Origin: Pelotomaculum sp. | GTDB taxonomy: Bacteria > Bacillota > Desulfotomaculia > Desulfotomaculales > Pelotomaculaceae | Reading direction: 5' to 3' | Assembly (NCBI GenBank): GCA_018435055.1 | Contig: JAHDOA010000047.1 | Location: 1 to 64,000 of the forward strand | DNA: 64,000 nt | Shown: one piece after another, positions 1 to 64,000 of the stretch | Position numbering within the stretch: the stretch's first letter is position 1 | Layout: every line of letters begins with the position of its first letter | Notes under the pieces: generated by a model | The model's database searches: none | What the model was told of the DNA's origin: nothing | Seen by the model: the letters and a program-made list of their open reading frames with translations, nothing else | Position numbers and translations under genes: made by a program

Positions 1-7
1 AAAAACC

Positions 8-250
8 GTGTTGTCCACACTCTCCACAGCCTCGGCGACTAGGTCTAAAATTAACTACGACGACAAAATCATTTCAAAAGATGCAACTAATAATATCTTT
101 ATTGCTGACACTAAGTGGAAATATCTGGTTCACTTAAAAAATAAAACTATTGTCTTGACAAGGGGGACACTTTACAGGATTTACTTGATGCCACGGCTAC
201 TGTATAACTTCACTATAAGCCAAGCTGAATTCAATGAACGGATTCATTAG
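8..250 (+). pseudogene. Possible McrC-like remnant, upstream of qatA
   Basis: The first 347 bases hold no convincing gene. An 80-codon open frame contains a short stretch, IFIADTKWKYL followed by LYRIYLM, that faintly recalls the end of the PD-(D/E)XK nuclease core of McrC proteins (DTKWK then LYQMYAY). The surrounding residues do not match that family, and the frame has no ribosome binding site near its start. It may be the decayed tail of a restriction gene that lies mostly outside the window, or a chance open frame. The remaining bases, 251-347, form the leader of the Qat operon, with AGAAGGG at about 331-338 serving qatA. Confidence 0.2.
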
Positions 251-347
251 GATAGCCATTTTGCCTTTGTTTTGATGTACGGCTTGCGAGGCTAATGAAA
301 TATCTTGAAAAAGTATCATAATCAAAAAGAACAGAAGGGTAAACATT

Positions 348-2183
348 ATGTGGAAAGATAGCGAGACAGAGCTTGATTTTCTGGATTATAACTACCTGGT
401 CGAAAGTATGGTTGAAATCATTAAAGATGATTCCCTGCTTCCAGCGTGTATTGGCCTTTATGGTGACTGGGGCAGTGGAAAATCCAGCTTGATCAGGATG
501 TGCAAGTCACAGCTTGAAAAAGAAGACGATAAAGTAAAATGTTTGATCTTCAATGGCTGGCTTTTTGAAAACTATGATGATGCCAAAACAGCTATTCTTG
601 GCGAAATACTTGATGCTTTTAAAGAAGAAGCAAAACTGTATGACAAAGCGGGGCGAGCTATTAAAGCACTTTACAAGAGCATTGATAAATTAAAAATTGC
701 CAAGAGTTCACTTAAATTTGGGCTGGACTTTTTCCTTACAGGTGGGTTGGGCACTCTTGTTGACTTAACGATAAAAAAAGTATTGGAGTCGGCTTCTGGG
801 AAACTTCCAGATATGGAATTAGATAATGTTGAAAAATCAATCAAGGATGAATTGGACTATAAAGAACTCAGAGAAGATATTCGGGAATTTCAGAAAATGT
901 TTGCTGAATTGCTTGAAGGAAGTAAAATATCACGTTTGGTTGTGTTTGTTGACGAACTTGACAGGTGTAGACCAGATACAATCCTTGATACGCTGGAAGC
1001 AATAAAGCTGTTCCTTTTCACTGGGAAGGCAGCATTTGTTCTTGGCACAGACGAGAGACACATTGCATATGCGGTAAAAAGCAAATTTAAGGATATTGAA
1101 GGACAAGAGATAGATATTGGAAAAGAGTACTTAGAAAAATTGGTTCAGTACCCTATCAAAATTCCGAGACTTGATTCCAAGGAAGTTGAAACCTACATAG
1201 GTTGTCTGTTGTTGCAGAGTGATCTAGATGATACTTCTTTTAATAAGCTTATTGACGCTTTTCATGAAGCTCAAAATGAGGATTTTATGACAGCATCTTT
1301 AACGGAAGTTGCTACTGAGATAGATGTTGATACAAAAGATACTTTGACCACAGCTCATCAACTTTCAAATCTTCTAGCGCATGGATTAAATGGGAACCCG
1401 AGACAATGCAAGCGTTTTCTGAACATGATGGATTTGCGGATAAAGCAGGCGTCTTATAAGAAAAAAGCTCTTGATAGACGGGTGCTTGCGAAGATGATGA
1501 TGCTTGAGTACTTCAGAAATAATGTCTTCAAAAAAATGGCTGTCATGGCGCACGAAGGCACACTACAGGCAGAACTTGCAGAATTTGAAAGTATTTGCAA
1601 TGCTGATGAACCTCGTGATGATAAAAGTAAATTGAAAGAATTACAAGATTGCATTACCGACGATTGGTTTATGACCTGGAGTCGCATTACCCCTAAGTTA
1701 GGTAATGAAGAATTGAAATTGGATTTGTATTTCTATTTTTCGAGAACATCACTGGAAGAACGTCTTAGTTTGCTAACCACAAGTCTTTCTCCAAAAGCAC
1801 GTGAGTTGTTGACTCTCTTGATGTCACAGTCGGAATTGGTTGTTCAAAAGGCGTTGAAAGATTCTGAAGAATTGCCATCCCATGAAGTTATTTCAATCAT
1901 TGATGCTTTTGGAAGCCAGCTACTTTCAATGGGGCAAGCAAATGAAACTCAGATGAAAACATTTCTTTCACTTGCTGGCAGCAAACAAGAATTTTGGTCT
2001 GAGGGAATGCTTTTGTTATGTAGATTTTCTGTAGAGCAATTAACTCCGTCCCTTGCAGCTCATATTGCCGAGTTTGCAAAGAAAAGTAGCCAAGAAGATA
2101 AACTACAAGAACTTTGTACGGGAAAATGGGCTGCAAACAAGAAGTTTACTATATTTTTGAAAAACAGCCTAAAACAGGGGTGA
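348..2183 (+). CDS. qatA: QatA, KAP-family P-loop NTPase of the Qat defence system
   Basis: This 611-residue protein is a KAP-type P-loop NTPase. Walker A is GDWGSGKS at residues 39-46. The Walker B segment LVVFVDELDRCRPD lies near residues 197-210, followed by the LGTDERHI sensor-like stretch and the GNPRQCKRFLN segment typical of KAP NTPases. The family assignment rests on these motifs. The role as QatA comes from the gene order that follows: a glycine-rich QatB, a QueC-like QatC and a TatD-like QatD. QatABCD is an experimentally known anti-phage system in which the ATPase is required. No membrane helix is obvious. The stop codon lies 4 bp before qatB, so the genes are probably co-transcribed. 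Confidence 0.88.
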   Translation: MWKDSETELDFLDYNYLVESMVEIIKDDSLLPACIGLYGDWGSGKSSLIRMCKSQLEKEDDKVKCLIFNGWLFENYDDAKTAILGEILDAFKEEAKLYDKAGRAIKALYKSIDKLKIAKSSLKFGLDFFLTGGLGTLVDLTIKKVLESASGKLPDMELDNVEKSIKDELDYKELREDIREFQKMFAELLEGSKISRLVVFVDELDRCRPDTILDTLEAIKLFLFTGKAAFVLGTDERHIAYAVKSKFKDIEGQEIDIGKEYLEKLVQYPIKIPRLDSKEVETYIGCLLLQSDLDDTSFNKLIDAFHEAQNEDFMTASLTEVATEIDVDTKDTLTTAHQLSNLLAHGLNGNPRQCKRFLNMMDLRIKQASYKKKALDRRVLAKMMMLEYFRNNVFKKMAVMAHEGTLQAELAEFESICNADEPRDDKSKLKELQDCITDDWFMTWSRITPKLGNEELKLDLYFYFSRTSLEERLSLLTTSLSPKARELLTLLMSQSELVVQKALKDSEELPSHEVISIIDAFGSQLLSMGQANETQMKTFLSLAGSKQEFWSEGMLLLCRFSVEQLTPSLAAHIAEFAKKSSQEDKLQELCTGKWAANKKFTIFLKNSLKQG

Positions 2184-2187
2184 TGCT

Positions 2188-3003
2188 ATGGGAACATCAA
2201 ATATATATCATGGACCCACAAAAAATCCGTTGCTTCCAGCAGATTATGATGATGGACAGGATAATACTGGTGGAGATGGCTCGCAGAACAATCAAGAGAA
2301 CGACCAAATTGGAGAGAAAACTGTAACTTGGGGAACAGTTAAGTCGGATTTTTCAAAATATATCAATAGTAAATCAAGAACCGGAGGACGAGGCGGCGGT
2401 TCGCTAAAAAATGTAGCCCGTCAATACGTCCGTGCATCCGGTGGAACACGCGCTGTAATGTCTGGCGCAATATCAGGAACCCGTTCAGGGCGTGCATTAC
2501 ACGGCTTCTATGGTAGCGTTGTTTCCAACGGTATTAGGCATACTCTGGAATCATTACATATCCAGTTTCATGGGAAAAGTGTAAATGAGATTATGTCGCT
2601 TCTTGTGAATACCATTTCGCCGGATGCGGTTACTAAAGAAGATATTGTTGCCAGAGAGGCTACTCAAGACGCATTGGCCCATATTTATGAATACATAGAA
2701 CGCAATTCGATGGATATTCAGTGTCTGGATAACATGCCGCAGGATCTCGTCGACACATCAATGTGTGCATACTTTGAATCGTATATTTGGGGAATAATGA
2801 TGAAGGATCTTGCAAGCAGACTTGAGATATATGAAAAAATACCTGATAAAGCTTATGAGATAGAACAAGAATTGAAAGGTTACATAAAAGGAACGGTACA
2901 AGTTGAATTCCAAAAGGATAGAGAAATCTTTAAGAAGAGCCCTGAGGAAGCCGTCGATGGCTTGATGAAGAAATGCATCGCGGTAGTGGAGGGAATAGCA
3001 TGA
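2188..3003 (+). CDS. qatB: QatB, component of unknown biochemical function
   Basis: This 271-residue protein has a low-complexity, Gly/Asn/Asp-rich N-terminus (about residues 1-50). A glycine-rich segment follows (TGGRGGGSLKNVARQYVRASGG, about 67-88), then a mostly helical C-terminal domain. It has no enzymatic motif I recognise. The QatB assignment is positional: it sits between a KAP NTPase and a QueC-like enzyme, 4 bp after the first and overlapping the second by 4 bases (ATGA). The glycine-rich region followed by AVMSGAISGTRSGRALHGFY resembles what is seen in other QatB proteins. Its biochemical role is unknown to me. Confidence 0.78.
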   Translation: MGTSNIYHGPTKNPLLPADYDDGQDNTGGDGSQNNQENDQIGEKTVTWGTVKSDFSKYINSKSRTGGRGGGSLKNVARQYVRASGGTRAVMSGAISGTRSGRALHGFYGSVVSNGIRHTLESLHIQFHGKSVNEIMSLLVNTISPDAVTKEDIVAREATQDALAHIYEYIERNSMDIQCLDNMPQDLVDTSMCAYFESYIWGIMMKDLASRLEIYEKIPDKAYEIEQELKGYIKGTVQVEFQKDREIFKKSPEEAVDGLMKKCIAVVEGIA

Positions 3004-4289
3004 TTATTAATTTTATACATGACGATAGCGACACTTTTACAAATGATAATATTGACTATACCTTCAATTATAACAGCGGAAAAAACATTCATTACACATT
3101 TTGGCAGAGTAATTTTGCTCCCGAAAACTGGTATAGTGAAGTTGCTATTGATTTGCTGTATATATCGTTATCTGTGTATGCGGCAGATAAGTTATGCAAA
3201 AGAAATGATGCCGATGATGCTTGGAGCCGAGAACTCAAACTATATATTCCTGTACTTCAAAGCAAAATATGGACAAATAATAAAAGACTCTTAGAAGATA
3301 CTTTCAATTTCTTGAGTGGCGATAAATGGAATTTTGAAATCCGTCCGCGAACAGAGAGCAGCACAGAGAAATACTATAAGAGCAGTTGGAATAAGAAAGA
3401 GGATACTACTCACTCCTATAATGAGGTTTGTATGTTTTCTGGAGGACTGGACTCTTTTATTGGGGCAATAGACTTGCTGGAAACAAAAAAGGCAGATGAG
3501 AGGATTCTTTTTGTGAGCCATTATGGTGGTGGCAAAGGGACAAAAGAATACCAGGACTATTTGATCAATAAGTTTTGTGATAACTATGGCATAGACAAAA
3601 ATGATTTCAGACAGTTTCATGCTGCGATTATCAATGGTGTAGAGGAAACAACAAGGACTCGTTCGCTTATATTCTTTGCACATGCTATTGTACTGGCGTC
3701 TACATTTGGTAAAAGCGTCACATTGATAATACCAGAGAACGGTTTGATTTCCTTAAATATTCCAAGCACCTTCTCGCGCATCGGTACAAGTAGCACTAGA
3801 ACAACACATCCGTTCTATATGAAAAAACTGCAAGAGTTACTTAACGAAGTTGGACTGCCTGTTACGATTAAGAACCCATATCAGTTTAAAACCAAAGGCG
3901 AGATGATGCTTGAATGTAAAGGGCAAGACTTTATGAAAGAGAACGTTTCACATACAATGTCATGTTCTCATCCGGATGTGGGACGCCACCGTGGTGAAAC
4001 ACATACAATGCATTGTGGATATTGTTTACCATGCGTCATTCGAAAAGCAGCCATAAAGAAGTCAGGTGTATTCGATAACAGTGAATACTATGATCCGAAT
4101 TGCGAGAAAGTTGATGTGGCTATGACCAATTTAAACTCTTATCGGCAGGGATTGAGAAGATTTAATCCCAAGTATGCATTTATGACGATTCAGCAGAACG
4201 GGCCAATTACAGACAATATTGATAATTATTCCGAGTTATACAAAAGAGGAATGGAAGAATTGAAAGAATACATAGAGGAAATAAAGTGA
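3000..4289 (+). CDS. qatC: QatC, QueC-like PP-loop enzyme of the Qat system
   Basis: This 429-residue protein has a PP-loop ATP-pyrophosphatase motif, SGGLDS, at about residues 147-152. A C-terminal cysteine cluster (CSHP...HCGYCLPC, about 321-346) resembles the zinc site of QueC, the 7-cyano-7-deazaguanine synthase. In Qat systems this protein is thought to carry out a related deazaguanine-type or nucleophile-coupling reaction; the substrate is not evident from sequence. I chose ATG at 3000, which overlaps the qatB stop (ATGA) and is preceded by GTGGAGGG, over an upstream in-frame ATG at 2973. The first 130 residues form an N-terminal extension not present in housekeeping QueC. Confidence 0.85.
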   Translation: MIINFIHDDSDTFTNDNIDYTFNYNSGKNIHYTFWQSNFAPENWYSEVAIDLLYISLSVYAADKLCKRNDADDAWSRELKLYIPVLQSKIWTNNKRLLEDTFNFLSGDKWNFEIRPRTESSTEKYYKSSWNKKEDTTHSYNEVCMFSGGLDSFIGAIDLLETKKADERILFVSHYGGGKGTKEYQDYLINKFCDNYGIDKNDFRQFHAAIINGVEETTRTRSLIFFAHAIVLASTFGKSVTLIIPENGLISLNIPSTFSRIGTSSTRTTHPFYMKKLQELLNEVGLPVTIKNPYQFKTKGEMMLECKGQDFMKENVSHTMSCSHPDVGRHRGETHTMHCGYCLPCVIRKAAIKKSGVFDNSEYYDPNCEKVDVAMTNLNSYRQGLRRFNPKYAFMTIQQNGPITDNIDNYSELYKRGMEELKEYIEEIK

Positions 4290-5023
4290 TTATGTTTTTG
4301 TTAGATACACATATGCATTTTGACCTATATGATAATAGAGAAAAAGTATTGGAGGAGATCGAGCAAAGTTGTAGTTATACAATTGCTGTCACAAACCTGC
4401 CCGAATTATATGCACGTTATCAACAACAGCTTGACTGGAACAAATACAAATACTGTAGATTGGCATTGGGCTTGCACCCTGAACTGGTTGCAAAATATGG
4501 AAATCAGATTGACGGCTTCATAGAAATGCTACCCTATGCTCGATTTATAGGAGAAGTTGGACTGGATTTCACATCCAATGATGTGCAACAGAGAAAATCT
4601 CAGATGCAAGTATTTCAGAGGATTATTGATGAATGCAGCAAATCTGGAAATAAGATTTTATCAATACACACTAGGAAGGCGGCTAAAGAAACGTTACAAA
4701 TAATGGCTTCCTTTTCTGGTAGGGCAATTTTTCATTGGTATTCCGGTTCACTTAAAGATTTACGTGAAGCTCTTGAAAGGGGATACTTCTTTTCTGTTAA
4801 TCATCAAATGTTGAAAAGTGAAAGTGGTAGAAAGATAGTTGACTCTATTCCAATCGAAAGAATACTGATCGAAAGTGATGCGCCATTTACCAAAGGCTTA
4901 GAAAGCCACTATTCGCTTTTTTTTGTTGAAAGAGTATATGAATACCTGTCAAATGCTAGGCATATCGGAGAGGAACAACTTTCAAGGATAATAAAAAAAA
5001 ATTTTAAGGAGTTGCTTGAATAG
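4286..5023 (+). CDS. qatD: QatD, TatD-family metal-dependent nuclease of the Qat system
   Basis: This protein of about 245 residues carries the TatD/metallo-dependent hydrolase signatures in order: DTHMHFD near the N-terminus, GLHPE, GEVGLDF, HTRKA, FHWYSG and ESDAPF. These supply the metal-binding His, Glu and Asp residues. TatD proteins are 3'-5' DNA exonucleases or deoxyribonucleases. The last gene of the Qat operon is of this type and is probably the nuclease effector. The start is either GTG at 4286, overlapping the qatC stop (GTGA), or ATG at 4292; both lie within range of GAGGAA at 4275-4280. A 14-bp perfect palindrome (AACTTCATGAAGTT, 5026-5039) follows the stop, without a clear T-tract. 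Confidence 0.88.
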   Translation: MIMFLLDTHMHFDLYDNREKVLEEIEQSCSYTIAVTNLPELYARYQQQLDWNKYKYCRLALGLHPELVAKYGNQIDGFIEMLPYARFIGEVGLDFTSNDVQQRKSQMQVFQRIIDECSKSGNKILSIHTRKAAKETLQIMASFSGRAIFHWYSGSLKDLREALERGYFFSVNHQMLKSESGRKIVDSIPIERILIESDAPFTKGLESHYSLFFVERVYEYLSNARHIGEEQLSRIIKKNFKELLE

Positions 5024-5158
5024 ATAACTTCATGAAGTTTTCAGCAGTTCAATTAACGTTATTAATTTCCCATTATGTTTATAACCATTGCTAGCCAATA
5101 GATACAATAAAATCCAATCCCGCATCATAGTAACTGTTAGTGAGAAAAGATAGCATTG

Positions 5159-5260
5159 GTGAGTAAAGGCGGTAAAAGCAACAACATTGAAACAGTTGTT
5201 GATGAAATCGTCGACAGAATAAAAAATCTATCAAATAGACAGGAGCAAGACGAATGCTGA
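5159..5260 (+). CDS. Possible 33-residue ORF overlapping the start of hsdM
   Basis: A GTG-initiated frame encodes about 33 residues (MSKGGKSNNIETVVDEIVD...) and ends at TGA inside the first codons of hsdM (ATGCTGA overlap), an arrangement typical of translational coupling. No good ribosome binding site precedes the GTG. It may be a short leader peptide, the tail of a lost upstream gene, or chance. Elsewhere in the 230-bp gap between qatD and hsdM I see only AT-rich sequence that presumably holds the hsd promoter. Confidence 0.25.
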   Translation: MSKGGKSNNIETVVDEIVDRIKNLSNRQEQDEC

Positions 5261-5877
5261 CAGGTGAAGTTCGCAACAAGGTTGATAAAATATGGACGGA
5301 TATATGGGCCGGGGGTATTACCAACCCGCTGACCGTTATTGAGCAGATTACATATTTGATGTTCATTCGTTCGTTAGATGAAAAGGAACTGGAGAGCGAG
5401 AGTTTTGAGGCTATAAGTGGTGAAAAGCAGCCCAAAATATTCCCCCAGGATGAAGACGGGCAGAACATGCGCTGGAGCAAGTTCAAAAACAAGGATGCCC
5501 GTATCATCTATGATATTGTCAGTACAAAGGTATTCCCTTTTATCAAATCAATGAACGGGAACAATACTTCCGCTTTTTCCCGCTATATGCAGGATGCTAT
5601 ATTCTTAGTGCCAACGCCCCAGGTATTGCAGAAGATTATTACCGGCCTGGACGATTTGTATGAACAAGATATTAAGGACCTGGATATGCAGGGGGACCTT
5701 TATGAATACATGCTGAGCAAGCTGTCCACCGCGGGGCAAAATGGCCAGTTTAGAACGCCGAAGCAAATCCGGGATATGATGGTGCGACTGCTGGCCCCAA
5801 CGCCGGATGATAAAATATGTGATATAATCACTACGAAAACGATACAATTTAATTACCCAATTTTGAAGGCTTCCTAA
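5254..5877 (+). pseudogene. hsdM: hsdM 5' fragment: N-terminal domain of type I DNA methyltransferase, cut by the insertion
   Basis: Residues 1-190 are the N-terminal helical domain of a type I modification subunit: VIEQITYLMFIRSLDE, LYEYMLSKLSTAGQNGQFRTPKQIRDMMVRLLAPTPDD. The native sequence ends at K-I-C-D, exactly where DPACGTAGF (SAM-binding motif I) should follow. It instead runs 17 foreign codons into the inserted element and stops at 5877. The missing remainder is found at 58744-59646 in the same orientation. ATG at 5254 is preceded by GACAGGAGC. If translated, the fragment lacks every catalytic motif and cannot methylate DNA alone. It should be restored by precise excision of the element. 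Confidence 0.93.
5798..5845. other. attL: attL: left junction of the element in hsdM
   Basis: The inferred crossover is GA at 5821-5822. To its left is hsdM sequence encoding PDDKIC. To its right is element sequence of 23 bases (5823-5845) that ends in GATAC, contains CG at 5833-5834 and begins TAT. This arm mirrors the element arm at the right junction, as expected when each attL/attR carries one half of a symmetric attP. The assignment is from sequence logic only. Confidence 0.75.
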
Positions 5878-5912
5878 GGGGGTTAAGGTTCAAAAAAGGG
5901 GGTTTAGCTTTT

Positions 5913-5938
5913 GACCGGAATTGTCCGGTTATTTTTAT
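5913..5938 (+). terminator. Intrinsic terminator just inside the left end
   Basis: ACCGGA (5914-5919), a 4-base loop and TCCGGT (5924-5929) form a perfect 6-bp stem followed by TATTTTTAT. It lies about 90 bp inside the element and points in the direction of hsdM transcription. It could stop host transcription from entering the element's first gene, whose own ribosome binding site follows at once. Confidence 0.6.
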
Positions 5939-5954
5939 ATGAGGGGTGAGAATA

Positions 5955-6734
5955 ATGAATATTAATCCAGAACAGTTTTTACTGAACAATTTTATCAACA
6001 AGTGTATTCGGCAGTATGCGGATTTTATGGGCATTGATAAAATGCCTTCGTTTGATATTGCTCCGATTAATCTTTCGTTAGATGAAGCAAATAAAAAGGG
6101 CTACGGTTCGTTTGCAACGCATTATTACGATATAAATACTGGCGCTCATCGATTAGAAGTATGGAAAGACTTATACAGGCCGCAACTTAATGCCGAGTAT
6201 CTGCTATATCATGAATTCACACACATAGTGGACACCGAAACGTACTCGAATAGAGATAAAATGAAGAATGTTGCTATTAAAGGGTATACAGAGTACCATG
6301 CAGCACAGATTGATTTCTTGAGGATTTTAGGAGCAAAAAGCATTAATAGCTTCTCATCGTTCTCCTTAAATCAAGAACTCGAAACTATATTAAGAAGAGA
6401 GTCCGCATTAGACTATGTTCTTGATGCACATAATACTGCGGCAACACTTATTGCTCGGCCCGATTTCCCGGCGGATATTGCGACACTGGCAACAACGATT
6501 GGATTGCTGTTTAACTACTTAGGACGGTTGTCTATTTGCAAAATGTATGCTGAAGATTACGGGTCTCATATTGATAAGTTCAGTGATACGACCATTGAAC
6601 AACAGTTTTTCGGGAAAGATGTATACCAAGCTCTTGCTACATTCTTAAGTGGTTGGTTGTCTGAACCTCATATCAAAATACTCGGCGATGCTTATCTCAA
6701 GATAATAGTGACTAAAGGACAGGGGCTATCCTAA
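5955..6734 (+). CDS. Predicted HEXXH zinc metallopeptidase-like protein, left-end cargo
   Basis: This 259-residue protein has a HEXXH motif, HEFTH, within LLYHEFTHIVDTETY (about residues 84-98). That is the zinc-binding helix of zincin metallopeptidases. The residues around it recall ImmA/IrrE-like and other small zincins, but the rest is unfamiliar to me and mostly helical, with no signal peptide. I chose ATG at 5955, which has GAGGGGTG six bases upstream, over GTG at 5946. It is the first gene in the element and stands 139 bp before a GIY-YIG/TPR gene on the same strand, so the two may form one cargo unit. The intergenic 6735-6873 has no gene I can support. The function is unknown; protease activity is inferred from the motif only. 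Confidence 0.7.
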   Translation: MNINPEQFLLNNFINKCIRQYADFMGIDKMPSFDIAPINLSLDEANKKGYGSFATHYYDINTGAHRLEVWKDLYRPQLNAEYLLYHEFTHIVDTETYSNRDKMKNVAIKGYTEYHAAQIDFLRILGAKSINSFSSFSLNQELETILRRESALDYVLDAHNTAATLIARPDFPADIATLATTIGLLFNYLGRLSICKMYAEDYGSHIDKFSDTTIEQQFFGKDVYQALATFLSGWLSEPHIKILGDAYLKIIVTKGQGLS

Positions 6735-6873
6735 AAAGAAGTTGTAGAACCGGAAACGGAAATATACATAATACGCAAAAACTCATCACCAGCGATTTGA
6801 AAATCATCGGGGACAGACGAATAGAAATTTGTTGTAATGGAGAAATGCAAAAAGCTTTTAGGCAGGTATAAAT

Positions 6874-8145
6874 ATGGGTTTATTCAAAAATATCTTTAAA
6901 AAGAATAATAGTGAGTTAGATTCTGTTGATGTTCGAAAGCCGGAATCGCAATCTCAGGGCACAGCAAGCACAGATAAACCAAGTATCAAATTAGCCGATT
7001 TTGTTACTATAACAATTGAAAATGGAGCAGTCGGTTCTTCTACTGGCAGTACTTACCATGACTTTTATGTCTATGAATGGTTTATAAAAGACACTGGAGA
7101 AATCTTCTATGTTGGCAAAGGCCGTGGCGACAGATACAAGGAGCATCATGAACGTGCTTATGAAGCCGAGAAAGTCCGTAAAATGTATAACACTGATGTT
7201 CGATTCGTTGCAACAGATCTATCCGAGCATGAAGCTCTGGATCTGGAATCAAAAGAGATGACTCGCATACTTAATGAAACAAACGATAGGCTTACAAATC
7301 GCATCATTCCTTTTTTTACTGAACGTGATAACGGTTATGGAAGAAGCCCGAGCACGCCGCCATTCAAATTTGAGGCTGCGCCGATATTATACGCATGTGA
7401 GATTGATGAACACTATTTCGGTATAAAAGGCAGACCTTTTGACAAGGTTGAATATAAGAACTTATCCAGCGTTGCATTTATTGACAAGAACATTTCCAGA
7501 GAAGAATTGGAAATTGTGTATGGTGGAAACTATGAATATTACCAACACGAGGTAATTTCTCTCCTTGAAGCTAACGGAAATAAAATTCTGAAGTCTAAAT
7601 ACGCAAAATCTGTATCCGCTTGGATATACAGTAGTGATGACTATGTTACAAACAACGATCTCGACGAGAAACAGGCAGAGGAACGTATCGGTAGGAAAAT
7701 TCCTTCTTACCATCTGATCGACGTGTGGAAGCTTTTAAAAGCTGACTTTAGCAATGTTGAAACCGAGATACCAAAGCAAATAGAGATTCATCCTGTTAAC
7801 AACCGTGTCCCCCTTTCCCAGATTCGGAATAAGAACAATTGGGAAAAAGGTTTTGATGATGGGTTCAAATATTGGGAACAAGGCGATGCTGAAAGGAAAA
7901 CTGGAAATATCGAGGAAGCTATAAGACTATTTGATAAAGCTCGTTATAATGGTTACTTCGCTCCTGTTCTTTATAATTCCTATGCTATGGCTTATCGCAA
8001 ATTGAAAGACTTAGATAACGAAATAGACATTCTCACAGAGGGTATTGAGCGATATCGTGCCACTAGAGAAGGTGTCCAAATGATTGTTAAGCTGAAGGAA
8101 CAGAGAAAGAAAGCTATCGCCAAATTACAAAAAGAGAGAAAATGA
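6874..8145 (+). CDS. GIY-YIG nuclease-domain protein with C-terminal TPR-like region
   Basis: This 423-residue protein has three parts. A basic N-terminal stretch (MGLFKNIFKKNN) precedes a polar linker. A GIY-YIG-like domain spans about residues 64-150: DFYVYEWF, IFYVGKGRGDRYKEHHER, and a Glu within SEHEALDLESKEM. A C-terminal region (about 325-415) contains helical repeats resembling TPRs (EQGDAERKTGNIEEAIRLFDKARYNG). The middle (150-325) is unfamiliar. GIY-YIG domains are DNA nucleases in homing, restriction and repair enzymes, and joining one to TPRs suggests a regulated nuclease. It converges on the recombinase genes. Its place in a defence-bearing element makes an antiviral role plausible but unproven. 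Confidence 0.72.
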   Translation: MGLFKNIFKKNNSELDSVDVRKPESQSQGTASTDKPSIKLADFVTITIENGAVGSSTGSTYHDFYVYEWFIKDTGEIFYVGKGRGDRYKEHHERAYEAEKVRKMYNTDVRFVATDLSEHEALDLESKEMTRILNETNDRLTNRIIPFFTERDNGYGRSPSTPPFKFEAAPILYACEIDEHYFGIKGRPFDKVEYKNLSSVAFIDKNISREELEIVYGGNYEYYQHEVISLLEANGNKILKSKYAKSVSAWIYSSDDYVTNNDLDEKQAEERIGRKIPSYHLIDVWKLLKADFSNVETEIPKQIEIHPVNNRVPLSQIRNKNNWEKGFDDGFKYWEQGDAERKTGNIEEAIRLFDKARYNGYFAPVLYNSYAMAYRKLKDLDNEIDILTEGIERYRATREGVQMIVKLKEQRKKAIAKLQKERK

Positions 8146-8200
8146 TTTGATTATAACATCTATACATGGGATGGCTGTCTGTCAGTAATAGGGTGTATCA

Positions 8201-9793
8201 TTATGTCTGAATTTCAGTGCCGTCTTTAAAAGTGAACCGTACATCGTCTTTATCATAAACAGTAGCGTAGTCCACAAGGCTGCACCACAGCTTTTCGTCA
8301 AATTCGGTAAGTAGGTTATTTTGTTTGCGGAGGGTGTAGAGGAAGGCATTAATCGTACTGAGCCTTGTCTGTTTACCAGTGATTTCTTCGGTAACCGCAG
8401 TATGGCGAGCCTTAGCAAGGTCAAAGCGGTCAACAAGTCCGTTGTATCGCTCTTGGTATTCTCCTTGGTCCAGAGCGAAGTGTGCGTTCTCACCGATGGC
8501 TTGCTGTATCATCCCAGCCACAACCTCGAGTTCGTTTTGCAGTTCAGCTTGCTCTTTTTCCAGGTCGGTTGTATCAAAAACTGTAGCCTTTATGAGTTCA
8601 AAATTTCCTAGGATTTCATCTCTTTCGGAAAGCAGCTTATTGACCGCAGATATGAAAAGTTTTTTGATTCTTTCTTCGTCAAGATGCGGTGTCCGGCATT
8701 GATTGTCACTATCGTATTTGCGATTGCATTGGTAAATGGTGCGGCGGTATTTGCTGGTGGAGTGCCATACCTTTGAGCCATACCAAGAACCGCACTGCCC
8801 GCATTTTATCCTACTTGAAAATATGCTGACCCCGCTTCGGCGGTTAGGGCCTGGACTGCGGTTTTCCAGTTCAATCTGAACTATGTCGAACACCGCAGGG
8901 TCGATGATTGCCTCGTGGTTATTTTTCACATAATATTGTGGAATTTCGCCTTCGTTAAGTTTCTTTTTCTTGGTGAGGAAATCAATAGTATAACTTTTTT
9001 GCAGAAGGGCATCGCCCTTGTATTTTTCGTTTTGGAGCATTCGTCGGACCGTTGCCGCATTCCATTTTGGCTTTTTACCGGGGGAAAGAATGCCATCCGC
9101 AGTAAGTGTCTTTGCAATCTTATAGGGTGAATAACCCTCCAGGAAAAGGGCAAAAATGCGTCTGACGATGACTGCTTCTTTTTCGTTCAATACAAGGTTG
9201 CCGTCCTCACCCCGGTCGTAACCGAGAAAATGCCCAAAGGGAACGGTGACCTTGCCGTCTGAGAAGCGCTTCCTTTGACCCCAGGTTACGTTTTCTGAGA
9301 TGCTGCGGCTTTCTTCCTGCGCAAGGGAGGACATGATGGTAATTAGCAGTTCACCCTTAGAATCCAGTGTCCAGATGTTTTCCTTTTCAAAGTAAATCTC
9401 AATCCCTTTTTCCTTTAGCTGACGCACTGTAGTAAGGCTGTCTACCGTATTACGGGCAAATCGGCTGACCGACTTGGTGACTATAAGGTCAATCTTTCCG
9501 GCAAGGGCATCTGCAATCATCTGCTTGAATCCCTCCCGATGTTTGGTGTTTGTGGCGCTTATGCCTTCATCAGTGTAGACATCAACAAATTCCCAATCAT
9601 CCCGGCTTTTGATGTATTTGGTATAGTAATCAACCTGCGCTTCATAGCTGGTGAACTGTTCTTCACTATCGGTGGAAACACGGGCGTATCCGGCTGTACG
9701 ACGTTTTCTTTGCTCGTTGATAGGAGCAGCTGTGAAACGGCTAATCGTGGCAGGAATGGTCGTTACTTTTCTAGCTGTTTTCGCGCCGCTCAT
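8201..9793 (-). CDS. Large serine recombinase 1
   Basis: This 530-residue protein has an N-terminal resolvase catalytic domain with nucleophile Ser40 in GYARVSTDSEEQ, then VDVYTDEGISATN, LIVTKSVSRFARNTVD and LAQEESRSISENV. A recombinase DNA-binding domain follows (KIAKTLTADGILSPG, about 215-300), then a zinc ribbon (CGQCGSWYG...CNRKYDSDNQC, about 325-370) and a C-terminal coiled coil (about 400-490). Large serine recombinases integrate and excise phages and integrative elements, usually with a 2-bp crossover, which fits the GA core at this element's ends. The start overlaps the end of the upstream recombinase by 23 bp, so the two are translationally coupled. Either or both could be the integrase. 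Confidence 0.92.
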   Translation of the reverse strand: MSGAKTARKVTTIPATISRFTAAPINEQRKRRTAGYARVSTDSEEQFTSYEAQVDYYTKYIKSRDDWEFVDVYTDEGISATNTKHREGFKQMIADALAGKIDLIVTKSVSRFARNTVDSLTTVRQLKEKGIEIYFEKENIWTLDSKGELLITIMSSLAQEESRSISENVTWGQRKRFSDGKVTVPFGHFLGYDRGEDGNLVLNEKEAVIVRRIFALFLEGYSPYKIAKTLTADGILSPGKKPKWNAATVRRMLQNEKYKGDALLQKSYTIDFLTKKKKLNEGEIPQYYVKNNHEAIIDPAVFDIVQIELENRSPGPNRRSGVSIFSSRIKCGQCGSWYGSKVWHSTSKYRRTIYQCNRKYDSDNQCRTPHLDEERIKKLFISAVNKLLSERDEILGNFELIKATVFDTTDLEKEQAELQNELEVVAGMIQQAIGENAHFALDQGEYQERYNGLVDRFDLAKARHTAVTEEITGKQTRLSTINAFLYTLRKQNNLLTEFDEKLWCSLVDYATVYDKDDVRFTFKDGTEIQT

Positions 9794-11495
9794 GTTTATC
9801 CCTCCATACCTGTATCATTTTCTTGCTTTGACGCTGTTTTCGTTCTTCTGACCATGCCGGCTGCCGGCGTTTAAAATGCCACTGACGAGTAACATCGCTA
9901 CCATCCTTGAGGCGGAAAATCAACACCTCATTGGAAACTACTGTAATGCGCTCAACCTTATCGGTGAATGCCGCTTCATCGAATTCGTTGATGCCAAGGG
10001 CATCCGCTGAGATGGTTTTCAGCAGGTTTTCTTCCAAACCATTATGTCCGCAATCGGTGCGTGGTGGGCAGCGCCAGTGACGGGCCTTTTCTCCGCTTAC
10101 ACGAGTGCTGGTGTTCCTGCGTAAATTTTGGCCGCATTTACCGCAGCTTATCTTGCTGGTGAAGCAGGTAATTGTTCCAGAACTGCGAGGATGCTTTTTG
10201 CTGTAGGCGGATTTTGCTGCACGGGCCTCTGGTGTCCACCAATCCTTTCTCGCAGTAGATTCCCAATGCTGAGTAATGACCTTTCCATCATAGAAATGAA
10301 AGATAAGCTCGTCTTTGCCATTTACCACGATTTTTTCGATTCTATCCAGGAACACATCCTCGTCAAATTCCTCTAAGCCAAGCACCTGGGCACAAACCTT
10401 TTGCAGTATTCTTTCAGGGATATTTTTAGCTCCACATGCGGATACGCCCTTGCGGTCTTTGGTTTGACAGGTCCAAATATAATAGACTTGGCTTGACTTC
10501 TTGCGTTGCCGTTTACCGCTTCGCCGGTAGCTAACACCACAGTTGCCGCACTTTACCTTGCTTGTAAAGCAGGTGGTGTTAATCGACCAATTTGCAAAAA
10601 CCCCTAACTCTTTGCGCCGTGCGATTTCAGCTTGCACTTTTTCAAAAATCTCTAAGTCGATAATGGCTGGGTGCGTGTTCTCCGCATAGTACATGGGCAG
10701 TTCGCCGCGGTTAATTTTGCTTTTGTGGGTAATATGGTTTTCAATATAGGTTTTTTGCAGGAGCATATTACCCGTATAGCGCTCCTGCCGCAGAATGGCT
10801 CTAATCGAGGTGTTGGAGAAATGGCCACCTGTGTATGATTTGATGCCCATTTCTTTCAGTTGCATTTCCGTTTGCTCGGCTGACAGCCCTTTTAGAAAAT
10901 TATCGTATATGAGCCGTATGACCTCAGCTTCCTCCGGCACGATATTGAACTGTTCGCCATCCCATCGATAGCCGTAAATGCAGAAGGAATTTGTTTTTCC
11001 TTGTTCAAACCCTTTGCGAATCGCCCATTTCACATTCTCACTGGTGGAGCGGCTTTCTTCCTGAGCAAAGGATGCAAGCAATGTTAGCATAAGCTCGCCG
11101 TCCTCGCTTAAAGAATTGATGCCTTCCTTTTCAAACCGGACCTCAATTCCAAGCTCTTTTAGATGTCTGACTGTTTCAAGTAAATCCACCGTATTACGGG
11201 CAAAGCGTGAAATGGATTTTGTGAGGATGATGTCAATTTTGCCTTGCTCACAATTTTCAAGCATTCTTCTAAACTCAGCACGATTATCGGTCGTGCCGGA
11301 AATGCCCTCGTCTGCATAAACGCCTGCGTATTGCCATTCACGATGCTTTTGGATATAAGAACTGTAAAAGCTAATCTGTGCGGATAGGGAATGAAGGGTA
11401 CGGCCTTTTTCTTCCGAAACTCTCGCATAGGCAGCGACCTTTTTTCGCTCCGGCAATTGTGGCGGCTTGGCTTCTAATTTGCTGACTTTTCGCAT
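9771..11495 (-). CDS. Large serine recombinase 2, with duplicated zinc-ribbon module
   Basis: This 574-residue protein has a resolvase domain with nucleophile Ser27 (AAYARVSEEKG), VYADEGISGTTDN, ILTKSISRFARNTVD and FAQEESRSTSENV, and then a recombinase domain. The C-terminal half is unusual: two copies of a zinc-ribbon plus short tail module occur in series. The first begins CFTSKVKCGNCGVSYRRSG and ends FHFYDGKVITQHW; the second begins CFTSKISCGKCGQNLRRN and ends FRLKDGSDVTRQW. It has no long coiled coil, unlike its neighbour. I chose ATG at 11495, with AAGGAAG upstream, over a TTG at 11519. It is the first recombinase of the pair and may work with recombinase 1 as a two-protein system similar in principle to CcrAB. 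Confidence 0.9.
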   Translation of the reverse strand: MRKVSKLEAKPPQLPERKKVAAYARVSEEKGRTLHSLSAQISFYSSYIQKHREWQYAGVYADEGISGTTDNRAEFRRMLENCEQGKIDIILTKSISRFARNTVDLLETVRHLKELGIEVRFEKEGINSLSEDGELMLTLLASFAQEESRSTSENVKWAIRKGFEQGKTNSFCIYGYRWDGEQFNIVPEEAEVIRLIYDNFLKGLSAEQTEMQLKEMGIKSYTGGHFSNTSIRAILRQERYTGNMLLQKTYIENHITHKSKINRGELPMYYAENTHPAIIDLEIFEKVQAEIARRKELGVFANWSINTTCFTSKVKCGNCGVSYRRSGKRQRKKSSQVYYIWTCQTKDRKGVSACGAKNIPERILQKVCAQVLGLEEFDEDVFLDRIEKIVVNGKDELIFHFYDGKVITQHWESTARKDWWTPEARAAKSAYSKKHPRSSGTITCFTSKISCGKCGQNLRRNTSTRVSGEKARHWRCPPRTDCGHNGLEENLLKTISADALGINEFDEAAFTDKVERITVVSNEVLIFRLKDGSDVTRQWHFKRRQPAWSEERKQRQSKKMIQVWRDKHERRENS

Positions 11496-11536
11496 ATAAT
11501 CACTTCCTTTCTGATACAATACATCACTCTAAAAGC

Positions 11537-11716
11537 CTATAAAGTCAAGGAAGTGTGGGCTAATAACGTACCGAATATTGGGCGATATTTTTCTAACATT
11601 TTTGTATCAATTATGGTGTATTCTTCGGCGGTGATGAGGCCTTTTGTTAGCATGGATTTTGCTATTGTCATTGTTGCCCGGTATAGCTTTTCGGCATTAA
11701 ACATTTCTTCACTCAT
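11537..11716 (-). CDS. Small SHOCT-like protein upstream of the recombinases
   Basis: This 59-residue protein is MSEEMFNAEKLYRATMTIAKSML, then TKGLITAEEYTIIDTKMLEKY. The second half matches the short C-terminal SHOCT-type pattern (ML..GLIT.EEY). Such proteins often accompany serine recombinases in clostridial elements; their function is not known to me. ATG at 11716 is preceded by GGAGGTG and overlaps the end of the upstream gene by 8 bases. It is co-directional with the two recombinases. Confidence 0.7.
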   Translation of the reverse strand: MSEEMFNAEKLYRATMTIAKSMLTKGLITAEEYTIIDTKMLEKYRPIFGTLLAHTSLTL

Positions 11717-12125
11717 GGCACTCACCTCCAAAGCGATCTGCGATATAACAGGAGTGAGAGCAATATTTTCTGTGGGAATTACCGTAGGCAGTGAATTCTT
11801 CGCCGCAATGAGGACAGCGGTAGGAATAAACAGCTTTTTTGTTTACCATCTCCGGGTGAGCGTTCCACCAGGTCTGCCTACACTCGCCGCAGCAGAACAA
11901 CAAGGTCTTTTGATTTGGTTTTTGTAACAGTTCTTTGCCACATTGTTTACAGTAGGTCTTTCCATCAGCAGAGGAGGGTTTACCTGCCATCACACCTGCC
12001 AGGTTGTTCTTTCTGCAATAGGATTTGACCGTATCTACGGAAAGAGAAAGTGCATGGGCGATTTTCTTATAGCCGTATCCGGCAAGGCGCAGTTCCTTTA
12101 TCTGCGCTCTTTGTGTATCTGTCAT
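11709..12125 (-). CDS. HTH and zinc-finger DNA-binding protein
   Basis: This 138-residue protein has an N-terminal helix-turn-helix resembling sigma-factor region 4 or transposase HTH (MTDTQRAQIKELRLAGYGYKKIAHALSLSVDTVKSYCRKNNL). Two cysteine clusters follow: CKQCGKELLQ...CCGECRQTWW and CPHCGEEFTAYGNSHRKYCSHSC. It is the first gene of the recombinase operon and a likely regulator of integration or excision. ATG at 12125 has GGAGGAG upstream; an open frame extending further upstream has no ribosome binding site. Confidence 0.75.
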   Translation of the reverse strand: MTDTQRAQIKELRLAGYGYKKIAHALSLSVDTVKSYCRKNNLAGVMAGKPSSADGKTYCKQCGKELLQKPNQKTLLFCCGECRQTWWNAHPEMVNKKAVYSYRCPHCGEEFTAYGNSHRKYCSHSCYIADRFGGECHE

Positions 12126-12242
12126 TTCGGCTCCTCCAATCTGAAGGAAATCCGCCCTTTCTCCTAAAAGCCATAGGAAGCAGATAGGAATTAAGGAACC
12201 TTTATTTTTCCTTCTACTTAAAGCCGAAAAATTTAACCCCCT

Positions 12243-12286
12243 AAATAAAAGATAGCCCACCGAGCAGGGAATTCGGCTCGATGGGC
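12243..12286 (-). terminator. Intrinsic terminator after the lysis genes
   Basis: On the - strand GCCCATCGAGC pairs with GCTCGGTGGGC (12255-12286, one G-T pair), followed by TATCTTTTATTT. It ends transcription of the amidase/holin unit and separates it from the recombinase operon. The rest of the gap 12126-12308 shows nothing else. Confidence 0.75.
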
Positions 12287-12308
12287 ATGATAGTTTTTCG
12301 TAAAGCTT

Positions 12309-13031
12309 TTATTCAGTTTTAATAAAAGCATTGGTAAATCCAGCTGCCTTAACTTTAGCAAGCATTGCGTCGGCATTCGCTTTTATAGCATAAGCGCCCA
12401 CCTGAACTCTGTATAGCTTTTTTGATTCCGTGGATAGGGGAGGAGAGGGAGGTGGGGGAGAGGCTGTAGTCATATTAAGAGCTTTCTTTACATCCGCCCT
12501 AAATGAGTCCATACTCTTACCATGCATAGGAAACCAGTTCTTCGGATCCCCATGATTACTGGCAATTCCTCTCTGGTATCCTTCATAATGCCCGATGATA
12601 TTCTTTTCCGTCAGGTTATAAAGCCTGCAAAGATAAACACAAAGCTCTATAGCTTCCTGATAGACAGCATTAAAATAGGAAGCATCAGTCAAATTATCCT
12701 CGCAAATTTCAAGTCCAATATGTGTATCATTAGCACTGCCGCCTGCATGCCAGCCCCGATGATTCCAAGGAAGGGTTTGGTAAGTAGCAATAGAGCCATC
12801 AGCCAGCTTCCCAATAAAAGCATGAGGACAAACTTGCCTTCCATCTGGCCTATCTTGATTCCAGTAGTTGTTATATTGGTTTTTACCGAGCAATCCATCA
12901 TCGGGGCCAACATACCGTTTAAGATATGGGTTATTGGCGCCGGTGGAATGAACCATGATGCCCTTTGGCACAATGGTTTTACCCGTCTTGTAGCAAGCAT
13001 TTTCAGTTAGAATGAGTTCTCTTAGATTCAT
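12309..13031 (-). CDS. N-acetylmuramoyl-L-alanine amidase (endolysin) with SPOR domain
   Basis: This 240-residue phage lysin has an amidase_2/PGRP-type catalytic domain at about residues 20-175: GIMVHSTGANNPYLKRY gives the first zinc His, WHAGGSANDTHIGLEICED lies near the active site, and IGHYEGYQRGIASNHGDPKNWFP supplies the later zinc ligands. A proline-rich linker precedes a SPOR-like peptidoglycan-binding domain (YRVQVGAYAIKANADAMLAKVKAAGF, about 207-236). It would cleave the amide between MurNAc and L-Ala at lysis. There is no signal peptide, so export depends on the holin encoded immediately upstream, whose stop overlaps this start by 4 bp. Confidence 0.92.
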   Translation of the reverse strand: MNLRELILTENACYKTGKTIVPKGIMVHSTGANNPYLKRYVGPDDGLLGKNQYNNYWNQDRPDGRQVCPHAFIGKLADGSIATYQTLPWNHRGWHAGGSANDTHIGLEICEDNLTDASYFNAVYQEAIELCVYLCRLYNLTEKNIIGHYEGYQRGIASNHGDPKNWFPMHGKSMDSFRADVKKALNMTTASPPPPSPPLSTESKKLYRVQVGAYAIKANADAMLAKVKAAGFTNAFIKTE

Positions 13032-13441
13032 TTACTCTCACCACCTTCACGAAGCTGAGCCAAGACGTTCTTCAATTTTTCCGGTATGGGAAGACCAATC
13101 TTGGATGCATTTTCGACAATACTGATTCCTTCATTGGATAAATAAAAGAAGATGACTGCGGTGCGAATTACACTACCATCCCCGATAATATTGCTGTCAA
13201 TAATATGGGCCACGCCCACCAGGCAAAAGATCATCACTTTTTTAAAGATTCCCCGAGCCCCTATATCACTGGACAGCCTTTTTTCCAGTAATGCCAACAT
13301 CACCCCGGTAATATAGTCCAGGACCACAAAGGCTACCAGGGCATATAAGAATCCATCAAGGCCGCCTAAAAACCAGCCCAGCCAACCACCAATGGCGGTA
13401 ATGGCGATTTGTATGTAGGTCCATATTTCTTTCATTTTCAT
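13028..13441 (-). CDS. Phage holin, TcdE/Cph1 family
   Basis: This 137-residue protein has hydrophobic segments at about residues 10-28 (IAITAIGGWLGWFLGG), 32-52 (LYALVAFVVLDYITGVMLALL), 68-82 (VMIFCLVGVAHII) and 92-106 (AVIFFYLSNEGISI). It ends in a charged tail. The LDYITGVMLALLEKRLSSDIGARG pattern is characteristic of the phage_holin_4 (TcdE-like) family. It makes membrane lesions that let the amidase reach the cell wall. It is paired directly with the amidase gene and preceded by a terminator that separates it from the tail genes. Confidence 0.9.
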   Translation of the reverse strand: MKMKEIWTYIQIAITAIGGWLGWFLGGLDGFLYALVAFVVLDYITGVMLALLEKRLSSDIGARGIFKKVMIFCLVGVAHIIDSNIIGDGSVIRTAVIFFYLSNEGISIVENASKIGLPIPEKLKNVLAQLREGGESK

Positions 13442-13458
13442 TACCTCACTTTCTACAT

Positions 13459-13488
13459 AAAAAATACGCCCTAAGCTTTTAAGGCGTA
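13459..13488 (-). terminator. Intrinsic terminator between tail genes and holin
   Basis: On the - strand TACGCC and GGCGTA (13483-13488 and 13465-13470), with a short loop, are followed by six Ts at 13464-13459. The remaining short gap holds the holin ribosome binding site GTGAGGTA. Confidence 0.8.
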
Positions 13489-13516
13489 ATTATTCCCTGG
13501 AATTTTTTAATTCGCT

Positions 13517-14578
13517 TTAATAAGGAGCATAGAATACATAACCCGTGGCCTTTATATAAAAGCCATCTCCCGGCACATAAATAGCACCATCTAAGTTATC
13601 CGAACCGATAACACTAAGCCCCGGTTGTTCTACTCCTTCCCAGTACAGGCCATCAGCTGAAACATAGAGCATCTCTTCCGCAAAGAGGGCATATTTACCC
13701 CAATCTGCCATCCAGATGATGTTGTTGGGGTTATGGATGTTGTTATCAGCTAAGCCTCCCACATTATATAGATTTGTTTCTATCACTTCAGTAGCACTGT
13801 CATTTAACATACAAAGCTTTACATGGTATTTATCGGATATATAATTGTATTTCATAACAAAGAGCTTTCCATTAATGGAGCGGATGTTCATATAAGTTGT
13901 TTCATTTAAGTCCTCTTGAATAGTAGTGGACCAGCTGCCAGGACTGCTGGAACTGGCTCTAGCTATTTCCTTACTGTTACTTACAATCCCCACAAAATAT
14001 CCTTTATGGGCAGTTAAATATCTAAAAGCCGGTACCGATACCCCATCAGCCCCGACCAGGATCCAGGCAGTCCGCTCCTCCAAAGAATCGTAGCTATAAT
14101 AAAGGGGAGATTTATAGTACCACCAGGATACTACGCCGCATTCGGTTGAAGGGTCATAAGCCCCGCAGATCATATCGTTTTTGGCTCCCTCACAATAACC
14201 AGCATTGTACCAGGTTATCCCGTCAAAGGAAGCGATGATGTTCGCCATCCCCACAATGCAGGCCAAAAACACACCATCACCAGCCCAGAGGATATAAGGT
14301 TGTCCGTAGCTCCACCAGGGTACACTAACTACTGTCCACTTTTTAGTAGTTTGGTTGTAGTAGGACATATAGGGGGTTTTGGCATAATAGACTGCAATTT
14401 GGGCAACTCCGTTATCATATACATCAATCTGTTTTTCGCTGCCATACTGGGTATAGCCGAAGTCGTTATAATATTTCTTGCTCCAGTTGAGTGTTGGAAT
14501 AGGGAGAACGATACTTCCCCGGCCTCCAAAAGCAGTCCAGATAGCTAAGGTATTATTAAAATTGCGATGATATGTCAT
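13517..14578 (-). CDS. Phage tail-tip or receptor-binding protein candidate
   Basis: This 353-residue protein has no family signature I can name. It is rich in Tyr, Trp, Gly and Ser, and repeats a pattern of short beta strands around phrases such as WTVVSVPWWSYGQPYILWAGDG, ITWYNAGYCEGA and GLYWEGVEQPG. This is similar in style to beta-propeller or BNR-type repeats. It is the last tail gene, after the Tal protein and before the holin, where many siphophages encode the host-recognition protein. The assignment is therefore by position and composition. ATG at 14578 has AAAGGGGGGG upstream; a longer open frame starting at 14692 overlaps the previous gene and is less likely. Confidence 0.5.
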   Translation of the reverse strand: MTYHRNFNNTLAIWTAFGGRGSIVLPIPTLNWSKKYYNDFGYTQYGSEKQIDVYDNGVAQIAVYYAKTPYMSYYNQTTKKWTVVSVPWWSYGQPYILWAGDGVFLACIVGMANIIASFDGITWYNAGYCEGAKNDMICGAYDPSTECGVVSWWYYKSPLYYSYDSLEERTAWILVGADGVSVPAFRYLTAHKGYFVGIVSNSKEIARASSSSPGSWSTTIQEDLNETTYMNIRSINGKLFVMKYNYISDKYHVKLCMLNDSATEVIETNLYNVGGLADNNIHNPNNIIWMADWGKYALFAEEMLYVSADGLYWEGVEQPGLSVIGSDNLDGAIYVPGDGFYIKATGYVFYAPY

Positions 14579-14591
14579 ACTTTCCCCCCCT

Positions 14592-15719
14592 TTAGACTTT
14601 TTCAATAGCAGTGATTCTGCCGCTACTGTCAGTAGTATAGGTATAATTTGCTGTACTGCCATCAGTATAGGTAACTTCGAAAGCTGCTGCATCCACTAAT
14701 AACGAAGCTACTTCTTTTAATAAAAGCTCTGAGAATATATCTTCTAGGGTAATACTGGTAATCCTGCCACTGCCATCGGTAGTAAAACTATATTGAGCAT
14801 GATATTGATGGCTCTCACCTTTTTCTACTTCGTAGGTGACATTGATGGTGTTATCAACTATTGATAGCTCTTTAACTATGGTGTAAGACACCTGCAGGTC
14901 CCAGACCTGGTTTTGCACATTATCAACCGAATGGCTCACCCCGGTAATAGAGCTTTCTATCCGGTAGAAGGTATCGGAGATACTGGGCCGGTAGGATCCT
15001 ACTTCTACCCGGATGTTATATCTATAGAAGGGATTATATTCTAAGGAAATAATCCGGGTTTTTACGTTAATCCCTAAAGGGTTAAAGACTATCTGGACAT
15101 TATCCCCAACAGATAAATCCAGCAGTTTAAAAAAGGCAATATCATAGGAAGAACTATTCTCCCGGGAATCATAGGATACGGCCACATTGGTTACGTTTTT
15201 AGTATCCATCACCAGCTGGTATTCGCTACTTCCTCTGTGGCTTCTAATATTGATCTGGTAACCGTCGTATTCAATCTCGCCGCCTAAGATGGCGATATAC
15301 TGCATTAGGGCTGCTCTACGGGAGACCTTTTGGTTGATTTTCATAGTAACACTATCGGTGAAATCAACGATACCGGCAGTAAAAGGAGTACCCGCTAAAA
15401 CTTGGGTTAATCCTTCCGTAGGATCTCCAGTGAAATTGAATTCAGTGATATTATACATTTCATGATTAAGCAGATAGGATACATGTTCGCACAGGACTGA
15501 GCAAATAGGTAGATCCCCCTGAAGGGATTTACTGATCTGCACAATCTCAAAATACTGACCATTTAGCTCGGCTACCTGCCGGGTTTTTAAAGCCAGGGCA
15601 GACTTGGCCAGTACCGTAAAAGACAGGGTATATTCCCCATCCAGGGTTTCTCTTAAGTTGGCATTCATGACCTTTTTAATACTTTGAATGAGCGTACTTC
15701 CTGCATATATATCAATCAT
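14592..15719 (-). CDS. Prophage tail-tip protein, Tal/endopeptidase-tail family
   Basis: This 375-residue protein begins MIDIYAGSTLIQSIKKVMNAN and contains GEYTLSFTVLAKS, YFEIVQISKSLQG, VLCEHVSYLLN and an FNPLGINVKTRIISLEYNPFYRYNIRVEVG segment. This is the typical N-terminal baseplate-like region of prophage Tal (prophage endopeptidase tail) proteins. It would sit at the tail tip beneath the tape measure and support receptor binding. The C-terminal third consists of repeats of the form ...TTDGSGRITSITLEDI / YTTDSSGRITAIEKV. No separate distal tail (Dit) gene lies between it and the tape measure. Confidence 0.82.
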   Translation of the reverse strand: MIDIYAGSTLIQSIKKVMNANLRETLDGEYTLSFTVLAKSALALKTRQVAELNGQYFEIVQISKSLQGDLPICSVLCEHVSYLLNHEMYNITEFNFTGDPTEGLTQVLAGTPFTAGIVDFTDSVTMKINQKVSRRAALMQYIAILGGEIEYDGYQINIRSHRGSSEYQLVMDTKNVTNVAVSYDSRENSSSYDIAFFKLLDLSVGDNVQIVFNPLGINVKTRIISLEYNPFYRYNIRVEVGSYRPSISDTFYRIESSITGVSHSVDNVQNQVWDLQVSYTIVKELSIVDNTINVTYEVEKGESHQYHAQYSFTTDGSGRITSITLEDIFSELLLKEVASLLVDAAAFEVTYTDGSTANYTYTTDSSGRITAIEKV

Positions 15720-15745
15720 GGCCAGACTGCCCTCCTTTATTTTAT

Positions 15746-17923
15746 TTAAGCTCCGGCCACTCCCAGGTTTCTAACCGTGACCGTATTTTGGTTCCACTGC
15801 AGCTGGGCAATTACTCGGGTTAAGATATTCCCGTCAATGGTTAAGGGAATAGTCACATCAAAGACTGCTCCGCTGCTGCCGGCTTCTACTCCGCTGACTA
15901 CACTGTTCATATCTAAATCAAAGTCGGTAGGAATAGCCCCAGCCATTTCTTTTTCTACATCTTTCATAGCACTACTAAAGCCTTCACCAATCCCCAGCCC
16001 CATGTTTTCACCTATACCGGCAAAGACCCGGGAAGGTGAGCGAATCCCCAATACTCCTTTCATACTGCGGACAATACCGTTTACCATGTTGTTTACTCTG
16101 CTTTGCAGCCAGCCCAGCATAGATGCAATTCCACTCCAAAGACCGGTCATGATATTTCTACCAATTTCCACTATGGAGACAGCAGCTTTTCCTACGCCAG
16201 TTATAATGGCGAACACAATCTGCGGCAGGCTTGCGACTAATTGAGGTAGGGCCTGAATCAATCCAGCCGCAAGCATAATTGTAAGTTCAACGCCTAATCC
16301 AATAATTGTGGGCAGATTTCCTGTAATAAAATTAATGATGCTAGTAATGATTAAAGGTAACGCCTCAATAAGCTGGGGCAGAGCATTTAAAAGCCCTTCT
16401 GCCAGTCCCTTTATAATGGCAAAGGCTGCTTCGATGATTTGTTCCATGTTGTCAAGCAGCCCTTTTACGATTGTTATAACCGCACTCATCGCCGCAGGAA
16501 TCAATTCCGGCAAAGCAAGGCCTAAGCCTTCCACAAGAGCGGTCACTAATTGCACCGCCGCATCGATTATTAGCGGGAGGTTATCGATTAGTGCACCGAC
16601 AATCGTCATAATCGCATCAACGGTGGCCGGAATAAGTTCCGGAAATAGGTTCAGGATTGTTTCCAGTACCTGGCTAAACAAATTCGTGACAGTATTAAGC
16701 AGTGTAGGAAGCAGATCGCCGACCGCCGACAGAATCGCATCCATTGCTATCGGCAGTGCAGTTACGATATTCTCTAAGACAGGCACAATGTTTTTAACCA
16801 CCGCCTGAAAAGCGTCCACTAGGTTCTGTGTTAGCTTCGTCATGTCAGCGTTGGTGTTGCCAAGCCCCGCTGTGAACGAGCCGAGCGCAGCCTTCATCAA
16901 CCCGATTGAGCCGGTTATGGTCTGGGTGGATTCCCTGGCAAAGTTTCCCGCGTACTGCTCTGTATTCTCAAAGAACATTTGCATTGCGACTTCGGCTTTT
17001 TCGGCGTTTGTAGCAGATGCCCAGGTGAAATCCAGGCCCTTGGCGAGGGCGTAAGCTTCAATGTTGGTAGCATTCATCGCAACGCCAAGGTTATCCATCA
17101 TGGTGAAGTTGCCCTTGGCTGCTCCCGCAACAGAATCCAGAGCCATCTGCATATCAATGCCCATCACAGATGCCATATCTGCCGCCCGCTGCATTGCCTT
17201 TTCTGTCAATTCAAGGCTTTTTTGCTGTTCAATGCCGGAGCCTTGAAACAACGCACCCATCTTGTTGGCGGTAGCTAGATAATCACTCTGTGATACGCCG
17301 AGGTTCTTGTAGGCTTCCTCGCCCGTCTTTTGGATTGACGCGGCATATTGGCCGAACACAGCTTCCGACCCGCCAAGATTCTGTTCCAGTTCGCCAAACT
17401 GCTGGATCACCTCTTTGCCGAGTTTTACCGCAGCAGCACCAGCCGCAATGGCCACTGTACCCATCGCCGCCCCGACACCTTTTAAGATACCGCCTAGTTT
17501 CTCAAACCTACCGCCAGCCACATCTGCAGATTTACCTGTTTCCTCCAACTCATCGCCAAGTTTGTCCGCATCGGCGGCGGATTCCTCCAACTCTCGTTCC
17601 ATATTATTAAGTTCTGCTTTGGCATTATTAAGCTGGGTAGCCCAGTTCTGCGTTCTTCTGTCTGTTTCGCCAAAGGAGTCGGAGGCGTTTTTTAAGGCAG
17701 CTTCCAAGGTGCTGATTTTTTCCTTCTGTGCTTCAATCTCTTTATTAAGAACATTGTTCCTGGCTGTTATTGCCTGAATAGATTTATCCTGTTTATCAAA
17801 CTGGGATGTAACCAGATTCATTTCCGAACCCAGCACCTTAAAGGTCTGGTTGATTTCCCTTAGGGCATTTTTAAATTCCTTTTCTCCTTCAATTCCGATT
17901 TTAAGGCCAAAAGAATCTGCCAC
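15746..17923 (-). CDS. Tail tape measure protein
   Basis: This 725-residue protein has a long N-terminal coiled coil (about residues 30-135, rich in Lys, Glu and Gln). A TMP core follows (AKLGKEVIQQFGELEQNLGGSEAVFGQYA... TANKMGALFQGSG... MDNLGVAMNATNIEAYA). A very hydrophobic repetitive region at about 380-600 has short LP(Q/E)LI-type repeats. The C-terminus is VRSMKGVLGIRSPSRVFAGIGENMGLGIGEG, which is typical of tape measures. It sets tail length and helps DNA pass into the cell. The start is GTG at 17923 with GGAGGAGGTG upstream. At 725 residues it predicts a fairly short siphovirus tail. Confidence 0.92.
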   Translation of the reverse strand: MADSFGLKIGIEGEKEFKNALREINQTFKVLGSEMNLVTSQFDKQDKSIQAITARNNVLNKEIEAQKEKISTLEAALKNASDSFGETDRRTQNWATQLNNAKAELNNMERELEESAADADKLGDELEETGKSADVAGGRFEKLGGILKGVGAAMGTVAIAAGAAAVKLGKEVIQQFGELEQNLGGSEAVFGQYAASIQKTGEEAYKNLGVSQSDYLATANKMGALFQGSGIEQQKSLELTEKAMQRAADMASVMGIDMQMALDSVAGAAKGNFTMMDNLGVAMNATNIEAYALAKGLDFTWASATNAEKAEVAMQMFFENTEQYAGNFARESTQTITGSIGLMKAALGSFTAGLGNTNADMTKLTQNLVDAFQAVVKNIVPVLENIVTALPIAMDAILSAVGDLLPTLLNTVTNLFSQVLETILNLFPELIPATVDAIMTIVGALIDNLPLIIDAAVQLVTALVEGLGLALPELIPAAMSAVITIVKGLLDNMEQIIEAAFAIIKGLAEGLLNALPQLIEALPLIITSIINFITGNLPTIIGLGVELTIMLAAGLIQALPQLVASLPQIVFAIITGVGKAAVSIVEIGRNIMTGLWSGIASMLGWLQSRVNNMVNGIVRSMKGVLGIRSPSRVFAGIGENMGLGIGEGFSSAMKDVEKEMAGAIPTDFDLDMNSVVSGVEAGSSGAVFDVTIPLTIDGNILTRVIAQLQWNQNTVTVRNLGVAGA

Positions 17924-17952
17924 AGTGTTTCACCTCCTCCCATGCAGGCATC

Positions 17953-17980
17953 AAAAAAGACACCCTAGTTTTTGAGTGCC
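17953..17980 (-). terminator. Terminator-like hairpin before the tape measure gene
   Basis: On the - strand GGCACTC and GGGTGTC pair (two G-T pairs) and are followed by TTTTTT. It lies directly after the stop of the frameshifted tail-assembly product and before the tape measure ribosome binding site. Confidence 0.5.
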
Positions 17981-17983
17981 TCA

Positions 17984-18588
17984 TTATATTCCAGTGGGAA
18001 TCACGTCATCAATGAAATATTCCTTTCTCGGTTTTGAGATACCAATAAACTGCTTATGACATTCCCATATGTCCATCAAATAACCTATAGGCATAAGCCA
18101 GACTTCTTCTTCCCGGCGATTCAATTGCACCGTCCCATAATAAATGAGTCGGGTAAAGAGAGCCTGCTCACTTACCCGACCGCCTCGTTTTTTGATTCTT
18201 CACTCTCCACATTTCTTTTAGTGCCCTTTAACATACTGGCCATAATAGCATTCTTGTATTGGGCCAGGTCTAAAGGTGAGGTCAAAAGCTCCACCTCTTC
18301 TTCGGTTAATATTTCCTGCTTATCCTCTTTGTTCCTGAGATTGTGGATTAGGATGGACTGATTGGCCAGCAAAGTAATCAGGTAAATTACCTCGTCTAAA
18401 GCCATTTCAAAATTTTCAGTTTTCATGAGCTTTTCACCCAGATTTTCCAAGCCTCCGTAGCGCTTGGCGATGGCTTTGGTCGCTTTCGTGGTGAGAATCA
18501 GCCGGTACTCCCTATCGCCAATGGTTATCACTGTACTTCTTTCTTCAGAAGCCTCATCTATTTCTAACGGTTTTACTTCATTAGTCAT
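17984..18588 (-). CDS. Tail assembly chaperone long form (gpGT-like) made by -1 ribosomal frameshift
   Basis: This is the extended product of the gene at 18172-18588. The slippery heptamer A-AAA-AAC (18193-18187) sits in the zero frame near the end of the short form. A -1 shift there reads on for 67 codons in an open frame encoding RGGRVSEQALFTRLIYYG..., and ends at TAA (17986-17984), giving about 201 residues. A long/short pair of tail assembly chaperones joined by -1 frameshifting, lying between the major tail protein and the tape measure, is conserved in long-tailed phages (lambda gpG/gpGT). The extension would recruit the tape measure protein. No ATG-led gene covers this 200-bp gap otherwise. 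Confidence 0.82.
18172..18588 (-). CDS. Tail assembly chaperone, short form (gpG-like)
   Basis: This 138-residue, mostly helical protein contains VITIGDREYRLILTTKATKAIAKRYGGLENLGEKL, a pattern seen in tail assembly chaperones of clostridial siphophages. It then has DEVIYLITLLANQS and a Glu/Lys-rich tail. It lies between the major tail protein gene and the tape measure gene, and carries the slippery heptamer four codons before its stop. It should coat the tape measure during tail assembly together with the frameshifted form. Confidence 0.8.
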   Translation of the reverse strand: MTNEVKPLEIDEASEERSTVITIGDREYRLILTTKATKAIAKRYGGLENLGEKLMKTENFEMALDEVIYLITLLANQSILIHNLRNKEDKQEILTEEEVELLTSPLDLAQYKNAIMASMLKGTKRNVESEESKNEAVG

Positions 18589-18605
18589 AAGTCATCCTCC
18601 CATCC

Positions 18606-19490
18606 TTATTCTGAAACTAGCACAGTAGCCACAGTGGTGGTCAAGCTCTCAGCTCCACTTAAGCTTAAGACACAGTAGTAATAATAGGTACCAGCTACCA
18701 AATCAGTAGGAATGTCAAAGCTGGCTGAGGTTTCTCCATTGATAATTGTTCCACCGGTGGAACTGTCCACGGTATTTTCATACCACTGGTAAGTAACCGG
18801 GTTACTGGTATTGCTGCTGGCTACCACCGAGAGGCTGCCGGTAATGCTGCCTGCGGTCACTTCCGTTGTGGCTGCCGGTTGAGTCGTAATGGTAATAGTG
18901 GGGGTCACCTCGGTGAAGTCGGGTTCATAAACAGATGCGAACCAATTGGTAATGGTGGAAGCTGCCACTCCATTATCACCTTCCGTCACTTCTGCTTTCC
19001 AGGGATGTTTATTCTCTCCGTCTATTTTGTTTCTCCTGAAAACAGTTCCTTCTATGGTGGGACTGCTAAAGGTAATGGAATCCCCCTTAGTGGCCAGGCT
19101 GGTGGCGGGAACACTAAAGATAACCCGGTAAAGCCAAAAGTAACGATATTTTCCGTTGGACTTTTTAGCCCGAAACCCAATAGCGACCGGGCTACCTCCA
19201 TCTTCACTTCTAGAAACTACTACATTGTTGCTGTCAATTTTACATCCGGTTAAATCCTGAGCCACTAAAGGCCCTATATCATCCACCCCCAGGCTTAAAG
19301 ACCCGCTTTTAAATTCCTTGACTACTTCAGATGCCGCATCATTTGCATAAAGTATTGCTTCAATAAGTTCTACACTTAGCTCAGCGGTCATGGCCTTGGC
19401 CAGTATCTGGGGAGTGCCATAAGTTTCATCACCATTGGTATCTTCGGTGATTTTAGCGTAGTATAGGCTATCCAATCCAATTGTTGCCAT
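18606..19490 (-). CDS. Major tail (tube) protein with Ig-like C-terminal domain
   Basis: This 294-residue protein has a tail tube domain at about residues 1-190: MATIGLDSLYYAKITEDTNGDETYGTP, the SGSLSLGVDDIGPLVAQDLTGC stretch, IGFRAKKSNGKYRYFWLYRVIF. A Thr/Ser-rich Ig-like domain follows (about 200-292, with TQPAATTEVTAGS and VTYQWYENTVDSSTGGT). This is a decorating domain of the kind often added to siphovirus tail tubes, thought to aid surface attachment. ATG has GGAGGTAA upstream. The absence of a sheath gene in the tail cluster marks the phage as a siphovirus. Confidence 0.9.
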   Translation of the reverse strand: MATIGLDSLYYAKITEDTNGDETYGTPQILAKAMTAELSVELIEAILYANDAASEVVKEFKSGSLSLGVDDIGPLVAQDLTGCKIDSNNVVVSRSEDGGSPVAIGFRAKKSNGKYRYFWLYRVIFSVPATSLATKGDSITFSSPTIEGTVFRRNKIDGENKHPWKAEVTEGDNGVAASTITNWFASVYEPDFTEVTPTITITTQPAATTEVTAGSITGSLSVVASSNTSNPVTYQWYENTVDSSTGGTIINGETSASFDIPTDLVAGTYYYYCVLSLSGAESLTTTVATVLVSE

Positions 19491-19491
19491 C

Positions 19492-19836
19492 TTAAATTAC
19501 CTCCATTTCGTATTCCATCATCACGTCTATGGCATAATGATGGTATTTTGTATCTTCCTCAAAACCGATATATCTGCGATCGGTAATGGAAAAACCAGCC
19601 CCAAGGAGTAATCTTGTTAGCTGGTTTCGCCTATTTATATAGTTACTTTTAGTAAAGAGGGAAAGTCTTGCTTCTTCCAGTTGTGCTAACGGTCTATTAT
19701 CAGCGTAAAGGTCAAGGATATCTGACATCGGAGTGATTACCAGATATTCATCCGGGGGAACTTCACTGAATATACCGGTTTCGATGGGTATATCCAGTGT
19801 TCCTAAAAGAATATTTAATTCAGATAAAACACTCAT
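19492..19836 (-). CDS. Tail completion / tail terminator-like protein
   Basis: This 114-residue protein includes GIFSEVPPDEYLVITPMSDILDLYADNRPLAQLEEARLSLFTKSNYINR. It lies directly after the gp10-like gene and before the tail tube gene, the conserved place of the tail terminator in HK97-type phages. The assignment rests mainly on position and size. Its ATG overlaps the upstream stop by 4 bp. Confidence 0.65.
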   Translation of the reverse strand: MSVLSELNILLGTLDIPIETGIFSEVPPDEYLVITPMSDILDLYADNRPLAQLEEARLSLFTKSNYINRRNQLTRLLLGAGFSITDRRYIGFEEDTKYHHYAIDVMMEYEMEVI

Positions 19837-20264
19837 ATTCCTTTCAACTCCTCACCCAGCTTTGCCTTCATCGCTTCAATGCAGGGTTTTCTACCGGAGG
19901 ATCTGGCAGGCTTTAAAAAAGGTTTTGGCGGCTGGCCGCTTTTCCCGTATTCTAAGATATTGGCAATCTTAGCATTACTATCACCATCTTTTCTTGGTTC
20001 GGAAAACCCGACCTTGATATTATAGTCGCCTTTTTTATCTATAAGGGTAGGGGAGACCCCTAAGGCATCTGCTAATTCACCGGTGGAACGTGACGGTTTT
20101 TTGGTACCACTTCCAATGGCGGCGGTTAAGTTTGATTTAATCCTGTGTAGCATAACCTCGCCGCCGGCATCTAAAACCCTAGGGATTATTTCATCCGTCT
20201 TATTACCAAGTTTTGAAATCTTTAAGAGAAAATCTTCCGGCATTTTATATGAACAGCGGGCCAT
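19833..20264 (-). CDS. HK97 gp10-like head-tail joining protein
   Basis: This 143-residue protein has GGEVMLHRIKSNLTAAIG..STGELADALGVSP and ANILEYGKSGQPPKPFLKPARSS. The latter is the EYG...PPKPFL...A signature of the HK97 gp10 family found at the neck or tail terminator. It is basic and in the expected place between the head closure and tail terminator genes. Confidence 0.85.
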   Translation of the reverse strand: MARCSYKMPEDFLLKISKLGNKTDEIIPRVLDAGGEVMLHRIKSNLTAAIGSGTKKPSRSTGELADALGVSPTLIDKKGDYNIKVGFSEPRKDGDSNAKIANILEYGKSGQPPKPFLKPARSSGRKPCIEAMKAKLGEELKGI

Positions 20265-20281
20265 AAAATCACCTCCAATAA

Positions 20282-20617
20282 TTAGCCACTTGACGCTACC
20301 ACCTTTTTTGCTAAGACTTCCGTATACATTCCACGATTCTTTATATCCCTCACACTTGTAACTTCATATCGCCCATCGCTACAGGCAATAACCATAGCGG
20401 TAGAAACTTCAACATCTGGTAGCCTTCGAAAGCGAAAGAGGGCATTGGCTTCAGAAAAGGCAGCCATGTTTGCCCATTTCTCGCTGGCATACCGATCTTC
20501 TTTATATGCTCTGACTGAGGCGATAATTGTATCTTTAACTGTACTAAAACCTTCGCTGTCTTTTGCCGTTTCAGTTGTTATGAGGTCAATAAAGGTATTC
20601 ATTTTTCCAATGCTCAT
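20282..20617 (-). CDS. Phage head closure / head-tail adaptor protein
   Basis: This 111-residue protein, MSIGKMNTFIDLI...DSEGFSTVKDTIIASVRAYKEDRYASEKWANMAAFSEANALFRFRR, follows the gp16/SPP1 head-tail joining pattern. It should form the ring that closes the portal after DNA packaging and receives the tail. It is 3 bp away from the connector gene upstream. Confidence 0.82.
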   Translation of the reverse strand: MSIGKMNTFIDLITTETAKDSEGFSTVKDTIIASVRAYKEDRYASEKWANMAAFSEANALFRFRRLPDVEVSTAMVIACSDGRYEVTSVRDIKNRGMYTEVLAKKVVASSG

Positions 20618-20620
20618 AGG

Positions 20621-20929
20621 CTACACCTTCCAATCCCGGTCAAGTCGCAAAAGCAAATTGACCGTATCCCGTGCGTGTTGTCCAGCTAATGCGCTGTCTG
20701 CAAAGAAACCCCCAGTGCTGCCATCCCTACTTTCATAAAAATGTGAAGCGAGCATAATTACTGCTTGTTCAGTGGTAAGGGGCATTTCATTAGAGGAATA
20801 ATGGCCTTCCGGCAGATGCTGGTAGCTTTCGGCATAGGCGATAGCGGCGGCGATGTAGCTACTTAGAAGTTCATCATCCTTATCATGCTCCAAGATCAGA
20901 TTTGCTTTGACTTTTTCAAATAGTGTCAT
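20621..20929 (-). CDS. Head-tail connector protein (gp6-like)
   Basis: This protein of about 102 residues, MTLFEKVKANLILEHDKDDELLSSYIAAAIAYAESYQHL, ends with AVIMLASHFYESRDGSTGG, matching the helical HK97 gp6-like connectors that bind the portal. ATG at 20929 is preferred over a GTG at 20941. It lies between a head fiber-like gene and the head closure gene. Confidence 0.85.
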   Translation of the reverse strand: MTLFEKVKANLILEHDKDDELLSSYIAAAIAYAESYQHLPEGHYSSNEMPLTTEQAVIMLASHFYESRDGSTGGFFADSALAGQHARDTVNLLLRLDRDWKV

Positions 20930-20948
20930 CTCCGCCACCACCCTTTCT

Positions 20949-21599
20949 TTATTCTTCTTCCGGCATTACTATTTCTACCATGAATTCAGTTTCCTCGTAG
21001 CCTGGAGAACATAGTGTAAAGAGCTTAGGCGTTTCTATAATCTCATCACATTTCAGCCACATGATAATATCTCCGTCTGTGCCACCTACACTGGCTGCCT
21101 CCGTTACATCATCTTGAGTAAGTTGATAACCATTGTATTTAATCTTTGTGATATCCGAAAGTCCGGTGGTAATTAGAATCCCGATCCATTTATGGGTGCC
21201 CTGGGTTGGAGCAGAGCTTTCGAATTCCACCAGTTCCTCCACATCAACCGTAACACTGATTATGTTATCAGCAATTGTAACAGCACTGACCTTGCTTTGG
21301 TTCTCCGTTATGGGCAGCCCTTCAGTAGTTATCGGTGCTATAGCAATGGATAAATTCCAGATGTCAAATTCCATAAAACCTACATCCTTAAGCTTGGCCA
21401 GCAAGTCATTGAAGTTATCCTTAAGAGCGCTAACCGTGGTGGCGGTGCTGTTAGCCTGGTTTGAAGCTATAGGGAATCCCTTTATTAAGGCTCCTTCTTT
21501 GAGCTCTAAAGAGCCACCCTCTTTAACTTCCAAAACACCGCCAATGACGGTTTTCTCACCGCCTTGCTCGGTATAGTTTTTTGTGTTATAGCTCATCAT
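20949..21599 (-). CDS. Head fiber-like capsid decoration protein
   Basis: This 216-residue protein starts MSYNTKNYTEQGGEKTVIGGVLEVKEGGSLELKEGA. It continues with a short NSTATTVSALKDNFNDLLAKLKDVGFM helix. Proteins with this start, found directly after the major capsid gene in clostridial phages, are usually labelled head fiber proteins. The C-terminal half is a beta-rich domain I do not recognise. The role is inferred from position and the N-terminal pattern. ATG at 21599, with GGGGGTG upstream, is chosen over 21611. Confidence 0.6.
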   Translation of the reverse strand: MMSYNTKNYTEQGGEKTVIGGVLEVKEGGSLELKEGALIKGFPIASNQANSTATTVSALKDNFNDLLAKLKDVGFMEFDIWNLSIAIAPITTEGLPITENQSKVSAVTIADNIISVTVDVEELVEFESSAPTQGTHKWIGILITTGLSDITKIKYNGYQLTQDDVTEAASVGGTDGDIIMWLKCDEIIETPKLFTLCSPGYEETEFMVEIVMPEEE

Positions 21600-21610
21600 T
21601 AGCACCCCCA

Positions 21611-22810
21611 TTAAGCCTTCTGCTGCAAGACTTTAATTGCTTCAGGAAGAATAAGTTTTCCATCTACCCTTTGGCTGCCAAGAAAACCAACCTGTCCTGT
21701 AGTTGCATAAAGCTCGTTCAGGCGTTTAAAACTGCGGCCTTGTCTGTCGGCAATCCAGTAATATTTGAAGTCACCGAAAGCGATAGTCTTTGCACCGGCT
21801 GCAATAGCAGGAGCATAAGCAGAGGTATAAACCGGACGGTTAAGCAAAGTATCCGGAGTCCCGGCAGTTAATGAGGGCTGCCATAAATACTGCCCTTGAC
21901 CATCTTTAAGTTTTCTTAAGACTTTTACTGTGGCGTCATTAAGGATGAATACCGCATTTTTCCTGTAGGGAGATTTAAGCGAATAGACTAAATCAATAAC
22001 CTCATCTGCAGTAATAGCGTTATTGGCGGCAGCAGTAGCACCTACTTGTGCTCCTCCTGTTGCGGCAAAGATGCCTGTAGGTTTTCCTTCACCGTCCCCT
22101 ACAAGAAAGGCTTCTTCTTCCTTGGCCCCGATTCTGCGGGCAAACTCAGTTGAGATAAATTCCTCAATGTTAAACACACTATCATTTAAGAGTTCTTCGG
22201 AAACTTTAATCATAGTACCCAGCTTATAGGCCCCAATAGAAGCCTGACCAAAAACAACATCATCTTCGTCATAATCTTCACCTTCATCAAGCCAAGATGC
22301 TGTTCCTTTGGTTACTACAATGGGAATTTTACGATCCCCACTTGAAGTTTGAATGATCTTAGCCAGCTTACGGAAGATGTTTTCTTCTTCCAGGTTTTGA
22401 ATAAGGGTTCTTTCAAATTCATCAGGAACAAGATAGCCCCCTTCAGAATCCTGACCGATAGATAAAGCATTAAACAGATCATGCCTTGGATTTTTCATAC
22501 GCATCACATTCCAGAAGGCTTTTTTGTATTCATCGCTGGCTCTGCCAACTTTTTCATCCATATCCGGAAGAACAGGCTTTCCGGTTAAAGGTGTATTTAT
22601 TGGTTTGTTTAGTTCAGCTTCAAGAGCCTCCTGACGCTCTAAGCGAGATATTTCCTTACCAAGGTTAACAATGTCTGCTTCCATCTTGTCATAAACTGCG
22701 GCATCTTCTGCAGATACTAGACCGTCATTACCTCGTCTTGAATCTAAAAATGCCTTTGCTGCTTCCCAGGCTTTTGCGCGTTTTTCACGTAATTCAAGTA
22801 TTTTACTCAT
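21611..22810 (-). CDS. Major capsid protein, HK97 fold
   Basis: This 399-residue protein has an N-terminal coiled-coil scaffolding (delta) region at about residues 1-75 (LELREKRAKAWEAAKAFLDSRRG ... EKEISRLERQEALEAEL), to be removed by the protease encoded upstream. The HK97 core follows: SIGQDSEGGYLVPDEFERTLI, IGAYKLGTMIKVSEELLNDSVFNIEEFI, GDGEGKPTGIF and the IADRQGRSFKRLNELYATTGQVGFLGSQRVDGKLI tail. It builds the icosahedral shell. Order portal, protease, capsid is canonical. Confidence 0.95.
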   Translation of the reverse strand: MSKILELREKRAKAWEAAKAFLDSRRGNDGLVSAEDAAVYDKMEADIVNLGKEISRLERQEALEAELNKPINTPLTGKPVLPDMDEKVGRASDEYKKAFWNVMRMKNPRHDLFNALSIGQDSEGGYLVPDEFERTLIQNLEEENIFRKLAKIIQTSSGDRKIPIVVTKGTASWLDEGEDYDEDDVVFGQASIGAYKLGTMIKVSEELLNDSVFNIEEFISTEFARRIGAKEEEAFLVGDGEGKPTGIFAATGGAQVGATAAANNAITADEVIDLVYSLKSPYRKNAVFILNDATVKVLRKLKDGQGQYLWQPSLTAGTPDTLLNRPVYTSAYAPAIAAGAKTIAFGDFKYYWIADRQGRSFKRLNELYATTGQVGFLGSQRVDGKLILPEAIKVLQQKA

Positions 22811-22821
22811 GTTGGTACCTC

Positions 22822-23502
22822 CTAATATTTTAATAAATTAAGCCGCTCATATAGCGGCTCGGTGGACTGTTTGGGTATTGGTTTTTTAAGTTTATCAAGG
22901 AGGGAGTTTGCAACTGCTCTTCTGCTGAATATGAAGCTGTCTTGTAATACTGCCTCATCCGGCTTAAACATAATGGCATCGGCAAACCTCAGTTCAACAG
23001 CCTTATTAGCATTAAGCCAAGTTTCTGCATCCATCAGCTGGGAGAGCTTATCCCTCGGTAGCCCGGTTTTAAGCTCATAGGCATTAATGATGCTTTCCTT
23101 TACCTCATTTAGCATGCCGATTGCCTTTTGCATTTCCTCGCTATCCCCGATGGCTATGGTAAACGGGTTGTGGATCATCATAAGGGAGGTAGGAGACATT
23201 AAAACCTCCGTTCCTGCCATGGCAATGACTGATGCTGCTGATGCGGCAAGGCCATCAATCTTGACAGTGACACTTCCTTTGTAGTCCATTAGCATATTGT
23301 AAATCTGTGCTGCAGCGATGCAATCTCCACCGGGGGAATTGATCCAAACAACAATGTTACCTTCGCCGCTTAGAAGTTCTTCTTTAAAAGCAGCAGGGGT
23401 GACATCATCATCAAACCAGCTTTCCTCGGCTATCACGCCGTTTAGGTAGAGAGTTCGTGATTCTGTATCTTCATCACACACCCAGTTCCAGAATTTCTTC
23501 AT
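22822..23502 (-). CDS. ClpP-like prohead maturation protease
   Basis: This 226-residue protein has the Clp-type serine protease fold: GNIVVWINSPGGDCIAAAQIYNML, catalytic Ser in DGLAASAASVIAMAG (about residue 88), catalytic His in MMIHNPF (about 112), and the helix-rich DKLSQLMDAETWLNANKAVELRFAD. It processes the capsid delta domain and scaffolding during head maturation. Its start overlaps the portal stop by 4 bp. Confidence 0.93.
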   Translation of the reverse strand: MKKFWNWVCDEDTESRTLYLNGVIAEESWFDDDVTPAAFKEELLSGEGNIVVWINSPGGDCIAAAQIYNMLMDYKGSVTVKIDGLAASAASVIAMAGTEVLMSPTSLMMIHNPFTIAIGDSEEMQKAIGMLNEVKESIINAYELKTGLPRDKLSQLMDAETWLNANKAVELRFADAIMFKPDEAVLQDSFIFSRRAVANSLLDKLKKPIPKQSTEPLYERLNLLKY

Positions 23503-24755
23503 TCATCTTTTACCTCCAATCTTTCTTTATTTGCAAACAGACCAGCATCATGAAGCTTGGTCATATTGCCATTGATTAGATATAGATCACCTCCAAGTTC
23601 GGCTGGTATCCTATCTAAGTTTTCTAGTTCTCTAATATCGTTGGCACTCATCCAGCCATTTTGACGGGCGGTTGCGTAGCCGTTCATCCTTGATGCATAG
23701 TCACCCCGGAGTAAGCCATCTACATTGAATTTGGAGAAGTATAGTTTCTTTTCACTAGGACTTAGTAAAGAACGACTTATGGCCTGCTCCCAGCGGATTA
23801 CCCAAGGGTCAAGGGTGTATTTCACAAATTCCAGTGACTGCTGCTCAATATTAGAAAAGCTCGACTTTTCAAGATCACCTACCATATGGGGAGGTACCCG
23901 GAAAATTCGAGCTATCTCATTGATTTGAAACTTCCTTGTCTCTAAAAACTGTGCTTGTTCCGGCGAGATACCAATAGGCTGGTACTTCATACCTTCTTCT
24001 AAAACTGCTACCCGGTGAGCGTTACTGCTTCCCTGATAGGCCATGTTCCAGCTCTCTTTGACCTTTTGCGGATCTTTAATGGTACCTGGATGTTCAAGGA
24101 CTCCGCCCGGTGCGGCACCGTTAGCAAAAAACTTGGCTCCGTACTCTTCAGTTGCCATCGCAAGCCCGATAGCGTTTTTAGCCATAGCAATAGGAGAGTA
24201 CCCCACCAGACCATCAAAGCCTAAACCGGGAATATGCAGCACATCGCTGGGCCTTAGGGTGACTGTAATGCCATTAATAGCCGGTGCTTCATCTGAGTAC
24301 CGGGTGTAGGAGTAGTAAAGTTCCCCCTTGGTATCCCGGTCAACCCTCATGCGGTTTGGCATCAGAGGGTAAAGGGCAATGATTTCACCTTTACCGTTTC
24401 GGATAATCTGAGCATAGGCATTTCCCCACAGCAATAGATGAGTCATGAGTGTCTCCCTAAATACGAAGGAGCTCATCTCAGGGTTTGGCTCATCGTGAAG
24501 TAAAAAATACAGCGGGTGGGAGAGGGCTTTCTCCTTGCCGCCGCTTGCTGTGTATTTATATAAATGAAGGGGAAGTCCCGCTACCGCTTCAGCCAGTATC
24601 CTTACACAAGAGTAAACTGCTGTCATCTGCATGGCGGTGTGTTCGTTTACCGGTTTGCCGCTGGTAGTACCGCCGAAAAAGAAGCTATAGCTGCTACCGG
24701 GTGTTCTATTTTTAGGTTTATCTCTTGCTTTAAAAAGGCTTCTAAATAGACCCAT
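23499..24755 (-). CDS. Phage portal protein, HK97 family
   Basis: This protein of about 418 residues begins MGLFRSLFKARDKPKNRT. It contains AVYSCVRILAEAVAGLPLHLYKY, LLHDEPNPEMSSFVFRETLMTHLLLWGNAYAQIIRNGKGEI, VLHIPGLGFDGLVGYSPI and FRVPPHMVGDLEKSSFSNIEQQSLEFVKYTLDPWV, the classic HK97 portal motifs. It forms the dodecameric DNA entry ring. ATG at 24755 or 24761 are both served by AAGGAG; upstream codons to 24794 are unlikely to be translated. Confidence 0.95.
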   Translation of the reverse strand: MGLFRSLFKARDKPKNRTPGSSYSFFFGGTTSGKPVNEHTAMQMTAVYSCVRILAEAVAGLPLHLYKYTASGGKEKALSHPLYFLLHDEPNPEMSSFVFRETLMTHLLLWGNAYAQIIRNGKGEIIALYPLMPNRMRVDRDTKGELYYSYTRYSDEAPAINGITVTLRPSDVLHIPGLGFDGLVGYSPIAMAKNAIGLAMATEEYGAKFFANGAAPGGVLEHPGTIKDPQKVKESWNMAYQGSSNAHRVAVLEEGMKYQPIGISPEQAQFLETRKFQINEIARIFRVPPHMVGDLEKSSFSNIEQQSLEFVKYTLDPWVIRWEQAISRSLLSPSEKKLYFSKFNVDGLLRGDYASRMNGYATARQNGWMSANDIRELENLDRIPAELGGDLYLINGNMTKLHDAGLFANKERLEVKDE

Positions 24756-24784
24756 TTGCATCACTCTCCTTAATGATGGGCATG

Positions 24785-24808
24785 AAAAAAGCACCTCGGG
24801 TGAGATGC
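24785..24808 (-). terminator. Intrinsic terminator before the portal gene
   Basis: On the - strand GCATCTC and GAGGTGC (24808-24802 and 24797-24791), with an ACCC loop, are followed by six Ts. It lies between the GIY-YIG gene and the portal gene in the late operon. Confidence 0.75.
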
Positions 24809-24826
24809 TTCTGGATTATTAGTATT

Positions 24827-25246
24827 TTAGATGTGCTCCCGCATGGAAATAACGGGAGGTAACAGCCCCCTATATCCGATATTTACTATTTTGCACTCAT
24901 TGAGATAATAATAACCATTGGTTTTATCTGTATTTTCAAATGGCTGCATTTCATATATCAAAGCACTTTCCACATCTGTTATTAAATTATCGTCATAGGT
25001 CTTTGGCGAAACGATTATGCCCAGCCTAACAAACAGCTTTCCTCGATATAGATTCAGCCAATCTTTGTGGGAATATAAGCGGTTGTAAAAACTGTTACTT
25101 GTTTTCCCAATATACAACAGCGTTTCCTTATCTCCAAACTTCCTGGATAAATAATATATTCCCTTTTCATTAACTCTAATAGAGGAAAAAATGTTTTCAT
25201 ATAACACCGGATAAGACCAATTAATCTTAACCGTTTTTATGCGCAT
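24827..25246 (-). CDS. GIY-YIG nuclease-domain protein between terminase and portal genes
   Basis: This 139-residue protein has a single GIY-YIG domain: KGIYYLSRKFGDKETLLYIGKTSNSFYNRLYSHKDW (about residues 27-62) and a Glu in DVESALIYEMQPFENTDKTNGYY (about 91-113), the expected metal ligand. GIY-YIG proteins alone in phage late regions are often mobile homing endonucleases, and some take part in packaging. It is flanked by a terminator downstream, and a further T-tract (25262-25268) sits in the gap before it, as might be left by an insertion. The gap 25247-25315 has nothing else. Confidence 0.8.
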   Translation of the reverse strand: MRIKTVKINWSYPVLYENIFSSIRVNEKGIYYLSRKFGDKETLLYIGKTSNSFYNRLYSHKDWLNLYRGKLFVRLGIIVSPKTYDDNLITDVESALIYEMQPFENTDKTNGYYYLNECKIVNIGYRGLLPPVISMREHI

Positions 25247-25315
25247 GTTTTATCACCACTAACCATAAAAAAGCCTTTACTTAGTTAAACTGATTATACC
25301 ATGGAACCAATAGCA

Positions 25316-26953
25316 CTAAAGTATTAAAAGCCCTCTATCATCATAAACTGAAGACCCTGTCTCTCCGCCACAGCGGATAGCCCTATCGAGGGCCATAATA
25401 GTTGCTACTGCACCGTCTATTTTCTCAGTAGATTTTTCTTTATCCGGCTTAATGTTACCCGCCGGATCAGTGCGGATGAAGATATTATCCATCATCCAGC
25501 GAAGTACTGGATGCCCGCCATGGGCTAACTTTTCTTCTAAAGTAAGCTTCATCAGTTCCTTGGTAGGTGGTGACATATCCTTAAACCCTTGACCGAAAGG
25601 AACAACGGTAAAGCCCATCCCTTCGAGATTTTGTGTCATTTGTACAGCACCCCAGCGGTCAAAGGCGATTTCACGAATGTTATAGTCTAAGCCTAATTCC
25701 TCGATGAAAGATTCTATAAAAGCATAGTGAACAACATTACCTTCAGTGGTTTTAAGAAAGCCTTGTTTTTCCCACAAGTCATAATTAACATGGTCCCGCC
25801 GGACACGTAAATCAATATTCTCTTCCGGAATCCAGAAGAAAGGCATAATGCTGTATTTATCATCTTCATCGATTGGAGGAAACACCAGTACAAAAGCCGT
25901 AATATCGGTGGAAGAGGAAAGGTCTAGTCCACCATAGCAAACCCGGCCTTTTAGTTTCTCCACATCAACCTTAAAGGCGCAAGCATCCCATTTATCCATA
26001 GGCATCCAGCGCACAGCTTGTTTTACCCATTGATTTAATCGAAGCTGCCGGAAGCTATTTTCCTCCGCAGGATTTTGCCTTGCTGATTCAAATGCCGCTT
26101 TAACCTTATCCATTGTGACTGTGATTCCCAGAGAGGGATTTGCTTTTTTCCATACTTTCGGATCTGTCCAGTCATCCTCCAAGTCGGCTCCGTAAATAAC
26201 AGGGTAGAAGGTAGGGTCAGTTTTTCTACCGTTAATGATATCTACTGCTTTTTGATGTACTTCCCAGCAGATGCTGTTTTGATTATCCCCGGCGGTGGTT
26301 ATAAGGAAATATAAAGGCTGCATTCTGGCATCACCGCTGCCCTTGGTCATAACATCATATAGCTTTCTATTGGGCTGAGTATGCAGCTCATCAAAGACTA
26401 CGCCATGGGTGTTAAAGCCATGCTTGTTTTTGATATCTGCGGAAAGCACCTGATAAACACTACCTGTGGGTTTATAGATAAGCCTTTTCATGGAATCAAG
26501 GATTTTAACACGCTTTGCCAGTGCCGGGCACATCCGCACCATATCAGCAGCCACGTTGAAAACGATAGATGCTTGATTGCGATCAGCGGCACATCCATAA
26601 ACTTCGGCTCGTTCTTCGTTATCTCCGCAGGTAAGAAGCAGGGCAATAGCCGCTGCAAGTTCAGATTTACCCATTTTCTTGGGTATCTCCACATAAGCGG
26701 TGTTAAACTGCCTATACCCATTAGGTTTCAGAATGCCAAACACATCTCTTACAATCCGCTCCTGCCAGTCTATAAGTTCAAAGGCCTTTCCCGCCCATGT
26801 ACCTTTAGTGTGGGTTAGAGCTTGTATAAAGGAAACAGCATAGTCGGCGGCATCCTTACAATAAACTGAATCCTTCGCCATAAATTTTGTTGGTGTGTAT
26901 TCCTTTAGTTTTCTAATAAATACCGCCTCCTTTCCGTAATATAAAATGGGCAA
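25316..26953 (-). CDS. Terminase large subunit
   Basis: This protein of about 545 residues has an ATPase domain: a deviant Walker A, VEIPKKMGKSEL (about 90-101); Walker B VVFDELHTQPN (about 180-190); and LITTAGDNQNSICWE as the coupling motif. A C-terminal RNase H-like nuclease has acidic residues in GGLDLSSSTDITAFVLVF and AFDRWGAVQM. It pumps DNA into the prohead and cuts concatemers. The start is uncertain. The open frame begins with TTG at 26953 without a ribosome binding site, while a strong AAGGAGG lies 12-35 bases inside the frame and points to a non-ATG start at about 26917 (ATT). Confidence 0.94.
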   Translation of the reverse strand: MPILYYGKEAVFIRKLKEYTPTKFMAKDSVYCKDAADYAVSFIQALTHTKGTWAGKAFELIDWQERIVRDVFGILKPNGYRQFNTAYVEIPKKMGKSELAAAIALLLTCGDNEERAEVYGCAADRNQASIVFNVAADMVRMCPALAKRVKILDSMKRLIYKPTGSVYQVLSADIKNKHGFNTHGVVFDELHTQPNRKLYDVMTKGSGDARMQPLYFLITTAGDNQNSICWEVHQKAVDIINGRKTDPTFYPVIYGADLEDDWTDPKVWKKANPSLGITVTMDKVKAAFESARQNPAEENSFRQLRLNQWVKQAVRWMPMDKWDACAFKVDVEKLKGRVCYGGLDLSSSTDITAFVLVFPPIDEDDKYSIMPFFWIPEENIDLRVRRDHVNYDLWEKQGFLKTTEGNVVHYAFIESFIEELGLDYNIREIAFDRWGAVQMTQNLEGMGFTVVPFGQGFKDMSPPTKELMKLTLEEKLAHGGHPVLRWMMDNIFIRTDPAGNIKPDKEKSTEKIDGAVATIMALDRAIRCGGETGSSVYDDRGLLIL

Positions 26954-26980
26954 AAGAAAAGAGCCTTCGCTTGAAAGCTC
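26952..26980 (-). terminator. Intrinsic terminator before the large terminase gene
   Basis: On the - strand GAGCTTTC, loop AAGC and GAAGGCTC form an 8-bp stem (one G-T pair) followed by TTTTCTTTT. The T-tract touches the first codons of the open terminase frame. Confidence 0.7.
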
Positions 26981-26999
26981 CTTGCTTTTGAAAAGCTAT

Positions 27000-27179
27000 T
27001 TACCGTGTTTCACCAGTTAGAATAAAATTACCGTATTCATCTTTATGCTCTTCCAAATATAAAACTAACTCGTAAAAACCTAGGCGGTTAGCTTCATGCT
27101 GGACTCTATTAACATCAAACATATTTGTAACACCACTGTCCCTAATAATTAGTATCTGCTCCTTAATCTTCTCATTCAT
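27000..27179 (-). CDS. DUF5049-type small protein
   Basis: This 59-residue protein reads MNEKIKEQILIIRDSGVTNMF then DVNRVQHEANRLGFYELVLYL and ends EYGNFILTGETR. The pattern (I..IR.SG.TNMFD...V...A...GFYELV.Y......EY..FI.TGE) matches the small DUF5049 proteins found next to DUF4314 genes in clostridial phages. The function is unknown. It starts 4 bp after the DUF4314 stop and is followed by the terminator in front of the terminase gene. Confidence 0.8.
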   Translation of the reverse strand: MNEKIKEQILIIRDSGVTNMFDVNRVQHEANRLGFYELVLYLEEHKDEYGNFILTGETR

Positions 27180-27182
27180 ATT

Positions 27183-27401
27183 CTAGCCCTCAATCTTCCG
27201 GCATTCATCTTCACCAAAAGCTATCCCTAAATAGCTACCAGAGTCCCAATTTACATGAATTGTTCCAATGTCATCAACACCAGTGACAGTGCCTTTAGTG
27301 CCGGGCTGAAGCTTGGTATAGGGGTCGTTCATTCTAATAAGCATTACCCTTGTGCCTGGTGGATAATAGCTCCTTAGCTGTTTTAGCATTTCTTTAAGCA
27401 T
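27183..27401 (-). CDS. DUF4314 small protein
   Basis: This 72-residue protein has YYPPGTRVMLIRMNDPYTKLQPGTKGTVTGVDDIGTIHVNWDSGSYLGI. It is a small beta-barrel-like domain of the DUF4314 family, common in phages and plasmids of Firmicutes. The function is unknown. AAGGAGG lies 7 bp before ATG at 27401, and the gene follows the 'virulence-related' gene by 2 bp. Confidence 0.8.
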   Translation of the reverse strand: MLKEMLKQLRSYYPPGTRVMLIRMNDPYTKLQPGTKGTVTGVDDIGTIHVNWDSGSYLGIAFGEDECRKIEG

Positions 27402-27403
27402 TC

Positions 27404-28183
27404 TTAATCCTCCTTACCTTTAGCCTGGCCACTCCTAAAAGCAGAGCTGCCGGTTAGTTTAGACAAAAGAATTTTTCGTTCAGACTTGTATTCCGGGCCT
27501 ATAAAGCCCAGCCGCAGGAGGAAGCAGCGGAAGGCATACTTCTCATTTTCCACCGCTTTTTCGGTGGCATTAACCCTTTTCTGCGTCTTAGCCATTTCGC
27601 AAAGAGCCGCAATAAAATGAGTGTAAGCTTTGATTTCATCAGAATCCAGCTCACCGCTAAACCAAGGAAAACTTATGGTTTCTTCTCCAAGTATTACCGG
27701 AACTGAATCAGCATCCAAGGCCTTCTTAATAAGAGTTTCTTTGTTTTCTACCAGTCTTTTTAGGTTTTCAATCGCTGCATCAGTAAAATCTACCCTTGGC
27801 ATTTCGATGGTTAAGTAATCTGCTTCTTCTTGTAATGCTGGGTCGTTAAAGGGCGGTTCCTCATAGTCCTTATAAGGACTAATCCTGCCGCCAAGAGCTG
27901 CTTCATTGGGGACTTCTAAATCCTCTGGAACCGTCTCTGCTTCAGGAAGCGGTGTGTCGTATTCTTTACTGACCGCCTTAAAATCATGAAGCCCAAGAAG
28001 GACGGCAACCAGTCCGGGGTTGTCCTTGCCTTCGAGCACCCCGTTCCTGTCAATGTGGTAATTTCCCACCTCATAAGCAAAGGTAGGGGCACCTAGGTAT
28101 TTTACCGGGGCGTTTAGTTCCTGGCTGATAGCTTCTACCAGGGCTTTGCGTCTTGGGCCTGTCACATTGTAGTCAATCCTCAT
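27404..28183 (-). CDS. Conserved clostridial phage protein ('virulence-related' family)
   Basis: This 259-residue protein begins MRIDYNVTGPRRKALVEAISQELNAPVKYLGAPTFAYEVGNYHIDRNGVLEG. It has an acidic middle and a helical C-terminal half (TKTQKRVNATEKAVENEKYAFRCFLLRLGFIGPEYKSERKILLSKLTGSSAFRSG). Homologues beside phage methyltransferases are often labelled virulence-related, with no known biochemistry; the final GPEYK..RKILL..L.G..AFR motif is typical. ATG at 28183 is preferred to a GTG 12 bases upstream. The 28184-28382 gap shows no supported gene. Confidence 0.7.
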   Translation of the reverse strand: MRIDYNVTGPRRKALVEAISQELNAPVKYLGAPTFAYEVGNYHIDRNGVLEGKDNPGLVAVLLGLHDFKAVSKEYDTPLPEAETVPEDLEVPNEAALGGRISPYKDYEEPPFNDPALQEEADYLTIEMPRVDFTDAAIENLKRLVENKETLIKKALDADSVPVILGEETISFPWFSGELDSDEIKAYTHFIAALCEMAKTQKRVNATEKAVENEKYAFRCFLLRLGFIGPEYKSERKILLSKLTGSSAFRSGQAKGKED

Positions 28184-28382
28184 TTTCCATACCACCTTTC
28201 TTTTTTGGTAGTAACATATATCACTCTGAAAGCTGTAAATAGCAAGTGGTATGTGAGTTATATTTTAACTAATAAATGCCTACAATTTATCATCAGCGGA
28301 TTCCTGAGCACCCTGATATCTATTCCTAGCACCATCTCTAACAAAAAATACACCATTGAAGATTCAGATTTACCGAATATTA

Positions 28383-29609
28383 TCAGGAGTCTTTAAACAG
28401 CAGCTCTGGATTTACAGGGCTGCCGTTTAGTTTTATCGCGTTTTCAGGAAAATTCTGATAAAATCTTTTCACTATGACATCGCAGAACTTTTCATCGAGC
28501 TCAATCATATGACAGATTCGGTTCGTCTGCTCACAGGCAATAAGTGTACTTCCGGAGCCGCCGAAGGGATCAAGAACGATGCAATTAGTTAAGCTTGAGT
28601 TTAAAATGGGGTAAGCCACCAGTGTAACAGGCTTCATCGTTGGATGATCTGTATTCTTTTTCGGTTTTTCAAATTCCCAAATGGTAGTTTGCTTGCGGTC
28701 GGCATACCAGTTGTGTTTGCCGGACTTCTTCCAGCCAAAGAGCACAGGCTCATGCTGCCATTGGTAAGGGGAGCGACCAAGAACCAGCGACTGCTTTTTC
28801 CAGATGCAAGTACCGGAAAGATAAAAACCGGCATCAGAGAAAGCTTTTCTAAAATTCAACCCTTCAGTATCCGCATGAAATATATAAATAGAAGCATCCT
28901 TTGCCATTGCTGCTTCGATGTTTTTAAACGATGCAAACAGAAAATCATAGAAAGCTTCATTACCCATATTATCGTTTTTAATTTTGCCTGTTGTTCCTTC
29001 GTAGTTTACGTTGTAAGGCGGATCTGTAACTGTAAGGTTAGCTTGTTTTCCGTCCATTAGTAGTTCAAAAGTTTCAGCTTTAGTAGAATCACCACATACT
29101 AGACGATGATTCCCAAGAAGCCATAGATCACCCAGCTTAGTAGTAGCAGGCTTTTGAAGCTCCGCATCTACATCAAAGTCATCATCTTGGACACCATCAA
29201 TATCGCCCAACAATTTATTTAGTTCCGCATCGTCAAAGCCAAGGAGGGAGATATCAAAGTCTACACCTTGAAGATCAGAAATCTCTACTGAAAGCATCTC
29301 AGCGTCCCAGCCTGCGTTTAAGGCAAGGCGATTGTCAGCAATAATGTAAGCGCGTTTTTGTGCTTCGCTAAGATGCTCTGCAAATACACAAGGGACTTCC
29401 TTGACGCCTTCTTCCTTGGCGGCCAGGATTCTGCCATGACCTGCTATGATATTTAAATCCTTATCCACGATGACCGGGTTGACAAATCCAAATTCCCTGA
29501 GAGATGCTCTAAGTTGGAGAATCTGTTCCTTGCTGTGAGTACGGGCATTTCTGGCATAAGGTACCAGCTTATCTATATTTACTTTTTCAAAACGTTCTGT
29601 TGAATTCAC
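28383..29609 (-). CDS. ParB-like / DNA methyltransferase fusion protein
   Basis: This 408-residue protein has an N-terminal ParB/Srx-like domain (about residues 1-90: KLVPYARNARTHSKEQILQLRASLREFGFVNPVIVDKDLNIIAGHGRILAAKEEG). A DNA amino-methyltransferase domain follows, with motif IV DPPYNVNYEG (about 193-202) before motif I DPFGGSGSTLIACEQT (about 355-370). The order IV then I and the DPPY form indicate a beta-class enzyme, probably making N6-adenine. It may protect phage DNA from host restriction or mark packaging sites. GTG start at 29609. It lies between the two terminase subunit genes. Confidence 0.9.
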   Translation of the reverse strand: MNSTERFEKVNIDKLVPYARNARTHSKEQILQLRASLREFGFVNPVIVDKDLNIIAGHGRILAAKEEGVKEVPCVFAEHLSEAQKRAYIIADNRLALNAGWDAEMLSVEISDLQGVDFDISLLGFDDAELNKLLGDIDGVQDDDFDVDAELQKPATTKLGDLWLLGNHRLVCGDSTKAETFELLMDGKQANLTVTDPPYNVNYEGTTGKIKNDNMGNEAFYDFLFASFKNIEAAMAKDASIYIFHADTEGLNFRKAFSDAGFYLSGTCIWKKQSLVLGRSPYQWQHEPVLFGWKKSGKHNWYADRKQTTIWEFEKPKKNTDHPTMKPVTLVAYPILNSSLTNCIVLDPFGGSGSTLIACEQTNRICHMIELDEKFCDVIVKRFYQNFPENAIKLNGSPVNPELLFKDS

Positions 29610-29615
29610 TTATTA

Positions 29616-30194
29616 TCACCGTCCCTTCCTATCTGATAAAAGGGCCTCCATAATATCGTTCTGGGGATTACCCACAAAAGCTGTGGTGCAGTTTTGTTTT
29701 ACTATGTCAAAAATCTCATACCATAAAAGATTCGCCTGTTTTTGAAATGACTGGCTCATTTGCACAAAGGGGCTGGTAATTGCACCGCCGGTTGTTGGGT
29801 GCTTTCCCAAAAGCCCGTAAGTGCTGATGGCTTCTTCGCATTGAATGTATCTTGTAAAGGCTTGAGCATAAGCTTCAATTAGCCTTGGGTTAACAAATTT
29901 CTCACAACCTCGGTCTCTTAACCATTTCCAGGTTTCGATAAACAGTGCATCCGCTCCTAAAGGCTTTCCGTCCCTTTGCCTTGTGCTAAGGTAGTCGCTT
30001 GGCGCAGGCATATCTTCTCCGTAAAGGTCAGAGTCCACATCTAAGTCCTCGACATCCAGTATCGACTCAGGGAGTATGTCCGGCACTTCCAGTATTTTTG
30101 CTGCTTTTCCTTTAATTATTTTATCTGCAAGGGGCTGTGGTTTATCGCCTGCACGAACACGCCTGCCGCCCCTGTTTGTTCCGTCTTTTGCCAC
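29616..30194 (-). CDS. Terminase small subunit, P27 family
   Basis: This 192-residue protein is basic at the N-terminus (MAKDGTNRGGRRVRAGDKPQPLADKI). It has LSTRQRDGKPLGADALFIETWKWLRDRGCEKFVNPRLIEAYAQAFTRYIQCEEAISTYGLLGKHPTTGGAITSPFVQMSQSFQKQANLLWYEIFDIVKQNC, a P27-type small terminase pattern. It recognises packaging sites and loads the large subunit. Start GTG at 30194 with AAGGAGGTG upstream. It is separated from terL by four genes, and follows the HNH gene as is usual. Confidence 0.87.
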   Translation of the reverse strand: MAKDGTNRGGRRVRAGDKPQPLADKIIKGKAAKILEVPDILPESILDVEDLDVDSDLYGEDMPAPSDYLSTRQRDGKPLGADALFIETWKWLRDRGCEKFVNPRLIEAYAQAFTRYIQCEEAISTYGLLGKHPTTGGAITSPFVQMSQSFQKQANLLWYEIFDIVKQNCTTAFVGNPQNDIMEALLSDRKGR

Positions 30195-30290
30195 GCGCCA
30201 TCACCTCCTTTCAGAGCAGGGCGTTAATCCCCCCTTTGAACCGCAATTTTTTAACGCGTTGCCCCCCGCCGCTGTCCGCTAAAAAAGGTT

Positions 30291-30659
30291 TTAGAGATTT
30301 GACTGCCCCCACCGGTCACCGCTCTCGACAGTGATTCGGGAGTGGCAGGATTTACAAAGAGACATGAGGTTGTTCTTCTCGTTTCCTCCGCCCTTCGATA
30401 GGGGAAGGATGTGATGGACTTCCTCAGCAGGGGTAAGCCTGCCTTGCCTTTGGCACTCTTCACAAAGGGGGTGGACCTTGATGTATCTATCGCGGATGCG
30501 TTTCCATGCACGGCCGTATCGTTTGTTGGATTCAGGGTCACGTTGATATTGGTTGTAATTCCTGTTCATAGTTTTTTGGTGTTCAGCGCAGTATTGCCCG
30601 TCACTAACGAGCCGACCGCAGCCGGGATATGAACAAGGCCGTTTAGGCTTCCTTGGCAT
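30291..30659 (-). CDS. HNH endonuclease next to the terminase
   Basis: This 122-residue protein has an N-terminal zinc site (CSYPGCGRLVSDGQYCAEH), then an HNH core: HPLCEECQRQGRLTPAEEVHHILPLSKGGGNEKNNLMSLCKSCHSRIT. All expected metal and catalytic residues (the HH pair, N, and the C..C pairs) are present. HNH proteins in this place cooperate with the terminase during packaging in HK97-type phages, and homing is the alternative. GAGGTGAGG precedes ATG. Confidence 0.9.
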   Translation of the reverse strand: MPRKPKRPCSYPGCGRLVSDGQYCAEHQKTMNRNYNQYQRDPESNKRYGRAWKRIRDRYIKVHPLCEECQRQGRLTPAEEVHHILPLSKGGGNEKNNLMSLCKSCHSRITVESGDRWGQSNL

Positions 30660-30683
30660 TTCCTCACCTCAATTCTGGCCATG

Positions 30684-30719
30684 AAAAAAGCCCCCACAAA
30701 ATTTTCTTGCGAAGGCTTT
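30684..30719 (-). terminator. Terminator-like hairpin before the HNH gene
   Basis: On the - strand AAAGCC pairs with GGCTTT across a loop of about 21 bases and is followed by a run of six Ts that overlaps the second arm. It is weaker than the other hairpins in this operon. Confidence 0.45.
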
Positions 30720-30756
30720 CAAAGCTATTTATCAAAATAGGTTTTAATCGGAAAGA

Positions 30757-30933
30757 CTAATTGCTGCAATTAAGTTTCTCAGTTCTTTCTAGCTTAAGCT
30801 TTATTTCCCTAATCATGTCGTTCAGCCACTTCGGACTTGCTTGCTCTATTTCCAGCATTCTTGCATGGTATTTACAATAAAGACTGCCTGGCTTTACTTC
30901 GTGCCGGCAGTCCTGATATTGACATATCTTCAT
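30757..30933 (-). CDS. Small zinc-finger protein
   Basis: This 58-residue protein begins MKICQYQDCRHEVKPGSLYC then KYHARML, a C-X4-C-X10-C-X2-H zinc-binding pattern, followed by a charged helix. Its sequence resembles the zinc-finger start of the HNH protein encoded next. ATG at 30933 is preceded by AGGAGCTG. The function is unknown. Confidence 0.65.
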   Translation of the reverse strand: MKICQYQDCRHEVKPGSLYCKYHARMLEIEQASPKWLNDMIREIKLKLERTEKLNCSN

Positions 30934-30947
30934 TTGTTTCAGCTCCT

Positions 30948-30977
30948 AAAAATAAAGGCCCTCAATATTTCGAGGGC
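30948..30977 (-). terminator. Intrinsic terminator overlapping the leader of the small zinc-finger gene
   Basis: On the - strand GCCCTC and GAGGGC form a perfect 6-bp stem with an 8-base loop, followed by CTTTATTTTT. The T-tract runs into the Shine-Dalgarno of the next gene. It separates the early/regulatory genes (31053 and up) from the packaging genes. Confidence 0.75.
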
Positions 30978-31052
30978 TTCTTATTATACCTCTACACCTT
31001 ATACTATATAGCATTTTCAACTATTTTAAAGTCCATTTCACTCCATTTTACT

Positions 31053-31478
31053 CTATTTTAGTCCACACTTTAGAACTTTAGTAACTTCTTTTAATGCTTC
31101 ACTATGAATTCTAAAAACCCCGCTTCTGCTGTAACCCAGACCTAAAGATATGTCCTCCCATGATTTATTGTCTAAATATCTTTGTTCTAAAACTAATTGA
31201 TAATTTATATCTTCCAGCTTGCATATTACATTTAGGATTTCTTGTTTAAGTTCTATAAAATGGTCAATTTCTTGGTTAATTTCTTTTTCTAAATCAATAA
31301 TTTTAGCCACAGTATTTTCAAAAGATCCTCTTATGTTCCTACCGCCGGACACTTTCACCTGCGTAAAGTTTGCTGTGACCTGCATAGCCAAGGACTTTAA
31401 GCTTTCAAGATATCTTAATTTACTATTTATGCGTTGGTCCAGGCGATAAGCCTGTCCGAGGTATTCTTTCGCCGTCAT
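31053..31478 (-). CDS. Phage late transcription regulator, DUF1492/sigma-like
   Basis: This 141-residue protein has a long helical N-terminus (about residues 1-95) and a C-terminal HTH like sigma region 4: QRYLDNKSWEDISLGLGYSRSGVFRIHSEALKEV. This is the DUF1492/RinA/ArpU type of late gene activator found just upstream of packaging genes in Firmicutes phages. It probably switches on the late operon beginning beyond the adjacent terminator. Its ATG overlaps the upstream stop (TAATG). Confidence 0.82.
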   Translation of the reverse strand: MTAKEYLGQAYRLDQRINSKLRYLESLKSLAMQVTANFTQVKVSGGRNIRGSFENTVAKIIDLEKEINQEIDHFIELKQEILNVICKLEDINYQLVLEQRYLDNKSWEDISLGLGYSRSGVFRIHSEALKEVTKVLKCGLK

Positions 31479-31696
31479 TATATAACCTCCCCCTTAAGTT
31501 TTTCTATAAGCATCTCCGGGTCGATTGCAGTAAGCGATGCGTACCAGTCGGAACGGAAAAACCGCTCTACTTCACGTTTTGTATATAAGGCCGTCCTATT
31601 CTTGGGGTGCTTTTTCAGTTTTTTAAGTGAGTCGCGGTAGTCCCTGACCGCCCGCAAAACGATAGCGTTTGCTAGCATTTCATATGAATCCTTCAT
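31478..31696 (-). CDS. Conserved small phage protein
   Basis: This 72-residue protein is MKDSYEMLANAIVLRAVRDYRDSLKKLKKHPKNRTALYTKREVERFFRSDWYASLTAIDPEMLIEKLKGEVI. It is a common small partner encoded just before DUF1492 regulators. It is helical and basic, with no known function. It overlaps its neighbours at both ends (ATGA and TAATG), showing translational coupling. Confidence 0.75.
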   Translation of the reverse strand: MKDSYEMLANAIVLRAVRDYRDSLKKLKKHPKNRTALYTKREVERFFRSDWYASLTAIDPEMLIEKLKGEVI

Positions 31697-33054
31697 GCGA
31701 TTTTTCTCCTTTCCGTTAGATTAATCTTGACTGCATTGATTAGGTCAGACTGGGTTTTCTCTTTTTTGTGAAGCGCCATCATAACCTGTTCGTCAATGGT
31801 TCCTTTTGCAACGATATGGTGGATAACCACTGTATCATGCTGACCCTGTCGCCACAGTCGGGCATTGGTTTGCTGATATAGCTCAAGTGACCAGGTAAGG
31901 CCGAACCAGATAAGGGTAGAGCCGCCACTTTGAAGGTTTAGTCCATGCCCGGCAGAAGCGGGGTGAATAACTGCTACCTGGATATTTCCGCTGTTCCAAT
32001 CTGCGATGTCCTTTGACGTTTTGATCTGTCTAACATCAAAGCGCTGGCAGATTCGCTCAAGGTCGTGGTTATACCAGTAAGCAATTAGCACCGGCTTACC
32101 GTTGGCACTTTCAATTAAATCTTCAAGGGCGTCTAGTTTACGGTCATGGATGGGATGAGCCTTGCTATTCTCATCGTAGACAGCGCCGTTTGCCATCTGC
32201 AGGAGTTTGCCGGAAAGAACAGCTGCATTCATGGCATCAATTTCTTCGGCTTTAAGTTTTATGACCATGTCCTCACGGAAGGTATCGTAAATATCCCGCT
32301 CATTTTCATTTAAGTACACCGGCACTTCATTTATCACGCATTCCGGCATTTTCAAGAAATCGGTAGACTTCATGGAGATGGTAATATCCGATATAAGTCT
32401 GTAAATGGCCTTTTCTGCGCCTGGCAGCGGCTTATAGGAAAAGACTATCTGCTGATTGCGCTTATCTGGGATAAAAAAGTTATTGCGGTAGTGGGTAATA
32501 TACCTACCGAGTCTTTGCCCCATGTCGAGGATACGAAACTGGGCCCATAAATCCATAAGTCCGTTACTGGAGGGAGTACCCGTAAGACCCACAATGCGTT
32601 TTATCTTAGGTCTTACTTTTAAAAGGCTTTTAAAGCGCTTGGCACTGTAGGATTTAAAAGAGGACAACTCATCAATTACCACCATATCGAAGTCGAAGGG
32701 GAGATCGCTTTTATTTACAAGCCAATCCACATTTTCACGGTTGATGATGTAAATATCTGCTTTGGCCATGAGTGCATTTCTTCGTTCCTGTTCTGTGCCG
32801 ATTGCCACGGAATAGGTAAGGCCACGCAGGTGATCCCATTTTTCAATTTCTGCAGGCCAAGTATTTCTAGCTACCCGGAGGGGCGCTATAACCAGGACTT
32901 TATGTGCATCGAATCGGTCAAAGAGAAGGTCGATTATTGCTGTCAGAGTAATCACGCTTTTGCCAAGGCCCATATCAAGTAGAATCGCTGATACCGGATG
33001 CTCCAGTATGAAGTTGGTTGCATATTTCTGATATTCATAAGGACTGTATTTCAT
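31693..33054 (-). CDS. SNF2-family DEAD/DEAH helicase of the phage replication module
   Basis: This 453-residue protein has helicase motif I in AILLDMGLGKSVITL (about residues 23-37), motif II VVIDELSSF, motif III GLTGTPSSNGL, and C-terminal motifs IQVAVIHPASAGHGLNLQ and YQQTNARLWRQGQ. It belongs to the short SNF2-like phage helicases usually encoded between a VRR-NUC nuclease and the late regulator. ATG at 33054 has GGAGGTG upstream; the longer open frame from 33087 lies inside the previous gene. Confidence 0.92.
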   Translation of the reverse strand: MKYSPYEYQKYATNFILEHPVSAILLDMGLGKSVITLTAIIDLLFDRFDAHKVLVIAPLRVARNTWPAEIEKWDHLRGLTYSVAIGTEQERRNALMAKADIYIINRENVDWLVNKSDLPFDFDMVVIDELSSFKSYSAKRFKSLLKVRPKIKRIVGLTGTPSSNGLMDLWAQFRILDMGQRLGRYITHYRNNFFIPDKRNQQIVFSYKPLPGAEKAIYRLISDITISMKSTDFLKMPECVINEVPVYLNENERDIYDTFREDMVIKLKAEEIDAMNAAVLSGKLLQMANGAVYDENSKAHPIHDRKLDALEDLIESANGKPVLIAYWYNHDLERICQRFDVRQIKTSKDIADWNSGNIQVAVIHPASAGHGLNLQSGGSTLIWFGLTWSLELYQQTNARLWRQGQHDTVVIHHIVAKGTIDEQVMMALHKKEKTQSDLINAVKINLTERRKIA

Positions 33055-33316
33055 CAAGCACACCTCCAATCTGCTCCGCACTGTCAATGCAGTAAACTAA
33101 AAAGCCAAGTCGCTCTAACTGCCTTTTTCTGCGTACTTGCAATGGTCGCATTTTTCTCCCCGGCGCTTTAAGTTCAATAAAGGCTATCTTCCCATGGGGT
33201 AATAGCACTAAGCGGTCAGGCACCCCATTGATACCAGGAGCAGTAAACTTAAATGCTATGCCGCCCATGTTTTTGACTGCGGATTTCAATTTACATTCCA
33301 TCTTTTTTTCTAACAT
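33035..33316 (-). CDS. VRR-NUC domain nuclease
   Basis: This 93-residue protein is a stand-alone VRR-NUC nuclease: GGIAFKFTAPGINGVPDRLVLLPHGKIAFIELKAPGRKMRPLQVRRKRQLERLGF. It has the PDR and ELK catalytic residues of the PD-(D/E)XK fold. Together with the SNF2 helicase it forms a frequent phage pair, probably resolving recombination or replication intermediates. It overlaps the helicase gene by 20 bp. Confidence 0.92.
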   Translation of the reverse strand: MLEKKMECKLKSAVKNMGGIAFKFTAPGINGVPDRLVLLPHGKIAFIELKAPGRKMRPLQVRRKRQLERLGFLVYCIDSAEQIGGVLDEIQSL

Positions 33317-33566
33317 TAGGTTCCTTTCCCGCTGTTCCGATGTCCCAAAAATCCCCTATATATATAAAATGCTGTATATATGCTATATACACTGTATCTA
33401 CTTATCCTTTTATATTTGATAGTATTGATTGGAACATAGGAACAGCGTTTACCATTTACACCTATTTGTAAGGCTTTATAATTTGTTCCGACGGGGTGTA
33501 GAATTTGGCACTTTTGGTACAAAAACTAGACTACGGAACAATTCCAAACTGCTGCTTGCAAAAAAC
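33317..33566. other. AT-rich intergenic region with repeated GTTCC/GGAAC motifs
   Basis: This 250-bp gap lies between the VapE-type primase gene and VRR-NUC. It contains a TATA-rich tract (about 33356-33400) and several copies of GGAAC or its complement: about 33313, 33329, 33431, 33440, 33485 and 33535, with two more at 33575 and 33591 inside the end of the primase gene. A 68-codon open frame here has no ribosome binding site. It could be a replication origin or protein-binding region, or repeated coding debris. Confidence 0.35.
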
Positions 33567-35942
33567 TTACTCATTGGAACAGGTGGACTTTGGAACATAA
33601 ACCCACTGTGGTCCATAGAGCGGGATGCGCACTTTTATCTTAGATCGCTCCCAGCCGCCGATACGGGCGATGATGGCCGAGATGTCATTGGCGTCAACTC
33701 GGCGCAAGTTGGCTCTTTCTTTGCCGAAGCACTCGCACCAGATTTCCATATTGGAGACGGCTTCACGCTTTTTGCTGCCGGTGCGGTTTTCGCCGCCAAA
33801 CTCGCTGCCGTTTAAGAAATTCCTGCGTTCAAACAGGTCCATGTTGTCCCAGTCCTCCGGAAGAAGGGTGTCAAGGTATTCACGCACCAATCCTTCTCGC
33901 TCGTCTGATTCCAGGGCTTCACGCTGCTCGGCCTTTGCTAATTTTTCAATGGTATTATCTAGGTATAACTTTTCGCCCTTTTTCACATGCGCTAGAGCTT
34001 CTGCCCAGATCTGTTGGATCTCATAGTCTGAAAGCTGCCATGAATGTTTTGCCTTACCACCAGGTGTTTTTACCGGCCAAAACCTTCGGTTGCCGGTGGT
34101 ATCACGAAGGTATCCGGATTCTGCATTGGTCGTACCAAAAAATACGCATTGCCTAAGGTGTGGTGTAGCTCGTCTGCCGAAGGAGGCACGATAGATATCA
34201 TTTTGCCTTGAGATGAAGGAACGGAGGGTTTCAACTTCAGCTTTTCTAAGGCCCGCCAGTTCACCAATTTCCAGAATCCAGTAACCTTGCAGCTTCTCGG
34301 CAGCGGTTTTATCCTTGGTATCGCTAAGGTTTAAACTATCGGAGAACCACTCCCCGGCAAGTTTTAAGATGAGAGTGCTTTTGCCGATGCCCTGGGGACC
34401 GTTTAACACCAGCATGGAATCAAACTTACAACCGGGGTTTAGTACCCTGGCAATAGCAGCGCAAAGGGTTTTCCTGGTCACTGCCCGGACATATTCGTTA
34501 TCATCCGAGCCAAGATAATCAATGAGCAGCGTATCCACGCGGGGTATTTCATCCCACGCAGGCAGACCGTCAATGTACTCCCGGATGGGGTGGTAGGAGC
34601 GGTCATCGGCAACTTTGGTGACCGCAATTTCATAGTTCCTTGCCGAGAAGGTGCCATAGTGCCGATCGATATAACTGATTAGTTGGGCATCGTCCGCATC
34701 TCGCCAAAACTTGCTTGGATGGCTCCAGGGAACTTCGCCTTTTATCTCCAAGCCGTCCATGTGTTGATTAAAGACGATGCCTTTTAAGTTAGGATCATTT
34801 TCCAAGATAAGCGTAAGGTTACGAAGGTTATTCTTTAGCACCTTGGAGCGCGGCTCATATTCTAAACGCGAAAGCCAGTCGGTATCGTCGCTAAATTCCT
34901 CCAGAGCTTCTTGCTGGCGTTCAAGGGCGATTGCAAGTTTTACTTTGTCGTCCTCCACAGCAAATCGGCACATTTCTTTGAAGGAAGGTAGCTTGCTTGG
35001 AGGAGTATCCGCCGCTGCCTTATCATCAAGCCTGCCGAACTTGTGAATCCGCACCACATCAAAGGCATTCATAAGCTGTCCGCAAGCCGGGTCGGTGGCG
35101 TGATGGGAATAGGCGAATTTATCGTCGTAAATAACTACACCTGCAGTGCTGTCGGCGGGAATATAGTCGTATCTGCCATCCATCACTGATGGGGCATAAA
35201 CATCCGGCAGAAATTTTTCGATTGTCTCCGTAATGCTGTAGGTCCGGCAGAAGGTTCCTATGATGCCGGGTTTTTCGAGGGGATTCTCTTGATGCTTGCC
35301 GGAAATTTCAGTGACCTTGCTTTCCCTTGATGATGTGGGCAGCAGAGAGCAATCCCGCCAATTTGGATGTTTTGCTAAATATTTGTCCGGGTCGAGCCAT
35401 TCACCGTCACAGCGTTTGAATATGTACTCACCGTTTGAAGGCGTTGTAGGCCAGTACATCAGCTGGTTCGGGTAGTAGCTGCACTCGTCGAACATATCCA
35501 TGCCGAGTTCTTCCGAAAAGTAGCGCGCAATGGCGATATATTCATCCGGCGTAACATCCCTAGCAAGGGGGACGATGATCCGTATCCTCGGCGCTTCCGA
35601 GGTGTGGCCGTGAGTGGTATAGAGGCAGGAAGCATATTTATGCCCCGCTTCATACCTTGAAATGAAATCCTTGTCCGCTCGGTCAGCATCGTGGGTCAAC
35701 ATAGAGCGGAAGGCTACATTTTCACGTTTACGGCTGTTGCCTTTTAGGTGGCCGCCTACAAAGCCACCTTTATCCTTTGCCCTATCACGCTCCGCCTTGG
35801 GTAATTTCGGATATTCTTCGACTGTTTCGGAAGTGCGAATTGTGTGTTCAAGACGGCTGCAAAGTTCTGCAAAGCGGATGGTCTTGTTAGACCAGTTCTT
35901 TGCAAAGCAGCTATTGCCGTATGCGATTGCTAAATCACGCAT
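33567..35942 (-). CDS. VapE-family primase-helicase
   Basis: This 791-residue protein has an N-terminal primase-like region (FRSMLTHDADRADKDFISRYE, about 77-97, and APRIRIIVPLARDVTPDEYIAIARYFSEELGMD, about 115-150). The C-terminal virulence-associated E domain has Walker A LNGPQGIGKSTLI (about 508-520), Walker B-like YWILEIGELAGL and VFFGTTNAE...GNRRFWPV. It is the phage replication initiator and helicase. ATG at 35942 has AAGGAGG upstream. Confidence 0.92.
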   Translation of the reverse strand: MRDLAIAYGNSCFAKNWSNKTIRFAELCSRLEHTIRTSETVEEYPKLPKAERDRAKDKGGFVGGHLKGNSRKRENVAFRSMLTHDADRADKDFISRYEAGHKYASCLYTTHGHTSEAPRIRIIVPLARDVTPDEYIAIARYFSEELGMDMFDECSYYPNQLMYWPTTPSNGEYIFKRCDGEWLDPDKYLAKHPNWRDCSLLPTSSRESKVTEISGKHQENPLEKPGIIGTFCRTYSITETIEKFLPDVYAPSVMDGRYDYIPADSTAGVVIYDDKFAYSHHATDPACGQLMNAFDVVRIHKFGRLDDKAAADTPPSKLPSFKEMCRFAVEDDKVKLAIALERQQEALEEFSDDTDWLSRLEYEPRSKVLKNNLRNLTLILENDPNLKGIVFNQHMDGLEIKGEVPWSHPSKFWRDADDAQLISYIDRHYGTFSARNYEIAVTKVADDRSYHPIREYIDGLPAWDEIPRVDTLLIDYLGSDDNEYVRAVTRKTLCAAIARVLNPGCKFDSMLVLNGPQGIGKSTLILKLAGEWFSDSLNLSDTKDKTAAEKLQGYWILEIGELAGLRKAEVETLRSFISRQNDIYRASFGRRATPHLRQCVFFGTTNAESGYLRDTTGNRRFWPVKTPGGKAKHSWQLSDYEIQQIWAEALAHVKKGEKLYLDNTIEKLAKAEQREALESDEREGLVREYLDTLLPEDWDNMDLFERRNFLNGSEFGGENRTGSKKREAVSNMEIWCECFGKERANLRRVDANDISAIIARIGGWERSKIKVRIPLYGPQWVYVPKSTCSNE

Positions 35943-36360
35943 CTTCTGATACCTCCTTATACTCTAAGCCGAAAAATTTAACCCCCTGGCCGCGCTTCTT
36001 AGCTTTGGCAATCTCTATAGCCATTCCGGCAGATATGCGGTCACCGAACACCCATACTTCCTGACACTTGCTCATAATGACCATGTTTATAAAAAGGGCG
36101 AGATCACGCTCCTTAGGATTGTTGTCATCCATAAATTGCGGCAAGAGCAGATGCATAGCGATGGGAATGTAGCCGCTATCAAGGGCAAAGCGGCAATGCT
36201 CCCGTGCTTTTTTCACGTTTTCCTCCACATCCCCAGAATAGGGGGAGCAGATATATACAAGCGGCCTAAAGGGCATCTTTTTTGACTCTCTTTCGATACG
36301 AATCAAAGCCTCGTATGCAGTTGGGTCATAGTAGCCTTCAGCGTTATATTTTCTGATGCT
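35935..36360 (-). CDS. DUF4406/DUF7768 nucleotide-hydrolase-like protein
   Basis: This 141-residue protein has PLVYICSPYSGDVEENVKKAREHCRFALDSGYIPIAMHLLLPQFMDDNNPKERDLALFINMVIMSKCQEVWVFGDRISAGMAIEIAKA. It resembles the nucleoside 2-deoxyribosyltransferase-like fold of DUF4406 phage proteins. A role in nucleotide salvage is possible but unproven. ATG at 36360 follows GGAGGG. It overlaps the VapE start by 8 bp. Confidence 0.75.
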   Translation of the reverse strand, partial: SIRKYNAEGYYDPTAYEALIRIERESKKMPFRPLVYICSPYSGDVEENVKKAREHCRFALDSGYIPIAMHLLLPQFMDDNNPKERDLALFINMVIMSKCQEVWVFGDRISAGMAIEIAKAKKRGQGVKFFGLEYKEVSEDA

Positions 36361-36580
36361 CATGAGTCTTTCGCCCTCCATACTTTTCAATTAAATCCTC
36401 CCGGCCAATTTCCACCAAACGCCTGAAGCTTTTATCTCTTGCTATTTCAGCGTCCTGTTTTGTTTTGAAGAAGACACATCCTTCCTCGGAAAAACCCTCA
36501 AGTTTTAAGGCAATACAGTAGCCGTCTTTGTTCGCGAAACAATCAATGTGAGTATTACACTTTGGATAAACTTTTCTCAT
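36344..36580 (-). CDS. Small cysteine-containing phage protein
   Basis: This 78-residue protein begins MRKVYPKCNTHIDCFANKDGYCIAL, a possible zinc-binding cysteine set, and ends with a charged helical stretch (TKQDAEIARDKSFRRLVEIGREDLIEKYG). The function is unknown. ATG at 36580 with AGGAGACTG upstream is preferred to a longer frame lying inside the polymerase gene. Confidence 0.6.
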   Translation of the reverse strand: MRKVYPKCNTHIDCFANKDGYCIALKLEGFSEEGCVFFKTKQDAEIARDKSFRRLVEIGREDLIEKYGGRKTHEHQKI

Positions 36581-36590
36581 ATTCAGTCTC

Positions 36591-39500
36591 CTAATCTTTT
36601 TTATAAAATTCACATTCGTAGCCATCGGCACTAAGCAGCAGCCCGTTTGCCCATTTAGGCCTTTCTGCCATAATTCGACATACTTCATCGATGGAAGATT
36701 TGCCAAGCGGGACCTCGCAAACAACTTCATCGTGGCAGTGCATAACAATCTCAAAACCAGCAGCGGAAAGACGCAGCATAGCTTCCGTCAAAATGTCACG
36801 GGCAGTGGCCTGCACGATGTTTTCCACAAACTTGGGACCGTAACTTTCGATGCGTTCCCATTTCTTAGTGCCGCCGACGCCTTCGTAAGTCACGCAATCA
36901 GAGCCAAACCGGTTGACTCCGATTCTCGGCTTTACATACACAAGGTTTCTGCCGGATGGAAGAGTAATAAAGAGCATTCCGCTCTGATAGGTAAAGCGGA
37001 TGCCGTGTGTTTCTGCGGTTGTTTTCTGCCTGACTGCTGTCATTGCCGCCTTGTCGACATCCCACCACAGCTTAACGATGCGAGGGTTGGACTGACGCCA
37101 AGCGGTTACAAGGGGTTGTAGTTCTTCTTCCAGAACACCCATCTGCAAAGCGCCCATAGCTTTAAGTGCGCCTATACTGCCGCCGTATCCGCAGTTGTGG
37201 ACAAGTTTGCCCGATACGGTAAAACGGTGATTTCTTCCGGCATTTCGTATGTCATAAAGTCGAGCCTGGCGCTGATAACTTTCCATTTTTTGCTCTGTCT
37301 TTTCTCCGGCTTTATAATTCTCACCCAACCGTATTGCTCGTTGACCATCTCCGGTTTGTATGAGATGTGAGCCGCTGGTGGCGGCGATTCCAAGTGGTAT
37401 CGGCTCCGGTTTCCCTTCGACCCAAACAAGGTGGTCGGGCGTGGCAATAAGTCCTTCATATTCAATCACCTCTTTTTTCCCGCGAAATACAATGCCGTCA
37501 TGGGTTACCCAGTCTTCTCCATCCCATAACTTGTGTTTCTTTGTGACTTTCTCAATAGGCACTAAGCCTTTATCCGTTAATACAAGCTGTCCTTCAGCAA
37601 TACACGCCAACTCAGCTTGCTTACCTTTTTGCCGTAAATGTCCATTAATACCGTTCTTCTCAACCGGCACATGGAACATTTGTGAAGCGGACGCACAGTA
37701 AATATCACCGCCATTTGCAAAGACCTCCATTCGCCACTTCTCACCGGCAAACCAGGCGATGATCCGGGCTTCAATTGCAGAAAAGTCTGCAACGATAAAG
37801 CGCGAGCCGTCCTTTGGCACAAATGCCGTGCGGATGAGTTCCGAGAGAACGCCAGACGTGCTGTCATAGAGCATATCTACGGCATCAAACAGTCCAGCTT
37901 TTATAAGGTTTCTTGCATCTTCTAAATCAGGCAGGTGGTTTTGCGGGAGATTTTGCACCTGCACTAGGCGTCCCGAGTTTCCTGTCACCCAGACCTTGCC
38001 GTTCCTTCTGGCCATAAAATATCCCGTGGGCGTTTCTGCGCAATAGACAACCCCGTTAAACTCCATTATTTTAGGCTTGCTTCTTATTTCGTGGCAATTT
38101 TTAGGTGTCAGCCAGATATCCACAACATAAGCGTCACTCCAGTTTGGATGTTCTGCGCTTCTATTCTTGACCTTAAGTAGTGCACATCTGCCCGTTATAT
38201 GTGCAAACGCCTGGATAATATCGGCGTTTTGTTTATTAGAAGTCACATACTGAATACTATTTTTTGCACTTCTATAACCATCCCAATGAACCAATTCATC
38301 GAAAAAGACATCTGCACTCTCGTCAAATAGCCATGTGCCAAAGGTTTTATTCTGAAACATTCTTAGACAGATTGGAATGTGACGGGCATAGAGCGTAAAC
38401 ACATATCGTGTATGCATTTCCTCGTTGTAGGTGCTCAGCGAATACATAATATCGGCAGCACGAAGTAATTCCTTGCACCGTGCCACTTTACGCTCTTTAT
38501 AAAAAGTCAGCCTTATATTTCCTTCAGCGGTATAGTGTCCGTCAGCTTGCACCATGACAAGCACCCTGAGGTACTGATGCTCCATGCCGGGACTAGTCCG
38601 CCTGTAACCTGTAAATGGTATGCTTGGGCGGTATTTTTCCATGTTGGAAACGGTATCAACTAGCCACTCGCCACCGTATCTTCTCTTGACATACATCTTG
38701 TGGTCTGGAGTGCTTAACTGTGATATCCTCTTGTCTGTGTATTCATACAGGCTACCATTGTATGGAAACTGCAGAGCGGCGGATTTTTGAAAGGAAACAG
38801 TCTCGCCGATAGGATTCCAGCAGGCTATTTTTCCACCATTCCACTCATCAAGCCGTTTCCAGCCGTCTAAGGTCAGGACTTCATGATCACCAGTCAGACA
38901 CCATCTACCTGTTCTATTGGCACCGTAAAACTGGATAAGACCTCTGGCCCTGCCATCCGAACCGACCACGTTTTTCATAGCGGTGTATTTCTTGACCGAT
39001 GATTTGGCTAGTTCCTGGCGAAGGGACAGCACTTCTTTTAGATCAGGTGGAGCAGTTTTAATAAGTTCTGTAACCGCTGCTTTGCAAAGGGTATCTGTTT
39101 CAAGGCCGTTATCGGCAAGCCACTCCTTCATCTGTTGTACGGAGTTGGGGTTTTCAAGATTGGTCAAGTTTTGCATGTGGTTGCGAAGTCGGGCTTTTGT
39201 AACCTCATCACAGCGAATAGCTTGTTTTACAAAATCCATATCAAGGGCTATTCCTCGGTCATTGATAATCTGGTCGAGTCTGTAATTATTCCATTCCGTA
39301 TCCGATACCGGGAACTTTGAGAGTTTTTCTTGAATGCCTATTTCGGTTTCCACATCGCGCTTGTTGTAGGCTTTGAAAAGTCCCCATTTCTCCATATCAT
39401 GCCGTGGCAGATTTCTTATGCGACCGCCGTTTGCCTTGGTAGCAGCACAAGGTGTACAGAAATACTTGACGAGGTTTTTGCCTTCTTTAAGTTTCTGTTT

Positions 39501-39875
39501 TTCAAGTCCAAGAACTGCACCGACTCTTTCGAGGGAAAGTGGAAGGCCGAGTGTAGCTGACCATACCATTGTGCAATGCCATCCTGTAGGGTCGAGATAA
39601 GTACCTGTGGGAAACCCGAGAAAACGGGATAAGCAGATACGCTCGAACTGCGCATTAAATGCCCATTTTGTAATGGTGGGGTCTGATAAAGCGGACACGA
39701 TGACGGGAGGGATTTTCTCACCGCAGGCAAGGTCTATGACCTGTACTTCGCCGCCGTCAATGGAATAACCAAAGAGCAGCACTTCGAAGTCAGGTGATTC
39801 GCAGTAACGGTAAACACCGCATTTACCAAGGTCGACCGAGGAAAAGGTCTCTATATCAATACTGATAGTTTTCAA
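36591..39875 (-). CDS. Family A DNA polymerase interrupted by two inteins
   Basis: This 1094-residue precursor has a 3'-5' exonuclease domain at about residues 1-200 (SIDIETFSSVDLGKCGVYRY). The polymerase domain includes motif A DFSAIEARIIAWFAGE (about 697-712), motif B RQKGKQAELA/CGYGGSIGALK and motif C VMHCHDEVVCEVP (about 1044-1056). Two inteins interrupt it: C326-N633 (308 residues) just before SGRLVQVQNLPQ, and C758-N894 (137 residues) inside motif B. The spliced enzyme would have 649 residues, the usual length for phage polymerases of this type. Splicing is required for activity because both insertions sit in conserved motifs. The start is TTG at 39875 with AGGAAGGATG upstream. Confidence 0.93.
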   Translation of the reverse strand: MKTISIDIETFSSVDLGKCGVYRYCESPDFEVLLFGYSIDGGEVQVIDLACGEKIPPVIVSALSDPTITKWAFNAQFERICLSRFLGFPTGTYLDPTGWHCTMVWSATLGLPLSLERVGAVLGLEKQKLKEGKNLVKYFCTPCAATKANGGRIRNLPRHDMEKWGLFKAYNKRDVETEIGIQEKLSKFPVSDTEWNNYRLDQIINDRGIALDMDFVKQAIRCDEVTKARLRNHMQNLTNLENPNSVQQMKEWLADNGLETDTLCKAAVTELIKTAPPDLKEVLSLRQELAKSSVKKYTAMKNVVGSDGRARGLIQFYGANRTGRWCLTGDHEVLTLDGWKRLDEWNGGKIACWNPIGETVSFQKSAALQFPYNGSLYEYTDKRISQLSTPDHKMYVKRRYGGEWLVDTVSNMEKYRPSIPFTGYRRTSPGMEHQYLRVLVMVQADGHYTAEGNIRLTFYKERKVARCKELLRAADIMYSLSTYNEEMHTRYVFTLYARHIPICLRMFQNKTFGTWLFDESADVFFDELVHWDGYRSAKNSIQYVTSNKQNADIIQAFAHITGRCALLKVKNRSAEHPNWSDAYVVDIWLTPKNCHEIRSKPKIMEFNGVVYCAETPTGYFMARRNGKVWVTGNSGRLVQVQNLPQNHLPDLEDARNLIKAGLFDAVDMLYDSTSGVLSELIRTAFVPKDGSRFIVADFSAIEARIIAWFAGEKWRMEVFANGGDIYCASASQMFHVPVEKNGINGHLRQKGKQAELACIAEGQLVLTDKGLVPIEKVTKKHKLWDGEDWVTHDGIVFRGKKEVIEYEGLIATPDHLVWVEGKPEPIPLGIAATSGSHLIQTGDGQRAIRLGENYKAGEKTEQKMESYQRQARLYDIRNAGRNHRFTVSGKLVHNCGYGGSIGALKAMGALQMGVLEEELQPLVTAWRQSNPRIVKLWWDVDKAAMTAVRQKTTAETHGIRFTYQSGMLFITLPSGRNLVYVKPRIGVNRFGSDCVTYEGVGGTKKWERIESYGPKFVENIVQATARDILTEAMLRLSAAGFEIVMHCHDEVVCEVPLGKSSIDEVCRIMAERPKWANGLLLSADGYECEFYKKD
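37194..37604 (-). other. Mini-intein 2 in DNA polymerase (no endonuclease domain)
   Basis: This element of 137 codons, residues C758-N894, begins CIAEGQLVLTDKGLVPIEKV (block A) and contains the block B stretch EYEGLIATPDHLVWVEG. It ends VYD-like LYDIRNAGRNHRF...LVHN followed by Cys895. All splicing residues are visible: Cys1, the block B His, the terminal Asn, and a Cys at +1. It is too short to hold a homing endonuclease. It interrupts polymerase motif B between ELA and CGYGG. Confidence 0.93.
37977..38900 (-). other. Intein 1 in DNA polymerase, with LAGLIDADG-type endonuclease domain
   Basis: This element of 308 codons, residues C326-N633, starts CLTGDHEVLTLDGWKRLDEW and has block B LSTPDHKMYVKRR. 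A dodecapeptide-like VLVMVQADGHY and a central domain of about 170 residues indicate a LAGLIDADG homing endonuclease. It ends YCAETPTGYFMARRNGKVWVTGN, followed by Ser634. The penultimate residue is Gly rather than the common His, a known variant. The insertion point is in the conserved (T)GR(W)SGRLVQVQNLP motif. Confidence 0.92.
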
Positions 39876-39945
39876 ATAATCACATCCTTCCTAACATGGA
39901 AAGGGAGGCGGAAAAGCTCCGCCACCCACCATGAGTGCCGTTTAT

Positions 39946-40500
39946 CTATGCGAGGAAATCGTCATCTTCTAAGGATGTGAAGTCATCAGATGCCGAGGAT
40001 CTGCTGCCGAGGGGTTCGCCGTCTTTAATCTTCTGGATGTTACCGAGACCGCAGGCAACACCCTTGTTGCCGTTAGAGTTGAAAGCGTAAAAATTGAGTG
40101 AAACCCTACCGTAACAACCACTGTAGACCTCATCACGGTCAAGGATGGGCTTGACCGCCTTGTCCACGATCTGAGGGGCAGTAGTGCTGTTGGCATTAAC
40201 GAAGTAGTGCCCTTTATACGCTTCATCATCACGCTCGATATCGCCGTCCCGAAGGGGCAATTTTATAGCAGCCTTATTTGGCTTCTTGCCACCGAACTTG
40301 GCGATGCCTTCTTCAATGGCAGCGTCTACCGCAGCTTCAATGGCCTTTAGGGTTTCCTTGTCGGACTTAGGGATAAGTACGGAAACACTGTATTTTTCTT
40401 TACTGCCGTTAATGGATACGGGTTCCCAGCCGTGAAAGTAGCTGAGACGGGTGTTGACACCGGTTATGACCTTGGTTTTGCTGTTATTCTGATTTGCCAT
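39946..40500 (-). CDS. DUF2815 single-stranded DNA-binding-like protein
   Basis: This protein of about 184 residues has VITGVNTRLSYFHGWEPVSINGSKEKYSVSVLIPKSDKETLKAIEAAVDAAIEEGIAKFG and YSGCYGRVSLNFYAFNSNGNKGVACGLGNIQKIKDGEPLG, the DUF2815 signature. The acidic tail ending in DDFLA resembles those of SSB proteins. It probably coats single-stranded DNA in phage replication. ATG at 40500 has GGAGGATTG upstream; it lies between DUF2800 and the polymerase, the usual order. Confidence 0.88.
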   Translation of the reverse strand: MANQNNSKTKVITGVNTRLSYFHGWEPVSINGSKEKYSVSVLIPKSDKETLKAIEAAVDAAIEEGIAKFGGKKPNKAAIKLPLRDGDIERDDEAYKGHYFVNANSTTAPQIVDKAVKPILDRDEVYSGCYGRVSLNFYAFNSNGNKGVACGLGNIQKIKDGEPLGSRSSASDDFTSLEDDDFLA

Positions 40501-40505
40501 ATCAT

Positions 40506-41642
40506 TCAATCCTCCATAATTTCATTAAATTCGTTAATTGCGTTTGATACGTTGAGAGCCGGACGCTTATCCGAAATAGGAACGAGAGTCGGCTTGCCCG
40601 GCGGTTTATATACGAGGTCACCGAGGACCTCATTGAACTTGGCTTTACCCATCAGCTTTTCAAATTCCGTAAGTGTGATAAGGCTCTGCCTGTAAATGTC
40701 CTTATAGCCATTGGCTTTTGCAGCTTCAGCAATGGCCTCTTCATCTTTGAATTTCCTGATGCTACGGCCTGCCACGATCTTGTAGCCGGACCATTCTTTT
40801 CCATGGTTGAGGGCGGCATCGGTAGCGTAAGCCAGCAGGTCATTTGCCCATTTGGTAATGTCGTTTAGCTTTCCTAAGACCTCCTCAATTTCCGCATCTG
40901 ATAAGAGTGGTGGGAGACGAAACTCTGATTTCGCCAGCTTCAGCTTTTCTTCGGCTCTTGCCCGGCACTTCACAGCGGCACGGCAGAAGGTACACCAGTC
41001 ACCAGGGCAATATTCGCCTTCACCCTTGAAGGCAAGTTCCGCTTTTGGCTTTAATTCGTTTTCAGCCCAGTCCCTCAGGTCATCCACGGGGATAGTCCAT
41101 GTGCTGACATTTTCTCTGCGAGGCTGGAAAACCGTCATGGACACTTCTTCAATGTCATAAAGGCTGTCGTAGATTTCTAAAGCACCAAGGCTGTAGAGCA
41201 TCATCTGACTGTTGTTTTCGGAATTTACGATAATTCCCATGCCATACTTCAGATCAATAATGTGCAGGGCCTTATCAGAGATGAGGATACAGTCGCCTGT
41301 GCCAAAGCCATCCGGCACATATTTGGAGAAGTCCAGATGCTGTTCAATCAGCACCAGCGGATCGGAGCAGGACTGCTTTGCCAGTTCCAGCTGCTCAAGT
41401 ACAAAATCTACATAGGCATCTGTGTATTCGTCCATCTCGTCACAGTCAAAGGAGGAGATAGGCTTTTTGCTGCGCATCTTTAATGCTTTACGCAGTTTGT
41501 GTTCCGCTAAGGCGTGGGCGGCGGTACCTTCGGCTGCGGCTGAAGACTCGTTATCATCGAATTCCAATTCAAGCCGGGCAGCGGGAGTACACTGTGTCCA
41601 CCTGTGGGAACTGGATGCGGAAAGGACTGCGTGTCTACCCAT
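40506..41642 (-). CDS. DUF2800 nuclease-like protein (Cas4/RecB-type)
   Basis: This protein of about 378 residues begins MGRHAVLSASSSHRWTQCTPAARLELEFDDNESSAAAEGTAAHALAEHKL. It has PDGFGTGDCILISDKALHIIDLKYGMGI (the D..DxK-like catalytic core) and a cysteine cluster CPGDWCTFCRAAVKCRAR comparable with the iron-sulfur site of Cas4/AddB-type nucleases. It is a phage recombination or end-processing nuclease by family. It overlaps the next gene upstream by 8 bp. Confidence 0.9.
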   Translation of the reverse strand: MGRHAVLSASSSHRWTQCTPAARLELEFDDNESSAAAEGTAAHALAEHKLRKALKMRSKKPISSFDCDEMDEYTDAYVDFVLEQLELAKQSCSDPLVLIEQHLDFSKYVPDGFGTGDCILISDKALHIIDLKYGMGIIVNSENNSQMMLYSLGALEIYDSLYDIEEVSMTVFQPRRENVSTWTIPVDDLRDWAENELKPKAELAFKGEGEYCPGDWCTFCRAAVKCRARAEEKLKLAKSEFRLPPLLSDAEIEEVLGKLNDITKWANDLLAYATDAALNHGKEWSGYKIVAGRSIRKFKDEEAIAEAAKANGYKDIYRQSLITLTEFEKLMGKAKFNEVLGDLVYKPPGKPTLVPISDKRPALNVSNAINEFNEIMED

Positions 41643-41967
41643 TGGCAAGTACCTCCGCATCCGCTAGGAGGGACCCGTACTCGCTGGGTTCAATGTCACT
41701 TAAGCGGTTTGCCCCGTGCTTAATAAGTAGTGCTTTGACCTGGGCAGTTTTGCCGCTTTGACTGATAGGTGTAAGCACGGCTCTGACATCTTCAACTGAG
41801 ATGGCCTTTGCGGCAGGCTTAACTTCCGGTGTTTCTTGAATGGATGGCTTTTCTTCGGATTCGACTGAAGGTTCATCACTTGCGATAGCGTTTGCCAATT
41901 TACGCAGGCTTTCCGTCAGCGACTCCATGTCGTTCACCACATCAAGAAGCAGTTTGATTCGGCTCAT
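41635..41967 (-). CDS. Phage accessory protein, function unknown
   Basis: This 110-residue protein has a helical start (MSRIKLLLDVVNDMESLTESLRKLANAIAS), an acidic/proline linker and a small C-terminal domain (ISVEDVRAVLTPISQSGKTAQVKALLIKHGANRLSDIEPSEYGSLLADAEVL). Homologues sit upstream of DUF2800 in many clostridial phages and are sometimes misnamed rRNA biogenesis rrp5. The function is unknown. ATG follows AAAGGAGG. Confidence 0.7.
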   Translation of the reverse strand: MSRIKLLLDVVNDMESLTESLRKLANAIASDEPSVESEEKPSIQETPEVKPAAKAISVEDVRAVLTPISQSGKTAQVKALLIKHGANRLSDIEPSEYGSLLADAEVLANG

Positions 41968-42172
41968 GTGCAGTTCCTCCTTTCCCGATTTCGTGGATTT
42001 CTACCGACTGAACGCTCTGTCCGGAAGTGAGTACCAAAACCTCGGTAAACTCACCGAAGAGAAAATTCAGCAGTCTTTGCGGTATCTTGCTGATCCCGCT
42101 TTTGATAACGGCTTTCTTATGAGAGCCATCGTTTCGTGCAATATTGATTTGCACTTTGTGTTGCAGGTTCAT
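41942..42172 (-). CDS. Conserved small phage protein
   Basis: This 76-residue protein begins MNLQHKVQINIARNDGSHKKAVIKSGISKIPQRLLNFLFGEFTEVLVLTSGQSVQSVEIHEIG. It is a small basic protein regularly first in the replication module of such phages; the function is unknown. ATG at 42172 has AGGAGGTAAAG upstream. It overlaps the next gene by 26 bp. The 42173-42301 gap holds only a short AT-rich stretch. Confidence 0.68.
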   Translation of the reverse strand: MNLQHKVQINIARNDGSHKKAVIKSGISKIPQRLLNFLFGEFTEVLVLTSGQSVQSVEIHEIGKGGTAHEPNQTAS

Positions 42173-42301
42173 AGGCTTTACCTCCTGTTTCAGACGGGCC
42201 TGCACCCGGAGGAAGGATGGCTATTAGTAGCGCCATATCTTTTCCTCTACTAATAGCCGAAATTATTAACCCCCCTCCAGAAATGCAGTGTTTACGTGGC
42301 T

Positions 42302-42829
42302 TTAGAGGATTCCTTGCTCTGCAAACAACTTTTTTAGCCGGGCAATGATTTTACTCTTGCGGTTAGAAATCGCTGCCACGGATCTGTCCTCTTCTTGGGC
42401 GATCTCGGTAAGTTGTCGCCAACTTCCAAAGTAGTCATAAATAAGGTTGATTTGCTGGGGTGTGAGTTTTTCCATCAAGGTCAGCAACTGTTCAACGAGC
42501 GGATTAGGTTTGTCCACATCTTGCTCAAAAATAAAGGAAGGGTCAGTTTTTCGGGTACCGAGATTTTCAATAGGATCGCCAATACAATCATCCGGATCGC
42601 TCTCGTACCTGGATTTTTGGTTTTCCGTACTATAATCTCGATTTTCCCTTTCGTAACGGTCACCCAGGTCAGCTGCGTGGTCGAAATCATCGAGCATGAT
42701 AATATGCTCTTCGGTTACGCCGTCTTGACCTGCGGTAATGGTGATAGGGAGGGTCTTCTTGGCTTCCTCATTCCAGTGCCAGTAGGTGTAGGTGGTGCGA
42801 TTTTCTTGCTTTGCTTTACGGTTTTTCAT
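42302..42829 (-). CDS. Sigma-70 region 4-like phage regulator
   Basis: This protein of about 175 residues has an N-terminal WHWNEEAKKTLPITITAGQDGVTEEHIIMLDDFDHAADLGDRYERENRDY. The C-terminal HTH (about 118-170) is MEKLTPQQINLIYDYFGSWRQLTEIAQEEDRSVAAISNRKSKIIARLKKLF, like sigma factor region 4. It is the first gene of the leftward operon and a probable transcription regulator of the replication module. ATG at 42829 has GGAAAGG upstream. Confidence 0.72.
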   Translation of the reverse strand: MKNRKAKQENRTTYTYWHWNEEAKKTLPITITAGQDGVTEEHIIMLDDFDHAADLGDRYERENRDYSTENQKSRYESDPDDCIGDPIENLGTRKTDPSFIFEQDVDKPNPLVEQLLTLMEKLTPQQINLIYDYFGSWRQLTEIAQEEDRSVAAISNRKSKIIARLKKLFAEQGIL

Positions 42830-42871
42830 TGTTTGGCCTTTCCGCCTGTTGCGGGGTGCAAAGGACAACAC

Positions 42872-42902
42872 AAAAGGCCTGTGTCCAAGGAGTACACAGA
42901 CC
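42872..42902 (-). terminator. Intrinsic terminator in the early operon leader
   Basis: On the - strand GGTCTGTGT and ACACAGGCC form a 9-bp stem (one G-T pair) followed by TTTTGTG. It lies about 40 bp upstream of the first gene of the leftward operon. Confidence 0.72.
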
Positions 42903-43160
42903 CTAAAAATGAGCGCAAAAGGGTAAGGGTACTCCTTATCGCTTGCATAACACTGTTGTCAGTGCTATTGAGGCGATTTGTGTATCCTTTGCCCTTATTG
43001 CAAATCAGGCAATGAATGTATTTTTGTAAGAGATATTTATTAAACCGAAGACTATGCAACGGTCGAAGCAGACACCGAAATACTTATTGTTATATTGTGG
43101 TAAGCCGTGATATACTGAACCAGTAGGATTTACTGGGAATTATACCGATTTGTTCACAAC

Positions 43161-43194
43161 AAAAAGCTGATGTCCAAGCTTCTGACATCAGCTT
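43161..43194 (-). terminator. Strong intrinsic terminator, leader of the leftward operon
   Basis: AAGCTGATGTC and GACATCAGCTT form a perfect 11-bp stem around a 9-base loop. On the - strand it is followed by TTTTTG. The + strand side lacks a T-tract, so the direction is leftward. Confidence 0.8.
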
Positions 43195-43312
43195 ACCAAT
43201 ATAGCGATTTGCTCCGTGTTAGAGCGGAGGTTGTTTCTGTCTTACAATGGCTTACAAATGATTGATTGTGGGTTACATACCTGTCAATCATCATATATAA
43301 AGGGGGCAAACG

Positions 43313-45808
43313 ATGACGAGATTATGTTTTGGGACATTTGCACGAGTGCTTAAGTTGTGTAAGCTTGCCGTTGTAACCGATCCTCGGCTCGTAGGTACTA
43401 TGACACGTACAATTGACCCACAATGCCAATATATATTGAGTGAGAATGCTACATCAGTTCATCGTTTATTGAATTGTACAGGGAACCTCTCTCCAGGCAA
43501 CATTATGGATGGCGGTGTCGGAGTCATTAGAAGACCTGGCAATAGTATCAGTAATATACTTTTGATGGCACCGAAAGCAAACAGAGATGATTTGGTTCGT
43601 AAATTCGCTGAGAATGTCGTATGCCTGCTAAATGAAGACAAGAAACTTCAAGCAGTCCTTGCCTTGTTGGATATCATCGAAAAGGATACCATCCTTGACG
43701 ACGACAGTGCTGAGGGCAAGAAAACGAGCTTTGAAAAATATGTCGGGACAACAAAAAACGCCCTACTTTCGCAGAGCGAGTATGTTCTTTCAGATTTGTT
43801 GGCTGGTATTTTCCTATATACAGTCGCTGCAGGTGTTGTAAATACTGTCGGCAGAGAGGCTGTTCAGACTATTACACCGGAGTACGTAGGTGGAATTGAA
43901 AACCCAAGGGGCATAACGGTTATTGATTGTTATCCTCAATTGGAGCAAATCGTGCAAAGCGGAACTATGGTGGCGGCAACAGCATCACCAGCATTTGAGC
44001 AGGAAACTTTTTTAACATACCTTAATAATGTTAGAGATAAGTACAGCACCATAAAAACACTTTTATATAATGAACAACCAAAGCCGTTTTACGATTTTTA
44101 TGTGTGTAACAATATAACTTGGCGTACGCGTGTTGAAGGTGAGAGAACACCATTTAAAAGGGAATTTGTCAGCGATGCCAATATTAAAAAGTTGACTGAA
44201 ATTTCTCGCTTTATTTTTATCACTGGTGCTGGTGGTCTTGGGAAATCTATGATGATGCGCCACCTTCTACTTAACACAATAGATAACTACAAGGATTTTA
44301 AGTTGATTCCTGTCTTTATTCCGCTAAAAGAATTTGATGATGCTTCCGGCAAACTGTTTGATTATATATTTTCAAAAATAGATGCTTTTAGTGGGAGTAT
44401 AACAAATGCCGATTTGGAAAACGTCCTAACCGCAGGATGCTGCCTTTTGCTTTTTGATGGACTTGATGAAATTGGATTGAATAATGTCGGATTTTTTGAG
44501 CGTGAGCTAGATTCTTTTACTGACAAATATCCAAATAACTACTATGTAATTTCTTCGCGTCCTTATCAATCATTTGTATCATTTGAACGATTCAGTGTTT
44601 TACGCTTGTTGCCATTTAATTTAGGGCAGGCATTGCGTTTAATTGACAATCTGGACTTCCGGCCCGACGACCCTTCAATAAAGGCAAAATTTAGGGATGA
44701 ATTGAGTGCAAGGCTCTATCGTACACATAGGACTTTCACAGAAAATCCATTGCTGCTGACAATCATGTTGTTGACATTTGAGATGTTTGCCGAAGTCCCC
44801 TCACAAATGCATATTTTTTACCGAGAAGCATTTAATGCATTATCCAGAACACACGACGCAAGCAAAGGTGCCTACAAGCGTGAACTAAAAACAAAACTCA
44901 CTGTTGATTCCTTCGCAGAAGTGTTTGCAGAAATCTGTTTTCGCACATATTGGGACGAGAAATTTGAATTCAGTATGCCTGAATTTGAGGTTTATTTCAA
45001 AAAGCTTACTAATCCTTATGCTGGCTCTGTTTCAGCAGATGATTTTATGTATGACCTGTGCTTTAGTCTGTGTCTGATGTATCAAGAAAGCGGAAAATAC
45101 TATTTTACACATCGCTCGTTTCAGGAATATTTCAGCGCTGTCTTCCTTTCCAAACAAAAAGATACAGTCATTAGCAAATTGGGCGACTTTTTTGAAAAAC
45201 GAGATAGGCGAATGCGTGGCGATCAGACCTTTTCCATGCTGAATGATTTGATACCGGACAAAGTGGACGAATTTATTTTTATTCCTTATCTCGAAGAATT
45301 GTTTGACAGATGCGATAAGGCAGAAGGCTACTGGACTTTCCTTGATGAAATGCACCCAATTATTGAATATGATACGGGTGATGTGCCAGTGTCCTTCTAT
45401 CACCAACCGAATTCATTTTTATTTACATGTTTGCTTTCTCATATTAAGAAGCCACCTCGTGGTTCGTATTACGAATTGAAAGACTTACCAGAATATGACG
45501 AATTTATTGAAACCAAATATTTATGGTTGCAGGTAGGAAATGATGAGGACGAGGTGGACATTGTTCCAGAAAGTCGAATTCCAAGTGAATATATAGAAGC
45601 TCATGGAGAGCTGGAAGTTGCAGGTATCCATTTTGAAGCCGAACTATCCACTGTATTGGGAGACCCTGAATACTATAATAGTTTTATCAAAGTACTTGAT
45701 GACGATAAGTTTGTTTATAAGATTCAATACAATCAGGCGCGGGAATACCTCGTGCAACTTAAAGCAAAGCAAAAATCATCGGATGCATCGTTATTGGACT
45801 TGTTGTAA
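43313..45808 (+). CDS. NACHT-domain NTPase, probable anti-phage sensor
   Basis: This 831-residue protein has an N-terminal region of about 290 residues with no family I recognise. The NACHT NTPase follows: Walker A GAGGLGKS (305-312), Walker B CCLLLFDGLDEIG (about 375-388), an SSRPY sensor and a helical LPFNLGQALRLI...ENPLLLTIMLLTFE segment. It then has the diagnostic YFTHRSFQEYFSAVFLS stretch (about 600-616) and a C-terminal sensor-like region (about 650-831). Bacterial NACHT proteins are NLR-like, often sense phage proteins and trigger abortive infection. The N-terminus probably carries the effector. RBS AAAGGGGGC precedes ATG. It stands alone between the phage early region and the BREX operon. 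Confidence 0.85.
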   Translation: MTRLCFGTFARVLKLCKLAVVTDPRLVGTMTRTIDPQCQYILSENATSVHRLLNCTGNLSPGNIMDGGVGVIRRPGNSISNILLMAPKANRDDLVRKFAENVVCLLNEDKKLQAVLALLDIIEKDTILDDDSAEGKKTSFEKYVGTTKNALLSQSEYVLSDLLAGIFLYTVAAGVVNTVGREAVQTITPEYVGGIENPRGITVIDCYPQLEQIVQSGTMVAATASPAFEQETFLTYLNNVRDKYSTIKTLLYNEQPKPFYDFYVCNNITWRTRVEGERTPFKREFVSDANIKKLTEISRFIFITGAGGLGKSMMMRHLLLNTIDNYKDFKLIPVFIPLKEFDDASGKLFDYIFSKIDAFSGSITNADLENVLTAGCCLLLFDGLDEIGLNNVGFFERELDSFTDKYPNNYYVISSRPYQSFVSFERFSVLRLLPFNLGQALRLIDNLDFRPDDPSIKAKFRDELSARLYRTHRTFTENPLLLTIMLLTFEMFAEVPSQMHIFYREAFNALSRTHDASKGAYKRELKTKLTVDSFAEVFAEICFRTYWDEKFEFSMPEFEVYFKKLTNPYAGSVSADDFMYDLCFSLCLMYQESGKYYFTHRSFQEYFSAVFLSKQKDTVISKLGDFFEKRDRRMRGDQTFSMLNDLIPDKVDEFIFIPYLEELFDRCDKAEGYWTFLDEMHPIIEYDTGDVPVSFYHQPNSFLFTCLLSHIKKPPRGSYYELKDLPEYDEFIETKYLWLQVGNDEDEVDIVPESRIPSEYIEAHGELEVAGIHFEAELSTVLGDPEYYNSFIKVLDDDKFVYKIQYNQAREYLVQLKAKQKSSDASLLDLL

Positions 45809-45933
45809 TAGGGTATACTAGGAGTTAATCAAAATGCTTCATATCAAATCATATTAAAACCTTTTAGTTCGAAATGGGACGCGCTAAAGTATTAAGGCAT
45901 GAACTGTGCGGACAAGAAAGAGGAGGAACAGAC

Positions 45934-46125
45934 GTGACTAACGAACCGGAAAAATGGTCAAGCCTCGAGGAAATCGCCGAACATCTCGGCGTAAGTAAAG
46001 ATACAATTAGAGCTTGGATAAAAAAAGATGTGATTCCGCATCGTCGTATCGGCAAACAGTATAAGTTCAAAAAATCGGAAGTGGACGCTTGGGTTGATAG
46101 CGGCGAGAGTGCGAAAATTGAGTAA
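45934..46125 (+). CDS. Excisionase/MerR-type HTH protein at the head of the BREX operon
   Basis: This 63-residue protein is MTNEPEKWSSLEEIAEHLGVS then KDTIRAWIKKDVIPHRRIGKQYKFKKSEVDAWV. It is a winged HTH of the helix_turn_helix_17/excisionase type. GTG at 45934 with AGAGGAGGAAC upstream is chosen over an ATG at 45874 that has none. It lies 24 bp before brxF. It could regulate the BREX operon or help target methylation; similar small HTH proteins precede many restriction operons. An excisionase role for the element is a less likely alternative. Confidence 0.75.
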   Translation: MTNEPEKWSSLEEIAEHLGVSKDTIRAWIKKDVIPHRRIGKQYKFKKSEVDAWVDSGESAKIE

Positions 46126-46149
46126 TAAGAGAATGGGAGGCGATTAAGA

Positions 46150-46581
46150 ATGGGCACGGTTATAGAGCGCCGAGATTTATCGGCGGTCATCAAGCAGGCG
46201 CTGCAAGGTGTGTTCGTATTGGCTCCCAACGTGACCGTACCAGTAAATGCTTCTGTCGTGAATGTTGGGCTTCTACTTGGTGAAAGGATGTTTAGATTAA
46301 AGACCGAAGGTTCACCCAACAGCATAACACGTGAGCTGGATGACATTTTAGGCGAAGAACACCGCGACATCCTTCTTAAAAACACAGACATTCTCTTTTC
46401 CCCGGAATACGGACTGGATGTGATTAAGTTACTTCTGCAGCTTGGCAGAAACCAACGGTTCTATCTACCGTGGCCGGGTGAACTTGTTGGAGAACGACTT
46501 ACATACTCTGAACCGAGCAGATTTGATTTTAAAGAATACAACGTCAAGGACTATGTGGATACATACGTCGTCTTGAGATAG
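46150..46581 (+). CDS. brxF: BrxF-like protein of BREX type 3, lacking a recognisable P-loop
   Basis: This 143-residue protein matches the C-terminal two thirds of BrxF: ILLKNTDILFSPEYGLDVIKLLLQLGRNQRFYLPWPGELVGERLTYSEPSRFDFKEY (about 73-130). This corresponds to the family's pattern of an LLxNxxxLFxPxxxxDxxxLLxxLxRN block, a WPG and a LTYxEP. BrxF is normally a small P-loop ATPase. Here the region where the GxxGxGK(S/T) loop belongs (about residues 20-45) reads GVFVLAPNVTVPVNASVVN and has no Walker A. It is the first of the six canonical type 3 genes and is 10 bp from brxC. GGGAGG precedes ATG. Confidence 0.78.
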   Translation: MGTVIERRDLSAVIKQALQGVFVLAPNVTVPVNASVVNVGLLLGERMFRLKTEGSPNSITRELDDILGEEHRDILLKNTDILFSPEYGLDVIKLLLQLGRNQRFYLPWPGELVGERLTYSEPSRFDFKEYNVKDYVDTYVVLR

Positions 46582-46591
46582 GAGCGGGAAT

Positions 46592-49500
46592 ATGAAGTAT
46601 AGCGATTTAATTCAATTTGATCCAATCGTTACGGTCATAGAGCTTAAGAGTGCAGACGACAGCGCAAAAGCAAAAGAACTAGTGCGCAGCTATGTAATGA
46701 GTGACAATATGGTTGATTTGATATCTGCAAAGATCATCTCACAGTTAAACTTAGAAGATGTTGTTGATAATAAGGGCGTTTTGGTAGTGGGCAACTATGG
46801 TACAGGTAAATCTCATTTGATGAGCGTAATTTCTGCAATTGCTGCCGATTCAGCTTATCTGGACGTTGCGAGTAACGAGAAATTTCGTACCTCCGCAAAA
46901 TCAATCGCCGGCAGGTTTGAGGTATTACGTATTGAGATAGGAAGCACGGAGGCGTCTCTGCGTTCCATCATCACGGGTAATATTGAGCAGGATTTGGCTC
47001 GACGTGGCATTACCTATAAATTCCCCGATGTAGGCAACATTACAAATAACAAAGATGCACTCATGGCAATGATGGCGGCTTTCGCTGAAAAATACGGCGA
47101 GAAGGGATACCTCATCATCGTGGATGAATTGCTGGATTATCTAAAAGGTCGCAAGGATAATGAACTGATGCAGGACATTGGCTTTATGCGAGAGCTTGGA
47201 GAAATTATAAAATCAACCCGCCTGCGCTTCATCAGTGGTATTCAGGAAGTACTGTTTGAAAATCCAACTTTCCATAATGTATCAAATTCGCTACTGAAAA
47301 TGAAAGATCGCTATGAGCAAGCTCTTATCCGCACTGAAGATATTGCTTATGTTGTAAAACAGCGTATTCTTCAAAAAACACCGGAGCAGAGAGCCATGAT
47401 ACGCGAGCATTTGAATCCTTTCTGTCCGCTTTATCAGAGCATGGCGGAGCAGCTCGACGAATATGTGGATTTATTCCCGATACACCCTGCTTATATCAGT
47501 ACATTTCAACGGATGGTAATCGTTGAAAAGCGTGAGGTGCTAAAAACCATCTCGGAAACAATTAGCGAAATTATCAATAAGGAAATTCCAGCGGGTCAGC
47601 CGGGAATTGTTTCTTATGACACATATTGGGGCCGTATTAAGGGTGACCCAGCAAAGCGCGTTGAACCCGCTGTCCATGAGGTGCTACAAAAAAGTGGCGT
47701 GTTGGAAGACATCATTCAACGTTCTTTCCCTAAGCCAGCATATAAGCCTATAGCACAGCAGATTATTGCCGCACTAAGCGTCCATCGTCTGACGACGGTC
47801 GTACTCGATGCAAAGCTCGGTTTAACTGCGCAAAACCTGAAAGATGAGCTCACACTGTTCATTCATCTGCCCGTCATGGAGGAGGATTTCCTGCTCACAA
47901 CAGTTGAAACCGTTCTTCATGACATCATGAACACTGTCAGCGGGCAGTTTATTGAATATAACAAAGATAATGGTCAGTATTTTCTTGACCTTAAAAAGGA
48001 TGTTGATTACGACAAGAAGATTCAAGAGAAAGCGGACTTCCTTGGCGAAGACCGTTTGAATCAGTATTTCTATACGGTCATGTATGATGCGGCTGATTTG
48101 CAGCTCACTGAACACGTTACCGGCCGAAAAATATACGAATATCGTATCAACTGGACTGAAAAAAACATCTTCCGTGAAGGGTATTTGTTTATGGGCCTAC
48201 CAAACGAAAGAACAACGGCGCAACCTCCACAGGATTTTTATGTATATATGCTACCGCTGTTTGGTGTAAAGACAATTGACGAGCCAAAGGAAGATGAAGT
48301 CTATTTCACTTTCCAGAATAGCAAGAAATTTACCGACTTGCTGAAAATATATGCGGGAGCAAAGGAAATGGAGGTCATGTCCGCGCAGGGCGAGACCCGC
48401 TCCACCTATGCAAAACGTGCTACCTCTACGCTAAAAGAAATTCGCCGTTATCTGGAGGAAAACAAGACTGTCTGTTTTCATATTTCATATCTTAGTACTG
48501 AAAAACCTGTGCTGGAATACCTACGTGGATCCCGTATGAACGAGATTACCGTGCGCGATGTTATCAGCATCGTAGCATCCAAAGCTCTTAGCAGTTATTT
48601 CAATGAACGTTACCCGAATTATCCTGTATTCAAAAAGCCTGTAACGAAAGATAATCAGGCTACGATGCGAGCTGAAGCTATTAATGCCATAGCAGGGAAA
48701 GCAACTCAGCTCGGGCAGTCACTTCTCGAATCCCTTGGACTACTTCTCGATGGTAAGGTCCGTGTGGAAAACTCAAAATACGCTACGCATTATCTTCAAA
48801 GGTTGAAGCAACTTCCCGAAGGTGGTGTACTAAATTCTTCCGATATCATGACATCGCTCAATGGGCAAGACATGGTTGACGAAAAATTCCGATTGAGTGT
48901 CATTTGGACATCGGTGATTTGGACGGCGCTGGTTTATAGTGGGAACTGTGTCCTCGTCGGTCCTGATAATAAACGTTATGATGCATCGAATGTTGAGGAA
49001 TTTATCAAGAATCCTAATATAACGTATGACTTCAAACGTCTCGAAAAACCCAAAGCGCCTGCTATTCAGCTTTTGCGTCGTCTGTTCAATAACATTTCTA
49101 TTAATGATGGCTTGATTGTGAACCCCAATTCTTGGGATGACGGTTGGCAGGAACTCTATAAACGTAGCAAGGCACTCAGTGAGGAGACCTTCAGGTACGA
49201 CAGGCTTTTCAAAGGCTCCTTGTATCTGTGGGGCGACCAAATCGTGCCGACTAATCTTGCAGAGAAATATTGCCGCGAGATGAATGCACTCCGTACTCTT
49301 TATAATGATGTTCAGAGCCGCTGGAGTACACCTGCGAAACTGAAGAACTTCGATTATTCCGACGAGCAGCTTGATAACCTAACGCGAGGTATAGATGCTC
49401 TGGCAATTGCTCATATAATTGAGGATTTCAAAGCATCGGTTCAGGATATCATGCAATACCTCGCAACAGCCGAAACGATGGTAGGTGGGAACGCTACGCT

Positions 49501-50302
49501 TAAAACTCGTTTCCAATCGGCAAAAGATAAATATCTTGCTTTACGAGATGAACTTCTTGATGTTCATTATGACACAGATAATACTGACGCATTGATAGAT
49601 GAGCTGGAAGCTTTGAAAAAGAGCTACATCGATTTCTATCTTGAGCAGCATAAGTTATATCGTCTTGACCATGCGGGACTTAAACGTAAGCAAGCAATAA
49701 TAAATGGTGATGAGATGGCCAAACTCCAGCAATTGCTTGGTATTAAGGATATTCTCTCCACCGGTCAATATCAAGAACTTTTGAACGTGCATCTGAACGG
49801 GCTCAAGGCCTGTTATGAATGTACAGCAACCGAACTTCAGGCAGCACCTATATGCTCTCATTGTGGTTATAAACCCGGAGATAAAGATAAGCCTGTCGTC
49901 GGAAAACTTGATTATATTGAAGAGCAACTATCGAAACTCGTTTCCTCGTGGACTGCTGCCATACTCAGTGCAGTAGATGACCCGATGCTGGACGATGATA
50001 AAGCACTACTCTCGAAACCAAAGAAGAAAATCATCGATGAGCTTATATCGACGAAACAGCTTCCAAAAACTATTACACCCGACTTTGTCTCTGCGGTAAA
50101 CGAGCTTCTTTCAGGTCTTGATAGTGTCGAGGTTGATCCTGAACGTATAGAACGAGAGATGGTTTCTTGGGGGCCTGTGACCCCAGCGGACTTCAAAAAG
50201 AAGATGAATGCACTTATCGAAAGCTACCTCGTGGGTCATGATGAGGAAAAGACACGGCTTGTTGTAAAGACAAAGTACACAGAAGATTCCGGGGAGGTAT
50301 AA
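46592..50302 (+). CDS. brxC: BrxC-like large ATPase (DUF6079) of BREX type 3
   Basis: This 1236-residue protein has Walker A VVGNYGTGKSHLM (about 65-77) and Walker B YLIIVDELLDYL (about 170-181). A long helical ATPase lid and C-terminal regions follow (MIREHLNPFCPLY, DLFPIHPAYISTFQRM), then DUF6079-type sequence and a zinc ribbon near the C-terminus (CYECTATELQAAPICSHCGYKPG, about 1073-1095). BrxC is required for both methylation and exclusion in BREX systems. Its length and its position directly after brxF fit type 3. RBS GGAGCGGG precedes ATG at 46592. Confidence 0.9.
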   Translation: MKYSDLIQFDPIVTVIELKSADDSAKAKELVRSYVMSDNMVDLISAKIISQLNLEDVVDNKGVLVVGNYGTGKSHLMSVISAIAADSAYLDVASNEKFRTSAKSIAGRFEVLRIEIGSTEASLRSIITGNIEQDLARRGITYKFPDVGNITNNKDALMAMMAAFAEKYGEKGYLIIVDELLDYLKGRKDNELMQDIGFMRELGEIIKSTRLRFISGIQEVLFENPTFHNVSNSLLKMKDRYEQALIRTEDIAYVVKQRILQKTPEQRAMIREHLNPFCPLYQSMAEQLDEYVDLFPIHPAYISTFQRMVIVEKREVLKTISETISEIINKEIPAGQPGIVSYDTYWGRIKGDPAKRVEPAVHEVLQKSGVLEDIIQRSFPKPAYKPIAQQIIAALSVHRLTTVVLDAKLGLTAQNLKDELTLFIHLPVMEEDFLLTTVETVLHDIMNTVSGQFIEYNKDNGQYFLDLKKDVDYDKKIQEKADFLGEDRLNQYFYTVMYDAADLQLTEHVTGRKIYEYRINWTEKNIFREGYLFMGLPNERTTAQPPQDFYVYMLPLFGVKTIDEPKEDEVYFTFQNSKKFTDLLKIYAGAKEMEVMSAQGETRSTYAKRATSTLKEIRRYLEENKTVCFHISYLSTEKPVLEYLRGSRMNEITVRDVISIVASKALSSYFNERYPNYPVFKKPVTKDNQATMRAEAINAIAGKATQLGQSLLESLGLLLDGKVRVENSKYATHYLQRLKQLPEGGVLNSSDIMTSLNGQDMVDEKFRLSVIWTSVIWTALVYSGNCVLVGPDNKRYDASNVEEFIKNPNITYDFKRLEKPKAPAIQLLRRLFNNISINDGLIVNPNSWDDGWQELYKRSKALSEETFRYDRLFKGSLYLWGDQIVPTNLAEKYCREMNALRTLYNDVQSRWSTPAKLKNFDYSDEQLDNLTRGIDALAIAHIIEDFKASVQDIMQYLATAETMVGGNATLKTRFQSAKDKYLALRDELLDVHYDTDNTDALIDELEALKKSYIDFYLEQHKLYRLDHAGLKRKQAIINGDEMAKLQQLLGIKDILSTGQYQELLNVHLNGLKACYECTATELQAAPICSHCGYKPGDKDKPVVGKLDYIEEQLSKLVSSWTAAILSAVDDPMLDDDKALLSKPKKKIIDELISTKQLPKTITPDFVSAVNELLSGLDSVEVDPERIEREMVSWGPVTPADFKKKMNALIESYLVGHDEEKTRLVVKTKYTEDSGEV

Positions 50303-52834
50303 ATGATGGAAGAGAAAAAACTTACAAAAGAAGATATCGACTGTGTAAGGGACGTTGAAGGATTTCCGATTGCGAAGGACGAGGACATCATTGCACTCTC
50401 TCGACCTCCGTACTACACTGCTTGCCCGAACCCGTTCATAGAGGATTTTATCCGTGAGCATGGTACACCGTATAATGAAGATACAGATGATTACCATCGG
50501 GAACCATTTTCGGCTGATATTAGTGAGGGAAAGAATGATCCGATTTATATGGCTCACACATATCATACAAAGGTTCCATACAAAGCAATTGTGCGATATA
50601 TCTTACACTATACAAATCCGGGTGATATCGTATTTGACGGTTTCTGTGGGACGGGTATGACTGGTGTGGCTGCACAGATGTGTGAGTTCCCTGAATTAAA
50701 GGATGAAATAACTAACATTGGCAAAGATGTGATATTTGGAGCAAGAAAAGCGGTGTTAAGCGATTTGTCACCTGCTGCAACTGCGATTTCATACACATAT
50801 AATTCACCTATAACATATGCACAGTTCTGTAAGAAGTATGATGATATGCTTGAAGCTTTAGAAGCGAGGTGTGCATGGCTTTATGAAACACCTCATTGTG
50901 ACGAGAAAGGCGAGCCATACTTTAAAACTATAGATGGTTCTTCTGTAAAAGGTAGAATTAATTATGTAATTTGGTCGGATGTATATGTATGCCCAAATTG
51001 CTCAAAACCACTTGTTTTCTGGAATGAAGCAGTTGATCAAAAAGATAAATCGGTCAAGGAAAGATTCAAGTGTAAATCTTGTGGTGCAATATTATCAAAA
51101 AAAGATTGTGATAGAGAAATTGAAACAAAGTTTGATAGAGTGCTGCAAACATCGAGAAGTTTTGCAAAACAAGTACCTGTATTAATAAAATACACATATG
51201 GAAATAAGAGTTATGAGCGTAAGCCTGTTGAATTTGACTACGAATTGATTCGAAAAATCGAAGAGTTAGATTCTTTTCCTTGGTACCCAACGGACAGAAT
51301 GGTAGAAGGTAGAGAAGGTCGTAGAAATGATATAACAGGACGAACAAATATTCATGATTTTTTTACGCAACGAAATCTATATGCATTAGGAGTTATGCGA
51401 GAATTATGCATTGATGATCCACAGCTTCGTTTCATCTGGACATCAATTATGCAAAGAGCTTCAAAACTATTCAAATGGAGCAAAAATCAAGCAGGACCAT
51501 TAATGGGAACGTTATATATTTCATCTTGCATTTTTGAGACATCCATTTTTAATTTATTAAAAAGTAAAGCAAATATCTATAAGAATTGGCGTATACAAAA
51601 ACAAAACTGTATAGTAAGTACCGCTTCACTAACAGATGCGAGTCAAATTCCTAACAATACAATTGACTATATATTTACGGATCCTCCTTTTGGAAGTAAT
51701 ATTGATTACTCTGAATTATCATATATGTGGGAATCATGGATAAGAGTAAAAACAAACAATAAAGAAGAAGCCATAATGAACAATGCTCAGCAAAAAGGAT
51801 TGGCAGAATATCAACATCTAATGGAAAGATGCTTTTTTGAGTACTACCGTGTTTTGAAGCCTGGTCGTTGGATGACGGTTGAGTTTCATAACAGTCAAAA
51901 TTCTGTTTGGAATGCCATAGCTGAGGCTTTACTAAGAGCTGGATTCATCGTAGCAGACGTGCGAACCCTTGATAAAAAACAGGGTAGCTTTAAGCAAGTA
52001 ACGGCAGCTTCAGCTGTAAAGCAGGATTTGGTTATTTCGGCATATAAACCCAAGGAAGCTTTCGTGCGTCAGTTTACAGAGCGTGCTGGTGATCCAGAAA
52101 TGGCATGGGAGTTTGTTCGTCAACATTTGCAAAATGTTCCCATTGCCCCTAACTCTACGGGTAAAATTGAAGTGGTTTCCGAACGGCAAGATTATCTGCT
52201 CTTTGACCGTATGGTGGCTTTTCATATTATGCGTGGTATTCCTGTTCCAATGGATGCGCATATATTCTATGCGGGTCTGCGGGAACGGTTTATTCAGCGT
52301 GACGGGATGTTTTTCCTGCCTGATCAGGTAAATGAATATGACGAGCGCCGCCAAAAGATGGAATTAGAAGACCAGCAATTATCACTTTTTATTACTGATG
52401 AAAAGAGCGCTATTATCTGGCTCAACGCACAACTTGGGAAAGAACGCCAGTCATACTCGGAGATACAGCCGAAATTCTTACAGGACTGGCACCGCAACAA
52501 GTTTGAGCAGATGCCGGAACTCCTTGATATGCTTAAAGAGAATTTTCTCCAAGACGAGGATGGAAAATGGTATGTGCCTGATCTTTCCGATAAGGCGGAC
52601 CTTGAAAAGCTTCGCAGGAAACGTCTGATTAAGGACTTTTACGATATTTATGTTAAAGGGACCGGCCGTATTAAAAACGCCCGTACCGAGGCAATTCGTG
52701 TCGGCTTCGACGAATGCTGGAAGGAAAGGAACTACTCCCTAATCGTAAAAGTTGGTGATCGTTTACCGGAAACTGTCCTGCAGGAAGACCCCGCGCTGTT
52801 AATGTATTATGATAACGCTGCAAATAGAATGTAG
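50303..52834 (+). CDS. pglXI: PglXI-type adenine DNA methyltransferase of BREX type 3
   Basis: This 843-residue protein has SAM-binding motif I IVFDGFCGTGMTGVAA (about 110-125) and a zinc ribbon insertion (CPNCSKPLVFWN...CKSCGAILSKKDC, about 227-272). Catalytic motif IV is IFTDPPFGSNIDYSEL (about 457-472), and a helical C-terminal domain follows. DPPF is typical of N6-adenine methyltransferases. In BREX the enzyme marks self DNA at non-palindromic sites. It starts directly after the brxC stop with GGGGAGG upstream. The order brxC-pglXI-brxHII identifies type 3. The central third is more AT-rich than the rest, suggesting recombination of the specificity region. Confidence 0.9.
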   Translation: MMEEKKLTKEDIDCVRDVEGFPIAKDEDIIALSRPPYYTACPNPFIEDFIREHGTPYNEDTDDYHREPFSADISEGKNDPIYMAHTYHTKVPYKAIVRYILHYTNPGDIVFDGFCGTGMTGVAAQMCEFPELKDEITNIGKDVIFGARKAVLSDLSPAATAISYTYNSPITYAQFCKKYDDMLEALEARCAWLYETPHCDEKGEPYFKTIDGSSVKGRINYVIWSDVYVCPNCSKPLVFWNEAVDQKDKSVKERFKCKSCGAILSKKDCDREIETKFDRVLQTSRSFAKQVPVLIKYTYGNKSYERKPVEFDYELIRKIEELDSFPWYPTDRMVEGREGRRNDITGRTNIHDFFTQRNLYALGVMRELCIDDPQLRFIWTSIMQRASKLFKWSKNQAGPLMGTLYISSCIFETSIFNLLKSKANIYKNWRIQKQNCIVSTASLTDASQIPNNTIDYIFTDPPFGSNIDYSELSYMWESWIRVKTNNKEEAIMNNAQQKGLAEYQHLMERCFFEYYRVLKPGRWMTVEFHNSQNSVWNAIAEALLRAGFIVADVRTLDKKQGSFKQVTAASAVKQDLVISAYKPKEAFVRQFTERAGDPEMAWEFVRQHLQNVPIAPNSTGKIEVVSERQDYLLFDRMVAFHIMRGIPVPMDAHIFYAGLRERFIQRDGMFFLPDQVNEYDERRQKMELEDQQLSLFITDEKSAIIWLNAQLGKERQSYSEIQPKFLQDWHRNKFEQMPELLDMLKENFLQDEDGKWYVPDLSDKADLEKLRRKRLIKDFYDIYVKGTGRIKNARTEAIRVGFDECWKERNYSLIVKVGDRLPETVLQEDPALLMYYDNAANRM

Positions 52835-52847
52835 GAGGATACACATA

Positions 52848-53114
52848 ATGAAAGACTTAAGCAGAAATGTATCTCTTTTGTGTCCTGTATGCGGTAATGA
52901 TCAGTTTTCCACAGTTAATGATGATATTGAAAACCTCAAGGATGCACCAGATGAAACAAGAATTAAATGCTCGGATTGTGGAGCCACACGCACGAAAGCA
53001 GAACTGATTGAAGAAAATCAGGAAATCATTAATGCAAATATCGAAGACATTAAGAAAGAAGCCATCTCTAAAATTGAGAAAGAACTAAAAAAAGCTTTCA
53101 AGAAGCTTAAGTAG
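52848..53114 (+). CDS. Small zinc-ribbon/coiled-coil protein inserted in the BREX operon
   Basis: This 88-residue protein has a zinc ribbon, CPVCGNDQFSTVNDD...RIKCSDCGATRTKAEL (about residues 11-46), followed by a highly charged helix with a Lys/Glu heptad character (ENQEIINANIEDIKKEAISKIEKELKKAFKKLK). It is not one of the six canonical BREX type 3 proteins. ATG at 52848, with AGGAGG at 52833-52838 overlapping the pglXI stop, is chosen over upstream codons. It lies 13 bp after pglXI and 8 bp before the next gene, so it is expressed with BREX. The function is unknown; nucleic acid or protein binding is plausible. Confidence 0.8.
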   Translation: MKDLSRNVSLLCPVCGNDQFSTVNDDIENLKDAPDETRIKCSDCGATRTKAELIEENQEIINANIEDIKKEAISKIEKELKKAFKKLK

Positions 53115-53122
53115 GAGACAAT

Positions 53123-53608
53123 ATGGACTGGGCAATAATTTGGTGTTATGCAAAAGAGTATATTACATATATAGTCCCTTTGTTCGCGTTGTTGCTTTCC
53201 ATCGTTTCTTTGTGTAAATCAGCAAAGAGCCAGAAACTGCAGAATCGGGTAAGCGAGCTTGAATTGAAAATTAAAGAATATGAAGTTGCTGAAGTTGAGA
53301 AGAAGAAAACTGAAGCTGGCCTGGCTTGTATTGAAGCTCGTGTAATCCATATTTCGAGTGGGAAATATAGACTGAAAGTCTGGAACTCTGGACAAGCAAC
53401 TGCTTACAAAGTATCAGCTATTATTGATAAGAATGCTAATTTAATAATAATGTCTTCAAAAATGCCATTTGACTTTTTGGAAGCGGGTAAGAGCTTTGAA
53501 GAGCACCTTATAGTACATATGGGGACTGCGGATAAATTCAAGATTGTCACAACGTGGGAAGATGCAGCTGGACAACCCCATCAGAAAGAACAAATGGGTA
53601 GTCTTTAA
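53123..53608 (+). CDS. Membrane-anchored coiled-coil/beta-domain protein inserted in the BREX operon
   Basis: This 161-residue protein has one N-terminal membrane helix (about residues 13-31, ITYIVPLFALLLSIVSLCK). A coiled coil follows (about 34-60, SQKLQNRVSELELKIKEYEVAEVEKKK). A beta-rich domain of about 90 residues has RLKVWNSGQATAYKVSAII and SFEEHLIVHMGTADKFKIVTTWED, resembling Ig-like domains described by a WNxGxAxA pattern. It is most likely anchored in the inner membrane with the soluble part in the cytoplasm. It is not a canonical BREX gene but sits between pglXI and brxHII with only 8 and 17 bp spacers. With the zinc-ribbon protein it may form an accessory sensor or effector module. 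The function is unknown. Confidence 0.8.
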   Translation: MDWAIIWCYAKEYITYIVPLFALLLSIVSLCKSAKSQKLQNRVSELELKIKEYEVAEVEKKKTEAGLACIEARVIHISSGKYRLKVWNSGQATAYKVSAIIDKNANLIIMSSKMPFDFLEAGKSFEEHLIVHMGTADKFKIVTTWEDAAGQPHQKEQMGSL

Positions 53609-53625
53609 CACGAAGAGGTGAGGAT

Positions 53626-56307
53626 ATGCCAACCGTAGGTGAAAACTTAATAGATACTCGAACAGGTCGTGTTGTCCTCATTGTTGAGGTGCATGAGCTT
53701 TGGGGCATGACGACCTGCAAGGTCATAGACATGACATCGAATGCTGTTTATTCGGTCAATGCCGAGAACCTTGCTTTGTCCGGAGCTGCATCAGCAGCTT
53801 CGGAGGCGTTTGTGCGCTTTGTCGCCGCATGGTGCAAGGTGAAAAACGAGCTTGCAAACGGTACGGTATTTGACACCAGCGAGAGTGTTCTTCCACTCCC
53901 GCACCAGCGCTACGCTTTGGAGCGGGCAATGGCATCAAACGAAGTAAGATATATGCTTGCCGATGAGGTTGGACTTGGAAAAACTATCGAAGCCGGACTA
54001 ATCATTAAGGAACTGAAAACTCGCGGGCTTATTGAACGTGTCCTCGTCGTTTGCCCGAAAGGCCTTGTAACTCAGTGGGAAACAGAGATGCTTGAAAAGT
54101 TCGGTGAGCGGTTTACTATTGTTTCACCTGAAGACTATGCAACTTTGAAGAAGATAAACCATGATCAGAATGTATTTACGAAATTCCCGCTGGTCATCAG
54201 TCCGATGGATGCCATCAAACCATTGGAGCAACGTAATGGTTGGACACAGGAACGTATCGATCAATACAATGATGAACGCATTGAGGCTGTCGTTGCTGGT
54301 GGTTGGGATTTGATAATAATTGATGAGGCGCATCGTGTAGCAGGCTCTACTGGTGAGGTAGCTCGACATAAACTTGGTGATATGCTCTCAAAAGCGAGCC
54401 CACATTTACTGCTTCTCACGGCTACACCACATTCCGGTAAAACGGAGCCTTTCCTGAGGCTTATGCAATTACTTGACCGAGATGCTTTTCCAAATCCAAA
54501 GGCAGTGGTGAAAGAGCAGGTAGCGCCTTATATCATTCGTACAGAAAAACGAGAAGCTGTGGACAATGAAGGGAAACCGCTTTTCAAAAATCGTCACACG
54601 CATCTTGTAAAAGTGGAATGGCAAGAACGTCATAGTTTGCAGCAGGAGCTCTATGAACAGGTAACGGAGTATGTACGAACCGGCTACAACAAAGCTATGC
54701 GTGAGAAAAAACCTTACATCGGTTTTCTTATGGTGCTGTTTCAACGTCTCGTTTCCAGCAGTACTGCCGCAATTGCTGATGCTTTGGAACGTCGTTTAGA
54801 AATTATCACAACGCAGTCAGAACAGCTACATACGGCAAGCATCGGAGACTTAGCTGACCAAGAGATGGAGGAATCGCTTGAGGAAGCATTGACTGTTCTT
54901 TCTGCCGGTATTGCCGAAGAAAAAATGCAGCTTGAAAAGCTTCTCTTACTGGCAAAGCAAGCGAAAAATCAATTCATTGACGCTAAAGCCGAGCAGCTAT
55001 GTGAAATTCTACGTGTACTGTCTACGCAGGAAGCTGATGCGAAGGTCATTATATTCACCGAATTTGTAATGACACAGAAATTCATACAGGCGCTGGTTGA
55101 GGCGCGTGGCTTTACAACCTCGCTTATCAACGGTCATATGTCAATAGAAGAAAGAAATGTTGCACTGCGTCAATTTCGCCGTGAACGTAACATACTCATA
55201 TCCACCGATGCGGGTGGTGAAGGTATCAATATGCAATTCGCACATATTGTAATTAACTACGACCTGCCTTGGAATCCGATGAAGATTGAGCAACGTATTG
55301 GCCGTGCAGATCGTATCGGACAAGCCAAGGATGTCGAAGTATTTAATTTCATTCTTAATGATACTATTGAAAATCGTGTGCGCTCTGTTCTTGAGGAAAA
55401 ACTGGCTACAATCCTATCAGAACTGGGCTTTGATAAACTTCAAGATGTACTCAATAGTGACAGTGCTGATCTTGACTTTACCCAGGTATATATGAAAACT
55501 ATAGCAACACAAAAGTATGGAACATATTATACTGATGGGCTTGGCAAGGATATGGAGAAACAGGTCGGGCAGGCAGTTAAAATCCGCGATATTATACGGG
55601 ATGAAAAAACGCTAATGCCTGATAGCCAGTTTGAACGACAACAACAAGCTTTCCACAATGTATTGCGGAATATGCTCACTCATTATAAAACTTGGAAAGG
55701 TTATACAGTTGATCCGCTATTCGATTTAGAACTGTCAGTTTCCGACCCACAAATACAAATGCTTTTAGGTGATAAAATAGTGTGGCATCAAAAAGATGGC
55801 ATTCCTGTTTTTGAAGTAAAAGGCGTAAATACCGAAAATGGATTATGGTCATTATGGCGGATTTCTTTGAGCGATGGCGATGAAAACCAGCGCATGATTT
55901 CGCTGTTTATCAATGATAATGATGTATATCGTCCAGCCGCATCTAAGCTACTTTGGGATGAGATGCTTCACAATAAAATAACACTAAATATATTGGGTAC
56001 GGAATCGCTTGACCATGAAACATATTGTGCTATTCTCTCCCGTGTTGCTGAGCTGACAGAGGATACATTCCTTGAAATGAAGAATCATTATTATTCTTGG
56101 CACGAACAAGAATACAAAAAGCGCCTATACGCACTAACACTTCGTATAGAAGCGGCCGGCAAAATCGGCATAGAAAATATTCGCGTGTCGCGGATAAGAA
56201 AACTTGAAAGGCAGTTACAAAAGCTACAGCAGGAGTACAATCGACATAAGAGTATTTGTCCCTCGCTGCAGCCAATGCTAATATGCAAGGTGAAAAAGCC
56301 ATGTTGA
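53626..56307 (+). CDS. brxHII: BrxHII, SNF2-family helicase of BREX type 3
   Basis: This 893-residue protein has a SNF2/DISARM-like helicase: PHQRYALERAMASNEVRYMLADEVGLGKTIEAGLI (motifs Q and I, about 89-124), LIIIDEAHRVAGS (motif II, about 227-239), LLLTATPHSG (motif III), and a C-terminal helicase half with ILISTDAGGEGINMQFA and IEQRIGRADRIGQ (about 525-570). In BREX type 3 this gene replaces brxL of type 1. RBS AAGAGGTGAGG precedes ATG. Its stop overlaps the pglZ start by 7 bp. Confidence 0.92.
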   Translation: MPTVGENLIDTRTGRVVLIVEVHELWGMTTCKVIDMTSNAVYSVNAENLALSGAASAASEAFVRFVAAWCKVKNELANGTVFDTSESVLPLPHQRYALERAMASNEVRYMLADEVGLGKTIEAGLIIKELKTRGLIERVLVVCPKGLVTQWETEMLEKFGERFTIVSPEDYATLKKINHDQNVFTKFPLVISPMDAIKPLEQRNGWTQERIDQYNDERIEAVVAGGWDLIIIDEAHRVAGSTGEVARHKLGDMLSKASPHLLLLTATPHSGKTEPFLRLMQLLDRDAFPNPKAVVKEQVAPYIIRTEKREAVDNEGKPLFKNRHTHLVKVEWQERHSLQQELYEQVTEYVRTGYNKAMREKKPYIGFLMVLFQRLVSSSTAAIADALERRLEIITTQSEQLHTASIGDLADQEMEESLEEALTVLSAGIAEEKMQLEKLLLLAKQAKNQFIDAKAEQLCEILRVLSTQEADAKVIIFTEFVMTQKFIQALVEARGFTTSLINGHMSIEERNVALRQFRRERNILISTDAGGEGINMQFAHIVINYDLPWNPMKIEQRIGRADRIGQAKDVEVFNFILNDTIENRVRSVLEEKLATILSELGFDKLQDVLNSDSADLDFTQVYMKTIATQKYGTYYTDGLGKDMEKQVGQAVKIRDIIRDEKTLMPDSQFERQQQAFHNVLRNMLTHYKTWKGYTVDPLFDLELSVSDPQIQMLLGDKIVWHQKDGIPVFEVKGVNTENGLWSLWRISLSDGDENQRMISLFINDNDVYRPAASKLLWDEMLHNKITLNILGTESLDHETYCAILSRVAELTEDTFLEMKNHYYSWHEQEYKKRLYALTLRIEAAGKIGIENIRVSRIRKLERQLQKLQQEYNRHKSICPSLQPMLICKVKKPC

Positions 56308-57770
56308 GAGATTTGCTTTTTGAAAAAGCTGGGCTACCTTGGGTTGAACGGCTTATCATATACGATACTGATAACCTCGTTTCTCGAACTGCCGGAACTA
56401 ACGGACTGTATTGGGATGAGTATAGAGTTTTTGAAGTGAACTGCTCTGAAGAGCTTCGCTTTATTTTTGAACGGGATTGCCGTCAGACTAAAGAACGGAT
56501 CATTTTCATAATACCCAGCTTGGATATCAAAATACCTTATGATATTTATAAACAGTTCACAATTGCTACGCTGGGGCTTGAAACAGTATTTCCAAAACTT
56601 GATACTTCTACCATCCGCGCCTCTCGCAATATTGATTTTGATTACTTATCTGTAGCAACTAAGTATTTGAGTGGACGTCGTTTGACTGCAAAACAAACAA
56701 AAGCGTTTTTAACAGTTGATATGTTTAATCAGGATATAGTAAATGCTTATTCTGCAGCTGCTACACAAGAGCTTATAATGCGATTAGCATCTTGCAAGAC
56801 ATACCGTGATTGGACGCCAGTTGTAGACTTGCTGTCTAAACTTATGCTGCTACGTGACAAAGGATTTACGATTAAAGATATTCAAGAGACGTACAGTTCA
56901 GTTGACACAACTTTCCGCAATTGGACTTCTGAGCGTTACTCGTCTCTCGCGACGTCAGCAGATATTAGACAGCCTGTAATGCTTCATCACGTCTTGGACT
57001 TTGTGCGTCGAAATGGCAAAAAACCAGCAGTCATTGTTATTGATGGTATGAGTTTTGTGGACTGGCAACTAATCCAAGAATCATTCGCAGATGCTCCGTG
57101 GAGTTTGAACGTCAATGCAGTTTTTTCGTTTATCCCAACGATTACAAGCATTGCTCGACAGTCCCTGTTTTCGGGGGCAATACCAGTGCAGAATCCGAAA
57201 ACATTTTCTTTGGTTGATGAAGAAAAACAGTGGCGACATTATTGGATAGAGAACGGGCTCCGAGACGATGAGATATATTTCGGAAAAACAGAAACACCCG
57301 AAATCTCTGATAAAATCAAAGCAGCTGGAATTGTTGTGAATTTCATAGATGACCTGATACATAGACAGCTTCAAGGAACTCCCGGAATGGCAGTGGATAT
57401 AGAAACATGGCTTAAAAACGGTACACTTCGAAACATGATTGAAAATCTATTATCCGCTGGTTTTGATGTTTTTATCACTGCCGATCACGGACATGCTGAA
57501 GCGGTCGGTATGGGCCGATTCACAAAGCCAGGACTTTTGACCGAGGATGTCAGTCGCAGGGCTGTTATTTATAAGGATTTCGCCGGTACTGAAGAACTTG
57601 ATAAGTTCAAGGTTTCCGAGTATGCTGGCACTTACATGCCGAAAAATTATCGCTATTTCCTCTTTGCAAATGAAGAGTGTATTGGTGATCGCGGCAAAAA
57701 ATACATCACACACGGCAGTGATTCTATTGAGGAACTACTGGTGCCGTTTGTTAGAATAGGAGTGGTTTAA
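56301..57770 (+). CDS. pglZ: PglZ, alkaline phosphatase-superfamily protein of BREX
   Basis: This 489-residue protein has the PglZ metal-binding core: VIVIDGMSFVDWQL (about 249-262), TITSIARQSLFSG (about 290-302, with the nucleophile Thr/Ser region), FDVFITADHGHAEAVGMG (about 400-417) and THGSDSIEELLVPFVRIG at the C-terminus. PglZ is universal to BREX. At about 490 residues it is shorter than many type 3 PglZ proteins, because the N-terminal part is reduced. ATG at 56301 overlaps brxHII and follows AAGGTGA; ATG codons at 56256-56283 would overlap the helicase gene more deeply. Confidence 0.9.
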   Translation: MLRDLLFEKAGLPWVERLIIYDTDNLVSRTAGTNGLYWDEYRVFEVNCSEELRFIFERDCRQTKERIIFIIPSLDIKIPYDIYKQFTIATLGLETVFPKLDTSTIRASRNIDFDYLSVATKYLSGRRLTAKQTKAFLTVDMFNQDIVNAYSAAATQELIMRLASCKTYRDWTPVVDLLSKLMLLRDKGFTIKDIQETYSSVDTTFRNWTSERYSSLATSADIRQPVMLHHVLDFVRRNGKKPAVIVIDGMSFVDWQLIQESFADAPWSLNVNAVFSFIPTITSIARQSLFSGAIPVQNPKTFSLVDEEKQWRHYWIENGLRDDEIYFGKTETPEISDKIKAAGIVVNFIDDLIHRQLQGTPGMAVDIETWLKNGTLRNMIENLLSAGFDVFITADHGHAEAVGMGRFTKPGLLTEDVSRRAVIYKDFAGTEELDKFKVSEYAGTYMPKNYRYFLFANEECIGDRGKKYITHGSDSIEELLVPFVRIGVV

Positions 57771-57774
57771 TTAT

Positions 57775-58491
57775 ATGGCAAAAATTGTTGCCTTTTCATT
57801 ACCAATTGATCTCAACCAGCTGAATGAGGTTTATGAATTATACATTGCTGGGGTATCCAGAGAAGATGCTCGGACAAGGCTTGATGAACAAATAAGTCAA
57901 CATCTATCAAGTAAGGATACAATTAGAAAAACCCGTACCATTTTGCTAAATGTTTGGTACGATGGACAATCCATTATTCATGATTCTGCTGTTGAAGCTG
58001 CTCGGTACTTAACTCGTTCAGAGCGATTACCAGTACATTGGGCTATGATGCTGATACGGTTTCCTATTTTCAAGGATTTATGCATCGTACTCGGCAACCT
58101 ATATGAGTTAAAGGATTGTGTATCAGCAACTCAAATAAAAAATGAAGTGTTCAACAAGTGGGGTGCACGCTCAACTCTTGAAACCTCACTGTCAAAAAAC
58201 CTTAAAACGTTGCGTGATGTTGGAACAATAAAATGTGCTGATATAAGCGGAAACTATGAAAAATGTGTTCATACTATATCGGACCATAATGCTGTGGCAT
58301 TGCTGTTTGCATCTATCTTGCTGGCTACAGAACAGCAGTATATGACTTGGGAAAGCTTCATATCTCATCCTGCAATTTTTCCATTTTCTATTTGTGATGT
58401 TACGCAGGCGGATATGGCAGCAGTTCCGTATTTAGCAATGGAGCGCATGGGTGAACAGGTAGTATTCCGTGTTATTTCGCCGTTATCATAA
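57775..58491 (+). CDS. brxA: BrxA-family protein of BREX
   Basis: This 238-residue protein of the BrxA/DUF1819 family is all-helical. It has LYIAGVSREDARTRLDEQISQHLSSKDTIRKTRTILLNVWYDG, LPVHWAMMLIRFPIFKDLCIVLGNLYELKDCVSATQIKNEVFNKWGARSTLETSLSKNLKTLRDVG and DHNAVALLFASILLATE. BrxA is a small DNA-binding protein with NusB-like similarity, needed for BREX protection. It closes the type 3 operon, 4 bp after pglZ. No strong terminator follows, only a 6-bp hairpin (CTTGGT/ACCAAG, 58525-58541) without a T-tract. Transcription may run on into the hsd genes. Confidence 0.9.
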   Translation: MAKIVAFSLPIDLNQLNEVYELYIAGVSREDARTRLDEQISQHLSSKDTIRKTRTILLNVWYDGQSIIHDSAVEAARYLTRSERLPVHWAMMLIRFPIFKDLCIVLGNLYELKDCVSATQIKNEVFNKWGARSTLETSLSKNLKTLRDVGTIKCADISGNYEKCVHTISDHNAVALLFASILLATEQQYMTWESFISHPAIFPFSICDVTQADMAAVPYLAMERMGEQVVFRVISPLS

Positions 58492-58560
58492 CCTTTTAAT
58501 TTTGCCTATATCTTTTAATTATTCCTTGGTTGCCGACCAAGAGGGGGTGCAAAGACTGTA

Positions 58561-59646
58561 ATGATGGAGGCGATGGTAAGTGAGGCTATTTTGCAAAACG
58601 TAATCTACAAACGAAAGAAAGGCCTTCTGCAGCCAACCCATGGACGCAGAAAGCCCATATATCAAGCGGTTTCTGCCTCTTTGCCAACCGGCGATAGCGT
58701 AGGAGCCGCTTATTTGCATTGTATCAAAGACGGTACGAACATAGACCCGGCCTGTGGTACCGCCGGCTTCCTGGTTTCCTCAGCCGAGTTTATCTGGGAG
58801 CGCTATGAAGCCGAAATGACCAGTAAACAATGGGCACATTTTGCCGGTGAGATGTTCACAGGGTTTGATATGGACAGGACTATGCTGCGCCTTTCCGCAA
58901 TGAACCTGATGCTGCACTCTATCACTGAGCCCCGCATCGAATATGTTGACAGCGTTTCCAAGCAGAACAAAATTTCTTCCACCTATGATATTATCCTGGC
59001 CAATCCGCCCTTTACCGGCACGGTAGATGCCGAGGGCATTAACGATAATCTAAAAAAGGTTTGCAACACCAAAAAGACAGAGCTTTTATTTGTGGCGCTT
59101 TTTTTAAGGATGCTGCGCAAGGGAGGACGCTGTTCTTGTATTGTGCCGGATGGCGTGCTGTTTGGGACCACTAAGGCACACAAGGCCCTGCGCAAAGAGC
59201 TGGTGGAAAACCATCAGCTGCAGGCGGTTATATCCATGCCCAGCGGCGTATTCAAGCCGTATGCGGGTGTCAGCACGGCAGTTCTGGTGTTTACCAAGAC
59301 AGGCGCAGGCGGCACCGACAAGGTTTGGTTTTATGATATGAAGGCTGATGGTTATTCTTTAGACGATAAACGTTCTCCTATAGATGCTAACGATATTCCA
59401 GATATTATTGCCCGCTTCCACAACCCCGCAGGTGAAGCAGACCGCAAGCCCACGGAGCAGAGTTTCTTTGTTGATAAATCTGCCATTGTACAAAATGATT
59501 ACGATTTGTCCATCAACCGCTATAAAGAAATTGTCTATGAAAAGGTGGTTTGCGATCCTCCAGAGGTGCTAATGAACCGGCTTGATCGGCTGAATACTGA
59601 AATTGCCTCCAAGATGAAGGAGTTGAGGGGGCTTATTGGTGGGTAA
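58561..59646 (+). pseudogene. hsdM: hsdM 3' fragment: catalytic part of type I methyltransferase fused to element sequence
   Basis: Codons 1-61 come from the element and resemble nothing I know. From residue 62 the protein is HsdM: DPACGTAGFLVSSAEFIWERYE (motif I), FDMDRTMLRLSAMNLMLH, ILANPPFTGTVD (motif IV NPPF at 148-151) and the conserved VLFGTTKAHKALRKELVENHQLQAVISMPSGVFKPYAGVSTAVLVFTKT. It has its own ATG with GAGGGGGTG upstream, so a 361-residue protein with all catalytic motifs but no N-terminal helical domain could be made. The start at 58561 is not native. Whether the fragment is active, alone or with the 5' fragment, is unknown. Confidence 0.9.
58721..58768. other. attR: attR: right junction of the element in hsdM
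   Basis: The inferred crossover is GA at 58744-58745. The 23 bases to its left (58721-58743) begin GTATC, contain CG at 58731-58732 and GA at 58737-58738, and end ATA. They mirror the arm at attL. To the right is hsdM sequence encoding PACGTAG. A join of the two element arms gives 12 matches of 23 between one arm and the reverse complement of the other, including the outer GTATC. Confidence 0.75.
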
Positions 59647-60790
59647 GTGGAAGAAGATCAAGCTAGGGCTTTTATTAGAAGAAGTAACGTTAAGAAATAA
59701 AGCTAATTTAGAATTACCAGTTTATAGTGTTACTAATAGTAACGGCTTTATACCATCAACAGATTATTTTAGTAAAGAGGTTTTTAGCAAGAATCTTTCC
59801 AATTATAAAATAGTAAAACAAGGAATGTTTGCATATAATCCATCAAGAATTAATGTTGGTTCAATTGCTTGGTTAAGTAGAAGCAGCCCAGTGATAGTTA
59901 GCCCGCTATATGTTGTTTTTAAAATTAATGAAAACATAATAAAACAAAAATATCTTTGGTATTTTTTGCGAGGAAATATAGGCCTATCTTATATTAATAG
60001 CCTTACCTCGGGTAGTGTACGTGATTCGTTAAAATTTTCATCATTGCAAAGAATAGTACTTGGGGTCCCTCCATTACAAGAACAGGAGCTCTTTATAAGA
60101 ACTCTAGACACCGCTACAGAACTGCTAACTATGTACAAACAGCAACTTGCAGAGCTGGACAACCTCATCAAATCCATATTTTATGATATGTTCGGTGACC
60201 CTGTTGCCAATGAAAAGGGATGGGCGCTGAAGCCTATTGGAGATTTTTCGATGGTAAAAATAGGCCCATTCGGTAGTTTACTTCACTCGGAGGATTATAT
60301 TGAAGGTGGATTTCCACTTGTCAACCCATCACATATAATTGATGGAAAGATAGTACCTGATATGAAGTTAACTTTGAGCACTAAAAAATTTAAAGAACTT
60401 AAGAGTTATGCCATGAAAAAAGGTGATATAGTCGTTGGGCGAAGGGGAGAAATTGGACGCTGTGCGATTGTCGATGACGAGGGGTTTTTATGTGGAACAG
60501 GAAGTATGTATATCAGAATTAAAAAAGACTACTTGCCTATGATGCTACAACGCATTATTTCATCAGAGACAATCCGAGCAAAGTTAGAACATCAATCTGT
60601 TGGTGTAACAATGAAAAACCTAAACGCAGGAACTATATCAAATTTAGAGATTCCTATGCCACCTCTCCCACTCCAAAACCAATTCGTCTCCATCGTCACC
60701 AAAATCGAAGCACAAAAAACCCTTGTCAAAAAAGCAATAGACGAAACACAATACCTGTTTGACTGCTTAATGAGCGAGTATTTTGAATAA
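59639..60790 (+). CDS. hsdS: HsdS, specificity subunit of type I restriction-modification
   Basis: This 383-residue protein has two target recognition domains, each about 150 residues. The first is WKKIKLGLLLEEVTLRNKANLELPVYSVTNSNGFI and the second begins GWALKPIGDFSMVKIGPFGSLLHSEDYIEGGFPLVNPSHI. Each is followed by a conserved helical spacer (PPLQEQELFIRTLDTATELLTMYKQQLAELDNLIKSIFYDMFGDP and PPLPLQNQFVSIVTKIEAQKTLVKKAIDETQYLFDCLMSEYF). GTG at 59639 has GAGGGGG 7 bases upstream (a TTG lies 3 bases earlier), and it overlaps the hsdM end by 8 bp. It sets the bipartite recognition sequence. It is more AT-rich than hsdM and hsdR, as is usual for exchanged specificity genes. Confidence 0.93.
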   Translation: MGKWKKIKLGLLLEEVTLRNKANLELPVYSVTNSNGFIPSTDYFSKEVFSKNLSNYKIVKQGMFAYNPSRINVGSIAWLSRSSPVIVSPLYVVFKINENIIKQKYLWYFLRGNIGLSYINSLTSGSVRDSLKFSSLQRIVLGVPPLQEQELFIRTLDTATELLTMYKQQLAELDNLIKSIFYDMFGDPVANEKGWALKPIGDFSMVKIGPFGSLLHSEDYIEGGFPLVNPSHIIDGKIVPDMKLTLSTKKFKELKSYAMKKGDIVVGRRGEIGRCAIVDDEGFLCGTGSMYIRIKKDYLPMMLQRIISSETIRAKLEHQSVGVTMKNLNAGTISNLEIPMPPLPLQNQFVSIVTKIEAQKTLVKKAIDETQYLFDCLMSEYFE

Positions 60791-60810
60791 TACACGTTGA
60801 GGTAAAATCA

Positions 60811-63800
60811 ATGCCTGCAAACTTTGAATTCTTACAGGGACAAAAGGAGTACGCGCTGTTCGCCAATGCCTGCGTTGAAGCGGAACGGGTGCTTGCTGCT
60901 TCTCCGGCGATGGCGGCGGTAGGTACGCGCAAGGCGTTGGAGTTGGCGGTGAAGTGGGTGTATGCGGCCGACAACACGATCACCATGCCCTATAAGGACA
61001 ACCTGCAGTCGTTAATTCATGAACCTTCCTTCAAGTTCGCTATGGGCTATCAGACCTGGAACAAGCTGCCTTATATTGTCAAGCTGGGAAACCTGGCAGT
61101 GCACACGGATAAAGCTATCGACCGCAGTGACGCTATCCTGTCCCTTTCTTCTTTGTTTGAATTTGTCCAGTGGATTGATTACTGCTATGGCGCCAATTAT
61201 GAAGAACGCTGCTTTGCCGGGGGTCATATTCCCGCTGAAAAGGTAGTTGTTGACGAAGGCAAAATTAAAGAAATGGATAGCCTGATCGAGCAAAAGGATT
61301 CAGAGATTGAAGCATTGCGGGCCCGGATTGCGGCTATGAGCGACCGGCTTACCGCTGCCAAAACCCGCAATAAAGAAGAACGCAAGTTTACCCCCGGGGA
61401 CATTTCCGAATTCTTAACCCGGAAAAAATACATTGATGTAGATTTAAAGCTTCTGGGCTGGGTATTCGGTGACGATGTGCAGGAAGAGGCAGAGCTTTAC
61501 GGCATGCCTAATAGTGAAGAAAAGGGTTATGCCGATTATGTCCTTTACGGTAAAGATGGTTTGCCCCTGGCCATTATCGAAGCAAAGCGCACATCCAAAG
61601 ACCCGAAGACCGGTACCCAACAGGCCAGGCTGTACGCCGACTGCCTGGAGAAAATGACGGGCAGAAGGCCGCTGATGTTTACCACCAACGGCTTTGAAAC
61701 CTACCTGTGGGATGATTTAACCTCTCCCCAGCGCAGGGTCAGCGGGGTGTTTGCCAAATCAGACCTGGAAAAGCTGATCAACCGGCGAAAGGAGCGCCAG
61801 GTCCTCAGCGAGATACCCATTGATGATCAAATCACGGACCGGTACTACCAGAAAGAGGCCATCCGGGCGGTGTGTGAAGCTATTGAGGAAGGCCATAGAA
61901 AAGCTTTGCTGGTGATGGCGACAGGCACGGGCAAAACAAGGACGGCGTCCAGTTTAACCGATGTATTATCCCGCGGGGGATATGTAACCAACACCTTGTT
62001 TTTGGCGGACAGAACCGCTTTGGTCAGGCAGGCCCGGGATGACTTCAAAACCCACCTGCCGCATATGTCCCTCTGCAACCTTTTAAACAATAAGGATGAC
62101 AAATCGGCCCGCATTGTATTTTCCACCTATCCCACTATGCTTAACGCCATTGATACGGCCAAAAGCGACGACGGCCGGCGCTTGTTTACCCCGGCCCATT
62201 TTGACCTGATTGTGATCGATGAAGCGCACAGGAGTATCTTTAAAAAATACCGGGCCATTTTCGAGTATTTTGACGGCCTGCTCCTCGGCCTGACTGCAAC
62301 TCCAAAGGATGAGGTGGAACGCAACACCTATGACTTTTTTGAAATGGAAAACGGCGTGCCAACCTATGCCTACGACTATGAAACCGCTGTGGAGAAGGAC
62401 CATGTGCTGGCGCCTTTCTATAACATTGAGGTGCGGACGAAGTTCCTGGAACAGGGCATTACCTATGTTCAGCTTTCCACAGAGGACAAGGAGCGCTATG
62501 AAGAAGATTTTACCGATGAAGAAGGCGAAATGCCTGAATTTATCCCTTCGCCTGAACTGAATAAATTCATTTTCAACCAGGCCACCGTGGACATGGTGTT
62601 GGAAGATTTGATGACTAAGGGGATTAAGGTAGCCGGCGGGGACAGGTTGGGCAAGACGATTATCTTTGCCCAAAATAAAAAACACGCTGCATATATTGTG
62701 GAGCGTTTTAACACGCTTTATCCCCATTATCACGGCCATTTCGCCAGGCGGGTAGTTTGTGATGACAGCTATGCCCAGACAATCATCGACGACTTCAAGG
62801 TGGCCGAAAAGGACCCCCATATTGCCGTGTCTGTAGATATGCTGGACACCGGCGTAGACATACCGGAGCTGGTCAATTTAGTATTCTTCAAACGTATTCG
62901 CTCCAAGACAAAGTTCTGGCAGATGATTGGCCGCGGCACCAGGCTGTGCCAGGACCTGTTCGGAGACGGACAGGACAAAACCCACTTTGTCATTTTTGAC
63001 TATCTGGGAAACTTTGAATTCTTCCGGCAAAAGAGTGAGGGCTTACAGGGCAACGAAACCCCAAGCCTGGCGGAAGCAATATTTTCCAAGCGAGTGCGGC
63101 TAATCTACCACCTGCAGCATGCCGCTTTTAGCGAAGAGCCTTATCAGGTAATTCGTACTGAGCTGATTCAAACTGTCCGGCAGCAGATAAACGCTTTGAA
63201 CACCGAGTTGATCTCTGTAAAATTGCAGCTGCAGTATGTTGAAAAGTATAAAAGCCCGGAAACTTTTACCTGCCTGGCCGAAACGGACAAACGCCAGCTG
63301 ATCACCTTCCTGGCGCCTCTAGTTTACATGGATGACACGGACGAGTATGCCAAACGTTTTGATAATTTCATGTACGGCCTGATCATTGCCCAGATGGAGG
63401 GGCAGCCTTATTATGAAAAAGCCAAAAGGGAGCTGATCAGCGTCTGCAGCAACCTGGCCAGGCGCGCTACCATCCCCCATGTGAAAGAGAAACTGGAGCT
63501 GATTAATACCATAGGCACGGATGAGTTCTGGCAGAATTCTGATATTTTGGGCCTGGAAAAGGTGCGTGTGGAGCTGCGCGGCCTGATCAAGTTTATAATT
63601 GATGAGGGCAGGGCTATAGTGTATACAGCCCTTACTGATCAGATCCTCCAAGTAAAAGAAGGGGAAGGAATCGGACCGGCCTATAACTTTGCGGATTATA
63701 AGCTGAAGGTTAACCGCTATATTGAGGAAAACCGTGACCACATTGCTATCCATAAGCTGCGTCATAATATCCCCCTTACTGCCCTGGATTACCGGAGTCT

Positions 63801-64000
63801 GGAGCGGATCTTCACCGGGGAACTGGGCACGGCCGAGGATTATAAGAGGGAATATCAGGATACGCCCTTTGGCCTGCTGGTGCGGAAAATAGCCAAGCTG
63901 GAGTATGAAGCGGCCTGCCTTGCTTTTTCTGAATTCATAAACGACCAGTCGCTGAGCCGGGCACAAATTGTTTTTGTGAAAAAGGTCATTGATTACGTTG
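60811..64000 (+). CDS. hsdR: HsdR, restriction subunit of type I restriction-modification (runs off the window)
   Basis: The frame is open from ATG 60811 to the window end, at least 1063 residues, so the 3' end is missing. Domains in order: a DUF4145-like N-terminus (MPANFEFLQGQKEYALFANACVEAERVL, about 1-150), a coiled coil (about 150-190), and the PD-(D/E)XK nuclease GYADYVLYGKDGLPLAIIEAKR (about 240-261). Translocase motif I is MATGTGKTRTA (about 369-379), motif II is DEAH (470-473) and motif III is LTATPKDE, then MIGRGTRLCQDLFG (motif VI). It is the motor and nuclease that cuts unmodified DNA when bound to M and S. Without functional HsdM it should be inactive. It starts 20 bp after hsdS with TTGAGGTAA upstream. 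Confidence 0.95.
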   Translation, partial: MPANFEFLQGQKEYALFANACVEAERVLAASPAMAAVGTRKALELAVKWVYAADNTITMPYKDNLQSLIHEPSFKFAMGYQTWNKLPYIVKLGNLAVHTDKAIDRSDAILSLSSLFEFVQWIDYCYGANYEERCFAGGHIPAEKVVVDEGKIKEMDSLIEQKDSEIEALRARIAAMSDRLTAAKTRNKEERKFTPGDISEFLTRKKYIDVDLKLLGWVFGDDVQEEAELYGMPNSEEKGYADYVLYGKDGLPLAIIEAKRTSKDPKTGTQQARLYADCLEKMTGRRPLMFTTNGFETYLWDDLTSPQRRVSGVFAKSDLEKLINRRKERQVLSEIPIDDQITDRYYQKEAIRAVCEAIEEGHRKALLVMATGTGKTRTASSLTDVLSRGGYVTNTLFLADRTALVRQARDDFKTHLPHMSLCNLLNNKDDKSARIVFSTYPTMLNAIDTAKSDDGRRLFTPAHFDLIVIDEAHRSIFKKYRAIFEYFDGLLLGLTATPKDEVERNTYDFFEMENGVPTYAYDYETAVEKDHVLAPFYNIEVRTKFLEQGITYVQLSTEDKERYEEDFTDEEGEMPEFIPSPELNKFIFNQATVDMVLEDLMTKGIKVAGGDRLGKTIIFAQNKKHAAYIVERFNTLYPHYHGHFARRVVCDDSYAQTIIDDFKVAEKDPHIAVSVDMLDTGVDIPELVNLVFFKRIRSKTKFWQMIGRGTRLCQDLFGDGQDKTHFVIFDYLGNFEFFRQKSEGLQGNETPSLAEAIFSKRVRLIYHLQHAAFSEEPYQVIRTELIQTVRQQINALNTELISVKLQLQYVEKYKSPETFTCLAETDKRQLITFLAPLVYMDDTDEYAKRFDNFMYGLIIAQMEGQPYYEKAKRELISVCSNLARRATIPHVKEKLELINTIGTDEFWQNSDILGLEKVRVELRGLIKFIIDEGRAIVYTALTDQILQVKEGEGIGPAYNFADYKLKVNRYIEENRDHIAIHKLRHNIPLTALDYRSLERIFTGELGTAEDYKREYQDTPFGLLVRKIAKLEYEAACLAFSEFINDQSLSRAQIVFVKKVIDYV

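Follow-up and report, generated by a model that had tools for sequence, protein, structure and literature searches.

Do two neighbouring genes that lie just inside the left attachment site of a prophage, one encoding a HEXXH metallopeptidase-like protein and the other a GIY-YIG nuclease with C-terminal TPR-like repeats, act together? The earlier note on the window, by which we mean the whole 64,000-nucleotide stretch of Pelotomaculum DNA analysed here, had taken them for an uncharacterised two-gene defence or addiction unit. Both reading frames are present on the + strand as it described: the HEXXH gene at 5955–6734 (259 aa) and the GIY-YIG/TPR gene at 6874–8145 (423 aa), separated by a 139-bp gap (6735–6873) without translational coupling. 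The first frame could open at ATG 5955 or GTG 5946, the ribosome-binding-site spacing, judged by eye, being better for the ATG. One frame in the gap reads ...NTQKLITSDLKIIGDRRIEICCNGEMQKAFRQV*, with its stop just before the GIY-YIG start, and is perhaps what is left of the 3′ end of a gene. Just upstream of the HEXXH gene, an inverted repeat with a T-rich tail (ACCGGA-ATTG-TCCGGT; 5912–5931, + strand) is either terminator-like or part of a promoter/operator, and a promoter-like TTGACC-N17-TTTATA can be read by eye in the same region. The note's insulating terminator finds little support here, the repeat being weak and one of two terminator-like matches, against a chance expectation of 1.4.

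Both genes are carried on one 52,923-bp element that splits the host gene hsdM. The 5′ half of hsdM (5254–5822) aligns with residues 27–193 of the solved HsdM 5ybb, and the 3′ half, starting at 58746, with residues 194–491. Fusing the flanks at their common GA (5821–5822 and 58744–58745) restores an intact 490-codon HsdM that reads ...KICDPACGTAGFL and ...KICDPACGTAGFLVSS..., which bears out the placement of attL; the pair begins 133 bp inside it. The crossover dinucleotide at attL (5821–5822) belongs to the codon for the D of hsdM motif I (KICD/PACGTAGF), so that the prophage is inserted at the first codon of DPACGTAGF, and the reconstructed attP is palindromic, symmetric at 17 of 31 positions (p=0.0004 relative to shuffled sequence). 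In phages L134, L135 and L137, three relatives, the end likewise falls inside a truncated gene for a DNA methyltransferase-like protein, directly ahead of the DPACGTAGF motif; methyltransferase motif I thus seems to be what recombinases of this group target.

The element is a prophage with tandem large serine recombinases near one end (8201–11519, − strand) and a BREX cluster at the other (BrxF, BrxC, PglX, BrxH, PglZ and BrxA; 43313–58491, + strand, with a DUF1837/NTPase protein in front), showing that a prophage inserted in a host restriction gene can bring its own BREX. In the circular form, 254 bp separate the end of brxA from attP and a further 133 bp separate attP from the start of the HEXXH gene, which places the pair ~390 bp downstream of brxA on the same strand. 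Since both lie near attP in the same direction, the cargo forms one block across attP. The G+C content is 0.385 and 0.386 for the pair and 0.414 for BREX, compared with 0.45 for the phage.

Several other features of the window deserve mention. The protein directly 5′ of the BREX genes, inside the prophage (43313–45805, 831 aa), combines an N-terminal HamA/DUF1837-like part (E 3e-15) with an NTPase/NACHT-like part. A phage DNA polymerase ORF (36591–39875, 1094 aa) can be read as holding two intein-like inserts, C-LTGDHEVLTLDGW...VWVTGN-S and C-IAEGQLVLTDKG...KLVHN-C. A small GIY-YIG protein (24827–25246; GIYYLSRK...LLYIGKTS) lies between the portal and terminase genes and resembles a typical phage homing-type nuclease. 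Outside the element, a full qatABCD defence operon (348–5023) lies directly upstream of the split hsdM.

The HEXXH and GIY-YIG/TPR genes occupy a cargo slot between integrase and att, running from the distal stop of the recombinases to the attachment site. Recombinases that are 60–72% identical to those of the window are found in Ca. Heliusvirales phages, and in five such phages the stretch between recombinase and prophage end holds differing genes, nearly all convergent with the recombinases, a DUF262 protein being the slot gene in one of them. The attL arms of the window and five relatives have in common a sequence of the type GA-(A/T)-ATAATCA...GATACAA, most diverged in L137. A further related phage (L141) carries small slot genes on the same strand, and the records of Streptococcus phages Javan159 and Javan244 stop at the recombinase. 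The reading of the two genes as cargo inside attL, not part of the phage operon, is therefore supported, and as occupants of such a slot they can be adjacent without any common function. Two of the related phages carry co-directional slot genes (L134:8706–11259 and L136:8654–10983), encoding a protein of 453–480 aa and a glycine-rich partner; the L136 slot protein has no relative among solved structures.

In the HEXXH protein, H86, E87, H90 and E113 (the last in Y[ST]E-x-HA) do not vary among 10 homologues that are 15–37% identical to it, so that the HEFTH noted earlier, at residues 86–90, is not a chance match. An AlphaFold2 model from 10 sequences (pLDDT 88, pTM 0.89) predicts a zincin-like helix arrangement, which, combined with HEXXH and the downstream Glu ligand, points to a gluzincin. 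A search of the model against solved structures gave none that was significant (best E 0.021), while one viral 'Peptidase' model matched along its length (E 8.5e-8) and matches to IrrE-like and SprT-like cores were weak. Profile matches to MqsR (E 0.09) and HNH (E 0.045) were at chance level and were discarded.

Relatives of the HEXXH gene were compared at eight loci (the window, L006, L010, L011, L012, L013/L021, L018 and L023). The gene lies between tail genes in L010, beside tape-measure-like ORFs in L011, L013/L021 and L023, beside a Tn554-like transposase set in L006, and on an integrase-bearing element in L018. The family was found in the window only among 113 genomes of the class and ~400 of the phylum, and in none of the plasmids searched. 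Varied sites in the relatives, together with this absence from class and phylum genomes, make the pattern of a moron. We conclude that the HEXXH protein, which has no predicted membrane segment, is a soluble phage moron, gluzincin-like by its model and without a close solved relative. Tandem HEXXH paralogues are found in phages at L013:7935–10070 and L023:5872–7677, by long tape-measure-like ORFs and small zinc-ribbon proteins.

With relatives inserted at varying sites, often by tail or tape-measure genes, the HEXXH protein perhaps acts on superinfecting phages or on a host protein. A specific form of this idea, that the moron keeps out superinfecting phages by cleaving one of their proteins on entry, for instance a tape-measure protein delivered with the DNA, would fit the long tape-measure-like ORFs that adjoin the HEXXH genes of L010, L011, L013/L021 and L023, mostly on the opposite strand, and SNIPE, a defence protein of a different kind, reportedly works through tape-measure proteins (PMC13190303). 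We nevertheless think it unlikely, as this adjacency may reflect merely a permissive insertion spot and the protein lacks a membrane segment; our literature search returned nothing relevant on HEXXH proteins with tape-measure proteins. Quite unlikely, too, is a role as an ImmA/IrrE-like protease in lysogeny control, not defence, through cleavage of the prophage repressor. The HEXXH with its downstream Glu, the gluzincin-like model and its weak IrrE-like and SprT-like fold matches all speak for such a role, as does a typical HEXXH ImmA-like ORF in the lysogeny module of L030; yet the protein has no Pfam or PHROG match to the ImmA/IrrE (M78) family, no repressor gene adjoins it, and other phages place the gene by tail or tape-measure genes or the Tn554-like set.

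The second protein opens with MGLFKNIFKK and a linker (residues 1–60), followed by a GIYxY-YIG nuclease (~63–150), a conserved middle domain (~160–300) and a TPR-like C-terminus (~320–420). The GIY-YIG motif was read correctly, IFYVGKGRGDRY lying at residues 77–88 with the downstream Glu at E125, and the C-terminal helical repeats reappear as TPR matches at residues 333–395. Across 51 GIY-YIG proteins, Y67, Y79 and E125 never vary, and conservation is 90% or more at Y65, R87 and N142; the active site (Y65/Y67, Y79, R87, E125, N142) is complete by sequence. A structure model from four sequences was poor (pLDDT 49), so these domain readings rest on sequence. Matches to PPR and designed-repeat proteins in the PDB search were repeat-driven noise. 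No transmembrane segment was predicted, and an amphipathic, membrane-binding N-terminus was rejected on a hydrophobic moment no greater than that of shuffled sequence, leaving it as a guess. The literature search found nothing relevant on GIY-YIG nucleases joined to tetratricopeptide repeats.

Six aligned GIY-YIG/TPR proteins are 55–64% identical to that of the window over their full length. A nuclease-domain tree unites the six long proteins in a closed group (support 97) and places L026 and L030 close by, at an open fork. The latter two (294 and 278 aa; 32% and 28% identity) are colinear across nuclease and middle domain and have no TPR part, indicating that the middle domain (~160–300) defines the family and that the TPR part is an addition. 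Both of these core-only relatives sit in phages, L030 between a repressor, the HEXXH ImmA-like ORF and an integrase. The TPR part itself (residues ~293–422) is 55–59% identical in two DEDDh exonuclease proteins, L004 and L008, which also open with an MG(L/I)F-type sequence. These DEDDh exonuclease/TPR/NUMOD-like proteins, each with an HTH gene before it, are encoded on an Anaerostipes contig (L004:6756–8645) and on ~100 mostly enterococcal plasmids (L008:5825–7627).

Full-length GIY-YIG/TPR genes were compared at eight loci: the window, L002 (Ruminococcaceae), L003 (Paenibacillaceae), L007 (a Priestia plasmid), L009 (a viral contig), and L113, L114 and L115, from three genomes of a single genus, two of which encode nearly identical proteins. 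Their contexts are chromosomal, plasmid and prophage, with no shared insertion site. IetA/IetS lies directly upstream of the gene in L003, 275 bp away; SduA (Shedu; E 1e-109) and a DrmC-like PLD protein lie near it in L114, and a PD-T7-4-like protein is the neighbour in L115; in the window, BREX lies next to the gene across attP. The scanned neighbours also include a three-gene Lamassu set (LmuB 7e-153, LmuC 2e-51, LmuA 3e-44), which we infer, from a P-loop protein and the gene layout, to belong to L113 (15703–18463). In L009 the gene stands beside a phage integrase, and in L002 and L007 no clear defence system adjoins it. Scanned likewise, 78 ORFs drawn from five random stretches in three of these genomes included no such system, only scattered generic matches (such as mad3, mad8 and AriA). 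This post hoc comparison on a small scale (54 against 78 ORFs) is suggestive of defence-gene enrichment around GIY-YIG/TPR genes.

The earlier note had named a homing endonuclease as the finding that would speak against it, and a free-standing enzyme that spreads its own gene has some features in its favour: the nuclease domain falls in the FYVY...FYVGKG group, which has many phage members with NUMOD modules (NUMOD3 occurs in 20 of the 51 superfamily members), and the best annotated phage matches carry the name homing endonuclease. We consider such an enzyme quite improbable, as the window protein gives TPR matches only and no DNA-binding module (NUMOD, HNH, AP2 or similar), and the long proteins form a closed clade in unrelated contexts without a common insertion site. 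From its context and apparently intact active site, the GIY-YIG/TPR protein is probably an undescribed single-gene anti-phage nuclease.

Whether the two families travel together was examined by running profiles of both on the locus sequences, with flanks of a few to ~10 kb, some ending at a contig edge. Within these flanks, a HEXXH gene accompanied the GIY-YIG/TPR gene at none of the seven loci besides the window, and the reverse likewise held at 0/7. No small ORF is kept beside the GIY-YIG/TPR gene across loci, and no small antitoxin-like gene was found by these two proteins of 259 and 423 aa, as might be looked for in a toxin-antitoxin or addiction module. A two-gene unit was thus rejected among the loci compared: its being a unit in which the HEXXH peptidase activates or restrains the nuclease by proteolysis is very improbable, since its partners meet only in the window, are 139 bp apart and share a slot that carries unrelated genes in related phages, even though they are adjacent on one strand with like G+C, protease-nuclease pairs exist in other systems, and IetAS, an ATPase-protease pair, adjoins the relative in L003. 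The defence role proposed for the pair thus survives for the GIY-YIG/TPR gene on its own, through its neighbours and the random-stretch control, and falls for the two genes together, which should not be pursued as a peptidase-nuclease unit.

We therefore favour, with some reserve, a reading in which a temperate phage carries the two genes as independent cargo between integrase and att, the GIY-YIG/TPR protein being most likely a stand-alone anti-phage nuclease found in a prophage and in bacterial defence islands and the HEXXH protein a separate moron. As such independent cargo, the GIY-YIG/TPR nuclease would cut incoming phage DNA; its middle domain and TPR repeats might restrain the nuclease and recognise the invader or a partner, taking the place of a sequence-specific NUMOD module, and its short basic-hydrophobic N-terminus could dock the protein, possibly at the membrane. 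More tentatively, and as a possibility that we would rate below an even chance, it may represent an undescribed, modular single-gene anti-phage family in which an MGLF-type docking N-terminus and a TPR sensor are combined with swappable nucleases (GIY-YIG here, DEDDh in Anaerostipes and on enterococcal plasmids) and spread by prophages and defence islands. The integrase-att interval of these gut-type phages is a cargo slot and a place for a systematic search for prophage-borne defence genes.

Compared with known groups, the HEXXH protein resembles ImmA/IrrE (M78), SprT-like proteins and the minigluzincins (selecase) in having the HEXXH within a helix and, 23 residues further, a Glu on a following helix, with a weakly similar core fold; it differs in its family-specific helical C-terminal half and has no significant match among solved structures. 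Phage GIY-YIG homing endonucleases, with NUMOD3, NUMOD1 or I-HmuI-type modules, belong to the same nuclease subgroup (FYVY...FYVGKG), whereas the GIY-YIG/TPR protein has its own middle and TPR domains in place of NUMOD/HNH and occurs in defence-island contexts. The DnaQ-type proteins L004 and L008 share its C-terminal TPR module and type of N-terminus, but carry the DEDDh exonuclease in place of the GIY-YIG domain and an added NUMOD-like tail.

SNIPE, a membrane-bound GIY-YIG defence nuclease (PMC13190303), is likewise a single-gene anti-phage nuclease with accessory domains, and both proteins may have an N-terminal docking segment. In SNIPE the nuclease is C-terminal and is accompanied by an N-terminal membrane segment and DUF4041, whereas the GIY-YIG/TPR nuclease is N-terminal and neither a DUF4041 match nor a transmembrane segment was found; with this different architecture, membership was rejected. 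CMoRE/PD-T4-3, a type IV modification-dependent GIY-YIG restriction enzyme (PMC12923530; PDB 9U7U, 9U75), is also encoded by a single gene with an N-terminal GIY-YIG domain, and its three-tyrosine GIYxY-YIG motif has the same spacing (Y17/Y19/Y31, here Y65/Y67/Y79), the motif stretch aligning with 9U7U. This alignment stops after ~35 residues; the sequence of the middle domain is unrelated, and the GIY-YIG/TPR protein has a TPR C-terminus and an MGLF N-terminus in addition. Of the PADLOC PD-T4-3 profile, only positions 15–50 of 256 are matched (E 0.002), and neither this profile nor the PDB alignment matched the C-terminal modified-cytosine-sensing domain of CMoRE. CMoRE has an inhibitory, negatively charged loop over its active site; residues ~114–128 of the GIY-YIG/TPR protein are acid-rich (model pLDDT 49). 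Since the motif alone is shared, and is common in phage homing endonucleases, membership in CMoRE was rejected as well. If our reading is true, a new architecture joins the few single-gene GIY-YIG defence nucleases, CMoRE and SNIPE, one in which TPR repeats would set specificity in place of a DNA-modification sensor or a membrane anchor.
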